DNA from: a virus
IMG/VR virus record: IMGVR_UViG_3300036846_000954
Span: 1-43,423 of that record
Reading direction: 5' to 3' (one strand)
Length of the DNA stretch: 43,423 bases
Shown here: positions 1 through 43,423 of the stretch, in pieces
Layout: each line of letters starts with the position of its first letter
Position numbering within the stretch: the stretch's first letter is position 1
Notes under the pieces: generated by a model
What the model was told of the DNA's origin: nothing
Seen by the model: only the letters and a program-made list of their open reading frames with translations
The model's database searches: none
Program-made: the position numbers and the translations under genes

Positions 1-171
1 GGCCGCGCGATCGCGCTCGGCCGCGGCCAGGTGCTGCACCACCATCTCGGCGTCGAGGCGCCAGGGCGGCGGCTTGATGCCGACCGCGGCCAGCATCTCG
101 CTGTGACTGAGGCCTCGGCCGCGCCAGAAGAGGTACTGCTCGACGGCAAGCTGGTATGCGTCATCGTCCAC
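1..171 (-). CDS. Small phage protein, 3' part cut by window start (allele A)
   Basis: This is the left-hand copy of the 73-aa gene at 42535-42756, truncated at the window edge. It starts with GTG, one base after the TGA of the VRR-NUC gene upstream. The visible 57 residues include the conserved block HSEMLAAVGIKPPPWRLDAE, identical in both copies. No known domain is recognised. It sits between the nuclease and the replication protein in the leftward early operon. If the genome is circular, its 3' end is the sequence just before 42586. Confidence 0.65.
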   Translation of the reverse strand, partial: MDDDAYQLAVEQYLFWRGRGLSHSEMLAAVGIKPPPWRLDAEMVVQHLAAAERDRAA

Positions 172-172
172 G

Positions 173-616
173 TCACGCAGCCCGTCCGATCCGGCGCTCG
201 GGATCGAGCCAATCGGCCGGTAGGCGTCCCCAGAGGATCAGGGTGTCGCGGACCTCGTCCCAGCTCTGGCACACCGCGTAGCGGACGCCGTGCTGCTGGC
301 AGCGGGCTTCGAAGGCGAGTTGCTCGTCGCTCTGCCTGCCGCGCTGGTGGCGGTCGAATAGCCGGCGCTCTGCCGGCCGCTTCAGCTCGATGCCGCCGCT
401 CCCGTCGCGCCACAGGAACAGCAGATCGGGCGCGCCAGGCGTGAGTTGGCCCAGGGCCTTGAGCTGGTGGATGATGCGCCGAGCCATGTCCTGCTCGGCC
501 TTGCTGCGGGCCGGTATCCAGATCCCGTTCGGGCTGCCGATCACCAAACCATCGAGCGGCGCATGCGAGAGGCGCGTCATGACCTCCCGCTGGAGTGCCC
601 GCTCAACTTGCCGCAT
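173..616 (-). CDS. VRR-NUC domain nuclease, allele A
   Basis: A 147-aa stand-alone VRR-NUC protein, a PD-(D/E)XK-type nuclease family found in many phages and in FAN1; phage members often act on branched DNA. The core is visible: APD (D64), ELK (E77, K79) and Q99, followed by the family's HGVRYAVCQSWDEVRDTL-like end. It is read leftward after the YdaS-like gene and before the 73-aa gene and the replication protein. A G-rich Shine-Dalgarno stretch precedes ATG 616. Allele B at 42758-43201 differs at 16 of 147 residues but keeps all the core residues, so both look functional. Substrate is inferred from the family only. Confidence 0.88.
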   Translation of the reverse strand: MRQVERALQREVMTRLSHAPLDGLVIGSPNGIWIPARSKAEQDMARRIIHQLKALGQLTPGAPDLLFLWRDGSGGIELKRPAERRLFDRHQRGRQSDEQLAFEARCQQHGVRYAVCQSWDEVRDTLILWGRLPADWLDPERRIGRAA

Positions 617-683
617 CCCCTGCCCCCCTCAGGTAAAAACCCTAGACGCCGGGTGTCACCTGCGTGTAACTCGCAGGGCGTAT

Positions 684-698
684 GTTGCTATTCGCAAC
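684..698. promoter_or_regulatory. Operator-like palindrome GTTG-N7-CAAC (site 1)
   Basis: TGTTGCTATTCGCAACA is a 17-bp dyad with 6-bp arms in the gap between the YdaS-like gene (ends 722) and VRR-NUC (starts 616). It belongs to the eight-member set described in the findings. It is conserved in the right copy (43269-43283) with one change in the spacer. No convincing sigma70 promoter was found for either direction here. Confidence 0.7.
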
Positions 699-721
699 AA
701 TGTTCTGGACGAGTGGCGGGG

Positions 722-952
722 CTATGCGGTAACCAAGTCGTGATGCGAGGTCTCAGGGGCGGGCGTCCAGACGTCCGGCCGGATCAGATGCAGTGGAATG
801 CCAAGCTCTTTGGAGATCATCCTGGCGCGGTGGACTGGGACGAGGGCGTGTTTCGTCCGCTTCCAGCCGCACACGGTCGACCAATGCACCCCGGCCGCAT
901 CCGCCAGCCGACCAATGCCCCCCGCGAGCTGCGCGAGATCATCGATGCTCAT
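722..952 (-). CDS. YdaS/Cro-like DNA-binding protein
   Basis: A 76-aa helix-turn-helix protein of YdaS/Cro type: GGIGRLADAAGVHWSTVCGW forms the first helices and turn, followed by VHRARMISKELGIPLHLIRPDVW, the usual ending of these repressors. It is transcribed leftward, divergent from the XRE repressor at 1041, the classic arrangement of a phage immunity switch. It probably represses the repressor promoter and opens the leftward early operon (VRR-NUC, replication protein and onward). The start at ATG 952 has little Shine-Dalgarno character, and no strong -10 was seen, so a short leader is possible. A second, cut copy lies at the right end of the window. Confidence 0.8.
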   Translation of the reverse strand: MSIDDLAQLAGGIGRLADAAGVHWSTVCGWKRTKHALVPVHRARMISKELGIPLHLIRPDVWTPAPETSHHDLVTA

Positions 953-1005
953 GGCAACGAGCCTGAGCCTGCGACATTGGCTGCGTCAAGCGCAAACGTT
1001 GCCAT
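951..1005. promoter_or_regulatory. Divergent repressor/Cro control region with 9-bp inverted repeat
   Basis: ATGGCAACG (951-959) and CGTTGCCAT (997-1005) are perfect inverted repeats, 37 bases apart, between the two divergent regulator genes. The arms contain the same GTTG/CAAC half-sites as the operator family but in opposite orientation and wide spacing. A TTGACG box on the minus strand (984-989) may serve the leftward promoter. Co-operative binding or looping by one of the regulators is an inference. Confidence 0.5.
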
Positions 1006-1040
1006 ACAGAATTTTGCATGTTGGAGAGGAGAACCCCGAC

Positions 1041-1538
1041 GTGACCGACGAGGAGGAGCGGCAAGAAAACCAGCTGCCAATCGATTTACTGCTGGACGAC
1101 AACCCCGAGCTGAGGTGTAGGTTGGGCCGTCACCTCGGCGGCATCCGCAAGCAACGTCAGATCAGCCAGGACGTTGCCGCAAGAGGGATCGGGATCTCCC
1201 GACCACATCTGTCGAACATCGAGCTAGGCCGATCGCGCACCAGCTGGGCAGGGCTGAAGAGCATGGCAGCGTATTACGAGCTCGGCATCCAGAACCTCAT
1301 CGGCGAATGTAAGTCGGCCGACTGGACCCGACGCGTGGCGATTGAGGCGAAGACCACGCCCCACCACGGCCACAAACCGGAAACGGCCAGCTCCGAGGCC
1401 GAGCTCGACAAGAAAAACTACGCGCCGTTCGAGCTCTTCCTGGTCACCTCCTGGCGGCTCCTGTCGAACCAGGACCGCGAGGAGATGATGCTGGAGATCA
1501 CCAAGCGCGTACTGCGCCAACAGGGACAGTCGGACTGA
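1041..1538 (+). CDS. XRE-family repressor (CI-like)
   Basis: A 165-aa protein. GTG 1041 is chosen because GGAGAGGAG lies about 10 bases upstream; longer in-frame extensions lack ribosome sites and run through the switch region. Residues ~32-90 form an XRE/HTH_3 domain (LGRHLGGIRKQRQISQDVAA, then GISRPHLSNIELGRS), followed by a linker and a C-terminal helical tail. There is no S24 peptidase motif, so it is not a LexA/CI self-cleaving repressor. Its place opposite the YdaS-like gene makes it the lysogeny repressor candidate and the likely binder of the GTTG-N7-CAAC sites. A near-site (GTTGGAGAGGAGAAC, one mismatch) overlaps its ribosome site at ~1020, hinting at self-control. Confidence 0.85.
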   Translation: MTDEEERQENQLPIDLLLDDNPELRCRLGRHLGGIRKQRQISQDVAARGIGISRPHLSNIELGRSRTSWAGLKSMAAYYELGIQNLIGECKSADWTRRVAIEAKTTPHHGHKPETASSEAELDKKNYAPFELFLVTSWRLLSNQDREEMMLEITKRVLRQQGQSD

Positions 1539-1560
1539 CCCTCTGTTCGATTTTGTTGCG

Positions 1561-1578
1561 AACCCCCTAGACGGGGTT
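1561..1578 (+). terminator. Weak hairpin after repressor gene
   Basis: AACCCC and GGGGTT pair around a 6-base loop just after the repressor stop, followed by only a short T run (TTTGTTG). It may end the repressor transcript weakly. It also sits just before operator site 2. Confidence 0.35.
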
Positions 1579-1579
1579 T

Positions 1580-1594
1580 GTTGACAGTGCCAAC
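1580..1594. promoter_or_regulatory. Operator-like palindrome (site 2), upstream of recombination operon
   Basis: TGTTGACAGTGCCAACA lies 30 bases before the 45-aa gene that opens the erf/exonuclease operon. TTGACA is contained in the site, and TTGCGA (1556-1561) with 17-base spacing would place a -10 hexamer over its start, so a bound repressor would block either promoter reading. The promoter itself is not certain. Confidence 0.65.
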
Positions 1595-1623
1595 ATGGCT
1601 CCCCACCCAAGACGGGGGCCGAA

Positions 1624-1761
1624 ATGCACATCGCTGCCGGTCTCGTTAACCTCCTGCGAACGGTGCAGGAGACCGGTCGACCGACGACCTACAATTCACG
1701 ATCGCTGATCGGTTTCGCCCTGGCGCTCCTCGGGCTCCTGGCGCTCGGGGTGCTGCTCTGA
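1624..1761 (+). CDS. 45-aa single-span membrane protein
   Basis: A short gene with ATG after GGGGGCC. The product has a polar N-terminal half and one C-terminal hydrophobic helix (LIGFALALLGLLALGVLL). Its TGA overlaps the ATG of the ERF gene (TGATGA), so it is translationally coupled to it and is the first gene of the recombination operon, 30 bases after operator site 2. No family is recognised. Host membrane targeting or superinfection exclusion are possible jobs but unsupported beyond topology. Confidence 0.6.
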   Translation: MHIAAGLVNLLRTVQETGRPTTYNSRSLIGFALALLGLLALGVLL

Positions 1762-2528
1762 TGAGCGATCAGCAGCTCGACCTCACACCCGGAGGCCCAT
1801 TCGAGGTTGTCCCCCGGAGCGAGGAGCGGACGCTCCTCGACATCATCGCCAGGGCCGCGAGTGATCCACAGACCGATGTGGATAAGCTCGAGCGGCTGAT
1901 GGCGTTGCACGAGCGCCACAAGACGCGCGAGGCCGAGATGGCTTACGCCGCCGCCCTCTCTGAGATGCAGCCGCTGCTGCCAGAGATCGAGGAGCAGGGC
2001 GAGATCCTCGACAAGCAGGGCGAGGTGCAGTCGACCTACGCCAAGTGGGAGGACGTGCAGCGGGCGATCAAGCCGATCTTGGCGGCGCACGGCTTCAGCC
2101 TCAATTTCGAGGTCGCGCGCGAGGAGGGTCAGATCGCCGTGACCGCGATCCTACACCATCGCGCGGGTCACTCGCAGCGCACCACCCTGCCGCTGCCGCT
2201 CGACACCAGCGGCAACAAGAACACGGTCCAGGCCTACGGCAGCAGCACCTCGTACGGCATGCGCTACACCGCCAGGGCGCTCCTCAATCTGACCTCCCGC
2301 GGCGCCGACGATGACGGTGTGGCCGGCGGCACGAAGCTGATCTCGGAGGGCGAGCGTGAGGCGCTGCAGGCGCTCGCCGACGTCGCGCAGGTCGACATGC
2401 GCCGGTTCTGTGCGTTCCTCAAGATCCCGAGCCTCGACCAGCTGCCGGCGCGGCGTTACCGGGTTGCCGAGCGCGCTCTGCAGGACGCTGCCGCGAAGCG
2501 GGAGGCGGCGCGAAAGGATCGCCCGTGA
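1761..2528 (+). CDS. erf: ERF-family single-strand annealing recombinase
   Basis: A 255-aa ERF superfamily protein. The family core spans ~60-195: AYAAALSEMQPLLPEI, YAKWEDVQRAIKPILAAHGF, a beta-rich region with HHRAGHSQ, and VQAYGSSTSYGMRYTARALL with the DDDG tail. ERF proteins form rings that anneal single strands during phage recombination and genome circularisation. The C-terminal part is charged and helical. It overlaps the exonuclease gene by four bases (GTGA), giving the usual annealase-exonuclease pair. Confidence 0.92.
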   Translation: MSDQQLDLTPGGPFEVVPRSEERTLLDIIARAASDPQTDVDKLERLMALHERHKTREAEMAYAAALSEMQPLLPEIEEQGEILDKQGEVQSTYAKWEDVQRAIKPILAAHGFSLNFEVAREEGQIAVTAILHHRAGHSQRTTLPLPLDTSGNKNTVQAYGSSTSYGMRYTARALLNLTSRGADDDGVAGGTKLISEGEREALQALADVAQVDMRRFCAFLKIPSLDQLPARRYRVAERALQDAAAKREAARKDRP

Positions 2529-3166
2529 TCCAGGTCCTCGATATGCCGCAGGGCTCGCCGGAATGGTATGAGGCGCGCCTCGGCCTGCCGACGGCGTCGG
2601 AGTTCGGCGCCATCCTAGCGAAGGGCCAGGGCAAAGTCCGGCGCGGCTATCTATGCCGCCTAGCCGCTGAGCGGATCCTCGGCGAGACGCAGGAGACTTT
2701 TTCCAACTACCATTTCCGGCGCGGCAAGGAGCTCGAGGCCGAGGCGCGCGAGCTCTATGCCTTCCTCAATGAGGTCGAGCCGACGATCGTGGGCTTTGTC
2801 CGCAACGAGATCGCCGGCTGCAGCCCCGATGCGCTGATCGGCGACGACGGCATGCTCGAGATCAAGACAAGATTGCCGGCGCTGATGGTCGACGTGCTCG
2901 CCCAGGGCCATGTGCCGGCCGAGCACAAGGCCCAGCTCCAGGGCGGCCTGTGGATCACCGAGCGGTCCTGGGTCGACTTCGTCGCCTACTGGCCGGGCAT
3001 GCCGCTGTTTGTCGTCAGGGTCGATCGCGACGCGGAGTACATCGAGACCCTGGCTAACGAAATCACCAAATTCGCCGCCGAGCTCGAGGAGATCGTGCGC
3101 CGGATCGGGATGACGCCCAGGGCGAGCGTGCTCGACATGCTGTTGCGGAGCGAGGCCGATGGCTGA
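2525..3166 (+). CDS. YqaJ/lambda-type 5'-3' exonuclease
   Basis: A 213-aa PD-(D/E)XK exonuclease of the YqaJ/lambda Exo family, which digests one strand of duplex ends to feed the annealase. Visible motifs: GSPEWYEARLGLPTASEFG near the N-terminus, RRGKELEAEAR at ~66-75, CSPDAL (D102) and LEIKTRL (E112, K114). The start is GTG at 2525, overlapping the ERF stop by four bases. Length is typical. Together the two genes form a complete recombination module under operator site 2. Confidence 0.92.
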   Translation: MIQVLDMPQGSPEWYEARLGLPTASEFGAILAKGQGKVRRGYLCRLAAERILGETQETFSNYHFRRGKELEAEARELYAFLNEVEPTIVGFVRNEIAGCSPDALIGDDGMLEIKTRLPALMVDVLAQGHVPAEHKAQLQGGLWITERSWVDFVAYWPGMPLFVVRVDRDAEYIETLANEITKFAAELEEIVRRIGMTPRASVLDMLLRSEADG

Positions 3167-3653
3167 CCCGCTCTGGTATCGATACAACGGTGCCGTCATG
3201 GTGCCGATGCGGCCCGACGAGGCGGCGCGGCAGTTCATTGTCGACGGGCGCTACCTGCTCGAGGCGCACCACGCCCGCGCGCATGCCAGGCACCGGGCCT
3301 ATTTCGCGGCGCTGCACGAGGCCTGGGGCAGCATCGCCACCGACGATTTCCCGACCTCGGAGCATCTGCGCAAGTTTGCGCTGATCAAGACCGGCTGGCG
3401 GCAGGAGCGGGTGCTGGCCTGTGAAACCCGCGAGCGGGCCGAGCGCACCGCTGCGTTCGTGCGCGGCCTGGACGATTACGCGATCGTCACCACCCACGAC
3501 GCCCTGGTGCGCGTCTGGACCGCGCGATCGCAGAGCTACAAAGCCATGGGACGCGACGACTTCAACCGATCGATGGACGACGTTCTCAACTATGTCGCCA
3601 GCCTCATCGGGGTCAGCAAAGAGACCCTCGAGGCCCAGGGAGAGATGGCATGA
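3159..3653 (+). CDS. DUF1367-like phage protein
   Basis: A 164-aa soluble protein. The block HRAYFAALHEAWGSI...LRKFALIKTGWRQE and the end DDFNRSMDDVLNYVASLIGV resemble the layout of DUF1367 phage proteins, which usually lie among phage recombination genes. The match is by pattern only. It overlaps the exonuclease by eight bases and the next gene by four (ATGA). A role in recombination or replication is inferred from position. Confidence 0.7.
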   Translation: MADPLWYRYNGAVMVPMRPDEAARQFIVDGRYLLEAHHARAHARHRAYFAALHEAWGSIATDDFPTSEHLRKFALIKTGWRQERVLACETRERAERTAAFVRGLDDYAIVTTHDALVRVWTARSQSYKAMGRDDFNRSMDDVLNYVASLIGVSKETLEAQGEMA

Positions 3654-3916
3654 GCGAGATCACTGAGCACCACGTCGAGATCGACCTCTACCGTGTCATC
3701 GCCTTGTGGGTCATCGGCTACCACTACGACCAGCCGCAGCACCCGGATCCCGCCGAGCTGGCGGCGGCCATCAAGAAGGACATGGAGAGAGGGGACGCCG
3801 AGCAGTCGCATTTACTGGCCGCCGCCAGCGCGGTCACCCGCTACATCTGCGAGCAATTTCTCGCCGAGCAAGCTGGCGTCCAGATCCGGTCGATAAGCGA
3901 GCCCGGTCATGCCTAG
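3650..3916 (+). CDS. Unknown 88-aa early protein
   Basis: No family recognised. It is acidic and helical, with a hydrophobic-aromatic patch (IALWVIGYHYD) that is too broken by polar residues to be a clear membrane span. It is coupled to its neighbours by short overlaps at both ends (ATGA at 3650, eight bases at 3909), so it is almost certainly translated as part of the recombination operon. Confidence 0.6.
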   Translation: MSEITEHHVEIDLYRVIALWVIGYHYDQPQHPDPAELAAAIKKDMERGDAEQSHLLAAASAVTRYICEQFLAEQAGVQIRSISEPGHA

Positions 3917-4463
3917 GGTCTGCGGCGCCTGCACGCTGTGCTGCAAGCTGCTACCGGTGCGTGAGTTGCAGAAGCCGGCGAACACCCGCTGCGAGCACCA
4001 GAGCGCCGCCAGGGGCTGCCGGATCTACCGTCGCCCCGGCTTCCCGATGAGCTGCGCGGTGTGGTCGTGCCGCTGGCTGAACGGGCACGGCACCGCCGAC
4101 ATGCTGCGGCCCGACCGGGTCGGCTACGTGCTCGACGTCGTGCCCGACGCCGTGCAGGCAACGAATAATGAAACCGGCGAAAAATACATGGTCACGGTGA
4201 TCCAGGTCTGGGTCGAGCCTGGCTGCGATCCGCTCCAGGACCGGCGGCTCATGCGGTATGCGGAGCGCCAGGCCGAGGAGGGCATGGCGCTGCTGCTGCG
4301 CTACGGCAGCAGCTCGGCGGTCGCGGTCTTCCCGCCGAGGCTCGCCACCGACGGCGAGTGGCATGTCGTCGGCGGTGACGGCATGCAGCGGGTCGAGACC
4401 AGGACCGGCAACATGATCCTCGACGCTCTCAGTGCCCCCAGGGGGACCGATGACGGACGATAG
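3909..4463 (+). CDS. YkgJ-like cysteine-cluster protein
   Basis: 184 aa with an N-terminal cysteine cluster (C5, C8, C11, C12, C28, C37, C49, C54) in the pattern CGACTLCCKLLPV ... CRIY..RP ... CAVWSCRWL. This is the layout of the YkgJ family, annotated as zinc- or iron-chelating proteins, though such proteins are common in bacteria and only occasionally phage-borne. The C-terminal two thirds are beta-rich without cysteines. Possible roles are metal or Fe-S handling; none is shown. It lies in the operon between unknown genes and could be a recently acquired cargo gene. Confidence 0.7.
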   Translation: MPRVCGACTLCCKLLPVRELQKPANTRCEHQSAARGCRIYRRPGFPMSCAVWSCRWLNGHGTADMLRPDRVGYVLDVVPDAVQATNNETGEKYMVTVIQVWVEPGCDPLQDRRLMRYAERQAEEGMALLLRYGSSSAVAVFPPRLATDGEWHVVGGDGMQRVETRTGNMILDALSAPRGTDDGR

Positions 4464-4755
4464 CGGTGCGCCTTACAGGGTCTGGCAGTTCTTCCCCGAC
4501 GACTGGCACGAGTGCGTCGGCGAGGATCTCGACGCACAGCATGCGGTCGAGCTGGCGAAGCGCATGACCGAGACCCTGGGCGCCAGGATCGGCACCACCC
4601 GGCGCGTCATCATCGAGGACCGCTGGGGCTACACCTCATTCGAGTGGATCCACGGCAAGGGCGTGACCTACCCGACGCCGGAAATGCGGGCGCAAACCTC
4701 TGCAAACATTGCACAATTGGATGGCGAACCGACCGAGGAATTTCCGCCAGCGTGA
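4450..4755 (+). CDS. Unknown 101-aa early protein
   Basis: Start ATG 4450 is preferred over an upstream in-frame start because CAGGGGGACCG precedes it at good spacing. It overlaps the YkgJ-like gene by 14 bases. The product has WQFFPDDWHECVGEDLDAQHAVELAKRM and RRVIIEDRWGYTSFEW segments, a small alpha/beta layout often seen in phage early genes. No function recognised. Confidence 0.6.
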   Translation: MTDDSGAPYRVWQFFPDDWHECVGEDLDAQHAVELAKRMTETLGARIGTTRRVIIEDRWGYTSFEWIHGKGVTYPTPEMRAQTSANIAQLDGEPTEEFPPA

Positions 4756-4936
4756 TGTCACGGCTTTAGTCAAAGCCGTTAAAAACGCTGGAGAAAATGT
4801 CGCACGCGTGGAAGTTGACGGAGAGGGAAAGCTGGTCATATATGTTGGTGGTAGCAACAAGCCGGCTACCAGCAACCGATACGAGGAGAACCTCAATGCC
4901 AACCAAGCACTACGTGCAAAGTTTCGACGGTCGTAA
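4721..4936 (+). CDS. Small integrase-linked protein, possible excisionase/partner
   Basis: A 71-aa basic protein beginning MANRPRNFRQRDVTALVKAV, then a VARVEVDGEGKLVIYVG strand pair. Small proteins of this shape often lie next to tyrosine integrases in alphaproteobacterial prophages. ATG 4721 is used; a TTG four codons upstream is possible. It overlaps the previous gene by 35 bases and the integrase by 41 bases. The integrase promoter and operator lie inside its 3' half. A recombination-directionality role is an inference from location and size. Confidence 0.55.
   Translation: MANRPRNFRQRDVTALVKAVKNAGENVARVEVDGEGKLVIYVGGSNKPATSNRYEENLNANQALRAKFRRS
4815..4858 (+). promoter_or_regulatory. Integrase promoter with operator (site 3)
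   Basis: TTGACG (4815-4820), 17 bases, then ATATAT (4838-4843; TATATG with 18) form a good sigma70-type promoter. TGTTGGTGGTAGCAACA follows directly (core 4844-4858), covering the expected transcription start, 38 bases before the integrase ATG. The site lies inside the coding region of the preceding small gene. This suggests that integrase is repressed by the same regulator as the other sites. Confidence 0.65.
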
Positions 4937-6056
4937 CTACCTGCGGTTCAAGCAGCAGACCCGCGTGCGGCTGCCGGACGGCCCGCTCGCCGCGGTGCTG
5001 AAGACGCGCGAATACAAGGACGCGATCGCCGCCGCCAAGGCGGCCGACAAGCCGATCGAGCGCAAAAAAAAATCGCTCGGCGGCGGCCTCACAATCCGTG
5101 AGGTCGTCACCGAGCATATGGCGAGCGTGTACTGGCGCGAGAACATAAGCCACGGCACTCGCGTGACCCGCGGCTACGCCCTGATGGGCTGGGTCGACGG
5201 TCGCCACAACCGCGCGGGCGAGCTGGTGCGCGTCGGCCAGGGGGATGCATCGATCTACGATCTGACCCCGGAGCTACTCAGCCGAGAGCTGGCCGAGCGC
5301 CAGGCCGAGGACGGGCATTGGGCCGCGAACGCCTGGCTGGGCGCGGTCAGTGTGATGCTCAAGGAGCGCAAGCAGGCCTTCAGGATCAAGCGCGACTTCG
5401 ACCCCACCTTCGGGGTGAAGGCCTTCGGGCAGAAGAAGCAACGCACCGCCGACGACGGGTTCAAGACGCTGCCGCCGGAACTGCTGCAGCAGTACCTCGA
5501 CTATTGGCCCTATGCCTCGCCACAGCGCATCGCCGGCCTGATGCTGTACGTGACCGGCGCCGCCTGCTGCGACGTGATCAGGCTCTGCCTGTCGGACATC
5601 AAGGACGGCTTCTTCCAGGGCAAGCGACTGAAGACCGGTGTCGACTTCGTCACCGAGCAGACACCCGAGCTGATCGCCGAGATCAAGGCCGCCGGCATCG
5701 AGCTCGGGCCGATCGTCCGGCGCAAACCGCGCCGGGGGCAGGCTCTCGGCAAGGCATTCTCGCGGCTCCCGATCGAGGACGACCCGGAAGGGAATGCGGC
5801 CAGGGCGCACGCAGATGGTCGCCTGTTCTCTGAACAGTTCCGTGGCTGGCTATGGCGTGCCGGCGTCCCTGTCGGCTACGGCGCCCACAGCTTTCGCAAG
5901 CGGGCGGCCTGCGATGACGCGGTCGAGCGCGGCATGGACCCGACGTGGCTCAAGGCGAAATACGGCTGGAAGCAATCGACCGAGGTCGATCTCTATACCG
6001 AGAAGTTCAACCGCCTGCGGGTGATGCAGCTACGGAGCGGCGTGACAGTCGCCTGA
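4896..6056 (+). CDS. int: Tyrosine recombinase (integrase), first catalytic Arg absent
   Basis: 386 aa from ATG 4896, which has GAGGAGAA five bases upstream; the longer in-frame ORF lacks this. Residues ~55-130 hold an SAM-like core-binding domain and the C-terminal half the catalytic domain. HSFR (H331, R334), W358 in GWKQ, and nucleophile Y367 (DLYTEKF) are all in place. The box I motif, usually TGxRxxD, reads TGAACCD (around residues 220-226), so the first catalytic arginine is alanine. That would normally abolish strand cleavage unless another residue substitutes. It would integrate the phage through attP, possibly the dyad region right behind it. Confidence 0.88.
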   Translation: MPTKHYVQSFDGRNYLRFKQQTRVRLPDGPLAAVLKTREYKDAIAAAKAADKPIERKKKSLGGGLTIREVVTEHMASVYWRENISHGTRVTRGYALMGWVDGRHNRAGELVRVGQGDASIYDLTPELLSRELAERQAEDGHWAANAWLGAVSVMLKERKQAFRIKRDFDPTFGVKAFGQKKQRTADDGFKTLPPELLQQYLDYWPYASPQRIAGLMLYVTGAACCDVIRLCLSDIKDGFFQGKRLKTGVDFVTEQTPELIAEIKAAGIELGPIVRRKPRRGQALGKAFSRLPIEDDPEGNAARAHADGRLFSEQFRGWLWRAGVPVGYGAHSFRKRAACDDAVERGMDPTWLKAKYGWKQSTEVDLYTEKFNRLRVMQLRSGVTVA

Positions 6057-6081
6057 TCAGAAAACTGTCACGACCCTAAAA

Positions 6082-6168
6082 ACCTGACCAAAGTCTTTGA
6101 TAAACCTCACTTCCGGAAGTCGCAGCGGTAATTCCGGAAGTGAGGAAAATCAAGGGGTTTGGTCAGGT
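6082..6168. repeat. 37-nt-arm inverted repeat behind integrase (attP/arm site or hairpin candidate)
   Basis: Left arm 6082-6118 and right arm 6132-6168 match as an inverted repeat at 30 of 37 positions around a 13-base loop. Perfect blocks are ACCTGACCAAA, TTGAT and CCTCACTTCCGGAA. A further GTCACG/CGTGAC pair flanks it (6068-6073, 6172-6177). It starts 26 bases after the integrase stop, where attP often lies. It could be an integrase core/arm site, a recombination-directionality binding site, or a transcript-end hairpin; the mismatched blocks resemble a crossover spacer design. Confidence 0.7.
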
Positions 6169-6183
6169 CGCCGTGACGATCTA

Positions 6184-6230
6184 GACACCAACGCCGGCGG
6201 CGGCAACGCTACAGCCGGCGTCTTGTTGTC
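6184..6230 (+). terminator. Candidate terminator hairpin after integrase
   Basis: ACGCCGGC (6191-6198) pairs with GCCGGCGT (6214-6221), with outer GACA/TGTC support, followed by the T-rich TCTTGTTGTC. It is a moderately convincing terminator for the integrase transcript, since the T run is interrupted. Confidence 0.45.
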
Positions 6231-6279
6231 AGGCAACGGCCTCCTTATGATGGTCCTGGCAACGAACCAAGAGAGCGTG

Positions 6280-6495
6280 ATGAAGCTGGTCGTGACCGGC
6301 GAGATCCCCGACGAGCTGGCGCAGCACTTCCACCAATGGATCCGCGATTACGACGCGGCCCACCCTGGCTGCCATTTCGAGGTGGTCTTCGATGCGGCGG
6401 GGACTGACCGTGCGCGAGGCGGTCGCGGCGATGCAGGTCGACCCACCGCTGCCGTTCCAAACCTTGATCGAGCGAGCAACACGAGGAGGCGATGA
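6280..6495 (+). CDS. Small phage protein, probable frameshift near 6400
   Basis: As read, 71 aa from ATG 6280, ending in ATGA overlap with the next gene. The first 40 residues (KLVVTGEIPDELAQHFHQWI ... HFEVVFDAAG) look natural but the rest is Arg/Gly-rich and out-of-frame in character. Removing one G from the GGGG run at 6399-6402 continues as LTVREAVAAMQVDPPLPF and runs to 6535, a layout common in small phage proteins. Either a one-base indel (real or an assembly error) or an unusual true end. Function unknown. Confidence 0.5.
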   Translation: MKLVVTGEIPDELAQHFHQWIRDYDAAHPGCHFEVVFDAAGTDRARGGRGDAGRPTAAVPNLDRASNTRRR

Positions 6496-6743
6496 GGTTG
6501 CCCTGGAAGAAGCCCCAGAAGAACCCCTGGGATGACGAGCTCGAGCTGTCGGCCTGGGCGCCGCTGCCACCGACCAACTACAACATGGTGCTCGGGATGC
6601 TCACCAGCCTCTCCCAAGCGCAGTGGATGCTGGGCGAGCAGCAGGTCAAGATGGCGCGGGCACAAGGGATCGCCAGCATCGTATGGCTGATCCTGGCGCT
6701 GCTGAATTTGTACTGGATGAGCCGAGCGCTGGGGTGGTGGTGA
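6492..6743 (+). CDS. 83-aa C-terminally anchored membrane protein
   Basis: Starts at ATG 6492 with GAGGAG upstream. A polar N-terminal half (WKKPQKNPWDDELELSAW) is followed by an amphipathic stretch and one hydrophobic helix near the C-terminus (IASIVWLILALLNLYWM). Topology resembles small phage membrane proteins of unknown role. It overlaps the next gene by the bases TGATG, so the genes are coupled. Confidence 0.65.
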   Translation: MRLPWKKPQKNPWDDELELSAWAPLPPTNYNMVLGMLTSLSQAQWMLGEQQVKMARAQGIASIVWLILALLNLYWMSRALGWW

Positions 6744-6961
6744 TGCCGTCGTGGTACACTGTGTCCATGACGCAACGTGAAACCGTCGCTCGGGCGATCT
6801 ACATGACACACTGGTCGCTGCCAGAAGAGAGCCTGCGCGGGCTTGACCGGCACATGACGCCGCCATGGGAGAACGTCAGCAGCGCGGTGCGCGAGTGGGT
6901 GCTCGCACAAGCCGACGCCGCAATCGAGGCCATGATTGCCAGTCAGGATCGGGCGGCTTAA
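6743..6961 (+). CDS. Unknown 72-aa phage protein
   Basis: Start ATG 6743 overlaps the preceding stop; an internal ATG at 6767 (MTQRETVARAIY) is an alternative start. The remainder, MTQRETVARAIYMTHWSLPE ... AIEAMIASQ, is helical and typical of short alphaproteobacterial phage proteins. No function recognised. It is the last gene of the integrase-side cluster. Confidence 0.55.
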   Translation: MPSWYTVSMTQRETVARAIYMTHWSLPEESLRGLDRHMTPPWENVSSAVREWVLAQADAAIEAMIASQDRAA

Positions 6962-7308
6962 TCTCGCCACGTATCTCGCGAAGAGCGACGGCTCGCAGCC
7001 TGCCGGTGAAAAGGCGCCATTCGACCCGGTGGCGGATGGCTTAATCAGCCCATCGAGATGCGCGCGTAGGGCAACCATCAAGGGGCGGGATCTTCACCCG
7101 AAAGGGGCTTCCGACCGCTGTACGTCGATGCCAGCTAGACTACGGACAACGCCACCACGAACCTCACCTACGGGTCCGGCCCCAGTCACGACGCGCGAGC
7201 GCCTCAAAGCCGGGTGAGCGGGTTGGTCCAACCGATATTTGGACAGTGGCGCTATACCCCTGCTGGCCGCCTCTCCGTGAGGTGAGGTGTGCGGAAGGCG
7301 GCTACGCC
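6962..7308. other. Gene-poor spacer
   Basis: About 350 bases with no convincing gene; the open frame 6936-7217 has no ribosome site and unnatural composition. It holds a short palindrome GGTTGGTCCAACC (7221-7233) and a GC-rich stem GCCGCCT/AGGCGGC (about 7267-7302). Around 7100-7165 there is a weak tRNA-like look on the minus strand that does not fold properly. This could include host-derived att sequence, but I see no proof. Confidence 0.5.
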
Positions 7309-7337
7309 TTGACGTGTTGTATCTAGCAACAATATCC
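7309..7337 (+). promoter_or_regulatory. Promoter with operator (site 4) for 7375 gene
   Basis: TTGACG (7309-7314), 17 bases, then ATATCC (7332-7337). TGTTGTATCTAGCAACA (core 7316-7330) fills the spacer between -35 and -10, the typical place for a repressor operator. It precedes the small membrane protein gene by 45 bases. Confidence 0.65.
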
Positions 7338-7374
7338 GCTAAACCGCGCCAAATTTTGCGCGCGAGGCTAGGTG

Positions 7375-7611
7375 ATGCTGTTCTTCGTCTATTGCTGGAT
7401 CATCTTGGTGATCGGAGCGGCCATAGCGTTGCCTCAGCCTTTTGGGATCATGGCCGCGATTGGCATTGTCGCAGGGTCCGCGATCCTCTTCGGCTTGGTC
7501 TCGATCATCGATGGCTTCGTCTACTGCAACAGGCCGGGAACCGCGCCGACGGGCAGAGCGCCGGGAGAGAATGTGCGCGGCACCGAGCGCAAGTACCTGG
7601 AACCCAGGTAA
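7375..7611 (+). CDS. Two-span membrane protein under operator control
   Basis: 78 aa from ATG 7375 (a GTG just before is possible); AGGCTAGGTG precedes it. Two hydrophobic helices (LFFVYCWIILVIGAAIAL; IMAAIGIVAGSAILFGLVSI) and a basic polar tail. The gene stands alone, has its own promoter-operator, and its last 91 bases overlap the convergent 3' end of the internal virion protein gene at 7521. Position and topology fit an exclusion, holin-like or lysogenic-conversion protein; none is shown. Not recognised as a family. Confidence 0.6.
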   Translation: MLFFVYCWIILVIGAAIALPQPFGIMAAIGIVAGSAILFGLVSIIDGFVYCNRPGTAPTGRAPGENVRGTERKYLEPR

Positions 7612-9434
7612 CCAGCAGCCAACGGCGTAGCCCCCATCGCGCCTCCCGCGAGCAGGGCTGTAGGCAAGCTATAACCTTTAGCCAGCGCACCGCCGGCCGC
7701 GCCCATCGCCAGGCTAGGCACGCTGAGTAACGAGGCTACCGGGGCGGTGTTGCTCGTGTTGGCAAATCGCGCAGTGTCCCGCATCGAGCTTCCAACGGTT
7801 CGCAAATCGGCGATGCGCCCTGCGACGCCAGGGTCAGCACCGTAGAGCGCGTCAAACGCCTGCGGTGATAGCCTGTTCGTGTTGGTCAGGAATGTATTCG
7901 GCGAGACCATCGGCCCCATGTTGGGTGCCGCACGCTGACCCGGCGTCGCCAGACCCATCAGCCGCAAATGCGCTGCCGCTAGCTCGTCAGCGGCGCCGGG
8001 CATCTCATCGCGGATCGCCTGCAGCCCTGTGCCACCACTCGCAGAACCAGACATCGCCCGCGTATAGGCCGCCTCTGGAGTGATCATTCCTGGGCGGGGA
8101 GCGAGGTACTTTGAGACCGTATCATCGATAAAGCTATGTCCGGCTCGGGTCAGGTTGTTCGCCGCGTTATAAGCATCGACAGCATCCGATCCAAGCGGAT
8201 GCACCGCGCCTCTGAGATCTTCGCTCAGTGCCCCATAAATCCGGCGCAACTCACCGTAATTTGTGTCGCCGATCAGATTTGTATCGGTGAGCATGTCGCC
8301 GATCCGGGTGCGCATGCCCCGCACGGTATCCCAATCGAGCGGCCGGCCAATCCGGGCATCCGAGATCAGCGCATCGAGCAGATTTCGCGACAATGGCGAC
8401 TGTAAAACATCCGCCGTTGCCGGGGCGCCGGCCATCTGGCTGCGGACCTGGTTGAGCGTTCTGGCGTAGTTGGTGACCGGCACTGGAGTGGCGCCAGGAA
8501 CCAGCATGTCGACATTGTTCCAGGCCTGCCTGCTATTCGCTCTGAACTGATCCATCCAGTTGCCAGAAGCCACCTGCAGGGCTGTACCGGCTTCCTGCGG
8601 ATTGGTCGACGCGCCAAGGTCGGCGGCTGTGTTCTCGAGCTGATTGCCCCACTGGTCGAGATTGCGAGCCTGAGCGGCGCGGTAACCACCTGAGCCAGGC
8701 AGCTTTGTCACATTCGCAGCAACCAGCTGGGTCAAAGGCCCAGCATTAACATCCTGCCGCATCGGCGTCATGCCGAGCCGCGTCATTGCATCGGTTGTGG
8801 GCGACGTCGCCCTGGGGCCGGCAAGGCGACCAGTGGCTAGACCGGTTGCCATTGAGACGGCGGGCCTGACCCAGCCCGGCGCGTTGGGAGCGACCTCCGA
8901 CACGGCCTGCCCGGCACCGCCGCTGGTCATGCCGGCAATCATCCGAGGAACCGCGGTCTCCGCGCCGCCCACGAGCGAAGGGATAGCCTGACTAAGCGCC
9001 TCCTGCCCGATCCGGCCGGCGGCGGTCTGTGGCACGTATGGCCCGCGCTCCGGGTTGCCAACGGCCGCGCGCATCGCGTCGATGGCGGAAAAGATGCCGC
9101 TGTTGATCTCCTCGGGCGAGTAGGTGTGGCGGGTGAGGAAGCCTGGCGGCCCCATCTGCGGTGGCCCTTGGTAAGGCGTCATTGGCTGCCCGGTCACGTC
9201 GAGGCCGCCATACCCTGGGGCGGCGTCGCCAAGGCCGGCCACGACGTGCGGTAGCCCACCGACGTTGCCGACGCCCTTGAGGATACCGGTCGCCGCGTTC
9301 GTGGCAGTGTCGTTGATCTGCCCCCGCCAGCTCTCATGGTAGAGGTGCTGCTGGGTGGCAGCATTGATCTCGTCGTCCGACATATTGTCGGGGAAGTTGA
9401 TCGTGTCGCCTCCAGGCAGATCGACTGTCGTCAT
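7521..9434 (-). CDS. Internal virion/DNA-ejection protein (last late gene)
   Basis: 637 aa from ATG 9434, which overlaps the preceding stop by four bases. The N-terminus carries DTINFPDNMSDDEINAA, a short motif common at the start of phage ejection and tail proteins. The middle is helical and polar; the C-terminus has Ala/Gly-rich hydrophobic stretches (LLSVPSLAMGAAGGALAKGY, LLAGGAMGATPLAAGYLG) that could cross a membrane. As the last gene of the leftward structural operon after two other large internal proteins, it matches the third ejection protein of podoviruses. Similarity is by position and composition, not by a recognised domain. Confidence 0.65.
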   Translation of the reverse strand: MTTVDLPGGDTINFPDNMSDDEINAATQQHLYHESWRGQINDTATNAATGILKGVGNVGGLPHVVAGLGDAAPGYGGLDVTGQPMTPYQGPPQMGPPGFLTRHTYSPEEINSGIFSAIDAMRAAVGNPERGPYVPQTAAGRIGQEALSQAIPSLVGGAETAVPRMIAGMTSGGAGQAVSEVAPNAPGWVRPAVSMATGLATGRLAGPRATSPTTDAMTRLGMTPMRQDVNAGPLTQLVAANVTKLPGSGGYRAAQARNLDQWGNQLENTAADLGASTNPQEAGTALQVASGNWMDQFRANSRQAWNNVDMLVPGATPVPVTNYARTLNQVRSQMAGAPATADVLQSPLSRNLLDALISDARIGRPLDWDTVRGMRTRIGDMLTDTNLIGDTNYGELRRIYGALSEDLRGAVHPLGSDAVDAYNAANNLTRAGHSFIDDTVSKYLAPRPGMITPEAAYTRAMSGSASGGTGLQAIRDEMPGAADELAAAHLRLMGLATPGQRAAPNMGPMVSPNTFLTNTNRLSPQAFDALYGADPGVAGRIADLRTVGSSMRDTARFANTSNTAPVASLLSVPSLAMGAAGGALAKGYSLPTALLAGGAMGATPLAAGYLGSRYLRSVPRTFSPGALPVGAVPGLLQ

Positions 9435-12142
9435 TGTGGCACCGCCCGCCCCAGCTGGGGATCCCATCTAAGCTGCCGACCGCCTCCGCTGGTGGGAGGC
9501 GGCGCGCCAGGCAGTCCCTTGATCGTGCCGGCGAGTTCCTCGCGAGCGCCCTGGACGAACTCTTCCAGCGGGTTCTCTCGCATCCAGGCCAGCTTAAAGC
9601 TGTCGGGATTGACCCAGCGCGAGCCATCGGTCCCGACCATGGTCTGGGCGTGGTTCCAGTCCTGCGAGAGCGACTGGAGCTGACGCACCTGACCGATGTC
9701 GGCAGACAGCAGGTTGAGGTTCGCCTCGGGTTGGCTGCCGACATCCTCGCCGGCCTTGGAGTTGATCTGGAACTCGCCACCAGTAAACTTCTTATTCACT
9801 GCCGCCAGCTGGTTTAGGGTCTGCTTGTAGTTGGCATGCATCGCGGTCTGAACCGCCGCCAGATCGGCGACGCTCTGCGGTGGCTTAATGCCCAGGCGTT
9901 GGGCGAGCGCCTGCCACATGCCCTGCACCTCGGCCGACTGCTCCGCCCAGGTGCCGGTCTGGATCGTCTTGAAGGCGTCTCGCAGCATATTGAGGTTTGT
10001 CTCAGCACGCTGCGCCGCGAGGCCGGCATCGGCCAGCTCGCCGCTCTCCTTGATCCATTCGGACTGCGACGCACTGTAAGTCTTAAGATCGGGCGTGCGC
10101 GCCTGCTGGGTGATGGCTGGTATTTTGGTCTGATAGCCGCGGCTGGCATTGTCCGGCGACGGCATTGGCTTGCCAGGGTCGACGCCGCCTTGTTCTGGCG
10201 GCAGGACACCAGCCCTGATCGGCTCCCCTGGGATGCCGACCCCGCGACCGAGTTCGGCGCCGATCTCCTGCGCCTTGGTCTGGCCCGGCGACAGCGAGGC
10301 CTGCCCCATATCGGTCTCGCTTATCGTTTGACCACCTACTGTCCAACGACCTGCGTAATTGTGCATGGTCCCATCGGGAGCAACGCGGGTCCGCGTTCCA
10401 GTAAAGGTCTGGTCGAGCGGGTTGTAATAGAGACCACCCCCGCCGCGAATGTTTGCCGGCTCCAGTTGTTTTGTTGCGACACCATAGGGGAATTTTACGT
10501 TCTCCTGCGCCTGCGCGGTCGCCTGCGCGGTCGCGACGGTTATCGGGTAGGAGGCGATCTTCTGCTCGCTTTCCGGCACCGGCAGACCCCAGGTCGAATT
10601 GTACTGGACGATCTGCTTCGCCAGGGCGATGCGCTCCGGGCTCGGTGCCCCGGGGATCGCGGCTGGGGTCGGCGTGGGAATGCGGGCAAAAGGCGCTGCG
10701 GCGCCCCCAGGAGCGCCTGAAGGCGGCGGGGCTACCTCAGGTGCCCCCGGCTGCGTCATCAGCCCTGGTGGGCCTCCTGGGGGCGCAGGCTGTCCGACCC
10801 GCGGCACGTTCGGCGGTAGCCCTACGGGGGGCGGCGGGATGTTCTGTGATGGCAGGGCCGGGGCGGCAGGCGGCAGCGGTGCAACGGCGCGCTGCTGGGC
10901 CATGGTGTTGGCGAGAGAGCCGCCCGTCAGGAGACCCGGCGGCGCTACGTCACCGCCAGCCTGGGGCGGGAGTGGCGCGGGGGCGCCGCCGCCAGCGCCA
11001 ATGACCCGACCGGCACCGACCTGCGGCCCTGGGGGCGCGGCGGCGGGCGGCTGGTTGAGGAGACCGCCCGGTGGACCGAGCCGGCCGGCGAAGTCGGGAA
11101 CCTGCGGCAGCGCGCCGGGACCAGGGGCTGCGGCCGGCACGGGCAACGGCGCATTCGCGCCCAGCGGTCGCCGGCCGAGCGCCGCGGCGGCGGTGCCGGC
11201 GATTTCCGGCGCGCCGGTCGCCCCGGCGGGAGCGGGCGCGATCGCGGCCTCGGTCGATCCAGGCCCGCCGGGCACCTTGATGACATCGCCGCGAGCGTAG
11301 GCTTCCCGCAGGGGTCCATTGAACGGCAGCCAGTCACTCAGCCCGGGATTGACGGCCTTCATCGCCTTGGCGACCGCGACCTGCGACGCCGCGGAGAAGT
11401 CAGGCTGCATCTGGCCGGACGCGATCAGGGGCGGGGCAAATTTGTCCCAGTTCGTGCGGGTGATCTGGAAGTAGCCGGCCGCCGTCGAGCGGCCATACTT
11501 GGTCGGGATGCCTTCCCACATCGGGAAGCCGTTCTGGTTGAGCTGGTAGCCCGAGAGATCGTGGTCACCCGTGCCGACGTTGGGCCGGTAGCCGCTCTCG
11601 TGATAGGCGATCAGGTTGAGCTGCGGGTCGCCGAAATCAACGATCTCGCCCTTGGCCTTGTCGAGCAGCTTGGGCGCGGGTGTGGTGCCGGGCGGCCCGG
11701 CAGCAGCGCCGCCAGCGCCGGCCCTGTCCATGGCCGCGGCCTGCGCCTGCATCCCCATCGACGCCATGCGCGCCTGGATCAACGCCCGCTGGGTCTCGGC
11801 CTGGACGCCGTAGAGCTGGCCCTGGGCTGCCTGGGTGCGGGCGGCGATCGTCGGGTCATTCGCCGTCGCCGCGGCGTTGGCGGCGGCGCCGATCGTGGCG
11901 CCAAACGGGACGCCGCCCCGGTACGGCACCGGCATGGCGCCCTGACCAAAGGCATTCGCCATCGCCGCCAGGGAGCGGTTGCGGAAGGCGTCGATCGTCG
12001 CCTGGTCGGTGAGCTGGCCGCCATACATCGCCGCCGGGCTGTACCCGCCACCGGAGAGGAGGCCGCCGAGGAAGCCGGGGCTCTGCGGCGCTTGCGGCTG
12101 CGGGATCGGTGGGGGCTCGAGGAGGCCAGGGGGATCAGCCAT
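9431..12142 (-). CDS. Large virion protein with lysozyme-like domain
   Basis: 903 aa. Residues ~170-290 hold a peptidoglycan hydrolase-like domain: IAYHESGYRPN (E182 the candidate acid), then RSTAAGYFQITRTNWDKF, as in phage lysozyme/transglycosylase folds (GH104-like STAAGRYQ motif). Residues ~300-510 are a long Pro/Gly/Ala linker. The C-terminal ~350 residues are helical. The likely job is local cell-wall digestion during DNA ejection. No separate endolysin was found in the window, so it may be the only muramidase. It overlaps both neighbours by a few bases. Confidence 0.72.
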   Translation of the reverse strand: MADPPGLLEPPPIPQPQAPQSPGFLGGLLSGGGYSPAAMYGGQLTDQATIDAFRNRSLAAMANAFGQGAMPVPYRGGVPFGATIGAAANAAATANDPTIAARTQAAQGQLYGVQAETQRALIQARMASMGMQAQAAAMDRAGAGGAAAGPPGTTPAPKLLDKAKGEIVDFGDPQLNLIAYHESGYRPNVGTGDHDLSGYQLNQNGFPMWEGIPTKYGRSTAAGYFQITRTNWDKFAPPLIASGQMQPDFSAASQVAVAKAMKAVNPGLSDWLPFNGPLREAYARGDVIKVPGGPGSTEAAIAPAPAGATGAPEIAGTAAAALGRRPLGANAPLPVPAAAPGPGALPQVPDFAGRLGPPGGLLNQPPAAAPPGPQVGAGRVIGAGGGAPAPLPPQAGGDVAPPGLLTGGSLANTMAQQRAVAPLPPAAPALPSQNIPPPPVGLPPNVPRVGQPAPPGGPPGLMTQPGAPEVAPPPSGAPGGAAAPFARIPTPTPAAIPGAPSPERIALAKQIVQYNSTWGLPVPESEQKIASYPITVATAQATAQAQENVKFPYGVATKQLEPANIRGGGGLYYNPLDQTFTGTRTRVAPDGTMHNYAGRWTVGGQTISETDMGQASLSPGQTKAQEIGAELGRGVGIPGEPIRAGVLPPEQGGVDPGKPMPSPDNASRGYQTKIPAITQQARTPDLKTYSASQSEWIKESGELADAGLAAQRAETNLNMLRDAFKTIQTGTWAEQSAEVQGMWQALAQRLGIKPPQSVADLAAVQTAMHANYKQTLNQLAAVNKKFTGGEFQINSKAGEDVGSQPEANLNLLSADIGQVRQLQSLSQDWNHAQTMVGTDGSRWVNPDSFKLAWMRENPLEEFVQGAREELAGTIKGLPGAPPPTSGGGRQLRWDPQLGRAVPQ

Positions 12143-12581
12143 AGGGGTTGCCTGTCAGCAGCGCCGCCAGCGCCCGCTTCGGATCGAGGGGGTGCCGCGT
12201 GTAGAGGTTGTTGTACGGGTTGTAGCCGCCAAGCGCGGCGGCATGCGCCGGGATCGCTGGCGCGAGGTTGGGCCGCGCCTGCGGCATCGAGAAGCCCTTC
12301 GCCGCATCGCCCACGCCCTTCAGAGCGTCGCCGCCGAGGCTCGCCGTGATCTTGTCCCACAGGCTCTGCGGCTGCTGCGAGCCGGTGTAGTAGCCGAGCT
12401 GGTTGACCGTCTCGGCCTGGGCCGGCGAGAGCCCGCTATAGCCGGCCGGCTGCTGCAGCTGCGTGCCGGTCGGCAGGCTCATGGTGGGCTGGGGATAGAA
12501 CCCCTGCTGCTGGATCATCGCGATCTGGTCGGGCGTCAGGCCCGCCGGGTAGCCGAGGAGGCCAGGGATGTCGTCTGCCAT
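12135..12581 (-). CDS. Unknown 148-aa structural protein
   Basis: Pro/Gln/Gly-rich; it begins with DDIPGLLGYPAGLTPDQIAM and ends with GYNPYNNLYTRHPLDPKRAL. The neighbour's N-terminus (PPGLLEPP) has a similar GLL motif, and the 31204 protein also uses PPGLLGGP, so these may be assembly-related tags. It sits between two ejection-type proteins in the late operon. No function recognised. Confidence 0.6.
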   Translation of the reverse strand: MADDIPGLLGYPAGLTPDQIAMIQQQGFYPQPTMSLPTGTQLQQPAGYSGLSPAQAETVNQLGYYTGSQQPQSLWDKITASLGGDALKGVGDAAKGFSMPQARPNLAPAIPAHAAALGGYNPYNNLYTRHPLDPKRALAALLTGNPYG

Positions 12582-12584
12582 GGA

Positions 12585-14300
12585 TTAGAGCCCGAATAGG
12601 CCGGATAGCGGGCCGGCCTTGCCAAACAGGCTGGCGAGCCCGGTCACGCCACCGAGGACGTTGCTGGCGACGTTCTGGTAGTAGGGCGTGGTCTGGCTGC
12701 TGGTCTGAGAGCCGGCGTTCGGCGCACCGACGAGAGCGCCATAATTCTGTAGCGGCGACCAGACCGAGTTGAAGGCAGCCGACAGGTCGCCCAGCGGGAA
12801 ATTCGCCAGATCCGGCGCCATCTGCGCCAGGCTGCCCAGCACCGTCTGACCGGTGTTGGCGCCCTGCATGGCACTGTTCAGCATGGTGCCGGCGGTCGTG
12901 TAACCGGCATTTGTGGCATTGGCGCCGCCGCTCAGGGCCTGGACTAGACCCTGCAGGCCGCCGAGGCCGAGATTGCCGCCCGCGCCGAACGCCGTGTTGG
13001 CCGCGCCCAGCCCCGTGCCGGCGAGACCCGACAGTGCATTCGCCCCGGCATTGATCAGGTTGCCGCCGGTCCCGTAGGCATTGTTGAGGAGACCGCCGCC
13101 GGTCGTGTAGGCGTTGTTGAGCGCGCTGCCGAGGGTCGAGTAGGCGCTGTTGAGGAGGTTGCCACCGATGCCGTAGGCGCTGCCGAGCAGGTTGCCGGCG
13201 CCCGTGACCCCTGCCTGGGCGAGCGAGCCGGCGTTGGACAGCGCGCTCGTGATGTTGCCGATGCCGGTATTGTAGGCCGAGCCCAGCGCCGAGCCGGCGC
13301 CGAGCATGGCATTAAGACCGGTATTGTAGGCGTTGTTGACGATGCCCGAGGTCGTCGTGCCGAGCGCCTGCCCGAGATTGTATTCGTCCATGCTCTGGCG
13401 GTTCGCCAGCGCACCCGAGCCGTAGCGCCCGGCCGCCTCGGCGGCGCCCGTCGTGCCCGGCGCCGTCGCGGTCATGTACTGGTTGACCAGCGGCTGGGTC
13501 GCGGCCTGGATCACCCCAGGCAGGGCCGGGTTGCGGCTGGGGTCGAGGTACTGGCCGTGGGCCAACCCCATCAGGCTGTCGTAGATCGGGTTGCCGGGGA
13601 TCGCCATGCCGGCATTCCCCATCAGGCCCTGCTCGGCCGGGATGCCCGCCGACATCGCGCTCGGCGCGAGGCCGCCGATCGTGCCGATCGCGTTGTTGGC
13701 ATAGCCCGCCAGGTTGTCGGCCGCGCTTTGGCCGAAACCGCTCAGGGTGCTGATCGCGTTGTTGCCGAGGCCGGACAGCGCGCTGATCGCGTTGCCGCCG
13801 GTCCCCGCGAGCGTGTCGTAGAGGCTGTAGCCTGCACCCAAAAGACGCGATCCGGCGCCGCCAGTGTCCAGGAGGTCGGACATAAACGGCGCGACATTGC
13901 CGTAGGCGTTGCTGGCGGCGCTCAGAAAGTCCTGACCATAGGCCTGCCCGGTAGCGATCGCGCTCGGCGCGTATCCGCTGAGGGCGCCGATCTGCGGCCC
14001 GCCGGCATAGCCCGATTGCGGGAAGGCGCCGCCATAGATGCGCGAGAGGATGTCCATCGCGCCCGGCACCAGGCCGGTGCTGCCGGGCGATGCGGCGGCG
14101 GCATTGCCACCCGCGAGCCCCTGCAGCGCAGTGAGGAAACTGCCGCCCGCAGCTGATGTCGGATCGTAGCTGCCGGTGGTCGGGTTTATCCCGGCCTGGC
14201 CGGCCCCGGCGCCCCACAATCCCGTCAGGAACGGCAGCTGGGCGTTGGCGACCGGGTTGTTGACGGTCGTGGTCGAGGTGCTGGGCGTGGATTTCGTCAT
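12585..14300 (-). CDS. Repetitive internal/ejection protein
   Basis: 571 aa, rich in Gly, Ala, Asn and Ser. The region ~300-440 is built of short repeats around (N/S)AYxTGxxLLxxA, about 11-22 residues apart, predicted to form long amphipathic helices. The N-terminus (STTTVNNPVANAQLPFLTGLW) is like those of phage DNA-injection proteins. The C-terminus is hydrophobic (VLGGVTGLASLFGKAGPLSG). The likely role is a channel across the periplasm during ejection. DNA repeats follow the protein repeats at ~13050-13330. It is separated from the GNAT-like gene by three bases. Confidence 0.62.
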   Translation of the reverse strand: MTKSTPSTSTTTVNNPVANAQLPFLTGLWGAGAGQAGINPTTGSYDPTSAAGGSFLTALQGLAGGNAAAASPGSTGLVPGAMDILSRIYGGAFPQSGYAGGPQIGALSGYAPSAIATGQAYGQDFLSAASNAYGNVAPFMSDLLDTGGAGSRLLGAGYSLYDTLAGTGGNAISALSGLGNNAISTLSGFGQSAADNLAGYANNAIGTIGGLAPSAMSAGIPAEQGLMGNAGMAIPGNPIYDSLMGLAHGQYLDPSRNPALPGVIQAATQPLVNQYMTATAPGTTGAAEAAGRYGSGALANRQSMDEYNLGQALGTTTSGIVNNAYNTGLNAMLGAGSALGSAYNTGIGNITSALSNAGSLAQAGVTGAGNLLGSAYGIGGNLLNSAYSTLGSALNNAYTTGGGLLNNAYGTGGNLINAGANALSGLAGTGLGAANTAFGAGGNLGLGGLQGLVQALSGGANATNAGYTTAGTMLNSAMQGANTGQTVLGSLAQMAPDLANFPLGDLSAAFNSVWSPLQNYGALVGAPNAGSQTSSQTTPYYQNVASNVLGGVTGLASLFGKAGPLSGLFGL

Positions 14301-14303
14301 CGG

Positions 14304-14756
14304 CTAATCCTTCAGCCGCCGCACCAGCGCGACACCCGCGATGGCGAAACCGAACCGCGACCAGCCCTTGCGGTCCCAGGTACAGAGATCGACGCACTGG
14401 AGCGCCTCGGCCTGGGCGTCGAGCGCATCGAGCAGCGGATGGATCCAGCGCCTGAGGCCGGTGCCGGCGCAGAACAGGATCTCGAGCACGCGGCAGCGCG
14501 GGAATTGCCGGACCTCGGTCACCGTCGCGGCGACGATCGCGCCGCGGTCGCGGACGACGAAGATCGTCACGCGCCCGATCATCGCGAGCTGCAGGAGATC
14601 GATCGGCTCGTAGCCGCGCACCCGGTCGGTGGCGCGCTTCAGCATCGGCTCGAGGATCGGCCAGCAGCGGGCGAGCTCGTCCAGCGGCGGCGTCGAGATC
14701 GCGATGTCAGGCAGCTCGCCGACCGGCGGCGACGCCGTTAATCCGTGCATATCCAT
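14304..14756 (-). CDS. GNAT-like internal virion protein
   Basis: 150 aa with an acetyltransferase-like fold pattern often found beside podovirus tail genes: DELARCWPILEPMLKRATDR, AAATVTEVRQFPRCRVLEIL, then CVDLCTWDRKGWSRFGF. In known phages such proteins are virion-associated and many lack clear catalysis. Here the usual acetyl-CoA loop is weak, so I would not claim enzyme activity. Confidence 0.6.
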   Translation of the reverse strand: MDMHGLTASPPVGELPDIAISTPPLDELARCWPILEPMLKRATDRVRGYEPIDLLQLAMIGRVTIFVVRDRGAIVAATVTEVRQFPRCRVLEILFCAGTGLRRWIHPLLDALDAQAEALQCVDLCTWDRKGWSRFGFAIAGVALVRRLKD

Positions 14757-14764
14757 GAGGGGCC

Positions 14765-15112
14765 TTAGCCCAGCAGCGCGACGGCGAAGGTCTGGTCGGT
14801 GGCTGCTGACGAGACGTGGTTGATCGTGACGCTGCCCTGGCCGTTGACGACGTAGATGCCGTTCTTCAGCGCCAGGGCGGCGCTGGCGGTGATCGGTGTC
14901 AGGCCGATCCAGGTGTAGCCGCCGATGCGGCTGTCACTGAAGGTCGAGGTCGTGGCGCCGGGCGCCAGCGTCACCATGAGGGTGCAGCCAATGCCGCCGC
15001 GCAGGATCGCGTTGATCGCCTGCGCGAAGCGGATGACCGTCGTCCGGATCGACGGCATGTCACTCTGAACGGTGGGGATCTGCGGCGGCCGACTGAGCGT
15101 CGCCGCCGCCAT
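14765..15112 (-). CDS. Conserved small phage structural protein
   Basis: 115 aa, mostly beta. INAILRGGIGCTLMVTLAPGATTSTFSD with LTPITASAALALKNG and a GSVTINH...TDQTFAVALLG end is a common layout in phages, coded beside tail hub genes, function unknown. It ends one base before the end of the hub gene's upstream neighbour and is part of the late operon. Confidence 0.65.
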   Translation of the reverse strand: MAAATLSRPPQIPTVQSDMPSIRTTVIRFAQAINAILRGGIGCTLMVTLAPGATTSTFSDSRIGGYTWIGLTPITASAALALKNGIYVVNGQGSVTINHVSSAATDQTFAVALLG

Positions 15113-16675
15113 CTAGCGGATCCCCTCGGGGACGGCGTCGAGGTCGACACCCTGGAGGTGGGTGAAATTGGCGGCGGCCGGCAGCGTCATCCGGAAGCGG
15201 GTGTAGCGACCAGTCGACCGCTGCGGGCAATTGCCGAGGATGTTCTCGGGCACCGCGCCCTCATAGATCACCGCGCTGCGCACCCTCTCGCGGTGCCCGA
15301 CCGCGACCGAGGCCGCGACGCTGGCGTTGTGGATCGGCCGCACGCCCCGGATGCGGGCGCGATTGTTGGGGAAGAGCTGTTGCTCGGTGGTCTCGACCGT
15401 CGCCGGCAGGCTGTTGCCGGCCGCCATCACCTGATTGTGGGTGCCATCGAACCAGGTCAGGATCGGGTTGCCGTTGGTCCAGTACCGGCTGTCGAGCGAG
15501 TAAGGCAGCGTGTCGAGTGTGCCGAACGGGTCGAGCTGATCGAGGGTATAGCCGGCGGTCGTGTAGGTGGTGTTGGCGACCCATTCGACCGGGGTCGCGC
15601 TGAGGTCGATCGGCGCCCAGCGGTTCAGCTCCCAACTGAAGATCAGCGCCTTGTTGAACAGCCCGTTGTTGCCGGTGCCATGATAGAACCAGAGGATCAG
15701 CTTCCTCTGCGGGTCGTAGGTGCCGTGCACGGCCCTGATGAAGGACGGGTCGAGGTCCTCATAGAAGGCCTTGTCGACCTTCTGCGCGCCGATCGGCGTG
15801 CTGCTCGACCCATCGAACGCATAGAAGCCGTCGCTCGCCAGGTAGTAGACGATCGACCGGACGACGCCGCTGCCGTCGGGCAGGCGCCGCTGGACGATCG
15901 ACAGCGAGGCATCGCTGCCGGCCGCGCCCTCGGCGACGTGGAAATCGAAGGTAAAGGGCGAGCCCGCGTACTGGATGCGGTAGATGCCGCGCTCCATCAC
16001 GGCGCAGCCATCGGCCGATGACAGGTGGCCGCCGACGAGCCCGGTGATGGCGCCGAGGTCGGTCTCCTGAAGATCCTGAAAATCCGACTGCAGCGAGATC
16101 GCGGTGTTGCTGCCGGGCACCGGCCAGTTGGAGGGATCGCCGATCGCCGGCCAGTGGATGCGGTACTGAACCGCGCCGTCGTAGACGTCGACCGTGTTGC
16201 CGACCAGGAGGAAGTCGCCGATCACGCACATGAACCTGGCGCGCGGCGCGTTGGCGCTGAGGTTGCTGAAGGCGGTGTCGGTGCCGGCGAGATAGGTCTG
16301 GATCGGATCGACGTAGTTCGAAAAGAGGATGCGCTTCCCAAAGCTTGTCGACGCCCAGAAGCCGTCCGGCGGGTTCTCGGTGTGGTAGGGCGCCGCGGGT
16401 CCGCTGATGTCGGCCCAGGCGATCGCGCCGGTCTTCTGCCCGTAGAGACGCGCCTGGGTCCCAGCAAAGCCGTAGACGGTGCCGTCGGGGCCGCGATAGC
16501 CGTAGGAGCCGCAGACCTTCGCCGGCAGCGCGCCGGCCGCGGTGGCGACCGGGCCAGGGAAGGAGGCGTAGCTTGCCGGCGAGCGCGGAATGCAGTTAAG
16601 AATGTTGGTGGTGCCGGGATTTTGGAATTGCGGGCCGTCAGGCAGCCACTCACCAAAGGGAAGCAATTTGCCCAT
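15113..16675 (-). CDS. Tail hub/nozzle protein (P22 gp10-like)
   Basis: 520 aa. A beta-propeller-like protein: GTTNILNCIPRSPASYASFP at the start, repeated YGYRGPDGTVYGFAG, FMCVIGDFLLVGNT and FYAFDG elements, and ILWFYH..GNN near the middle. This matches the podovirus packaged-DNA stabilisation or nozzle family. It plugs the portal-adaptor tube and carries fibres. Its ATG overlaps the ATG of a gene on the other strand (CATG at 16673-16676). Confidence 0.7.
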   Translation of the reverse strand: MGKLLPFGEWLPDGPQFQNPGTTNILNCIPRSPASYASFPGPVATAAGALPAKVCGSYGYRGPDGTVYGFAGTQARLYGQKTGAIAWADISGPAAPYHTENPPDGFWASTSFGKRILFSNYVDPIQTYLAGTDTAFSNLSANAPRARFMCVIGDFLLVGNTVDVYDGAVQYRIHWPAIGDPSNWPVPGSNTAISLQSDFQDLQETDLGAITGLVGGHLSSADGCAVMERGIYRIQYAGSPFTFDFHVAEGAAGSDASLSIVQRRLPDGSGVVRSIVYYLASDGFYAFDGSSSTPIGAQKVDKAFYEDLDPSFIRAVHGTYDPQRKLILWFYHGTGNNGLFNKALIFSWELNRWAPIDLSATPVEWVANTTYTTAGYTLDQLDPFGTLDTLPYSLDSRYWTNGNPILTWFDGTHNQVMAAGNSLPATVETTEQQLFPNNRARIRGVRPIHNASVAASVAVGHRERVRSAVIYEGAVPENILGNCPQRSTGRYTRFRMTLPAAANFTHLQGVDLDAVPEGIR

Positions 16676-16928
16676 GCAGGAGATCTCGCGGCAGAGGGAG
16701 GCGATCCGCGCGATCCGAGAGCGCGGTTATCTCAACTTTTTCCTGTCAAAGGCCGACGCGTGGTATGTCGCGCACACCGTGCCGGGCGGCATGTCTGAGG
16801 ACTGCGCCGTCATCGCGAACAACATCGGCGACGACTTAGCCGGCGATAGCCGAATGGAACGGGTCGGCGAGGGGCGCTCTTTATCGGACCCCACCTGCCA
16901 TGTTGTCTGGTTCCGGCTGCGCCAGTAG
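16674..16928 (+). CDS. 84-aa protein inserted on the opposite strand of the late operon
   Basis: Reading frame with natural codon use (GC-rich third positions), starting ATG 16674. The product, beginning QEISRQREAIRAIRERGYLN and containing LSKADAWYVAHTVPGG, is a small soluble protein with no known domain. It fills the 205-base gap between two leftward late genes and overlaps the 3' end of one by 48 bases. No promoter was recognised. It looks like a moron gene, but its transcription is unproven. Confidence 0.55.
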   Translation: MQEISRQREAIRAIRERGYLNFFLSKADAWYVAHTVPGGMSEDCAVIANNIGDDLAGDSRMERVGEGRSLSDPTCHVVWFRLRQ

Positions 16929-18116
16929 TCCGACCGGAGCCGGCGTCAGCAGTCTCGTTTCGCCTCGGATAAAGCGGTCGCGCACCGCGCGCGGGTCTTC
17001 GCCGGTCCTTGCTGCCGTGAAGCGGATACGATCCTCAATCTGTTGAGCAAGTGTGGCGCGCTCGGCCTGGGGCACCATGGTCGACCAACCGGCTGCCTGA
17101 TACTGCGCGGGCGCGAGGTCTAGGCGCTGCGCGCCCTCTTGGCCGAGGCCTTCAAGGTAGCCGTACCAGGGCTGGTCGGGCGAGCTGAGAGGCTTCCCCT
17201 TGCTGTTTTGCAGGCCGTAAAGCCGGGACATCCAGGTATCCCAAGTAAAGGGCTGGTAGTTGCCCATCATGTTCTGGCTGAACGAGGCGATTTTTGGGTT
17301 CTGCTGCGAGTTCAGCAGGTCATTGTCTCGCAGGTAGAGATTGTTCCTGAGGTGCGCGTCGCGCGCGATGTGACCATAGGGGCTGGGAATGTCGGCCGCG
17401 TCGGCCGGCAGGTCTAGGCCCTGGCGCTTGAGCGAATAGTAGTAGCTGGCATTGCGAATGTTCTCGGGCACCTTGGACAGGTTACTCGACGCCCCAAGCG
17501 CGTTCAGATAGTCCAGCATCGCGGCGTCGCCCTGCTCGCCGAGCTGTTCGCCAAAGCCGTAGCGCAGCGGCCCAGGGTGATACCAAAGCGCGCCACCCTC
17601 CTTTAGGCCCTGCTGGACCGCCTGATCGACCCTTGCCAGGTTCTCGGGCTCGCCCAGACGTTGCACATAGTCAGGAATGCCCTTCGGCGGCGCCTCCATG
17701 CGCGGCAGATCAAACTGCGGGGCCGCCGGCACTTCGGCCGTCGCCAGCTCGTGCGGGAAGAGCGGCGCGGCAGAACCCATGCCGATGTTTGGCTTGGGTA
17801 GATCAGAGGCGGCGGCCTCGGGAAGCTTACCTGGCAATCGCATGCCGGCGCTCATCGACCCACCCGGCGCGGCGCCCGCGAGGTAGGGCGCGACAGCCGA
17901 GGCCAGACCCATCATGCTTTGGCCGAGCGGCGGCGGGGTCGAGCGCGACTGCGTCGGGTCCGGCAGGTTGCGCGCCTCCATCATCTGATCGAGCGTCGGG
18001 TTGCCGCTGCGGAACGGCGTGCCAGGGCTGAACAGCGGGGCGAGCATGTCGCCCATCAGGCCCGGCGGCAGGTCAGGCGACCCGTAGGTGGCTGCGAGAT
18101 CGTCCCAGATGCTCAC
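16881..18116 (-). CDS. Unknown 411-aa late protein
   Basis: The N-terminal ~140 residues are Pro-rich (PPGLMGDMLAPLFSPGTPF) like other virion proteins here. The C-terminal part is a folded domain with GGALWYHPGPLRYGFGEQLG, a LSKVPENIRNASYYYSL block and SFSQNMMGNYQPFTWDTW. It lies between the adaptor and hub genes, where podoviruses often carry an extra virion or enzyme gene. Not recognised. Confidence 0.6.
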   Translation of the reverse strand: MSIWDDLAATYGSPDLPPGLMGDMLAPLFSPGTPFRSGNPTLDQMMEARNLPDPTQSRSTPPPLGQSMMGLASAVAPYLAGAAPGGSMSAGMRLPGKLPEAAASDLPKPNIGMGSAAPLFPHELATAEVPAAPQFDLPRMEAPPKGIPDYVQRLGEPENLARVDQAVQQGLKEGGALWYHPGPLRYGFGEQLGEQGDAAMLDYLNALGASSNLSKVPENIRNASYYYSLKRQGLDLPADAADIPSPYGHIARDAHLRNNLYLRDNDLLNSQQNPKIASFSQNMMGNYQPFTWDTWMSRLYGLQNSKGKPLSSPDQPWYGYLEGLGQEGAQRLDLAPAQYQAAGWSTMVPQAERATLAQQIEDRIRFTAARTGEDPRAVRDRFIRGETRLLTPAPVGLLAQPEPDNMAGGVR

Positions 18117-18748
18117 GGGTTCTTGACGTCGGTCTGGATCATCAGGCCGTGCGGGAACTTGGCGCGGCGATCGGCCAGGCGGATGCGGTCGAAGCCGGCC
18201 TCCCTGGCGGCGAGCCAGATCTGCAGGCGCGGATCGTCACCGATGTAGGGCGCCGCCATGGTCAGGGTGCCGAACAAATAGAGGCTCGGGTAGTGGGCGA
18301 GCAGCCAATTGGTCGGCGCCACCTCGCTCAGACCCGTCAGGCCCGACAGGTAGTCGATGTTGATCGGGTCCGGCACGTCACCCGAATTGCCGGTGATGCG
18401 CAGGTTGAGACCCTCGATCGTGAAGGCGACTGGGTAGCCCGCCAAGCCATAGATGTTGGTGTCCATGTTCTTGGGCGTCTGGTAGGTGAACTGCTTCCTG
18501 CCGTAGTTCGTGTTGATCCAGATCGAGCGCATCTCGCCGTAGTCGAGCGGCAGCGGGATGGTGTCGGTGTTGGGCGGCGGCGTCAGGACCGTCGAGATCT
18601 CGACAAAACGGGTCCGCAGCCGGTCGCGCGCCTCCTCCTCGAACATCAGGATCATGTCCGGGACGGCGGGGCTGACCAGCGGGTCGCCGGGACGCGCCAG
18701 CCAATCCAAGACACTCGCCTGGAGGTTGTCGTACGTGTCTAAGGCCAT
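18113..18748 (-). CDS. Phage adaptor protein (head-tail connector)
   Basis: 211 aa in the style of SU10/P22-type adaptors: ALDTYDNLQASVLDWLARPG, then a helix with EEEARDRLRTRF, IPLPLDYGEMRSIWIN, and a terminal helical hairpin LYLFGTLTMAAPYIGDDPRLQIW. These proteins form the ring below the portal. Order after the capsid and before the hub fits. The ATGA overlap with the next gene is seen at 18113. Confidence 0.72.
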   Translation of the reverse strand: MALDTYDNLQASVLDWLARPGDPLVSPAVPDMILMFEEEARDRLRTRFVEISTVLTPPPNTDTIPLPLDYGEMRSIWINTNYGRKQFTYQTPKNMDTNIYGLAGYPVAFTIEGLNLRITGNSGDVPDPINIDYLSGLTGLSEVAPTNWLLAHYPSLYLFGTLTMAAPYIGDDPRLQIWLAAREAGFDRIRLADRRAKFPHGLMIQTDVKNP

Positions 18749-18755
18749 GGGCCCC

Positions 18756-19094
18756 TCAGATGATGAAGTGCCCGATCCGCAGATAGCGGTAATCAGAGCT
18801 ATTGAGCAGCCGGATCACCGCCTTCTTGTGGTTCCGGTCCCAGGCCCGCACCCCGTATTTCTGCAGCCACTCGAGCTGGATGTCGGGGGTCAACCTGGCG
18901 GCCAGGCGCATGTCCTTGCGCTTGTTCCAGCCGTCCCAGGAGTTGGCGAGCCGCTTGTTGGCCTCGATCACCGGCTCGTGATCGACGGTGCGCCGGATGA
19001 TGCAGCGGTCCCCGTCGGGGTCGTAGCGGTAGTGCTCGACGGCGCCCGTCAGCGGGTCGCGCGACAGGAAGCGCCAACCGTTCTCGGCGCTCAT
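18756..19094 (-). CDS. Conserved phage structural protein, unknown
   Basis: 112 aa from ATG 19094, which overlaps the fibre gene's end by four bases; the longer in-frame ORF is an artefact of the fibre gene. It is basic, with ANKRLANSWDGWNKRKDMRL, LEWLQKYGVRAWD and KKAVIRLLNSSDYRYLR, a pattern seen in virion proteins next to phage adaptors. Function unknown. Confidence 0.65.
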   Translation of the reverse strand: MSAENGWRFLSRDPLTGAVEHYRYDPDGDRCIIRRTVDHEPVIEANKRLANSWDGWNKRKDMRLAARLTPDIQLEWLQKYGVRAWDRNHKKAVIRLLNSSDYRYLRIGHFII

Positions 19095-20038
19095 ATCGGC
19101 AGCTCGACCTGGGTGGAGGTGACGTTGAGGAGCGATGCGCCGGCCGAGCCGGACTGCGAGACCGAGACATCGACCCAACAGGCGTTGCCGGCCGGCAGGG
19201 TAATGATGCCAGCCAGAACGACCGGGATCAGCTGGTTCGCCGCCTGGCAAGAGTAGGAAGCGGTTTGCAGCACGGTGCCGACACCCGCAGCGGCAAACGC
19301 GGGGGGCCCGCCGGCCGCGGCCCGCAGTTGGTAGGTGTATGACTGCGTGGCCCCGCCGAGCTGCGCGATGCCGACCACGATCAGCAGCACCTTGCCGGTC
19401 GTCACGGGGGTGAACGGGCTGTTGATGCCGTACATCGTCGGGCCGGCGTTGCTGATCAGCCCGCCCGCCGTCCTCGCGGATGAGGTGAACAGCGGCACCA
19501 CGGTCCTGCCGGTGCCGCCCTGCAGGACCGGGAGCGGCGCGCCGAGCCGGATGCTGCCCGCGCCATCCTGGGTGATCGGCAGGAACGGGTTGAGCAGGAT
19601 GAAGGCGCCAGCGCCGCCATTGAGCGCGGCGTTATAGACCAAGAGCGCCGGCTGGTTGGCGACCATGTCGCCGGCTGCGATGGCGACGCCGCTGGTGCCA
19701 AAGGTCAGCTTCCAGATCGGCTTCGCGGGCAGCGCATTGATCTGGAACGCATCATTGCCGACCGAGGCGCCGAGCGGCCTGATCTTGTAGAGCTCGCCGT
19801 CGACATAGGCGGTCGGGAAGGCGGTGTTGCTGGTCGTCAGGGTGTAGACGCTGCTGCTCTCGGTGATCGCGTTGGCAGCGTTCAGCCGGTTCCAGAACCG
19901 CTTCAAGGCGCCCATGTTGGAGCGGGCGCAGTCGTTGACGGTCGAGGGCGCCTGACCCTCGGGCCAGCCATTGGGCGGCGCCTGGATGTTGGCGCTGTCC
20001 AGCTCGAACCAATTGGTGTTGTCGCTGACGTCTGGCAT
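19091..20038 (-). CDS. Tail fibre/receptor-binding protein
   Basis: 315 aa. The N-terminal anchor DNTNWFELDSANIQAPPNGW and QAPSTVNDCARSNMGALKRFWNRL is typical of alphaproteobacterial phage fibres. Then come beta-rich repeats and a C-terminal beta domain with LPVLQGGTGRT, as in tail fibres. It probably binds the host receptor. It lies directly after the capsid gene. Confidence 0.72.
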   Translation of the reverse strand: MPDVSDNTNWFELDSANIQAPPNGWPEGQAPSTVNDCARSNMGALKRFWNRLNAANAITESSSVYTLTTSNTAFPTAYVDGELYKIRPLGASVGNDAFQINALPAKPIWKLTFGTSGVAIAAGDMVANQPALLVYNAALNGGAGAFILLNPFLPITQDGAGSIRLGAPLPVLQGGTGRTVVPLFTSSARTAGGLISNAGPTMYGINSPFTPVTTGKVLLIVVGIAQLGGATQSYTYQLRAAAGGPPAFAAAGVGTVLQTASYSCQAANQLIPVVLAGIITLPAGNACWVDVSVSQSGSAGASLLNVTSTQVELPI

Positions 20039-20108
20039 GGCGAGCCTTCAAAAAAGCGGCGACCCGCGGACTGCACCCGGGAGGAACCTGGAGCAGAGCG
20101 GGCCGCCG

Positions 20109-20137
20109 AGCCTGGCGCTCGTCACAGACGCCAGGCT
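20109..20137 (-). terminator. Hairpin after capsid gene
   Basis: AGCCTGGCG and CGCCAGGCT form a perfect 9-bp stem with an 11-base loop, in the gap after the capsid stop. There is no T run on the minus strand, so it is probably a partial terminator or a 3' end that raises capsid mRNA stability over the fibre gene. Confidence 0.5.
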
Positions 20138-20146
20138 TCCAGGTGG

Positions 20147-21100
20147 CTAGAGCAGATCGGCGACCAGACCCGAGCCGGCCTCGTTGCGGGCGGTCAGCGC
20201 GTACTCGCCGACCAGCATCTTCTTCTCGTTGTCACCGGTCTTCGCCAGCTCGACCAGGTTGATCGGGCGCAGCCACGCCAGTGCCCAGAGATCGCTGTTG
20301 AGGATCAGCGCATCGCGCTGCCGCATGAAGCGATCCGGCTTCACCTCGACCGTGCCAAAGTCATAGACATAGACATCGATGCTGGTGACTAACTTTTCTT
20401 CTTCGGCATTGATGTAGCGGGTGTTGTTGCCGGGGAAGGCCGAGATCGCGACCTTCTGGTTGCTGTTGACCAGGATCTGGTCCGGCTCGTCGCCCGAGCT
20501 CTGCCAAACGCTGGCGAGCGCCGTCTTCAGCATCGGCTCGGTGAAGGCGACCGGCGTCGTTCCATCGGTGCGGGTGTTGGTGCCGTCCCCGGCAGGGTTG
20601 GCGCCACCGGCCACGACGTTGGCGACGTTGGTCTTGAGCCACGACAGGACGCTGGCGGTCAGGGCCGGCGTGGCGCCGACCGTACCGGGCGCGCGGGCCT
20701 GGTTCTGCAGCAGGATCGTCTCGATGTCGCGCTTCAGGGACTTGCCCTTCTTCGCGACCTGGTAGCCGATCTCGCTCTTCCGGCCGGCCTTGTTGACCGC
20801 CTCCTCCGTCATCGCGATGATGACGGTCTTCCGCGAAATTTGCGTGTAATTGCCGCGCCGCACGGTCGGCACCACCGCATCGAAGGCGCTGATGTCGTCG
20901 CCCTGGATCTGGGCGTTGGCGCCGTTCGGCGTCTCGAGGACGTCGGTCTGCCACTCATGGAAGACCGCGGTCGCCTTCTCACGGGCGATCGCCGTCATGA
21001 ACGGCGTCTCGGTCGGGCTGATGTTGTAGATGATGTCGCTGAGATCTTCCCTCAGACCGACGGCAGAGTAGGTCGTAAACGTGTTACCAAGCAAAGCCAT
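20147..21100 (-). CDS. Major capsid protein (SU10/DUF5309 type)
   Basis: 317 aa. HK97-fold capsid of the SU10/DUF5309 kind: LREDLSDIIYNISPTETPFM at the start, RGNYTQISRKTVIIAMTEEA, GRKSEIGYQVAKKGKSLKRD, and YDFGTVEVKPDRFMRQRDAL near the end. AGGGGAGCC precedes ATG 21100. It follows the scaffold gene. Length fits the family, and no extra domain is present. Confidence 0.88.
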   Translation of the reverse strand: MALLGNTFTTYSAVGLREDLSDIIYNISPTETPFMTAIAREKATAVFHEWQTDVLETPNGANAQIQGDDISAFDAVVPTVRRGNYTQISRKTVIIAMTEEAVNKAGRKSEIGYQVAKKGKSLKRDIETILLQNQARAPGTVGATPALTASVLSWLKTNVANVVAGGANPAGDGTNTRTDGTTPVAFTEPMLKTALASVWQSSGDEPDQILVNSNQKVAISAFPGNNTRYINAEEEKLVTSIDVYVYDFGTVEVKPDRFMRQRDALILNSDLWALAWLRPINLVELAKTGDNEKKMLVGEYALTARNEAGSGLVADLL

Positions 21101-21146
21101 GGCGGCTCCCCTATGAAGGAGCTGCCCGGCGCGATCGGGTCAGCGG

Positions 21147-22247
21147 TTACAGCAATTCGGAGATGAGCGAACCGGCGTCGCGCACACTGTTCGTGCGGCC
21201 CAACCGATTGATCCGTTGCCGCAAGCGGCCCTGCTGCGTGCCCTGGTCGTTGTCCTGGCTGGTGCCGGGACGCCTGACCTGGGGAGCGGCGTTGTTCCGT
21301 TTGGCGTCGGCGGCGGCGCTGAGTTGGTTCTGCCGGTCGTACAGCATCGCCTTGGTCGCCAGCACAATCAGCCGGTGATCGTAGGCTTTGCCGATTTCCT
21401 GATCGGTGAACCCGCCGTCGCGAAGGTAGGTGCCGAGATCCTTGCGGAGCTGCGGACCTTTCGCCTCGTCGCCAAAGTCGGGCATCTTCTCGTTCAGCGC
21501 GAGATGCTCGCGTTGCACGAGCTCGGTCAGCTGCGTCACCTGATGCTGCTGCGCAGCGACGGCAAGCTGACCTTGGCCCTGTTGGAACTCCTGCTCGATG
21601 GCACCGAGCCTGGCGCGCAGCTGCTCGCGCATCGCGTGGAGCCGAGTGTACTCAGCCGGCGATTGCGCTTGCACCGCGACCCAGTCGACATTGTGCAATG
21701 CCGCCGCCTCGGGGGCGGCCAGCACCATCATCTTCTGCAGGCCTTGCAGGTATTCGGATCGGAGGGCCACAGCCGCCTGCCGCTCGCCATCAAAGGCTCT
21801 GCGGGCCTCGGCGGCCTCCTGGGAGCGTTGTGTGAGCACGGCTTCGCGTTGGCTCTCCCGCCGGACAACGGTCTGCTGTAGCGCGGGTGGGAGCTGCGAG
21901 AAGGCGGCTCGATCATCTTGTGACCATGACGCGGGCGGTTCGATGGCAGCCGGTTTGGGCGGCTGTTCGCCTGGGCCTTTGTCGTCGTCTTTCTCGGTGG
22001 GCGGGGTTTCCTCCGCTCCGGGATCGGGCGGCTCGTCACCGCCGGATTGCTGATCGGGCGCACGCGGGGGCGGCGCCTTGTCGTCACCGTCGTTGAAGAG
22101 CAGCCCGGCGATCGCGTCGCCCGCGCTCCTCGTATCGGTGACGGTATAGGTCTTGTCGGCCCCACCCGGGTCGTGCCCGTTGGAGGCGGGCGCAGCAGGA
22201 GGGGCGGCGGGCGCGCTCGCGGGCGCGGCAAGCGGTGCATCGGCCAT
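21147..22247 (-). CDS. Scaffolding protein
   Basis: 366 aa from ATG 22247. Acidic Pro/Ala-rich N-terminus, then EPPASWSQDDRAAFSQLPPA, a known element of phage scaffold proteins, followed by a long coiled-coil region (QREAVLTQRSQEAAEARRAF onward), and a basic C-terminus that would contact the capsid. It lies directly upstream of the capsid gene, as expected. The start region overlaps operator site 5. Confidence 0.8.
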   Translation of the reverse strand: MADAPLAAPASAPAAPPAAPASNGHDPGGADKTYTVTDTRSAGDAIAGLLFNDGDDKAPPPRAPDQQSGGDEPPDPGAEETPPTEKDDDKGPGEQPPKPAAIEPPASWSQDDRAAFSQLPPALQQTVVRRESQREAVLTQRSQEAAEARRAFDGERQAAVALRSEYLQGLQKMMVLAAPEAAALHNVDWVAVQAQSPAEYTRLHAMREQLRARLGAIEQEFQQGQGQLAVAAQQHQVTQLTELVQREHLALNEKMPDFGDEAKGPQLRKDLGTYLRDGGFTDQEIGKAYDHRLIVLATKAMLYDRQNQLSAAADAKRNNAAPQVRRPGTSQDNDQGTQQGRLRQRINRLGRTNSVRDAGSLISELL

Positions 22248-22285
22248 GTTGTTACTCACAACCAAGTGGGTTAGGGTTGATCAAC
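22248..22285. promoter_or_regulatory. Divergent control region with operator (site 5) and palindrome
   Basis: ATGTTGTTACTCACAACCA (core 22248-22262, 5-bp arms) lies next to the scaffold start. TTGTTA (22249-22254), 17 bases, TAGGGT (22272-22277) is a plausible rightward promoter for the ParB-like gene with the operator on its -35. A perfect 10-bp palindrome GTTGATCAAC (22276-22285) with the same half-sites is 13 bases further on. Confidence 0.6.
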
Positions 22286-22308
22286 AAATCTCGTCACGGG
22301 AGGACGGC

Positions 22309-23190
22309 ATGCGGGCCAGGGCCAAGACCGCCACCCAGGAACCGGCAGCAGTGCCGGCCGCGAAACTTCTCAGCGAGAAAGACAGCCACCGGCCGGCTGG
22401 GCGATGGCAGCAGCAGTTCCGCCCGGTGCAGAACACCCAGGGCGAGTTGCTGCGCATCGACAAACGCCATCTGCACGTTGACGAACGCTACCAGCGCAAG
22501 CTGTGGAACGACCGGATCGCGCGCATGGCCGAGAACTGGAACTGGATCGCCTGCGGCGTCCTGATCGTCGCCTGGCGCGGTCGCGAGAAGAACAAATACT
22601 TCATCATGGACGGGCAGCACCGCTGGGAGGCGGCGAAGCGGCTGCCCGAGATCCGCGACCTGCCGTGCCTGGCGTTTGGCATCGAGCATCTCGCCGACGA
22701 GGCGCTCGGCTTCCTGGCCGCCAATGTCGAGCGCAAGTATCCCTCGCTCGCCGAGCAGTTCCACGCATTGCTGCTGGCCGAGAACCCGACCGCCAAGATC
22801 GCCCACGAGCTGGCCCAGCTGGCCGGCCGCGAGGTCAGGGCGCCAGCCGACCCCAATAGCATTTCCTGCGTCTCAGAGCTGATGCGCTGCATCATGCTCG
22901 ATGAGGCGGCGCTGCGCAGATGCTGGCCGGCCCTGACGGCCCTGTGTGAGAACCACAGGCTATCGGCCCGCATCCTGCGCGGCGTCTTCGGCCTCGAGCG
23001 GCGCCTCCAGGGCAACCAGGACTGGCACGCCCGCCTGGCGGCGGCGAATTACCCGAGCGTCGTGGAGACGCTGCAGCAGACCGCGATCTATTGGGGCACG
23101 GCCGGCGAGCGGGCCTGCGCCGAGGCGGTGCTGCGCGTCGTCAACAAGGGACTGCGGCAGCACCTCAAGGTCGATTGGGATACCCGCTGA
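22309..23190 (+). CDS. ParB-like (DUF6551-type) protein on the opposite strand
   Basis: 293 aa from ATG 22309 (GGGAGGACGGC upstream). The centre is a ParB/Srx-like domain: LHVDERYQRKLWNDRIARMA, then KYFIMDGQHRWEAAKRL, whose DGQHRW is the family signature, and NVERKYPSLAEQFHALLLAE. Phage members of this family are nuclease-like or nucleotide-binding proteins of unknown role. It is rightward inside a leftward late operon, has its own promoter-operator, and is coupled to the next gene by TGATG. It may be a moron under repressor control. Confidence 0.75.
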   Translation: MRARAKTATQEPAAVPAAKLLSEKDSHRPAGRWQQQFRPVQNTQGELLRIDKRHLHVDERYQRKLWNDRIARMAENWNWIACGVLIVAWRGREKNKYFIMDGQHRWEAAKRLPEIRDLPCLAFGIEHLADEALGFLAANVERKYPSLAEQFHALLLAENPTAKIAHELAQLAGREVRAPADPNSISCVSELMRCIMLDEAALRRCWPALTALCENHRLSARILRGVFGLERRLQGNQDWHARLAAANYPSVVETLQQTAIYWGTAGERACAEAVLRVVNKGLRQHLKVDWDTR

Positions 23191-23501
23191 TGGAGGACCC
23201 GCTGGCCGGGTTGACCCGGCGGCAGCGGCAAGCCCACGAGAAGAAGGCGGCGGCGTTCCTGGCAGATTACCGCCCGTCCGAGCACAGTGGCTGGTTCGCC
23301 GAGCTGTGCGCCTCGGTGCCGATGGCGGTCATCGTCGCGACCCGGGTCGATCTCGACCACCCGCGCCTCCCAGGCAACACCGCGACCAGCCGCTGCATCG
23401 ATTGCGACAATGACCTGCAGCACGAGCCGGGCGCTCCCAATGGCGGCCTGCCCAAGCTCTGCATCGCCTGCGCCTGGCGGCGCGGCAGGACCGACAGCTA
23501 G
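23190..23501 (+). CDS. Small Zn-ribbon-like protein
   Basis: 103 aa coupled to the ParB-like gene. A basic helix start (LTRRQRQAHEKKAAAFLADY), an FAELCASVPMAVIVATRVDL strand, then two CxxC pairs (CIDC, CIAC) that could hold zinc. Its stop codon overlaps the stop of the leftward 23498 gene. Unknown function; it is likely a partner of the ParB-like protein. Confidence 0.6.
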   Translation: MEDPLAGLTRRQRQAHEKKAAAFLADYRPSEHSGWFAELCASVPMAVIVATRVDLDHPRLPGNTATSRCIDCDNDLQHEPGAPNGGLPKLCIACAWRRGRTDS

Positions 23502-23866
23502 GCGGCGCTGCGGCCTCGAGCCTCCTCGCGGGCCTCGGCCTCGCGCTCGGCGAGCCGCACCGAGGCGGCGCCCTTGTAGGCCCGCAGCTTGCCCCGGAGC
23601 AGCTGCACCGCCAGGGTGACCCGATACAATTCCTCGCGCCTCACCTCTTCCGATGGGTTGCTGTCGAGCCAGAGCCGGACGGTGTCCTGGAGGATCTCAT
23701 CGAAAGCCCCGCTCAGGACCGGGTCTTGCAGGAGGCGGGTGGCCGCCTCGCCGCGGGCGATGACATCGGCGACCGGCAGCGGCGCCACATCGAGCAGCTG
23801 CTCGGCGACGGGCTCCTGTGGTTTTGCGGCCTCAGGCCAGAGCCGCGTCGCCCAGGGGAAGATCAC
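23498..23866 (-). CDS. Unknown 122-aa head-region protein
   Basis: Helical, acidic-basic protein: RLLQDPVLSGAFDEILQDTV and a C-terminal charged helix (SVRLAEREAEAREEARG). It overlaps the portal stop by four bases, so it is coupled. Such small genes commonly lie between podovirus portal and scaffold genes. Function unknown. Confidence 0.6.
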   Translation of the reverse strand: MIFPWATRLWPEAAKPQEPVAEQLLDVAPLPVADVIARGEAATRLLQDPVLSGAFDEILQDTVRLWLDSNPSEEVRREELYRVTLAVQLLRGKLRAYKGAASVRLAEREAEAREEARGRSAA

Positions 23867-26268
23867 GGCCCGGCTCCAGGCGTGGCCGGCGGCTGCATCG
23901 CCAGCTTGTGCATCTGCAGCTGGGCGGCGTTGCCCGCCTTGAGGCGCTCGATCTCGAGATCGTTGGCGGCGCGCACGCGCTCGATCTCGAGATCGTTCTG
24001 GGCCTTCTGCTGGTCGATCGCGAACTGATGCGCCATTTTCTGCTGGTCGAGCTGCGCCTGGTGCTGCGCCGTCTGGGTCGCGATCGCCATGTCGGTCTGC
24101 GCCTTGGTCTGGGCGAGTTGCTGCTGGTGTTGCGCCTTCTGCTGGTTGAGCTGGGCATCGATCTGGGCCTTCTGCTGCAGCACCTGGATCTCGGCCTGGG
24201 CCTGGGCCTGCAGCGCCTGCGTCTGCGGGTCCGGCTTCGGCGGCTGCGGCGGCCCGGTGACCGAGGGCGGCGGCGGGATGGATGGATCCTGCACGGCAAA
24301 GTTTGACTTGAAGCCGGCGTTCTCCGAGAGCCGCGACACCAAATCGTAGACATTCTTGCCGTAGACCAGCGGGCCGGTCAGCTGGCCGCCCTGGGCGACG
24401 ACGATCTGCGCCTGCACCTGCAGGAGCTGCATCAGATGCCCGAGGATCTGGTCGCGGTTGCCGGTGCCCAGGCCGACATCGACGGTGACCGTCATGTCAT
24501 GCTTCCACTGCGCCGGGTCGGCCTGCAGTGGCGCCCCCGAGACCCGGATGATCCGCTCCTGCTGGGCATGCTTCTTGATGAGGCCGAGCACCCCCTTGAC
24601 CATCTTGGCGACCGAGAAGGCGAAAATCCTGGCGATCAGCTCGACCCGCTGCGCCGCCGCCTGCTGGATCAGATTGACCCCGGTGGCGGTCTTGTTGAGA
24701 TCGTCGGGATCGAGACCCTGGTTGTGCCGGGAGATGCCGGTGCGGACCTCCGCGGTCTGATCCATGTACTCAACCAGGCCCTGCGCCTTCTCGGCGACGA
24801 ACGGCGTCACCAGCGGCTGCACCCCGTCGGGCGTGCGGGTCCGCACTAGGCCGCCCGGCTTGGAGGTCAGGAGGTCGTCATAGGTCTCGTCGGTGGCGGC
24901 GCTCTCGACAACCAGGTGACGCGGGTTGTTGGTCAGGTAGATGTTGTCGAGCATCTGGCGGATCAGCGTCGATTTGATCCGCTGCAGGTCCATCACCAGA
25001 TCGGCGACCGAGAGGCCGACCAGCTTGTGCGGTTGCGGCACCGGGCAGAGGAAGTCGAACGGGATCTCGTCCACCTCCTCGATGTCGGGCTTGCCGTCCT
25101 TGGTCAGGATCACCGCCGAGCGATCGACCGTCACCACCTTCAAGAGCTCGGCCAGGCCGTCGCCGTCGTAATCGGCCTCGATGTAATTCTCTTCGACCCA
25201 GTACTGCCGCATCGGAGGGTCGGTGCGGTCGTTGGTGTAGGGCATGTCGTCGTCGGGCAGGAACCGCTGCAGCCGCTCCGGATTGTAGTCCTGGCTGTCG
25301 TTCCAGCTCACCTGGTCGAGGGTGTCGGCGTCGTAGCCCTGCTGCAGCAGCGCGGTGCGGGTGACATTGGTGCGGTGACACAGGAACGGGATGTGTTCCC
25401 GGGTCGAGCGCCGCGAGAACAGGATCTCCTCGGGCGGCACGTTGCAGAGGCGGATGCGGCCCTGCTTGCGGGTCACGCGGATCTTGCAGTCGTACAGCAT
25501 CGGCGGCGGCTGCGGCGGCATGCCGGGCATCTGCGGCGGCACCGGCTGCGGCGCATCCTCGCCCATGCCCGATGAGGTCGGCGCCGGATAAGAGCTCTGC
25601 TCGATGATCTCGATCTTGGCCGAGGCATTCGGGTCGTTGAGATCGCGCAGCTTGGCGGCGTACTCGTCGGCGGTCAGGCCGGTGAAGGTGTTGGTCTCAC
25701 GGATCTCCTCTTCCGACCACCAGCGTTTGATCCAGCCGAGCTTCTGCAGCAACCCGTCCTTGAACCAGTCGTGCAGCAGGAGAAACCCGTCATTCTCGGT
25801 GTTAACGACATAGGTGACATAATGCGTCGCCTGCCGGCCGGCCTCCTCCGGGTCCAGCGGCGGCGGCATGCCGGGCGCGGTCGGCGGCGGCGTCATCGTC
25901 GTGCGGATCGGCGCCAGCTCGGCGATCGTGTCGGAGGCGGTGAAGATCCTCAGCAACGCCGGCAGCACCCACTCGACGGTCTCGAGCACGGTCAGCATGA
26001 CGACGCGACTGCGGTTCTGGCCCGGCGGCGGGTCGGCGAACTCGCCACCCTGGTAAGCCTTCATCAGCTCCAGGCGCTCATTCGCCAATTTGCCGTTCTC
26101 GGCGCCGATCGCCTGGTTTAATTCGCGCCGGATGATGTCCTGCAGCTCCTCCTTCTTCATCAAATCCTTGGGATCGCGGCGCGCGAACCGCGACGAGCTG
26201 AGGTAGTCGGTCGAACTCTCGAACGGCGCCCGGTTTGCGTCTGGGAAGAGGGCGCTGTCGAGTGGCAT
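23863..26268 (-). CDS. Portal protein (P22-like)
   Basis: 801 aa. The portal core has MKKEELQDIIRRELNQAIGA, RSRVVMLTVLETVEWVLPAL, GFLLLHDWFKDGLLQKLGWI, a VPQPHKLVGLSVADLVMDLQ block and NKTATGVNLIQQAAAQRVEL, as in P22-type portals. The last ~140 residues are a Gln/Ala-rich coiled coil with near repeats (NDLEIERVRAANDLEIERL), corresponding to the portal barrel. It forms the dodecameric packaging entrance. It is longer than the ~725-aa P22 portal because of this tail. It is coupled to the 82-aa gene by TGATG. Confidence 0.85.
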   Translation of the reverse strand: MPLDSALFPDANRAPFESSTDYLSSSRFARRDPKDLMKKEELQDIIRRELNQAIGAENGKLANERLELMKAYQGGEFADPPPGQNRSRVVMLTVLETVEWVLPALLRIFTASDTIAELAPIRTTMTPPPTAPGMPPPLDPEEAGRQATHYVTYVVNTENDGFLLLHDWFKDGLLQKLGWIKRWWSEEEIRETNTFTGLTADEYAAKLRDLNDPNASAKIEIIEQSSYPAPTSSGMGEDAPQPVPPQMPGMPPQPPPMLYDCKIRVTRKQGRIRLCNVPPEEILFSRRSTREHIPFLCHRTNVTRTALLQQGYDADTLDQVSWNDSQDYNPERLQRFLPDDDMPYTNDRTDPPMRQYWVEENYIEADYDGDGLAELLKVVTVDRSAVILTKDGKPDIEEVDEIPFDFLCPVPQPHKLVGLSVADLVMDLQRIKSTLIRQMLDNIYLTNNPRHLVVESAATDETYDDLLTSKPGGLVRTRTPDGVQPLVTPFVAEKAQGLVEYMDQTAEVRTGISRHNQGLDPDDLNKTATGVNLIQQAAAQRVELIARIFAFSVAKMVKGVLGLIKKHAQQERIIRVSGAPLQADPAQWKHDMTVTVDVGLGTGNRDQILGHLMQLLQVQAQIVVAQGGQLTGPLVYGKNVYDLVSRLSENAGFKSNFAVQDPSIPPPPSVTGPPQPPKPDPQTQALQAQAQAEIQVLQQKAQIDAQLNQQKAQHQQQLAQTKAQTDMAIATQTAQHQAQLDQQKMAHQFAIDQQKAQNDLEIERVRAANDLEIERLKAGNAAQLQMHKLAMQPPATPGAGP

Positions 26269-26516
26269 CAGTCGACCTTGTCGTGCTCGAGGATCAGGGC
26301 GGCCGGCGTCTCGCCGAGCGGCTGGTCAGGGTCGATCGCCGCAAGGGAGCCTGGCGGCAGCTGCTTGCGCAGGCTGTTGATCTGACCCTGCAGGCTGCCA
26401 AGGCGCATCTTGAGCGTGCCGATCTCTTGCGTGAGGTCGCGACCGCTGCGCGCCTCCAGCTCGGCGACGCGCCGCTGCAGATCGATAATCAGATTGGCGT
26501 CGGAGGAACTGAGCAT
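26268..26516 (-). CDS. Coiled-coil 82-aa protein before portal
   Basis: A coiled-coil segment (LIIDLQRRVAELEARSGRDL ... LGSLQGQINSLRKQL) followed by a Pro-rich tail. It lies between two small head-region genes and the portal. No known family. It could be a portal-associated or packaging accessory protein. Confidence 0.6.
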   Translation of the reverse strand: MLSSSDANLIIDLQRRVAELEARSGRDLTQEIGTLKMRLGSLQGQINSLRKQLPPGSLAAIDPDQPLGETPAALILEHDKVD

Positions 26517-26704
26517 CAGCGGTCCCGGCGCGAGCCCTGATGCTCAGTCTGCGTGGTGTGGGGCTCGCTGCGCTGCTGCGGCACGCCGCTCTTGCCCGCG
26601 GCAGTCTTCTCCTCGGGCACCGCCTCGGGCTCGCCGAGCGCCTTCTTCGCCGCCTCGGCGTCGCTCGCCAGGGCCATTTCCAGCAATCGCGAAAAATCAC
26701 TCAT
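26516..26704 (-). CDS. 62-aa protein sharing an N-terminal tag with the Ig-like protein
   Basis: Starts at ATG 26704 with AAGGAGAA upstream; the longer ORF start lacks one. Its N-terminus, MSDFSRLLEMALASD, closely resembles MSDFARIMEVGRAST of the next gene upstream (26697-27059). The rest is acidic, Pro/Glu-rich and probably disordered. It overlaps that gene by eight bases. The shared start suggests a duplicated docking peptide. Function unknown. Confidence 0.6.
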   Translation of the reverse strand: MSDFSRLLEMALASDAEAAKKALGEPEAVPEEKTAAGKSGVPQQRSEPHTTQTEHQGSRRDR

Positions 26705-27059
26705 GGCTTGTTCTCCTTCTGCTTGCGGGATCACCAACGGAAACGCCATGGCTCGCCACCGCGGTCGAGCCGCCGAGGTTGGTCGCCGTCACATTGCAAT
26801 CGAGGGTGTGGCCGGCATCCTCCTCACGCACGATATAGCCGGCGCCGCTGACACCGAGATCGGTGCCGTCGCGGCGCCACCGGTAATCGTAGCTGCCGGG
26901 CTCCATCCCATCCCAATTGCCCATCGTGCAGTTGAGGATGCTGCCTTGCGTCGCCGTCGTGGCGACGTCGCCGCCGCTCATAATGGCCGGCGCATCGGTG
27001 TTGACCGGCGCCGGGGTCGAGGCGCGCCCGACCTCCATGATCCGCGCAAAGTCGCTCAT
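26697..27059 (-). CDS. Ig-like domain virion protein
   Basis: 120 aa. Residues ~22-108 form an Ig-like fold: ILNCTMGNWDGMEPGSYDYR, GVSGAGYIVREEDAGHTL, then VTATNLGGSTAVASHGVSVG, as in phage decoration proteins that bind surface sugars. The N-terminal 15 residues match the 62-aa protein. AAGGAGAAGGACC precedes ATG 27059. Likely displayed on head or tail. Confidence 0.72.
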   Translation of the reverse strand: MSDFARIMEVGRASTPAPVNTDAPAIMSGGDVATTATQGSILNCTMGNWDGMEPGSYDYRWRRDGTDLGVSGAGYIVREEDAGHTLDCNVTATNLGGSTAVASHGVSVGDPASRRRTSHE

Positions 27060-27071
27060 GGTCCTTCTCCT

Positions 27072-28406
27072 TTAGACGACGGCCAGGTCCGGGTATTTGA
27101 GCGGCCGAGCCGAGCCGGCGTTCCTGATATTCGCCAGCGCCAGGTAACGCAGCGCGTCGGCGGCGTGGCTCGACCAATCGTGCAACGGCCGGTCGCTATA
27201 GATGCGCAGCGCCTCGTTCCACGAGCGCCGGTAATTCTGCAGCGCGCTGACCCCGCGCTGACACTTCTCGGCATCGAACCAGCAGCGCGGCAGCAGCATC
27301 CGCACCGCATTGACGCCGTCCTCGATCCTGTCCCTGGGGATCACCATGGTGCGGTGAAACCCGAGTGAGCGCAGCACCTCGATGCGGGTGCGGCCCGAGC
27401 CGAGCTCACGCGCCTCGGCGTCGTGCGGCAGGATGTGCTCGCCCCACTTCCAGGGCCGCGTGTCGAGCTCCCTGGTGTACCAGTCGAGGCCGACGCCCGA
27501 GTTCTCGATGTAGTCGATCAGATGCACCTCGCGACCGGCCAGCTGCACGCACCAGATCGCGGTGGCGTCGCCGATGCCGAGATCCCAGGCGGTGTGCACC
27601 GGCAGCGTCGGCTCGTGCGGCACCGCGGTGATCCGGCGCTCCTTCTCGGCCGCCTCCATCAGGCTGCCGTAGTAGCTCCCCATGACGCCGGCATCGAACG
27701 ACACGAGGTATTCCTGCCGGTAGCGCGCCTCGCCGTCGTCGGGGCCATATTCGCGGATCAGCTCGCGATGCTCGATCTCGAGCTGCTCGGCGGTGAACAC
27801 GTTGGTCATCGTCGCCGGCAGCTGCTCGGCGAACCAATTGCGGTCCTGGCGCGCCGCCTCGTAGAAGGTCGAGGCGTGGTTGCGACCGCGGGGCGTCGTG
27901 ATGAAGAGAGCCCAGCCGCCGTTCTCCGCGAGGATCGGCCGCAGATAGCCCCAGGCCGACGGGTCGGCCAGGGCGAACTCCGAGAACACGACCCCAGCCG
28001 GCGGCGAGCCGACCAACGAATTGTAGTTGTCGGATCCGACGAGTTGCCACAGCGAACCCGTTTTGAAGCGGATCGCCATGTCGGTCTCGCGGGTGCTCTC
28101 GCGCAGGTCGCGCGGGAAGGCCTCGTTGATCCGGCGCAAACCTGAGTGCGGGTTGACGGCGTCCCAGACCGCCTTCCTGGCCTGGTTGGCCTCGGGCAGC
28201 ATATGCCAGTAGACGCCGACCCGCAGATGCGCGGCGACGGCGGCCCAGTGCAGGCAGACCTCGTCCTTGCCGGCCCGGCGGTGCCAGATCGCGACCGCCC
28301 GCTTGCCGCCGCGCTCGAGGTAATTCCATAGCTCTTGCTGATAGCCCCTCGGCCGCCAGCCATTGTACGGCAGGCGGATCAGGCCCTCGGTGCTGTCGAG
28401 CGGCAT
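27072..28406 (-). CDS. terL: Terminase large subunit
   Basis: 444 aa from ATG 28406; an in-frame start 19 codons upstream also exists, but its extra residues overlap the control region. ATPase: GYQQELWNYL, WHRRAGKDE (Walker A-like, K47), VVFSE (Walker B, E143), TTPRG coupling motif (~170-174). Nuclease: WDLGIGD (D275, D280) and a C-terminal AADALRYLA end. It cuts and pumps DNA into the head. No clear Shine-Dalgarno was seen. TerS lies 8 kb away. It is the first gene of the leftward late operon. Confidence 0.92.
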   Translation of the reverse strand: MPLDSTEGLIRLPYNGWRPRGYQQELWNYLERGGKRAVAIWHRRAGKDEVCLHWAAVAAHLRVGVYWHMLPEANQARKAVWDAVNPHSGLRRINEAFPRDLRESTRETDMAIRFKTGSLWQLVGSDNYNSLVGSPPAGVVFSEFALADPSAWGYLRPILAENGGWALFITTPRGRNHASTFYEAARQDRNWFAEQLPATMTNVFTAEQLEIEHRELIREYGPDDGEARYRQEYLVSFDAGVMGSYYGSLMEAAEKERRITAVPHEPTLPVHTAWDLGIGDATAIWCVQLAGREVHLIDYIENSGVGLDWYTRELDTRPWKWGEHILPHDAEARELGSGRTRIEVLRSLGFHRTMVIPRDRIEDGVNAVRMLLPRCWFDAEKCQRGVSALQNYRRSWNEALRIYSDRPLHDWSSHAADALRYLALANIRNAGSARPLKYPDLAVV

Positions 28407-28422
28407 GTTTTTTGGCGAACTG

Positions 28423-28461
28423 TTGACAATGGACTTGCGCCGATGTGTTGGCGAAGCCAAC
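28423..28461 (+). promoter_or_regulatory. Rightward promoter with operator (site 6)
   Basis: TTGACA (28423-28428) with a -10 expected at 28446-28451; TGTTGGCGAAGCCAACA (core 28447-28461, 7-bp arms, the most symmetric of the set) covers this -10. It drives the 28488-30827 operon and lies opposite TerL, so it may also act on late transcription. Confidence 0.62.
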
Positions 28462-28487
28462 ATGAGCGATCAGCGTGGGAGCTGCGG

Positions 28488-28619
28488 ATGCGGTCTGACC
28501 TCAGCCACCTCGATCCCTACCTGCTCCCGCACCGTGGCCGCATCCCGCGACCGCCGGCTGCTCTGGTCGGCGGCCGGCCGGAAGATTTGGAGGCGGCGCT
28601 GAAGACGCTCGCGCGATGA
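28488..28619 (+). CDS. 43-aa protein, first gene of rightward operon
   Basis: ATG 28488 follows GTGGGAGCTGCGG. The short product (MRSDLSHLDPYLLPHRGRIP ... EDLEAALKTLAR) ends in an ATGA overlap with the next gene, which supports this reading over another frame starting at 28462. Unknown function. Confidence 0.5.
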   Translation: MRSDLSHLDPYLLPHRGRIPRPPAALVGGRPEDLEAALKTLAR

Positions 28620-28810
28620 GCGAGAACCCCAAGCGGGCGGGTTTGCTCACCGCCTATCAACACATCGGTTGGCAAATGCCGCCGCCAAACCCCTACCCGC
28701 TGCGCACCGAGGATCGGCGCAAATGGTCCGACGGCTGGGTGATCGGGCGCCGGCTGCGGAAGAAACACGACGAGGAGCTGGAAGCGACCCTAGAGAAGGA
28801 GCTGACGTAA
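28616..28810 (+). CDS. Unknown 64-aa protein
   Basis: Basic protein with WQMPPPNPYPLRTEDRRKWS and a charged helical C-terminus. It resembles small ribosome-modulation-factor-type phage proteins in its DGWVIGRRLRKK ending, a loose likeness. It is coupled by overlaps to both neighbours. Confidence 0.6.
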   Translation: MSENPKRAGLLTAYQHIGWQMPPPNPYPLRTEDRRKWSDGWVIGRRLRKKHDEELEATLEKELT

Positions 28811-29112
28811 TGGCGGCCACGGTCCACAAACTGCCCCCGACCAATCTGGAGATCGCCAGGCGCCTCAAGAATTACCGGTTCGAGGACGATGTCGATCCGG
28901 CGATGCAGGAGCTGTGCGACATGATCGTGCAGAGCGGCCTGTCGGTGCAGGACATCGTCAAGCGGGTACAGAGCACCAGCGGCGGCCAGGTGCGCGTCGC
29001 GCACAGCACGATCGACAATTGGCTGTCGGGCAAGACCAGGCGCCCGCAGAACTTCACCTTGACCTGGGTCGGCTACGCGCTGGGCTATGTGCGGGAGTGG
29101 AAGAAGGTATGA
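28810..29112 (+). CDS. HTH DNA-binding protein
   Basis: 100 aa from ATG 28810, overlapping the previous TAA. The block SVQDIVKRVQSTSGG ... VAHSTIDNWLSGKTRRPQNF matches a phage XRE-like family where KTRRPQN and a following ALGY are typical. It may regulate this operon or the facing late promoter. ATGA overlap with the next gene. Confidence 0.7.
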   Translation: MAATVHKLPPTNLEIARRLKNYRFEDDVDPAMQELCDMIVQSGLSVQDIVKRVQSTSGGQVRVAHSTIDNWLSGKTRRPQNFTLTWVGYALGYVREWKKV

Positions 29113-29369
29113 CCGACATACTGCGCGCCAAAATCGATGAGCAGGCCTTCCGCGAGCTGGTCGCCGGCAAGGTGGTCAGGCTGGAGACCCCGCGCTATGG
29201 CGCCGAGATCGCCATCGAGGTCATCCTCGAGGACATCGGCTGGGGCCGAATGCTCGACGCGATCGCCAACGCTGTGGCCGAGCAGTTAAAGGATAAACCC
29301 AGGGACGATGTCCTCCGCGCGGTGCGGGATGCGGTCGAGGGGCGTGATGGGCGAAAAACGGCGCCGTGA
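29109..29369 (+). CDS. Unknown 86-aa protein
   Basis: A small acidic alpha/beta protein (LRAKIDEQAFRELVAGKVVR, EVILEDIGWGRMLDAIANAV). No family recognised. Start overlaps the HTH gene's stop; end overlaps the next gene by 23 bases. Confidence 0.6.
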   Translation: MTDILRAKIDEQAFRELVAGKVVRLETPRYGAEIAIEVILEDIGWGRMLDAIANAVAEQLKDKPRDDVLRAVRDAVEGRDGRKTAP

Positions 29370-29655
29370 CTTTCACCGGCTGAAGCCAGAGGGTCGCCTC
29401 GGCGACGCGCCGGTCGAGCGCAAATATCGCGACAAGATGATCGTGGTCGTCCGCGCGCTCGATGAAATGTTCAACGGCAAGGCCGGCGGTCCCGACCGCG
29501 AGGTTGGCTTCGTGCTGATGGTGTTCCCGTTCGGCGATCTCTCGGGGCGCTGCAACTACATGTCGAACGGCGCCGACCGGCAGGATGTGGTGACGCTGAT
29601 GAAGGAGATGATCGCCCGGTTCGAGGGTCAGCCCGAGGTGACGGGAAGAGCGTGA
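29347..29655 (+). CDS. Conserved phage protein, 102 aa
   Basis: GFVLMVFPFGDLSGRCNYMS and VVTLMKEMIARFEGQPEV are characteristic of a widespread phage family of unknown function, usually near other small genes. ATG 29347 lies in GTGATGGG without a strong Shine-Dalgarno, so translation is probably coupled to the upstream gene. Confidence 0.7.
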   Translation: MGEKRRRDFHRLKPEGRLGDAPVERKYRDKMIVVVRALDEMFNGKAGGPDREVGFVLMVFPFGDLSGRCNYMSNGADRQDVVTLMKEMIARFEGQPEVTGRA

Positions 29656-29984
29656 TCGAGAAACGGGTATGGATCGCGCAGTGCCTCTGCCCCCAGCGGC
29701 ATTGCATCGTCGCCCAGGCCGGTGAAGCCGCCGGCTTTGCCGAGGCGCAGCGGCTGGTCCGCGCGCCGCTGCGCCGCAATGTCGCCCAGCTACTCCGCGG
29801 CGGTGCGCTCAACGGCTGGTGCGGCATCTGCGGCGCCAAGCGGCCGACCTGGCGCTTCGAAGTCGCCCGCACCCGCTACACCACTATGGACGAAGCGCAG
29901 CCCGAGCTCGCCGAGATCGAGGCGGCAAACCTGCTCACCAACCTGCTCTTCGGCGACACCCACCGGACCACGAGGCCGCATTGA
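29652..29984 (+). CDS. Conserved phage protein, 110 aa
   Basis: Starts at GTG 29652 with GTGA overlap. Four cysteines/histidines near the start and middle (CLCPQRHC, CGICG) may bind metal. Resembles phage proteins carrying an RHCI.A..AGEA motif. Function unknown. Confidence 0.6.
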   Translation: MIEKRVWIAQCLCPQRHCIVAQAGEAAGFAEAQRLVRAPLRRNVAQLLRGGALNGWCGICGAKRPTWRFEVARTRYTTMDEAQPELAEIEAANLLTNLLFGDTHRTTRPH

Positions 29985-30394
29985 GAGACCGCCCGCGCTA
30001 CTACAAGCTGATCGGCCGCGAGACCGTGCCGATCGAGGACGAGGACGGCGTGCCCGCCTTCATGGAGTGGGCGCTGTGGTTCGAAAAGGCGCGCGACCTG
30101 CGCATCATCCGGCAAGAGGAGGTCGGGCCGATCTGGATCTCGACCGTCTTCCTCGGCCTCGATCACAACTACTTCGATGGGCCGCCGCTGCTGTTCGAGA
30201 CGATGGTGTTCGGCCCCAGGGATCACCTCTTTGAGTTCGCCGGCAAGAAGCGGCTGATCCGCGAGGAGTTGGGCTGGCAAGACCGCTGCAGCACCTACGA
30301 CGAAGCCGAGAAGCAGCACGCCGAGGCGGTCGCCTGGGCGGAAGAGAAGCTCGCCGAGATCAACAAGCAACTCGCCTGGGCGGGGCAGCCGTGA
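29981..30394 (+). CDS. Conserved phage protein, 137 aa
   Basis: TTG start at 29981 inside a TTGA overlap; the larger ORF start is a shadow of the preceding gene. RYYKLIGRETVPIEDEDGVP, WISTVFLGLDHNYFDGPPLL and FETMVFG are typical of a common phage family without known function. C-terminal helix is charged. Confidence 0.7.
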   Translation: MRDRPRYYKLIGRETVPIEDEDGVPAFMEWALWFEKARDLRIIRQEEVGPIWISTVFLGLDHNYFDGPPLLFETMVFGPRDHLFEFAGKKRLIREELGWQDRCSTYDEAEKQHAEAVAWAEEKLAEINKQLAWAGQP

Positions 30395-30666
30395 GCCAGG
30401 ACCAATTCACTATCCAGTGGCGCGACAGCGGCGAGGAGCCGCGGGTCACACCAAACCCCGATTACCCGGACGGGATCGACCTCGACATGACGGAGCCCGG
30501 CATGCCGTCCTGCCAGACGGCGCTGCCTTACCCGGCCAAGCGGATCGGCCTCTATATCGTCATCTGCACCAAATGCGGCCTGCGTTTCGGGGTCACGACC
30601 GCCGGCCGGCCCGATGATCCGCGCTCGGTGCGGGTCTCCTGCAAGACACAGTTCGGCCGCGCGTGA
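30391..30666 (+). CDS. Conserved phage protein, 91 aa
   Basis: GTG start at 30391. PDYPDGIDLDMTEPGMPSCQ and LPYPAKRIGLYIVICTKCGL with AGRPDDPRSV form a recognised phage pattern; C-x2-C plus another cysteine may hold metal. Function unknown. Confidence 0.7.
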   Translation: MSQDQFTIQWRDSGEEPRVTPNPDYPDGIDLDMTEPGMPSCQTALPYPAKRIGLYIVICTKCGLRFGVTTAGRPDDPRSVRVSCKTQFGRA

Positions 30667-30827
30667 CCAGCCTCGCCCTCGTCCTGTGGTTTGCTCTGGC
30701 GCCGATCTCCTGCGCCTGGATTGCCCTGCGGAGCCGATGGTCGGCGCGCGAGCAGTGCGAGATCTGCGCCCTGGTCGGGGCGCTGATCGGCCAGGCGGCG
30801 GGTATCGTCGTCAACCACCTCCTCTAG
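30663..30827 (+). CDS. 54-aa two-span membrane protein, holin candidate
   Basis: GTG 30663 overlaps the previous TGA. Two hydrophobic segments (SLALVLWFALAPISCAWIAL; ICALVGALIGQAAGIVVNHL) with a charged turn (RSRWSARE). Last gene of the operon; its TAG shares bases with the stop of the leftward 30824 gene. The topology fits a small holin, but no lysis partner is adjacent. Confidence 0.55.
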   Translation: MTSLALVLWFALAPISCAWIALRSRWSAREQCEICALVGALIGQAAGIVVNHLL

Positions 30828-31003
30828 CGTTTCCTGGCCGCCTTCTGGGCGCCGCGCGGCGTCGTCTTGTTGCCGCTCTTCAATCCGATGTTGTTGAGCG
30901 CGCCATAGACGTAGCGGTCGGCCTGGCGGCCCTTCAGCCCCTCGCTGGCGGCCGATTTCTTAAGCGCCATCTCTGCCTTATCGACCTTTGTTCCTCGCGG
31001 CAT
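30824..31003 (-). CDS. Small conserved basic phage protein
   Basis: 59 aa from ATG 31003. ASEGLKGRQADRYVYGALNN followed by IGLKSGNKTTPRG is the signature of a common phage protein of unknown role with a KRYIYGTLNKIG-type core. Overlaps the next upstream gene by 70 bases. Confidence 0.65.
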   Translation of the reverse strand: MPRGTKVDKAEMALKKSAASEGLKGRQADRYVYGALNNIGLKSGNKTTPRGAQKAARKR

Positions 31004-31197
31004 AGCCTCTCTCCGGTGATCGCTGCGAAAGCTTCCGGCGTCGGATCGGTCAGAAAGGGCGGCGCGTCGCGCGCGAAGAGCGGCCGGGTCCAGACCTGGG
31101 TGACCCACTCCTCGCCCCACTGGTTACTGCCCCAGCGGTCATAGACCGGCAGCCGGTCGTGCTGCTTCATGCGGCGGACTGAGACCGGATCAGGCAC
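30934..31197 (-). CDS. Unknown 87-aa protein
   Basis: GTG 31197, or ATG 31170 (MKQHDRLPVYDRWG). Natural-looking YDRWGSNQWGEEWVTQVWTR segment, then a C-terminus overlapping the next gene. The overlap is long (70 bases), so its end might be affected by an indel. Function unknown. Confidence 0.5.
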   Translation of the reverse strand: MPDPVSVRRMKQHDRLPVYDRWGSNQWGEEWVTQVWTRPLFARDAPPFLTDPTPEAFAAITGERLCREEQRSIRQRWRLRNRPPARG

Positions 31198-31203
31198 CTG
31201 GCA

Positions 31204-31818
31204 TCAAAAGCCGCCGGGGCCGCCATAGCCGCCAAAGCCGCCCCCAATACCGCCGCTGCCGAGCCGGCTCCTGAGCAGCGCCATCAGCGAGGGCTGCCCG
31301 CCGCCGAGCTGGCCGCCGATCGAGCCGCCGAGATTGTTGCCACCGACATTGAGCGGATTGCCCGCCATCATCGGGTTCATCGGCGGCTGACCAGCCTGGT
31401 TCGCCATCCCCGGGTTCATCTGGCCCATCATCCGAGCGAACATCGGGTTCATCATCGGCTGGGCCGGGTTCATCATCGGGTTCGGCGCGACCTGCGGACC
31501 CGGGCTCGACATCGGGCTCGGCGGCGGTGCGCCCGGCATCATGCCGGCCTGGGGCGGGGTCGCGGCGCGCATGCTCGCGGCTGCCTGGGCGGCCTGCTGC
31601 AGCCGGATCTGCGCCATCTGGTTCTGCTGGTCCGGCGTCAGCGTCGCCCCGGCGCCCATCGCGGCGGGTCCTCCGACGCCAGGCAGGGCCGGCGGCTGCG
31701 GGATCGGCGGGGCACCACCAGGACCGCCTAAGAGGCCTGGCGGCATCGGTGGCGCCATGCCGCCCATGCCGCCGGCACCGAACAGCATCGATGGATCGTA
31801 CCAATCGGGAGCCGGCAT
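31204..31818 (-). CDS. Met/Pro/Gly-rich low-complexity protein
   Basis: 204 aa, with MPPGLLGGPGGAPPIPQPPA, repeated PMMNPAQPMMNP-type runs and a Gly-rich tail. The GLL-Pro tag recalls the virion proteins at 9431-12581, so it may be virion-associated despite being in an accessory operon. Start ATG 31818 touches the radical SAM gene's stop. No domain. Confidence 0.55.
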   Translation of the reverse strand: MPAPDWYDPSMLFGAGGMGGMAPPMPPGLLGGPGGAPPIPQPPALPGVGGPAAMGAGATLTPDQQNQMAQIRLQQAAQAAASMRAATPPQAGMMPGAPPPSPMSSPGPQVAPNPMMNPAQPMMNPMFARMMGQMNPGMANQAGQPPMNPMMAGNPLNVGGNNLGGSIGGQLGGGQPSLMALLRSRLGSGGIGGGFGGYGGPGGF

Positions 31819-32714
31819 CAGCTTACCTCGAATAAAGAGGCTTGTTCTGGACCGCGCCGGATGCGGCTGGTCTTTGCCGAGGCGTCGTAATCGGCAAAAC
31901 TGACACCAGCGCGGCGGGCGTAATTACACCATCGCTGGACACGCCGCAGGCGGTGCTCGGTCCAGTCGTGAAGGATCATCGGGTATCGCGTCCGCGCGTT
32001 CAGTTTCATCACCGGCTGTGCATAAGGTTCGCCGCCCCAACGGACGACAGCCTCGATGCGGGCCATGCACTCGCGGAACGGCTCATTGCCGATCAACGTA
32101 TAGACCTGGATCTTGCGCGGGCGCACGCCAGCCTGGCGCAGCATCTGCATCACCGGCTCGACAAAGACGCCCTCGGGGATATCGTCATAGGCGAACCGCC
32201 ACACACCGCGATTGATCGGGCGCCAGCGCCGGAAAACCTCCTCGGTGAAGGTGCGCGGCTCGAACCCGCTATTGGCATCGATGAGGGGCACGCCTTCCTG
32301 TTGATAGCGAGCGATGATGTGGTCCTGATACTCCGCCGGCAGCGCCGAAAGATTGTTGTCGCAGAGGATCGGCCGCACCGGGAAGTCCGGCAGCAAGGTG
32401 AAGCCGCGGCCTTCCATTGCCGGCACGATACAGAACCAGCACCCGACCGGGCAGCCGCGGCTGGCGATCGTCGCATCCGGGTGATGGCGTGCGATCGCGT
32501 CGGGGTAATCGTCTGCGATCTCGGCGACGGCGGCGATCTCCCGCCGCAGCTTCGGCAGAAAAAATGCCGGGCCACCGGCAATTACCCGATATCCCAGAGC
32601 GCGCCACCACACCGCTCGCTCAAAGGCCTGGTCGATGCTCCAGGTGAAGGCGACCGACAGATAGGCTGTATCTCCATCGGTCCACTCGGCCAGGCCGCCA
32701 ACCCATTTCCGCAT
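31818..32714 (-). CDS. Radical SAM enzyme
   Basis: 298 aa from ATG 32714. The [4Fe-4S] motif is RGCPVGCWFC (C88, C92, C95, spacing Cx3Cx2C), in a TIM-barrel-like protein with AGGPAFFLPKLR and PVMQMLRQAGVRPRKIQVYT later. Substrate not known; phage radical SAM enzymes may modify tRNA, nucleotides or proteins. C-terminus is basic (CNYARRAGVSFADY). It sits among small unknown genes in a leftward operon with a HiPIP-like protein upstream. Confidence 0.82.
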   Translation of the reverse strand: MRKWVGGLAEWTDGDTAYLSVAFTWSIDQAFERAVWWRALGYRVIAGGPAFFLPKLRREIAAVAEIADDYPDAIARHHPDATIASRGCPVGCWFCIVPAMEGRGFTLLPDFPVRPILCDNNLSALPAEYQDHIIARYQQEGVPLIDANSGFEPRTFTEEVFRRWRPINRGVWRFAYDDIPEGVFVEPVMQMLRQAGVRPRKIQVYTLIGNEPFRECMARIEAVVRWGGEPYAQPVMKLNARTRYPMILHDWTEHRLRRVQRWCNYARRAGVSFADYDASAKTSRIRRGPEQASLFEVS

Positions 32715-32716
32715 CC

Positions 32717-33007
32717 TCAGACCCTGGCCTGCCAAGCCGCCAAATCCGGCGCCGAGCCGCCGCAATCGGTGCATTCGGGACCGAGCGGCGAGAACGGGTC
32801 GGCCCGGCCGCCGCAAAACGGGCAGGCCAGGAGCCGCACGATGCCGCCATATTGGTGATGCGACGCGAGGTAGTTGGCCGCGTCGAGATCCGGCCCCGAC
32901 GGCTCGGGGAGGCTGTTCGGCGGCAGCCAGTTGACGTTATCGGTCAAGGAATAGCCGCGCCCCTCGAGGTGCAGCACCGCCGTCTCTTCGCTATCGAACT
33001 CAGTCAT
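32717..33007 (-). CDS. Lar-like Zn-ribbon protein
   Basis: 96 aa. C-terminal CPFCGG ... CTDCG with DLAAWQAR is the Lar/restriction-alleviation Zn-ribbon pattern. Lar family members protect phage DNA from host type I restriction; here only the fold is supported. Overlaps the next upstream gene by eight bases and ends two bases before the radical SAM start. Confidence 0.6.
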   Translation of the reverse strand: MTEFDSEETAVLHLEGRGYSLTDNVNWLPPNSLPEPSGPDLDAANYLASHHQYGGIVRLLACPFCGGRADPFSPLGPECTDCGGSAPDLAAWQARV

Positions 33008-33359
33008 TGTTTGGGTCCATTTGAGCCAGAATGAACCCGAGATAGGCGTGCAGCTGCCGCGCTATGGGCCAGGGTAGGCAGATTGTCTGATGACAATGAA
33101 AGGCCCGGCCGGTCTCTTTGTTCTCGGCGTGGTGGCAGCCGATTTCGATACTGAGGCGGTCGAGCTCGTCCTCGTCCCTGACGTCCAGGCTCTCGCTATA
33201 AAAGACCTCCAGGCGCATCGGGTTTGAGACCTCGAGCAGCTCGGTCGAGGAATAGCCGCCTGACTGGTATTGCTCGCCGCGCTCGGCGAGCCGCAGTTTG
33301 CCAGCGATTTCCACCTCGAACCGGGTGCTGGCCGCGGGCTCGATCAGCTCGTCAGCCAC
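33000..33359 (-). CDS. Unknown 119-aa protein
   Basis: Acidic alpha/beta protein with RLSIEIGCHHAENKETGRAF and CHQTICLPWPIARQLHAYLG. Histidine/cysteine groups may bind metal. No family recognised. Coupled by an eight-base overlap to both neighbours. Confidence 0.6.
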   Translation of the reverse strand: MADELIEPAASTRFEVEIAGKLRLAERGEQYQSGGYSSTELLEVSNPMRLEVFYSESLDVRDEDELDRLSIEIGCHHAENKETGRAFHCHQTICLPWPIARQLHAYLGFILAQMDPNND

Positions 33360-33822
33360 CGCCGCGCTCCCTGACTGCGCGCATCGTCACCCTGGCCGCG
33401 GCCCGGCGGCGATCGCAATAGAGACACTGGCCGGGCGGCGCATAGAAGCGTGCTGGGCGGCGGGAGGCGACCTCGTCGAGCACCTCGCGCGGCTCGCCGT
33501 CATCGCCATCCTCGGTGTGCCAGCGCCGGCCGCCAGGCCGGCGCTGGGTGGTCAGCGGCGCCTCCTGGTCCTCTTCCTCGGGCGCCTCTTGTTCCACCGG
33601 GTCATCCGCTTCCGGCGGCTCATCCTCGATCACCTCGGGCTCGTAGACTTCCGGCTCATAGACCTCGGGCTCGAAATCCTCATCCTTTTGCGGCGGCTTT
33701 TGCGCCGGCTTCGGCGGCTGAGAGAGGCGCTGGCGCTCGGCGACGCGCTGCGCGGGCGTCGCGCCCTGGCAATAGTGGTTGTGCTCGCGCTTGCCGCAGA
33801 TCCGGCATTTGGGTGCGATCAT
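33352..33822 (-). CDS. Acidic linker protein with terminal Zn motifs
   Basis: 156 aa. An N-terminal CRICGKREHNHYC knuckle, a long acidic middle with EPEVYEPEVYEPEVIEDEPP tandem repeats, and a C-terminal CLYCDRRRAAARVTMR. The repeats are also visible in the DNA (~33630-33670). Possibly a DNA- or RNA-binding protein with a flexible linker. ATGA overlap with the next gene. Confidence 0.6.
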   Translation of the reverse strand: MIAPKCRICGKREHNHYCQGATPAQRVAERQRLSQPPKPAQKPPQKDEDFEPEVYEPEVYEPEVIEDEPPEADDPVEQEAPEEEDQEAPLTTQRRPGGRRWHTEDGDDGEPREVLDEVASRRPARFYAPPGQCLYCDRRRAAARVTMRAVRERGGG

Positions 33823-34037
33823 GCAAACTTGACCTGCTCGCGCTCGAGCGGCGGCACCGCGGCGCAGTAGTCGTAGCGGCGGGCCACGGTGAACTCAGAA
33901 TATTTCAGCGTGCGGCCGATCACGTCCGACACCCGCCAGCCGGTCTTCGGCGCCCAGAAGGCCATGCGGATCTGGCCGGTGTCGCGGCTCTGCAGCCAAT
34001 GCCAGCCGGGTGCTGGCGGGACGCCCAGCCAGCTCAT
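33819..34037 (-). CDS. Unknown 72-aa protein
   Basis: ATG 34037, ATGA overlap with the 34034 gene. Trp-rich (WLGVPPAPGWHWLQSRDTGQ, MAFWAPKTGWRVSDVIG). No family recognised. Confidence 0.6.
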   Translation of the reverse strand: MSWLGVPPAPGWHWLQSRDTGQIRMAFWAPKTGWRVSDVIGRTLKYSEFTVARRYDYCAAVPPLEREQVKFA

Positions 34038-34210
34038 TGCCGCGGTATCAGCGGCCAGCGGCCGGCGCCAAAGCTGACGGCGAAGCCGACGGAGAAGGCG
34101 ACGATGGCGACCAAGAAAGACGACGGGAAGCAGCGCTGCTGGCCAAAAAGCCGCCAACCCAGCCGAGCACGAGCGCATGCAGCCCATACGGATCGCGCAG
34201 CCTCATTCAT
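34034..34210 (-). CDS. Small membrane protein, frame uncertain
   Basis: As read, 58 aa with a C-terminal hydrophobic helix (SFLVAIVAFSVGFAVSFGAG). Its first half is unlike protein, while another frame from ATG 34206 begins MRLRDPYGLHALVLGWVGGF, which looks natural and merges after a one-base shift. So this may be a two-span membrane protein with an indel around 34110-34140. Confidence 0.45.
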   Translation of the reverse strand: MNEAARSVWAACARARLGWRLFGQQRCFPSSFLVAIVAFSVGFAVSFGAGRWPLIPRQ

Positions 34211-34415
34211 CCTCCTGCAGGATAAAGACGGCGATGATGACCTCATTGTCGCCGTCGCCGGTCACGACGTACCGCCAACTTTCCAGCAAGTAGTCCTTCG
34301 CGTGATTGCGGTTGATCAGATCCTGAAAACGCTGGCCGAAACCGAGCTGACCCGGCGGCGCCGGCAGCCTCTGCAGTTCGGCGACGATAAACGGCGGCCG
34401 ATCCTCTTCGCTCAT
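34203..34415 (-). CDS. Unknown 70-aa protein
   Basis: ATG 34415. Natural composition (MSEEDRPPFIVAELQRLPAP, NEVIIAVFILQEDE end). Its start makes an ATGA overlap with the corrected frame of the 34412 gene. Function unknown. Confidence 0.6.
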   Translation of the reverse strand: MSEEDRPPFIVAELQRLPAPPGQLGFGQRFQDLINRNHAKDYLLESWRYVVTGDGDNEVIIAVFILQEDE

Positions 34416-34677
34416 TGCCCCGACACTCCGTCGCTCGAGGCGACACGCTCTCCACACCCGTCCCGCACGGTGCGGCCGATATAGCGGCGGGCGGAAACTC
34501 AGTGAGGCGCCGACGCTCTTCCTCGATGGTGGCTATACGAAGCCGCTGGAGCTGGTCTTGCACGAACCCGTGAAATTCGCAGAGATCATCGACGTCGACG
34601 AGGCCGACCAGATAGTGCCCGACGATCGCGGCGGCGATGTCGCCCGCCAGACAGGGTGCGTGCTCAAACTCGCTCAT
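34412..34677 (-). pseudogene. Unknown protein with probable one-base frameshift
   Basis: Starts at ATG 34677 (ATGA overlap with 34674) with natural helices (GDIAAAIVGHYLVGLVDVDD, CEFHGFVQDQLQRLRIATIE). In frame it runs on to 34243 through Arg-rich, unnatural sequence. A one-base change near 34490-34500 (TTTCCGCCC run) gives RRYIGRTVRDGCGERVASSD, stopping at an ATGA overlap with 34415. This restored ending is the evidence for an indel, either real or an assembly error. Confidence 0.5.
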
Positions 34678-35036
34678 AGCCTGATCCCGCGCAGCACCTC
34701 GTTCACCCGACCCTGGTTGACCCCGACCCGGCTGCCGATGACGTGCTGCGGCATGTTGGGATCGAGCCGGTGCCACTGCCGGATCAGATCGATGATGTCC
34801 TCGGTCAATGGCTCGGACTGGACCCGCGCCCGGTGCGCCGGCACGCGGTTATACATCCACGTCCCCAACAGGCGCAGCGCGGCGATGTACGCCACCAGGT
34901 GCGGCGCGTCGCGCTCGATCCCGTCGGTGATCTGGCGCAGGAAGGCGCGCTGCTTCTTCTTGGTGCTTGGCTGGCTGCACCAGGCGGCCGGCTCCAGCGG
35001 CATCAGCTCGGGCGGCGCGTCGACGTGATCGCTCAT
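34674..35036 (-). CDS. HTH-ending DNA-binding protein
   Basis: 120 aa. The N-terminal half is helical and basic; the C-terminus MPQHVIGSRVGVNQGRVNEV is a helix-turn-helix of XRE/Trp-repressor style. It may bind DNA in control of this operon. Coupled to both neighbours. Confidence 0.6.
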   Translation of the reverse strand: MSDHVDAPPELMPLEPAAWCSQPSTKKKQRAFLRQITDGIERDAPHLVAYIAALRLLGTWMYNRVPAHRARVQSEPLTEDIIDLIRQWHRLDPNMPQHVIGSRVGVNQGRVNEVLRGIRL

Positions 35037-35251
35037 CGTCTACTCAATTTGCGCGCATCGACACGCACGCTGCCGGCGGTAGCGAGGTGCCGCTCCCAAT
35101 GCAATCCACAGTAACGCAAGTGGTTCGGCCCTGCCTTAAAACGACACCGCTGGCGGATGCGGTTTGCGGGGTGGACGCGCTCCTCTTTGCTGCCGAGATG
35201 AGCGAGGCGGGTCACAACGCAACGGCACCGGTCGTCCCGCTTTCGGCTCAT
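35033..35251 (-). CDS. Cys/His-rich basic 72-aa protein
   Basis: ATG 35251 after GAAGAGGAGCCG. Basic with CRCVVTRLAHLG, CRFKAGPNHLRYCGLHWERH, a pattern consistent with a zinc site. ATGA overlap on both ends. Unknown function. Confidence 0.6.
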   Translation of the reverse strand: MSRKRDDRCRCVVTRLAHLGSKEERVHPANRIRQRCRFKAGPNHLRYCGLHWERHLATAGSVRVDARKLSRR

Positions 35252-35424
35252 CGGCTCCTCTTCTTCCGGTACGCCTTGAACAGCTTGCACCAGTCGCGGC
35301 GGGCGATCGTGCCGGCGACCAGCTCACAGGCATGCGGCGAACTAAAGTGCCGGCACATGCCGCAATGGTTGGGACCCTGGGCCGGGTGCTCGAACTGGAC
35401 CGCCGATTTCGGCTCCTTCGCCAT
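35248..35424 (-). CDS. HiPIP-like small Cys4 protein
   Basis: 58 aa. Cysteines C21, C24, C33 and C46 in HCGMCRHFSSPHACELVAGT and RDWCKLF match the high-potential iron-sulfur protein pattern seen in small phage genes. Likely binds an Fe-S cluster or zinc. Starts in the TGATG overlap after the 35424 gene. It lies in the same operon as the radical SAM enzyme, which also needs Fe-S, so a link is possible. Confidence 0.65.
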   Translation of the reverse strand: MAKEPKSAVQFEHPAQGPNHCGMCRHFSSPHACELVAGTIARRDWCKLFKAYRKKRSR

Positions 35425-35633
35425 CAAAGCTCGTCGAGCAGAACCGCGAGATCATCGCGCTCCTTGAGGATCAGGATCCGCACCGCCGTCATCAGCTCGG
35501 CGTCGCGGCGGTATTCGGCCGCCTGGCGCAGGATATAGACCGCCTGCTGCGCCCGCATCTGCATCTGCTCCGCGGGCGGCACCTCGGCGCCTGCTGCCTG
35601 GTTTGGTATCTGACCGAGACAGGCTTCCGCCAT
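35424..35633 (-). CDS. Unknown 69-aa helical protein
   Basis: ATG 35633 is preceded by AGGAGGCGAGG. An upstream ATG at 35678 overlaps the previous stop and is an alternative. Helical, with MRAQQAVYILRQAAEYRRDA and LILKERDDLAVLLDEL. Function unknown. Confidence 0.6.
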   Translation of the reverse strand: MAEACLGQIPNQAAGAEVPPAEQMQMRAQQAVYILRQAAEYRRDAELMTAVRILILKERDDLAVLLDEL

Positions 35634-35674
35634 CCTCGCCTCCTTCCTCACCAAATGCGACAGCGGCGACACCG

Positions 35675-35866
35675 TCATTCCGCCGCCACCTTGAGCCGTG
35701 GCTTCCTCTGCCGCTTTGGCTTTGGCTCTTGATAGAGGATCTTGAACACCTGGCGCAGCGCGTGCAGCCAGGCTTCTCTGTCCGGGTCGGCCCAGACTTG
35801 GCCTGGCGCCGGCAACCGGCGGATCAGACCGGTGATCAGCTGATCGTCAACCACGTCGTCAGTCAT
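35675..35866 (-). CDS. Small conserved phage protein, 63 aa
   Basis: ATG 35866. LIRRLPAPGQVWADPDREAW and FKILYQE match a common phage family (rLPxPGxxWpxxxRxxWL). It is the first gene after the control region at 35976-36005. Function unknown; basic tail may bind nucleic acid. Confidence 0.65.
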   Translation of the reverse strand: MTDDVVDDQLITGLIRRLPAPGQVWADPDREAWLHALRQVFKILYQEPKPKRQRKPRLKVAAE

Positions 35867-35975
35867 TTTGCCTCCCAGCGCCGGTCGCGGACTGAGAAAG
35901 GAACCTTTAAAGTCCCACCGGCTGACGGGGTTGTTCGGCCGTTGCACCGGGACACTCACCGTCTTGCCCGAGCTA

Positions 35976-36005
35976 ATGTAACCCGCGTTAAGCAACGTTT
36001 GTCAA
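35976..36005 (-). promoter_or_regulatory. Leftward promoter-like element
   Basis: TTGACA on the minus strand (36005-36000), 17-18 bases, GTTACAT (35982-35976). Half-sites CAAC lie at 35993-35996, 36003-36006 and 36011-36014, about ten bases apart, without a perfect 15-bp operator. It precedes the 35866-30824 operon. Confidence 0.5.
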
Positions 36006-36150
36006 CTGTAACAACGTGGTTTGAGGCAAAATGGCGGAATTGCTGGGTTTCTTGTCTGGCGGTGTTTGCGAGCAAAAGTGTTTTCCCGAGAATTTTGGCA
36101 CCTCAAATTGTGGCGGGGTCTCGGTTTGGTGATTTATGTGATTGTTGCTG

Positions 36151-36166
36151 GGAACAAAGGGCCTAT
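36151..36166. repeat. GGAACAAWGGGCCTAK motif, copy 1
   Basis: GGAACAAAGGGCCTAT matches the two tandem copies at 38238-38276 with one internal change. It precedes the small ORF at 36243 by about 77 bases. Binding site or iteron-like, unproven. Confidence 0.5.
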
Positions 36167-36242
36167 TGTCCCACATCACAGCCAAAAAAGGCAACGCGTC
36201 AAACGGGTATCAAAAAATAAAACACAAGGGGGGGAGGTGCCC

Positions 36243-36347
36243 ATGGCCCAGGACCCGCGACCCCTTGCCCTAGCGCAGCCGATGGTGGCCCCCGGCGGTG
36301 CCCGCCGGCCCCCTCCGACCACCCTTTCTGTCAAACGGCGTGTCTAA
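36243..36347 (+). CDS. Possible 34-aa peptide
   Basis: ATG with a strong GGGGGGAGG upstream. The product is Pro/Ala/Arg-rich (MAQDPRPLALAQPMVAPGGA). Short, so uncertain; the strong ribosome site is the main support. No family. Confidence 0.35.
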   Translation: MAQDPRPLALAQPMVAPGGARRPPPTTLSVKRRV

Positions 36348-36379
36348 CCTATTGATATCGCTATAGAACGTAAGTCCGA

Positions 36380-36808
36380 TCAGGACTTGATGCTGCGATC
36401 CCTGGTGTGCGGATCGTCCTCGATTAGCCGCGGGTTATCCTCGATCACGCTGCTGTTAACCTGTTGATGTGGAACGTCTATTACCTCACCATCAGCGAAG
36501 CGGATCAGCTGCACCTGGATGGGCTTGTCGGAATTGCCTGAGATCTCGAGTGATTGCATGTCAGGAAGCGACTTGCGAAGCAACGAAAGCCCCACCATTG
36601 CTTGCGTTCTAGTCAGTCTTGGCCCTGTCGGATTGTCCGGGTCGTCAACAGCGAAATCACTTAGCCTTTTGATCAAAAGGGCCACTGGGATCTGACTTCG
36701 CCAGCGATCAATCCATTGCGGTGACGGTGCGCGATTGTAGATGTGGCGGTTGCGGCCCTGGATCGCCTCGAGCGGCTTAGGCTTTGTCGTCGCTGCGTGT
36801 TTTGGCAT
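36380..36808 (-). CDS. terS: Terminase small subunit-like protein
   Basis: 142 aa. GPRLTRTQAMVGLSLLRKSL followed by PDMQSLEISGNSDKPIQVQL and IRFADG is the typical pattern of phage TerS proteins (tQxxAaxxLLxKxLPDlxxvE). It would recognise the packaging site and feed TerL. It is 8 kb from TerL in a different operon. Ends the leftward 38174-36380 operon. Confidence 0.68.
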   Translation of the reverse strand: MPKHAATTKPKPLEAIQGRNRHIYNRAPSPQWIDRWRSQIPVALLIKRLSDFAVDDPDNPTGPRLTRTQAMVGLSLLRKSLPDMQSLEISGNSDKPIQVQLIRFADGEVIDVPHQQVNSSVIEDNPRLIEDDPHTRDRSIKS

Positions 36809-37133
36809 TGGCGGTTATCTGTTGAGTGGCGCGCCAATACCTATGAGAGCGGGCGCCGCGTGGCCTTGGCCCGGGTGAGGACTTGTTGGTGGTGGCGGTT
36901 GCGCCGTAAGGGATCGGCTCGCGCAGTTGGCGGTTGCGGCGCCTCTGAGCACGGTGCTCGCGGGCGCTCTGGGTGTTGCATTCGCGGCATTGGCTCTGCA
37001 GGCCGGGGCGGTCGTGAAGCGCGCCGTTGATCGTGTAGGTCGCCGTCAGGATGCGCTGGTAGGCCGAGGCGGGCAGGTCGCGTTTGCAGCGCGAACAACG
37101 CTTGAGACCGGTCATGGGATCGGGTTGTGGCAT
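36777..37133 (-). CDS. Zn-finger phage protein
   Basis: 118 aa. CSRCKRDLPASAY ... LQSQCRECNTQSAREHR is a two-CxxC pattern seen in phage HNH-associated and other Zn proteins; no HNH core is present. Basic C-terminus. Overlaps TerS by 32 bases. Confidence 0.6.
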   Translation of the reverse strand: MPQPDPMTGLKRCSRCKRDLPASAYQRILTATYTINGALHDRPGLQSQCRECNTQSAREHRAQRRRNRQLREPIPYGATATTNKSSPGPRPRGARSHRYWRATQQITANAKTRSDDKA

Positions 37134-37345
37134 TCTTCGGCTGCCTCGATGCAGGCCTTGAGGAAATCGACCTGGCTTAGGTTGGCGTTCTCGCTGGCGA
37201 TGTAGCTGGCGAGCGACAACAGCGCAGCGATGATCTCGGGCAACACGACGCTAGGCTCCAGGTCCTTGTGCCGCTCCTGTGCGGCAAACGCTGCGGCGCC
37301 GATCGCCTTGCGGATGTCCCGGCGCAGCGCGTCATTGCTGGTCAC
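37112..37345 (-). CDS. Unknown 77-aa helical protein
   Basis: GTG 37345 in a GTGA overlap. Helical: RRDIRKAIGAAAFAAQERHK, VVLPEIIAALLSLASYIASE. Function unknown. Confidence 0.55.
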   Translation of the reverse strand: MTSNDALRRDIRKAIGAAAFAAQERHKDLEPSVVLPEIIAALLSLASYIASENANLSQVDFLKACIEAAEECHNPIP

Positions 37346-37623
37346 CGATGCGCCCTCAAGAGCTGCCGGGCCTGCGCCGTGAAACCGGAGCCGCATCGCT
37401 TGCACAAGGCGGCGCCATGCTCGTCCTCGCGCCACTCGCAGTCGCGGTCGCAGTCCAGGTTGGCGCGGAAGCGGGCGATCTCGGCTGTGTCGAGCCGCGG
37501 CACCATGCCAAAGATGGCGCGGATCTCGGCCGCCAGGTCGCGGGCGATCGCGCTATCCTCGCGCTCCAATAGATCGACCAGGTATTCGGCCTCGTCGCGG
37601 CCAATCAAGAAGCGGCGCGCCAT
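37342..37623 (-). CDS. Unknown 93-aa protein with C-terminal Cys group
   Basis: ATG 37623, coupled by TGATG. YLVDLLEREDSAIARDLAAE helix, then CDRDCEWREDEHGAALCKRC, a candidate Cys4 zinc site. No known family. Confidence 0.55.
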   Translation of the reverse strand: MARRFLIGRDEAEYLVDLLEREDSAIARDLAAEIRAIFGMVPRLDTAEIARFRANLDCDRDCEWREDEHGAALCKRCGSGFTAQARQLLRAHR

Positions 37624-37808
37624 CAGCGTTGCAGGCGGCGATAGACCGCAAGCACAGGGCTGGACCCGCGCACCCATCGCTCTTGCCGATCACCCAGCTG
37701 GAACGTCACCGTCTCGTCGTCGCGATCGATGACGACCAGCGGCGGATCGGCGAAGCTGCCATCCTCTAGCTGCGGCGCAACCCTGCTGCCAATTGCCGGC
37801 GTATCCAT
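37623..37808 (-). CDS. Unknown 61-aa protein
   Basis: ATG 37808 in a TGATG overlap with the corrected upstream frame. MDTPAIGSRVAPQLEDGSFA, FQLGDRQERWVRGSSPVLAV; small beta protein. As the raw frame reads through from 38000, it appears fused to its neighbour, but the shift described there separates them. Confidence 0.5.
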   Translation of the reverse strand: MDTPAIGSRVAPQLEDGSFADPPLVVIDRDDETVTFQLGDRQERWVRGSSPVLAVYRRLQR

Positions 37809-38000
37809 CACTTGATCGCCTTGCCCAGTTCCTTGATCAGCGCCTCGACGCGGGCTCGCAGCCTCGGTGAGCTCTTCGGTCGTCGTTGCGAGCGCGGGTG
37901 GTCCATACGCAGTGCGGCCGATATAGGCCAGGGCGTCATCGAGAGCCCGGTGAGCGGTGCCGAGCCGCACCACCAGCGCGATCGCGTCGTCGCTGGTCAT
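37808..38000 (-). pseudogene. Small coiled-coil protein with probable frameshift
   Basis: ATG 38000. MTSDDAIALVVRLGTAHRAL ... TTTEELTE is natural, then a one-base shift (extra G near 37866) gives LRARVEALIKELGKAIK and a stop at 37808 overlapping the next ATG (TGATG). Without the shift the gene reads into 37623 as a 125-aa fusion with an unnatural linker. Indel real or an assembly error. Confidence 0.5.
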
Positions 38001-38174
38001 GTCAGCTGCTCCAACAGCAGTGCCGCCAACTTGCGCGCCACCTCGTAGATGTCACGGTTCTCGAGGTCGATGCCAAGGTAGAGGCAGGCGTGAGAGAGGC
38101 CGAGCTTGAACGCCTCAGTCTCCCGGCGGCGGCTCCATGCGGTTCTCTTCGTCGAGGATGACCCAGAGCCTCAT
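37997..38174 (-). pseudogene. Small phage protein with probable frameshift
   Basis: ATG 38174. MRLWVILDEENRMEPPP then, after removing one base from the GGG run (CCC 38122-38124), ETEAFKLGLSHACLYLGIDL ... AALLLEQLT, ending in an ATGA overlap with 38000. As read, it stops early. First gene of the leftward 38174-36380 operon. Confidence 0.5.
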
Positions 38175-38195
38175 GCGCCCAGGGTAGCGACGCAC

Positions 38196-38210
38196 GTTGG
38201 TGACAGCAAC
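38196..38210. promoter_or_regulatory. Operator-like palindrome (site 7)
   Basis: CGTTGGTGACAGCAACG, core GTTG-N7-CAAC with symmetric C/G flanks instead of T/A, in the region between the leftward 38174 gene and the rightward 38310 gene. It may control either. Confidence 0.6.
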
Positions 38211-38237
38211 GACAAAGTGTCGCAGGCGCAAACACTA

Positions 38238-38276
38238 GGAACAATGGGCCTATGCAGATAGGAACAATGGGCCTAG
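38238..38276. repeat. Tandem GGAACAAWGGGCCTAK motifs
   Basis: GGAACAATGGGCCTAT (38238-38253) and GGAACAATGGGCCTAG (38261-38276), 23 bases apart, each with a TAGG/CCTA dyad; the pair is flanked by CACTAGG/CCTAGTG. It lies between operator site 7 and the 38310 gene. Probably a binding site for a second regulator; it could also be an iteron. Confidence 0.6.
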
Positions 38277-38309
38277 TGTGGCGATCCCTGATAACCGATG
38301 GAGTTTGAG

Positions 38310-38546
38310 ATGACCTACCCCACCAAAATGCACCTCGTATCCGGCGGGCGCCCGCTTTGCACTCGCGGCTTCGGACCAGTGCATGGGCTGCCGCGCAAGG
38401 CTTTCTTCGAATTAGAGCCGCAGCACCGTTGTGCCAAGTGCGACGCCAAGGCTGCCAAGCTCGGGCTCGCACCCATCGTCCCGCCCGCGGCGAAGCCCGG
38501 CTCGGAAGAGCACCTGGATGCGCTTAGTAAGTTCTTTGGTATCTGA
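38310..38546 (+). CDS. Small Zn-type phage protein
   Basis: 78 aa from ATG 38310 (upstream ATG 38298 possible; GGAG falls between). MHLVSGGRPLCTRGFGPVHG ... CAKCDAKAAKL is a recognised small phage pattern with one CxxC. Function unknown. A GGAACatcGTTCC dyad follows its stop (38549-38561). Confidence 0.6.
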   Translation: MTYPTKMHLVSGGRPLCTRGFGPVHGLPRKAFFELEPQHRCAKCDAKAAKLGLAPIVPPAAKPGSEEHLDALSKFFGI

Positions 38547-38635
38547 GGAACATCGTTCCCATCTGGTCCGCTCAGGTGACGCTGGCGGGCTTCTTGGGGT
38601 GCCAGGATCGGCCTGGCAGGAATGAGGAGAACGAG

Positions 38636-38863
38636 ATGACTACAATCGATCGCAGCGCAGTCAGCCGCGCCCTGGCGAAGGCGATTGCCTACAAGCAGTG
38701 CGGCAAGGATCAGCTGGCCGAGGCCTGGGCAGCGGAGCTGGTCCGGCTGCTCGGCGCCGCCTGCATCATCAGTGATGACTACCTCAAATTCGCCAGCGAT
38801 CGCGCCCTGATCGTCGCCCCAGCGGAGGCCTGGGGCGGGCGTTGGGGCGGCCCGCTCCAGTGA
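38636..38863 (+). CDS. Unknown 75-aa protein
   Basis: ATG 38636 after GAGGAGAACGAG. Helical (SAVSRALAKAIAYKQCGKDQ, WAAELVRLLGAACIIS). No family. Coupled to the HTH gene by a GTGA overlap. Confidence 0.6.
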   Translation: MTTIDRSAVSRALAKAIAYKQCGKDQLAEAWAAELVRLLGAACIISDDYLKFASDRALIVAPAEAWGGRWGGPLQ

Positions 38864-39060
38864 CCCCCACCGAGCTGAACAGCGCGATCGCGACCCTCGG
38901 CCTCAGCGCCGAGGGCTTCGCGCGTCTGGTCGGCGTCACCGGCCGCGCGGTGCGGCGCTGGCAGAAGGGCGATCGCGACATCCCCGCGCTGCTGGTCGTC
39001 CTGATCGACCTGGTGCTACACTGCAAGCCGGCGCGAGCCCGCTTTCTCAGGCGTTCGTGA
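38860..39060 (+). CDS. Small XRE-like HTH regulator
   Basis: 66 aa from GTG 38860. LGLSAEGFARLVGVTGRAVR and RWQKGDRDIP form an XRE-type HTH. Last gene of the rightward operon, before a strong terminator. It could be a Cro-like or middle-gene regulator; it is one of several candidate binders for the palindromes. Confidence 0.65.
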   Translation: MTPTELNSAIATLGLSAEGFARLVGVTGRAVRRWQKGDRDIPALLVVLIDLVLHCKPARARFLRRS

Positions 39061-39090
39061 GAGCGAGACCGCAGCCTCCCCTCAACTCAG

Positions 39091-39114
39091 CCCCGCCCTC
39101 GTGGCGGGGTTTTT
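39091..39114 (+). terminator. Rho-independent terminator
   Basis: CCCCGCC (39091-39097), loop CTCGT, GGCGGGG (39103-39109), then TTTTT. A textbook terminator for the 38310-39060 operon. It also lies at the 3' end of the leftward gene 39113-39277. Confidence 0.88.
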
Positions 39115-39277
39115 ATGTGTGCGGCGCACCGCCGGCCAAGAGCAGCGCCAGGAAGTACAACGACAGCGCCAGCCAGCCGAAATGCGGGATGCGCGGGAAG
39201 GCCCAGGGCGCCGGCCCGCACAAGGCCTCGATAAGCGCCAGGACGAACGCGAAGACCAGGAGGATCAAATGCGTCAT
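39113..39277 (-). CDS. 54-aa two-span membrane protein
   Basis: ATG 39277 after CAGGAGGGCAG. Two hydrophobic helices (MTHLILLVFAFVLALIEALC; LALSLYFLALLLAGGAP). Last gene of the leftward early operon. Topology fits a holin- or exclusion-type protein; no function recognised. Confidence 0.6.
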   Translation of the reverse strand: MTHLILLVFAFVLALIEALCGPAPWAFPRIPHFGWLALSLYFLALLLAGGAPHT

Positions 39278-39429
39278 CTGCCCTCCTGCTTGGCCCGGTC
39301 GGCCATGATCGCGTCGAGACAGCGCAGCGCCTCGAGCTGGGTGGCGAAGCGCACCGAGACGGGCTTGCCGTTGCGCCACACCCGCCAGACCTCGGGCGCG
39401 TCCTTCGGCTTGGTGATCGAACGCCGCAC
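39274..39429 (-). CDS. Unknown small protein, start uncertain
   Basis: VRRSITKPKDAPEVWRVWRN and VSVRFATQLEALRCLDAIMA are natural. GTG 39429 gives 51 aa; a TTG at 39480 would keep the TYLVRR block usual for such proteins but overlaps the previous gene by 40 bases. Function unknown. Confidence 0.5.
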   Translation of the reverse strand: MRRSITKPKDAPEVWRVWRNGKPVSVRFATQLEALRCLDAIMADRAKQEGR

Positions 39430-39439
39430 CAGGTAGGTG

Positions 39440-39736
39440 TCAGCGGGTGCGGCTGGAGTGCTTCGGCTCGTACCCGCCAATGTTGTGACCCTTGAGCGAG
39501 GGATGGATCGCGAGGCCACCCTGGCCGGCGCCGAGACCGTCTGTAGCCCCCATAGGCGGGCCAGGAGACGGGGGAAGCGGGGTGGGTGGTGGGGTAGCCC
39601 CAGAAACACCCTCCATCGCTTCTGGGGGCATCCTGGGGGCCGTAGCGGCGATCGGGGCTTTTGGCGCCGGTTTGCCGCCGCGTTTCACGGGCTTGACCGT
39701 GATCACGACGGCCGGCGGCTTGCCGCGGCCACGCAT
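39440..39736 (-). CDS. Unknown Pro/Gly-rich 98-aa protein
   Basis: ATG 39736 in a TGATG overlap; a GTG just before is possible. Basic N-terminus (RGRGKPPAVVITVKPVKRGG), then PPPTPLPPSPGPP low complexity, then GHNIGGYEP. No family. Confidence 0.5.
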   Translation of the reverse strand: MRGRGKPPAVVITVKPVKRGGKPAPKAPIAATAPRMPPEAMEGVSGATPPPTPLPPSPGPPMGATDGLGAGQGGLAIHPSLKGHNIGGYEPKHSSRTR

Positions 39737-40065
39737 CACTTACTCCTCCGACTACCCGAGATCGAGGTGCGTTCGGGGAGCACGCGCGGCTCGTTCATCG
39801 CCTCGGCCGCGCTCTTGTCCCAGGCCAGGCCGCCAGCACCGGGCATCGACCGGTCGGTCGGGATCGGCAGGTCGGCCATTTTCTGGCCCATGGTTTCGCC
39901 GCCGGCTTGTCTGCCGCTGCGCCAGCCGAGCGCGCCAGCCTTGTAGCCGTCACCCGATGTTGGCGCACCGCTGCCGGTGCTGTTGCCGGCCGAGCCGCCA
40001 GCGCGATTTTTGGGACCACCATGACGGCGCGGAAAGAGGCCGCCGGAACGGGAGCGAGATTTCAT
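39736..40065 (-). CDS. Unknown Gly/Ser-rich 109-aa protein
   Basis: Basic, low-complexity N-terminus (MKSRSRSGGLFPRRHGGPKN), then GETMGQKMADLPIPTDRSMP. No domain. Overlaps at both ends suggest it is translated. Function unknown. Confidence 0.5.
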   Translation of the reverse strand: MKSRSRSGGLFPRRHGGPKNRAGGSAGNSTGSGAPTSGDGYKAGALGWRSGRQAGGETMGQKMADLPIPTDRSMPGAGGLAWDKSAAEAMNEPRVLPERTSISGSRRSK

Positions 40066-40271
40066 GCTGGGGGCTCCTGAAAGCGACGGCTCGCCGAGCC
40101 AACCAGAACGCTAGCCCCGTCTGCTTCAGTTCGCAACATGTTTGGCGACCAATGCGGCGCCGGGCGTGATGCCGCCCGGGTGACGGGGCGCTCGCCCCAG
40201 TAGCACGGGCAGGACTTCCAGAACCGGCCGTGCGGACAGGTGAGTTTCTTGGGCGCCTTGAACGGGGTCAT
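40062..40271 (-). CDS. Small Cys-containing protein
   Basis: 69 aa from ATG 40271 (ATGA overlap with 40268); a much longer ORF in the same frame is a shadow of the genes upstream. TCPHGRFWKSCPCYWGER has three cysteines and a histidine, perhaps a metal site. Unknown. Confidence 0.55.
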   Translation of the reverse strand: MTPFKAPKKLTCPHGRFWKSCPCYWGERPVTRAASRPAPHWSPNMLRTEADGASVLVGSASRRFQEPPA

Positions 40272-40513
40272 GGCTTCAGCGCCTCGTAGCTCTGCGTGTC
40301 GTCGGGCAGGAGCCCGTCGCCACACCGCTTGACCCAGCCATTGCGGATCAGCACCGCCGCGATCGGCGCCGGCACCGTGGCGCCGTTCATCAAGCTGAAG
40401 CGCGGCTCCTCGCCAAACGCGCTGTAGGTCTTGATCATGCGGCTCTGGGCGATGCGCTTCAGCCACTGCATCTGCGTCTCGTTCGGCCCGCGCCGCCTCC
40501 CGCTGCGCTTCAT
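40268..40513 (-). CDS. Unknown basic 81-aa protein
   Basis: MKRSGRRRGPNETQMQWLKR and an IAAVLIRNGWVKRCGDG segment; a wHTH-like end is possible (typical of phage proteins that bind DNA). ATGA overlaps at both ends. Confidence 0.55.
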   Translation of the reverse strand: MKRSGRRRGPNETQMQWLKRIAQSRMIKTYSAFGEEPRFSLMNGATVPAPIAAVLIRNGWVKRCGDGLLPDDTQSYEALKP

Positions 40514-41019
40514 GCCGCTGCCTCCTTTGCCAGCTCGTAATGGTCGGCCAGCACGTCGAGCCCGAGCTTGACGATGCCGGCGGTCTCCTGCCGGTTGCGG
40601 CCATTGCGGCGCGCCAGGGCGGCCAGTGACAGATCGCCGCCACCAATGAGGCCGATGGCGATCGGCTCGACATAGGCCACCAGGTGCGGCCCCAGGGCGG
40701 CGATCGCCATCTGATAGCGGCGCACCGCGGCCAGGCGCGCCTCGGCGTAGTACCAGCCAGGGCTGCCGCTGGAGCCGGCCTCATCCCTGGCGCCGGCCAC
40801 ACCGAGCTCAAAATCGGTGCGCAGGAGCTCGCCGGCCTCGGCCTGGCGCGCATTGAGCGAGCCGTCGCGGCGCAGGCGCTCGAGGGTCGACAGCGCCCGG
40901 TACATCCGAGCCCCAGCTCGAGCGGCCTCAGCCTCGGTGCCGATTGCCGGCGCCGAGATGAACGCCGAGCGGCGGGCGCGTTCGATCGTCGGCGCGTTCT
41001 CAGTGGCCGGCGCCGGCAT
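40510..41019 (-). CDS. DUF6456-like phage protein
   Basis: 169 aa from ATG 41019. The C-terminal part RNGRNRQETAGIVKLGLDVL with ADHYELA resembles the DUF6456 helix-turn-helix family (GRxExxgxxLLxxaLdxLaxHY), often a phage regulator. The N-terminal part is Ala-rich helical. Family match is loose. Confidence 0.6.
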   Translation of the reverse strand: MPAPATENAPTIERARRSAFISAPAIGTEAEAARAGARMYRALSTLERLRRDGSLNARQAEAGELLRTDFELGVAGARDEAGSSGSPGWYYAEARLAAVRRYQMAIAALGPHLVAYVEPIAIGLIGGGDLSLAALARRNGRNRQETAGIVKLGLDVLADHYELAKEAAA

Positions 41020-41356
41020 CGTGCAGCTCCTCGCCCTGGGGATGCGCGTTGTCGGCACCCGGCTTGTCGGTGGTCTCGTTAGCAGCCGCGGCTGCTGCCT
41101 CTGACCTCACCTCTGGCAGGATGTCGCGGATCTCTGGCTCGAGGGCGCGCGGCTGGCCTGGCGGCACCTCGCCGATTGTGCCCACAACGATCGATCGCAT
41201 CGCCATCTCGAGGCTGTCGCGCAGGTTGCGCAGCACCGAGAGCGCCTCGGTGACCGTGCCGCCGGTCGCCAGGTAGGTCTCGAAATCGGCATAGCCGAGA
41301 TAGCGCGCCCAGCGGTTGAGCTGGCGCGTGTCGTGCTGCTGCTGGGTGTAGGGCAT
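41000..41356 (-). CDS. Unknown 118-aa protein
   Basis: MPYTQQQHDTRQLNRWARYL, VLRNLRDSLEMAMRSIVVG, acidic Ala/Glu-rich end. Overlaps the next gene by 20 bases; it starts just after the 41360 gene's stop. Function unknown. Confidence 0.55.
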   Translation of the reverse strand: MPYTQQQHDTRQLNRWARYLGYADFETYLATGGTVTEALSVLRNLRDSLEMAMRSIVVGTIGEVPPGQPRALEPEIRDILPEVRSEAAAAAANETTDKPGADNAHPQGEELHDAGAGH

Positions 41357-41359
41357 GGG

Positions 41360-42061
41360 TCAGTCCTCCAGGCCAATGGCGCGGGCGATCAGGCGCCGGT
41401 TGCGGACCTCTCGCTGACACTGGTCGATCATCTCGGCCAGCGACGGGAAGAAGGTTTCGCGCCGAGCGATTTTGCGCAGTGCGCTGCGGATCACATCGGG
41501 CGGGAACTCGACCAGCTCCTCGGCGAGCGCGACGTAGGTCAGCTCACGATCGGTCTCGTCGCCGGCACGGCTTTTGGTGAGCATGCGCAGTCGCGCCAGC
41601 TCCTCGACCACCATCTTCGGTGGTGCGGGAGCTAGAGCGATGGCGGCCAGCTTCCTGGCCCGCTGCAGCCGCGTAACCTCGAGCCGCGCTGCTAACTCAT
41701 AGCCGGTGACGCGGTAATCCCAGCCGTAATGCGGATCGATGAAGCTTTCAGTCCGTAAAACGAGCGGCTGCCCGAGCTGCTGCCCTAAGTTCGCTAGCAG
41801 GACCGCGTCGGTCTTCTCCGGGTCGGCTCCCGCTAGCGGGCCGCTGATGAGAACCGTTGGTAAATTCGGGGGTGCGGCGACACCAGTTTCGCCAGACTGC
41901 GTGCCAATCCCGCTTGCAGGCGTCAGCTCCTGCCTTGGCGACCCAGTGGTCTCGGAAGGTGCCGGCGACCTCGTCGGCGTCGAGACCCCGTTCGGCAGCG
42001 AACTGGCGATCGATGAGGTCAGGGGTCCAATCGGGCGCAATCCGTGATCCTCGTCCGGCAT
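41360..42061 (-). CDS. Replication-associated protein, start uncertain
   Basis: The natural region, from about 41860 to 41360, has GQQLGQPLVLRTESFIDPHY, a GYELAARLEVTRLQRARKLA segment and LVEFPPDVIRSALRKIARRE, similar to proteins that follow DUF1376-type replication genes in rhizobial phages. The only early start in frame is ATG 42061, overlapping the replication gene by 314 bases through unnatural sequence, so the true start or an indel near 41860 is unresolved. It is probably a helicase-loader or co-factor. Confidence 0.5.
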   Translation of the reverse strand: MPDEDHGLRPIGPLTSSIASSLPNGVSTPTRSPAPSETTGSPRQELTPASGIGTQSGETGVAAPPNLPTVLISGPLAGADPEKTDAVLLANLGQQLGQPLVLRTESFIDPHYGWDYRVTGYELAARLEVTRLQRARKLAAIALAPAPPKMVVEELARLRMLTKSRAGDETDRELTYVALAEELVEFPPDVIRSALRKIARRETFFPSLAEMIDQCQREVRNRRLIARAIGLED

Positions 42062-42533
42062 GGTTTGCCTCCGCAGGTTTGATGGGGGGGGTATCGAAGA
42101 GAGGGGGATCAGCTACGTCAGTAGCTGATACTTTGATGGTTGATGGTTGATGGATAGCATTACCGGCCTGTATAACCGCCGTATCGGCTGTTTTCTTATT
42201 TTCCCGGTACTTAGCCCATCGCTTCGAGACATTCTGCGAAGAACTTATCGACCGGTTGCGCGCGAGTTGCAGCTCACTTGTGCAGCGGTTGTTGACAAAA
42301 TAGTCCCCCTCGATGGTCAGCTTGCCGCTACTGACGAGCGCATTGATCGCCGGCTTATAAACGCGAGGATCGCTACTACACATCCGCCGAACGGCCTTCT
42401 GCAGCGCCCGGCCGCCGCCGTTGTAGATCAGCAAAATCGCCCGCCAGTAGATGCCCATCTCGACATCGGTGAGGCCGATCGTGCCGGCGATAAATTCATC
42501 GAAACTGAGGTCGACGCGCCGGATCTTCGCCAT
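41748..42533 (-). CDS. DUF1376-type replication protein
   Basis: 261 aa from ATG 42533, one base after the upstream stop; a larger in-frame ORF reaching 42998 is an artefact that crosses the VRR-NUC gene. The N-terminus (VDLSFDEFIAGTIGLTDVEM, GIYWRAILLIYNGGG) matches DUF1376 replication-initiation proteins, and a DnaT-like end has DRQFAAERGLDADEVAGTFR and DWHAVWRNWCRR. It probably loads host replication machinery, since no phage helicase or polymerase was found. The final ~30 residues are Arg/Ser-rich, possibly out-of-frame. Confidence 0.75.
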   Translation of the reverse strand: MAKIRRVDLSFDEFIAGTIGLTDVEMGIYWRAILLIYNGGGRALQKAVRRMCSSDPRVYKPAINALVSSGKLTIEGDYFVNNRCTSELQLARNRSISSSQNVSKRWAKYRENKKTADTAVIQAGNAIHQPSTIKVSATDVADPPLFDTPPIKPAEANHAGRGSRIAPDWTPDLIDRQFAAERGLDADEVAGTFRDHWVAKAGADACKRDWHAVWRNWCRRTPEFTNGSHQRPASGSRPGEDRRGPASELRAAARAAARFTD

Positions 42534-42534
42534 C

Positions 42535-42756
42535 TCAGGCCGCGCCCCGCCACCACCAGACCGTGCGGTTCTTGGGGTCGATGCTGGCCGCGCGATCGCG
42601 CTCGGCCGCGGCCAGGTGCTGCACCACCATCTCGGCGTCGAGGCGCCAGGGCGGCGGCTTGATGCCGACCGCGGCCAGCATCTCGCTGTGAGTGAGACCC
42701 TGGCCGCGCCAGAAGACGTACTGCTCGACGGCAAGCTCGTATGCACCATCGTCCAC
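42535..42756 (-). CDS. Unknown 73-aa protein (complete copy)
   Basis: GTG 42756. VEQYVFWRGQGLTHSEMLAA and GIKPPPWRLDAEMVVQHLAA; ends WWWRGAA. Highly similar to the cut copy at 1-171. Helical, unknown function, between the nuclease and replication genes. The promoter-proximal overlap (one base) makes translation coupled. Confidence 0.65.
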   Translation of the reverse strand: MDDGAYELAVEQYVFWRGQGLTHSEMLAAVGIKPPPWRLDAEMVVQHLAAAERDRAASIDPKNRTVWWWRGAA

Positions 42757-42757
42757 G

Positions 42758-43201
42758 TCACGCAGCCCGTCCGATCCGGCGCTCCGGATCGAGCCAGCCG
42801 GCCGGTAGGCGGCCCCAGAGGATCAGGGTGTCGCGGACCTCGTCCCAGCTCTGGCAGACCGCGTAGCGGACGCCGTGGCGCTCGCTGCGGGCTTCGAAGG
42901 CGAGCTGCTCGTCGCTCTGCCGGCCGCGCGGCTGCCGGCCGAATAGCCGGGCCTCGGGTGGCCGCTTCAATTCGATGCCGCCAGAGCCGTCTCGCCACAG
43001 GAAGAGCAGGTCAGGCGCGCCGGGCGTGAGTTGGCCCAGGGCCTTCAATTGATGGACGATGCGCCGAGCCATCTCCTGCTCGGCCGCGGTGCCGGCCGGG
43101 ATCCAGATCCCATTGGGAGAGCCGATCACCAGGGCATCGAGCGGCGCGTGCGAGAGGCGCGCCATGACCTCCCGCTGGAGTGCCCGCTCGACCTGCCGCA
43201 T
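42758..43201 (-). CDS. VRR-NUC domain nuclease, allele B
   Basis: 147 aa, about 89% identical to allele A, with 16 substitutions such as K39A, A82P and C106S. The core residues D64, E77, K79 and Q99 are kept, so both should be active. Substitutions cluster at 36-49 and 82-109, away from the active-site core and perhaps on a substrate or partner surface. Same operon place as allele A. Confidence 0.88.
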   Translation of the reverse strand: MRQVERALQREVMARLSHAPLDALVIGSPNGIWIPAGTAAEQEMARRIVHQLKALGQLTPGAPDLLFLWRDGSGGIELKRPPEARLFGRQPRGRQSDEQLAFEARSERHGVRYAVCQSWDEVRDTLILWGRLPAGWLDPERRIGRAA

Positions 43202-43268
43202 CCCCTGCCCCCCTCAGGTAAAAACCCTAGACGCCGGGTGTCACCCGCGTGTAATTCGCAGGGCGTAT

Positions 43269-43283
43269 GTTGCTAGTCGCAAC
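43269..43283. promoter_or_regulatory. Operator-like palindrome (site 1, right copy)
   Basis: TGTTGCTAGTCGCAACA. Differs from site 1 by one spacer base (T to G), keeping both arms. It lies between VRR-NUC allele B and the cut YdaS-like gene. Confidence 0.7.
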
Positions 43284-43305
43284 AATGTGCTGGACGGTGG
43301 CGGGG

Positions 43306-43423
43306 CTATGCGGTAACCAAGTCGTGATGCGAGGTCTCAGGGGCGGGCGTCCAGACGTCCGGCCGGATCAGATGCAGTGGAATGCCAAGCTCTTTGGAGA
43401 TCATCCTGGCGCGGTGGACTGGG
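43306..43423 (-). CDS. YdaS/Cro-like protein, 5' part cut by window end
   Basis: The last 38 codons of the same protein as at 722-952, identical in the visible part. The gene starts beyond the window. Confidence 0.75.
   Translation of the reverse strand, partial: PVHRARMISKELGIPLHLIRPDVWTPAPETSHHDLVTA

Follow-up and report, generated by a model that had tools for sequence, protein, structure and literature searches.

The stretch of DNA analyzed here, referred to as the window, comprises all 43,423 nucleotides of IMG/VR virus record IMGVR_UViG_3300036846_000954 and carries, at its two ends, differing copies of a locus that encodes a VRR-NUC nuclease. How a single contig comes to begin and end in this way, and what genome lies behind it, are the questions addressed in this study. 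We hold it to be very probable that the contig represents one full turn of a phage genome of 42,584 bp that is circular or circularly permuted and bears one version of the locus (allele B, positions 42586-43423), with a tail bearing the other version (allele A, positions 1-839) standing in front of it.

The phage and its genome

The phage has a portal of SU10 type (PF23899, 587 bits), and sequence matches place a terminase large subunit gene at 27072-28463 and a major head protein gene at 20147-21100. Many relatives were found in IMG/VR by their terminase. Scanning bacterial genomes for the portal protein revealed no related prophage, megablast of window positions 1-20000 against GenBank phages gave no match, and a tRNA search of the phage found none.

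A long, strong hairpin at 6066-6178 lies directly behind a 419-amino acid frame (4797-6056); about 40 pairs make up its extended stem, and its minimum free energy is -62.2 kcal/mol (z-score -7.7, with no shuffle as stable). It had no match in Rfam, and positions 2500-9000 of the related contig G002 contained no similar inverted repeat. Two large adjoining minus-strand frames of 648 and 903 amino acids (7521-12142) had no Pfam match, nor did the 903-amino acid frame match any PHROG; by position, they probably encode tail or virion proteins. An unusual cargo gene, a 332-amino acid minus-strand frame at 31818-32816, matches a PHROG radical SAM domain (E 5e-16) and overlaps a similarly long plus-strand frame at 31842-32858.

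Alignment of the contig ends

Positions 1-839 and 42586-43423 align over their full length and differ by 66 substitutions and a gap of one base, in agreement with the roughly 67 differences that an earlier sequence-only reading had counted by hand. The similarity of the two ends is far above chance (BLAST E = 0), and self-BLAST of the window (E<=1e-5) found no further direct repeat beyond this pair, the only other match being a palindrome at 6082-6168. On the left, positions 1-106 are identical to 42586-42691, a stretch of 106 bases that is 21 short of 127. On the right, positions 713-839 are identical to 43297-43423, a stretch of exactly 127 bases bounded by the 1-base deletion and the contig end. 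Identical ends of about 105 and 119 bases had been reported previously; the first figure stands and the second was too short.

All end differences fall in the block between these stretches (positions 107-712, counterpart 42692-43296), which holds 67 differences in 606 positions. The block spans the entire minus-strand VRR-NUC frame of 147 codons (173-616 in allele A, 42758-43201 in allele B), together with 66 bases behind it and 96 before it. The frame contains 54 of the 66 substitutions, with eight more downstream (107-172) and four upstream along with the gap (617-712). The divergence, which the earlier reading had placed almost wholly in VRR-NUC, is not limited to that gene and crosses both of its borders. 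Because the allele A tail stands ahead of positions 713-839, an exact repeat of the first and last bases is absent, and the exact end overlap of the window is 0.

Closing the circle

The last 127 bases of the window recur at 713-839 and close the sequence on itself, giving one full turn of 42,584 bp (713-43296) that carries allele B. A second, independent contig, IMGVR_UViG_3300036832_000352 (27,816 bp), aligns to this closed circle from its first base to its last, ungapped and with four mismatches. The predicted join lies inside that contig, 3,399 bases from one end, and is crossed uninterrupted. The contig has a single copy of the locus, identical to allele B at 838 of 838 positions, and continues past window position 840 for 24 kb. 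Three of its four mismatches to the window cluster within 19 bases (42057, 42060 and 42075); this cluster may be another small population variant site or an assembly error in either contig.

Closure also mends the genes that are cut at the contig ends. On the right, the gene for an HTH DNA-binding protein (798-1538, plus strand; Pfam HTH_31, 34.9 bits; start codon checked on both sides) starts at 43382, the equivalent of 798, and runs off 43423. On the left, the allele A counterpart of a small 73-amino acid frame behind VRR-NUC (42535-42756, minus strand; no PHROG match) runs off position 1. In the circle, both are restored. The sequence-only reading had proposed cut genes at both ends, a circular genome of about 42.6 kb, and two alleles of one locus at the contig ends; the first two proposals are borne out by these results, and the third by the single copy in the independent contig and in the relatives described below. 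We consider it almost certain that the real genome is circular, 42,584 bases long, and holds the locus once. A circular assembly is compatible with either a covalent circle or circularly permuted linear DNA and does not tell them apart.

Related contigs

Relatives of the phage close as circles of 42-44 kb with exact end overlaps of 127 bp (G004, G009, G014, G015 and G016), 124 bp (G005), 99 bp (G002) or 141 bp (G008). A single VRR-NUC copy is found in G002, G003, G004 and G006, at position 40,610 of 43,523 in G002, 19,307 of 44,173 in G004 and 9,221 of 46,749 in G006. Since these positions differ, the point at which contigs of this phage group begin is arbitrary, and VRR-NUC marks no physical end.

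Two relatives have imperfect ends. The ends of G007 (43,377 bp), in which a search for VRR-NUC found no match, share 126 identical bases, one mismatch and 22 further identical bases. Those of G006 (46,749 bp; 1-336 against 46444-46749) share 105 identical bases and then diverge without returning to a long identical stretch, at a locus other than VRR-NUC. Both contigs are probably complete circles hidden by strain variation, and since their imperfect ends lie at other loci, the effect is not special to VRR-NUC.

Assembly graph models

Metagenome assemblies at JGI have been run in metaSPAdes with k = 33, 55, 77, 99 and 127 (PMC11584781) or with k from 21 to 127 (PMC12697132). Given these settings, the exact 127-base stretch at the right end and the end overlaps of the relatives, the contig end is most simply read as a graph vertex, where the path re-enters a k-mer already used, and we infer that the record was made by metaSPAdes with k = 127.

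Graphs of 127-mers were built for three models: a lasso, a closed bubble and a tandem duplication. In the lasso model, circle B (713-43296) and a fragment (1-839) gave exactly two edges, one of 839 bp (1-839) and a self-loop of 42,711 bp (713-43423). Joined at their common 127-mer, these edges reproduce the window exactly, and among the three graphs the lasso is the best fit.

Under the lasso model, the B genome would form a self-loop in the 127-mer assembly graph, and reads of another, probably rarer, strain with a different segment of about 0.6 kb around the VRR-NUC gene would add a side branch. This branch would merge with the loop at the 127 bases of 713-839 and would die out 21 bases before rejoining it on the left. 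The allele A path presumably ends early, as that of a rare variant would, and a coverage dead end is the sole account we offer for the 106 bases. Output of branch and loop together as a single linear contig would explain why the locus is present twice with different sequences.

Of the alternatives, the nearest is a closed bubble, in which two strains differ in the segment and the assembler walks the circle once, taking each allele; only the shape of the graph differs from the lasso. The same facts fit both, including the pattern of identical, divergent and identical sequence. However, in the 127-mer graph, two circles that form a closed bubble produce edges of 859 and 860 bp and have 127 bases in common on each side, and the window has only 106 on the left. 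We therefore consider the closed bubble unlikely. The earlier proposal, an assembler walking a bubble in a circular graph twice, is essentially right and holds for the circle and the two alleles. It is refined in the shape of the graph: with a left identical stretch that falls 21 bases below k, a dangling tail is preferred to a closed bubble, and equal read support for both alleles is consequently no longer expected.

A real duplication, tandem or dispersed, would place two diverged VRR-NUC copies in one molecule and would suit the finding that both copies are intact genes. This is very improbable. The independent contig is single-copy and runs from allele B straight into window position 840 and 24 kb further, and the relatives are single-copy as well. 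A perfect tandem would moreover form a 966-bp loop, with its first 127 bases, those of the end of B, expected ahead of position 1, where they are absent.

The location of the copies at both contig ends could also suggest a linear phage genome whose genuine terminal repeats have diverged from each other. Replication and packaging keep the two copies of a classical phage terminal repeat identical. The two copies here differ at 67 positions, the independent contig has no end at the locus and crosses the join uninterrupted, and the contigs of relatives begin at other points with respect to VRR-NUC and have end overlaps of k-mer lengths. Like the sequence-only reading, we set such repeats aside, and we regard them as scarcely credible. 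Least credible of all is a diversity-generating retroelement, in which one copy would serve as the template and its counterpart would be the variable repeat that accumulates mutations. Differences packed densely into a block between two otherwise near-identical copies would suit it, but the counts of adenine (8 of 66 differing sites in A, 11 of 66 in B) and thymine (21 of 66 and 7 of 66) reveal no strong focus on adenine in either strand. Transitions and transversions number 32 and 34, and the differences favor third codon positions with a dN/dS of about 0.22. The tandem duplication and the drifted terminal repeats were accordingly rejected on the join and the graph, and the retroelement, as far as adenine bias goes, on the base composition and codon positions of the differing sites.

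Alleles A and B of the VRR-NUC gene

Both copies score above the cut-off of 23.8 bits for Pfam VRR_NUC (PF08774), with 29.1 bits for A and 25.1 bits for B. Both genes are intact, and their proteins are 89% identical. Substitutions are split 14/10/30 over the codon positions, and a dS of 0.34 and a dN of 0.075 underlie the dN/dS ratio given above. Judging by these comparisons, purifying selection acts on both intact alleles, so A is probably the version of a co-resident strain, and probably of the rarer one. When the differing sites were polarized with G002, the base common with G002 was kept by A at 33 sites, by B at 23 and by neither at 10; with similar counts of change on each side, neither allele is degraded or hypermutated.

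Relative to G002, allele B is 27-28% divergent in each flank and equally so in the middle, which rules out inherently conserved sequence as the reason for the identical flanks. Alleles A and B thus have flanks common by recent descent and a different middle. On the right, the identity of the flank is in part a selection effect, since paths in the graph merge only where k bases agree. The 106-base left flank is no selection effect under the lasso model, and at the divergence of the middle it would arise by chance with a probability of about 4e-6. As the block that is 11% divergent sits between flanks that are not inherently conserved, this segment of about 0.6 kb looks like an exchange between related phages, and it constitutes weak evidence for allele exchange at VRR-NUC. 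Allele A itself may have arisen by homologous exchange of a short segment. A protein search for allele A elsewhere returned only allele B and relatives of 67-76% identity, and two exact A-specific strings had 0 matches in IMG/VR, so that allele A was found in no other IMG/VR record.

Genes at 1761-3653 encode, by sequence matches, an Erf-like annealing protein, a RecE-like exonuclease and a protein weakly resembling NinB/Orf, and these proteins could perform a segment exchange. It is conceivable, if rather improbable, that the VRR-NUC segment is an allelic cassette swapped among co-resident strains by short-tract homologous exchange, perhaps via the phage's own Erf and exonuclease (1761-3166), with the nuclease selected by hosts or rival phages and the rest of the genome near-identical.

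Significance and comparison with known assembly effects

The significance of these results is mainly a database correction, and the biological residue is the segment of about 0.6 kb, 11% divergent between identical flanks. An exact end-repeat test would overlook the complete circular genome of 42,584 bp behind this record, which is 839 bases too long and counts one gene twice. The signature, in which the last k bases of a contig recur a few hundred bases inside its start with a diverged copy of the end ahead of them, could recover complete phage genomes that are filed as linear.

The doubled end is an ordinary, already known kind of assembly effect. Relatives with exact end overlaps (127 bp in G004, G009, G014, G015 and G016; 99 bp in G002) belong to the same phage group, are similar in size and were closed by k bases. 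In contrast, the window has no exact end overlap of its own, and an exact end-repeat test misses it. Like G006 and G007, the window has a start and an end that overlap with differences between identical stretches, although the overlaps in those two contigs are shorter and at other loci, and G006 lacks a second long identical stretch. The COBRA study describes contigs that break where the graph offers multiple paths, leaving end sequences of maxK length, with within-population variation among the simulated causes (PMC10914622). As in those breaks, the window ends in exactly a k-mer (127) that recurs in the assembly, and the cause would be variation among close relatives in the sample; unlike them, the second occurrence of the k-mer is internal to the contig itself (713-839) rather than at its other end, because a variant tail is joined ahead of it.

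Follow-up and report, generated by a model that had tools for sequence, protein, structure and literature searches.

Two versions of a VRR-NUC nuclease gene at the overlapping ends of a phage contig: probable strain variants of a single gene

The closest described relatives of the protein considered here are the nucleases psNUC, stNUC and saNUC, with which, as far as the available text of PMC4103454 describes them, it shares a single-domain build, membership of the Pfam VRR_NUC family and the PD, EXK and Q motifs. The same text gives E-PD-EXK with a conserved Q as the catalytic set of VRR-Nuc proteins, and describes a β1-β2 linker in psNUC that extends over the active-site surface. A second described system bears on how the gene is laid out: the available text of PMC10914622, whose context is repeats, reports that contig ends at assembly breaks share maxK bases, and says of within-population variation merely that such variation was simulated.

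The window, by which we mean the whole stretch of DNA analysed, is an entire virus record of 43,423 nt (Table 1). The two ends of this contig match each other at 92% identity over about 838 bases, and the VRR-NUC gene lies inside the overlap and so appears twice, as allele A at the contig start and allele B at its end.

Table 1. Positions of the features discussed in the text
Feature	Position	Strand	Remarks
Left overlap member, allele A side	1..839	.	A/B differences only at 107-712
VRR-NUC gene, allele A	173..616	-	147 aa; Pfam VRR_NUC 29.1 bits
Exact 127-nt repeat of 43297-43423 (the contig's final bases)	713..839	.	Read as assembly-graph junction
Erf-like single-strand annealing protein	1761..2528	+	
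YqaJ/RecE-like exonuclease	2525..3166	+	
NinB/Orf-like recombination mediator, weak	3159..3653	+	PHROG 319, E 1.4e-6
Primosomal/replication-initiation-like gene	41748..42533	-	261 aa; PHROG 3992, E 2.3e-19
Small ORF adjoining VRR-NUC	42535..42756	-	73 aa if GTG start; no PHROG match
Right overlap member, allele B side	42586..43423	.	
VRR-NUC gene, allele B	42758..43201	-	147 aa; same gene at other contig end; Pfam VRR_NUC 25.1 bits

The VRR-NUC protein and its neighbours

Both alleles exceed the cut-off of 23.8 bits for Pfam VRR_NUC (PF08774), and no other Pfam family is found in the protein at an E-value of 0.01. The catalytic set is present in both as P63-D64, E77-L-K79 and Q99, with E5 and E11 as N-terminal candidates for the catalytic E. 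The original prediction had the active-site residues kept, and D64, E77, K79 and Q99 are indeed the same in A and B and do not vary across five compared rows, of which four are distinct, while in the L005 row the P of the PD motif is replaced by A. The protein departs from psNUC, stNUC and saNUC in that a search of PDB by sequence gave no VRR-NUC match and the fold matches are weak. The predicted structure, examined for a restriction-endonuclease-like fold, is of low confidence (pLDDT 62, pTM 0.62); with this model Foldseek ranked 4qbn first and two 4qbl chains third and fourth, at E-values of 0.18 and above, and VIA-align gave a Z of 4.7 for 4qbl and 4qbn, no higher than the rows of ribosomal proteins, which top its list. 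The PDB entries 4qbl, 4qbn and 4qbo are titled VRR_NUC, and we take them to be the structures of stand-alone psNUC, stNUC and saNUC.

For both alleles the best PHROG is phrog_824, of unknown function, followed by endonuclease and Holliday junction resolvase PHROGs, and a tblastn search of the phage collection returned only the 'holliday junction resolvase' of Ochrobactrum phage POI1126 (two entries), which has 37.8% identity over half of the VRR-NUC protein. Judged by its sequence, the protein is a stand-alone VRR-NUC, and its family and neighbourhood suggest that it is most likely a dimeric, metal-dependent resolvase of the Holliday-junction type that would work with the phage Erf and YqaJ proteins. 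A junction-resolvase role serving Erf/YqaJ recombination seems probable to us, and its likely job would be the resolution of branched intermediates of recombination-dependent replication. A known defence-system role was considered and rejected, there being no PADLOC match at an E-value of 0.01 for A, B or the small ORF.

The primosomal gene next to the small ORF has its likely start at the ATG at 42533; the PHROG 3992 search used 41748-42665 in the same frame, and the match begins at residue 52. The weak recombination mediator also matches PHROG 15346, of unknown function, with an E-value of 3.2e-41. When distant YqaJ-bearing phages were searched for VRR-NUC with a shallow profile of five rows, only G001's own locus matched among 51 loci, many of which are fragments, and a 571-aa protein of the window was found among viral contigs in G001 only.

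Several other features of the contig were recorded. Relatives of its TerL with 50-55% identity occur at 16 loci of proteobacterial genomes (L068-L083), 10 of them from Alphaproteobacteria by title, and the closest phage record in the genome and phage collections searched is Acetobacter phage phiAX1 (59%); these relatives give a hint of the host group. The divergent genes at 722-952 and 1029-1538 encode a YdaS-like or repressor-like protein (below the Pfam cut-off) and an HTH protein, a pair that could form a temperate switch. A gene for a radical SAM domain protein lies at 31818-32816 (PHROG 9298, E 5.4e-16), and a 903-aa ORF at 9431-12142 has no PHROG match at an E-value of 0.001 and 29% identity to the relative G002 over residues 1-620. 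Just after the ORF at 4797-6056 there is a long hairpin (6082-6168), present in both near-identical contigs; the segment 6070-6180 has a predicted energy of -55.6 kcal/mol (z -8.1), none of 200 shuffles folding as well, and the hairpin is a candidate for a terminator or for some other role.

One gene at an assembly junction

Between alleles A and B, 54 of the 444 bases and 16 of the 147 residues are different, so that the figure of about 89% protein identity in the original prediction was right. The setting is a different one, however: where a locus with two alleles had been described, there is a single contig whose two ends overlap. The divergent block spans 107-712, about 600 bases. On the far side of the gene, at 617-711, there are four differences in 95 bases plus an indel, and there are none in 1-106 or in 713-839. 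The flanks are thus identical, as had been stated, but they are short, at 106 and 127 bases, and each is truncated where the contig stops.

The end of the contig falls at a telling place. Its suffix is found again at 713-839 for 127 nt, a suffix of 128 nt does not recur, and the final difference between A and B is a one-base indel near 712, directly ahead of this repeat. A contig end exactly k bases past the last variant is expected where paths rejoin in a de Bruijn graph with k=127. We infer that this record was assembled by metaSPAdes at k=127, a usual largest k. An overlap of exactly k bases with the path that is rejoined occurs at the right end only; at the left the exact repeat is 106 nt, which is not a clean k=127 branch and speaks against the reading of one gene in two variants, although sharing of 106 nt would fit a path of allele A that probably broke off at low coverage. 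The exact 127-nt end repeat is thus like the maxK ends of PMC10914622, as the available text of that paper describes them, and the 106-nt repeat at the left is unlike them.

Contig IMGVR_UViG_3300036832_000352 (27,816 bases) crosses the junction: its match to the window descends from 25129 to 840, passes without a break to 43423 and descends again to 39898. Against the window closed through B it has four differences (at 42057, 42060, 42075 and 17229) in 26,987 compared bases, none of them in the end-overlap region, and its VRR-NUC copy is identical to allele B. The presence of a single copy across the junction argues for one gene and supports B independently. VRR-NUC matches number one in this contig, one in G002, one in G003 (a 10,257-base fragment) and two in the window, and the 99-nt exact repeat at the ends of G002 is what a genome with a circular map should show. 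A B-specific 24-mer was found in one viral contig, 3300036832_000352, and an A-specific 24-mer in no other viral contig, in a search that may omit records very near the window. A 19-base stretch inside the primosomal gene (42057-42075) contains three of the four positions at which 3300036832_000352 departs from the window, so that another small cluster of variants lies close to the junction.

We therefore consider it very likely that the two versions represent one gene in two strain variants at an assembly junction, and the data support the view that the alleles vary within one phage population. The map of the phage genome is a circle of about 42.6 kb on which VRR-NUC occurs once, as the junction-crossing contig shows, and the sample would contain two strain variants distinguished by a block of about 600 bases (107-712). 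To judge by the 127-nt overlap, the assembly was very likely run at k=127 and would have left their paths unmerged, with A at the contig start and B at its end. Two real gene copies in one genome, by tandem or terminal duplication, could explain why both versions are intact ORFs on one contig, but this is extremely unlikely in view of the exact 127-nt overlap and the single matches in G002 and the G003 fragment, and it is rejected on the evidence of the junction-crossing contig with its one copy. A mis-join of contigs from unrelated phages, one of the two cases named beforehand as refuting the original prediction, would account for A being present at the contig start only, with no second record returned by the A-specific 24-mer among viral contigs. 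The same gene order, the 89% protein identity and the identical flanks of 106 and 127 bases point instead to the variant of a close relative, and we regard a mis-join as very improbable.

Variability of the gene and selection on it

The VRR-NUC gene had been put forward as the one strongly variable gene of the locus. The density of A/B differences is, however, 8 in 66 bases at 107-172 (12.1%) and 54 in 444 in the gene itself (12.2%), and 107-172 is nearly all 5′ part of the next gene, the small ORF, which varies equally there and carries five amino acid replacements in codons 1 to 22 (window 107-171 for the copy on the A side). Its place in the overlap is what made the VRR-NUC gene appear variable; two alleles are visible in the overlap only, so other genes come without an A-against-B strain comparison, 3300036832_000352 being a B genome. 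The claim is thus not supported and reflects mostly an ascertainment effect. When 17 window genes, a hand-chosen subset, were ranked by the identity of their best segment, VRR-NUC came sixth (allele A, 75%) or eighth (allele B, 72%) of the 16 genes matched in G002, and second (67%) of the 11 matched in G003, the other six being without a match in what is a fragment. The HTH and primosomal genes have 33-42% identity to relatives. VRR-NUC stands in the middle to upper part of the conservation range, is not fast-evolving, and looks an ordinary gene.

Diversifying selection on the gene, for instance through escape from a host inhibitor, had been suggested as one cause of the variation; it might have focused the changes on a surface near the active site. 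Between the alleles dN is 0.075 and dS 0.34, a ratio of 0.22; the ratio is 0.23-0.25 against G002 and 0.37-0.46 against G003. All values are below 1, which indicates that purifying selection dominates, and gene-wide diversifying selection, for which a dN/dS above 1 and faster change than in the neighbours were looked for, is rejected.

The predicted clustering of changes is real in the numbers, with 13 of the 16 replacements in residues 36-49 and 82-109. In a permutation test with 1000 random placements, a count as high as 13 within two windows of these sizes, wherever they were put, came up only twice; the sizes came from the original prediction, which makes the test post hoc. Residues 36-49 have 6 nonsynonymous and 0 synonymous changes and residues 82-109 have 9.5 and 4.5, a sum of 15.5 replacements against 4.5 silent changes. 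The two segments hold 14 of the 46 G002-G003 differences (30%) with 42 of the 147 residues, about their share by length, which gives no plain sign of general hypervariability; sites that vary between A and B also differ between these relatives at 8 of 16, compared with 36 of 131 elsewhere (Fisher P 0.06). The clustering is the single result that favours the original prediction and, coming from one allele pair, would fit local selection and relaxed constraint alike. Set against it are the gene-wide ratio of 0.22, the mid to high conservation, the single allele pair with segments picked post hoc, and the continuation of the same block, just as dense in differences, into the next gene, and we find diversifying selection on VRR-NUC very unlikely. 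Signs of a host inhibitor or of an altered substrate did not turn up either.

Mapping the changes on a structure, as had been proposed, was possible as far as secondary structure, the model (pLDDT 62) being too weak beyond that. In this low-confidence model the segment that links predicted core strands one and two takes in the replacements at 37-49, and the EXK motif is followed by a helix and loop that contain those at 82-91. As the psNUC linker extends over the active-site surface in the available text of PMC4103454, the changes at 37-49 might affect DNA binding, a speculative suggestion.

A possible recombination tract

One gene in two strain variants is compatible with recombination having brought a tract of about 600 bases with A from a related phage into a near-identical genome, which concerns only the origin of A. 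The flanks have no differences in 106 bases at the left and 127 at the right beside a block that differs at about 11%, and they are not frozen, G002 showing 27 differences in 103 sites at the left and 35 in 127 at the right. At the in-gene rate 0 in 106 has a chance of about 1e-6, and Erf and YqaJ recombination genes are present in the phage. Against this, agreement over the right 127 bases follows from the way a k=127 graph is built, 0 in 106 has a P of about 0.01 at the rate beside the gene (4 in 95), and the sequence of A is known within the overlap only. A swap by homologous recombination, as originally proposed, therefore stands as a plausible short tract, given the 106 identical left bases, but no donor was found for it.

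Sites within the block favour neither relative clearly. Across the 66 substitution sites the base in G002 agrees with A 31 times, with B 24 times and with neither 11 times, and the counts for G003 are 28, 28 and 10; a mosaic of B with G002-like sequence was rejected, as these counts give no clear donor signal. Among viral contigs, 3 of 17 pattern matches and 3 of 84 alignment matches held relatives, the same three contigs in both cases and none with A, and no VRR-NUC relative was found in 144 stretches of the genome collection; these searches, too, may have passed over entries that lie very close to the window. We give recombination as the origin of A slightly less than an even chance. There is a slim chance that such a tract swaps junction-nuclease variants, together with the start of the next gene, between near-identical phages, that its replacements gather in the β1-β2 linker and in the helix after the EXK motif, and that it thereby alters junction binding or evades an inhibitor. 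For the two strain variants of the single gene, the difference would be ordinary divergence under mostly purifying selection, possibly by way of a short homologous-recombination tract.

These observations call for caution with other viral contigs, in that diverged gene copies at opposite ends, with an exact overlap of length k at one of them, point to strain variation left unresolved in a circular map and not to gene duplication or hypervariability. Because its end repeat is inexact, a contig of this kind might escape recognition as a complete genome. If the tract was indeed brought in by recombination, the locus would be one more allele replacement in a phage recombination gene.
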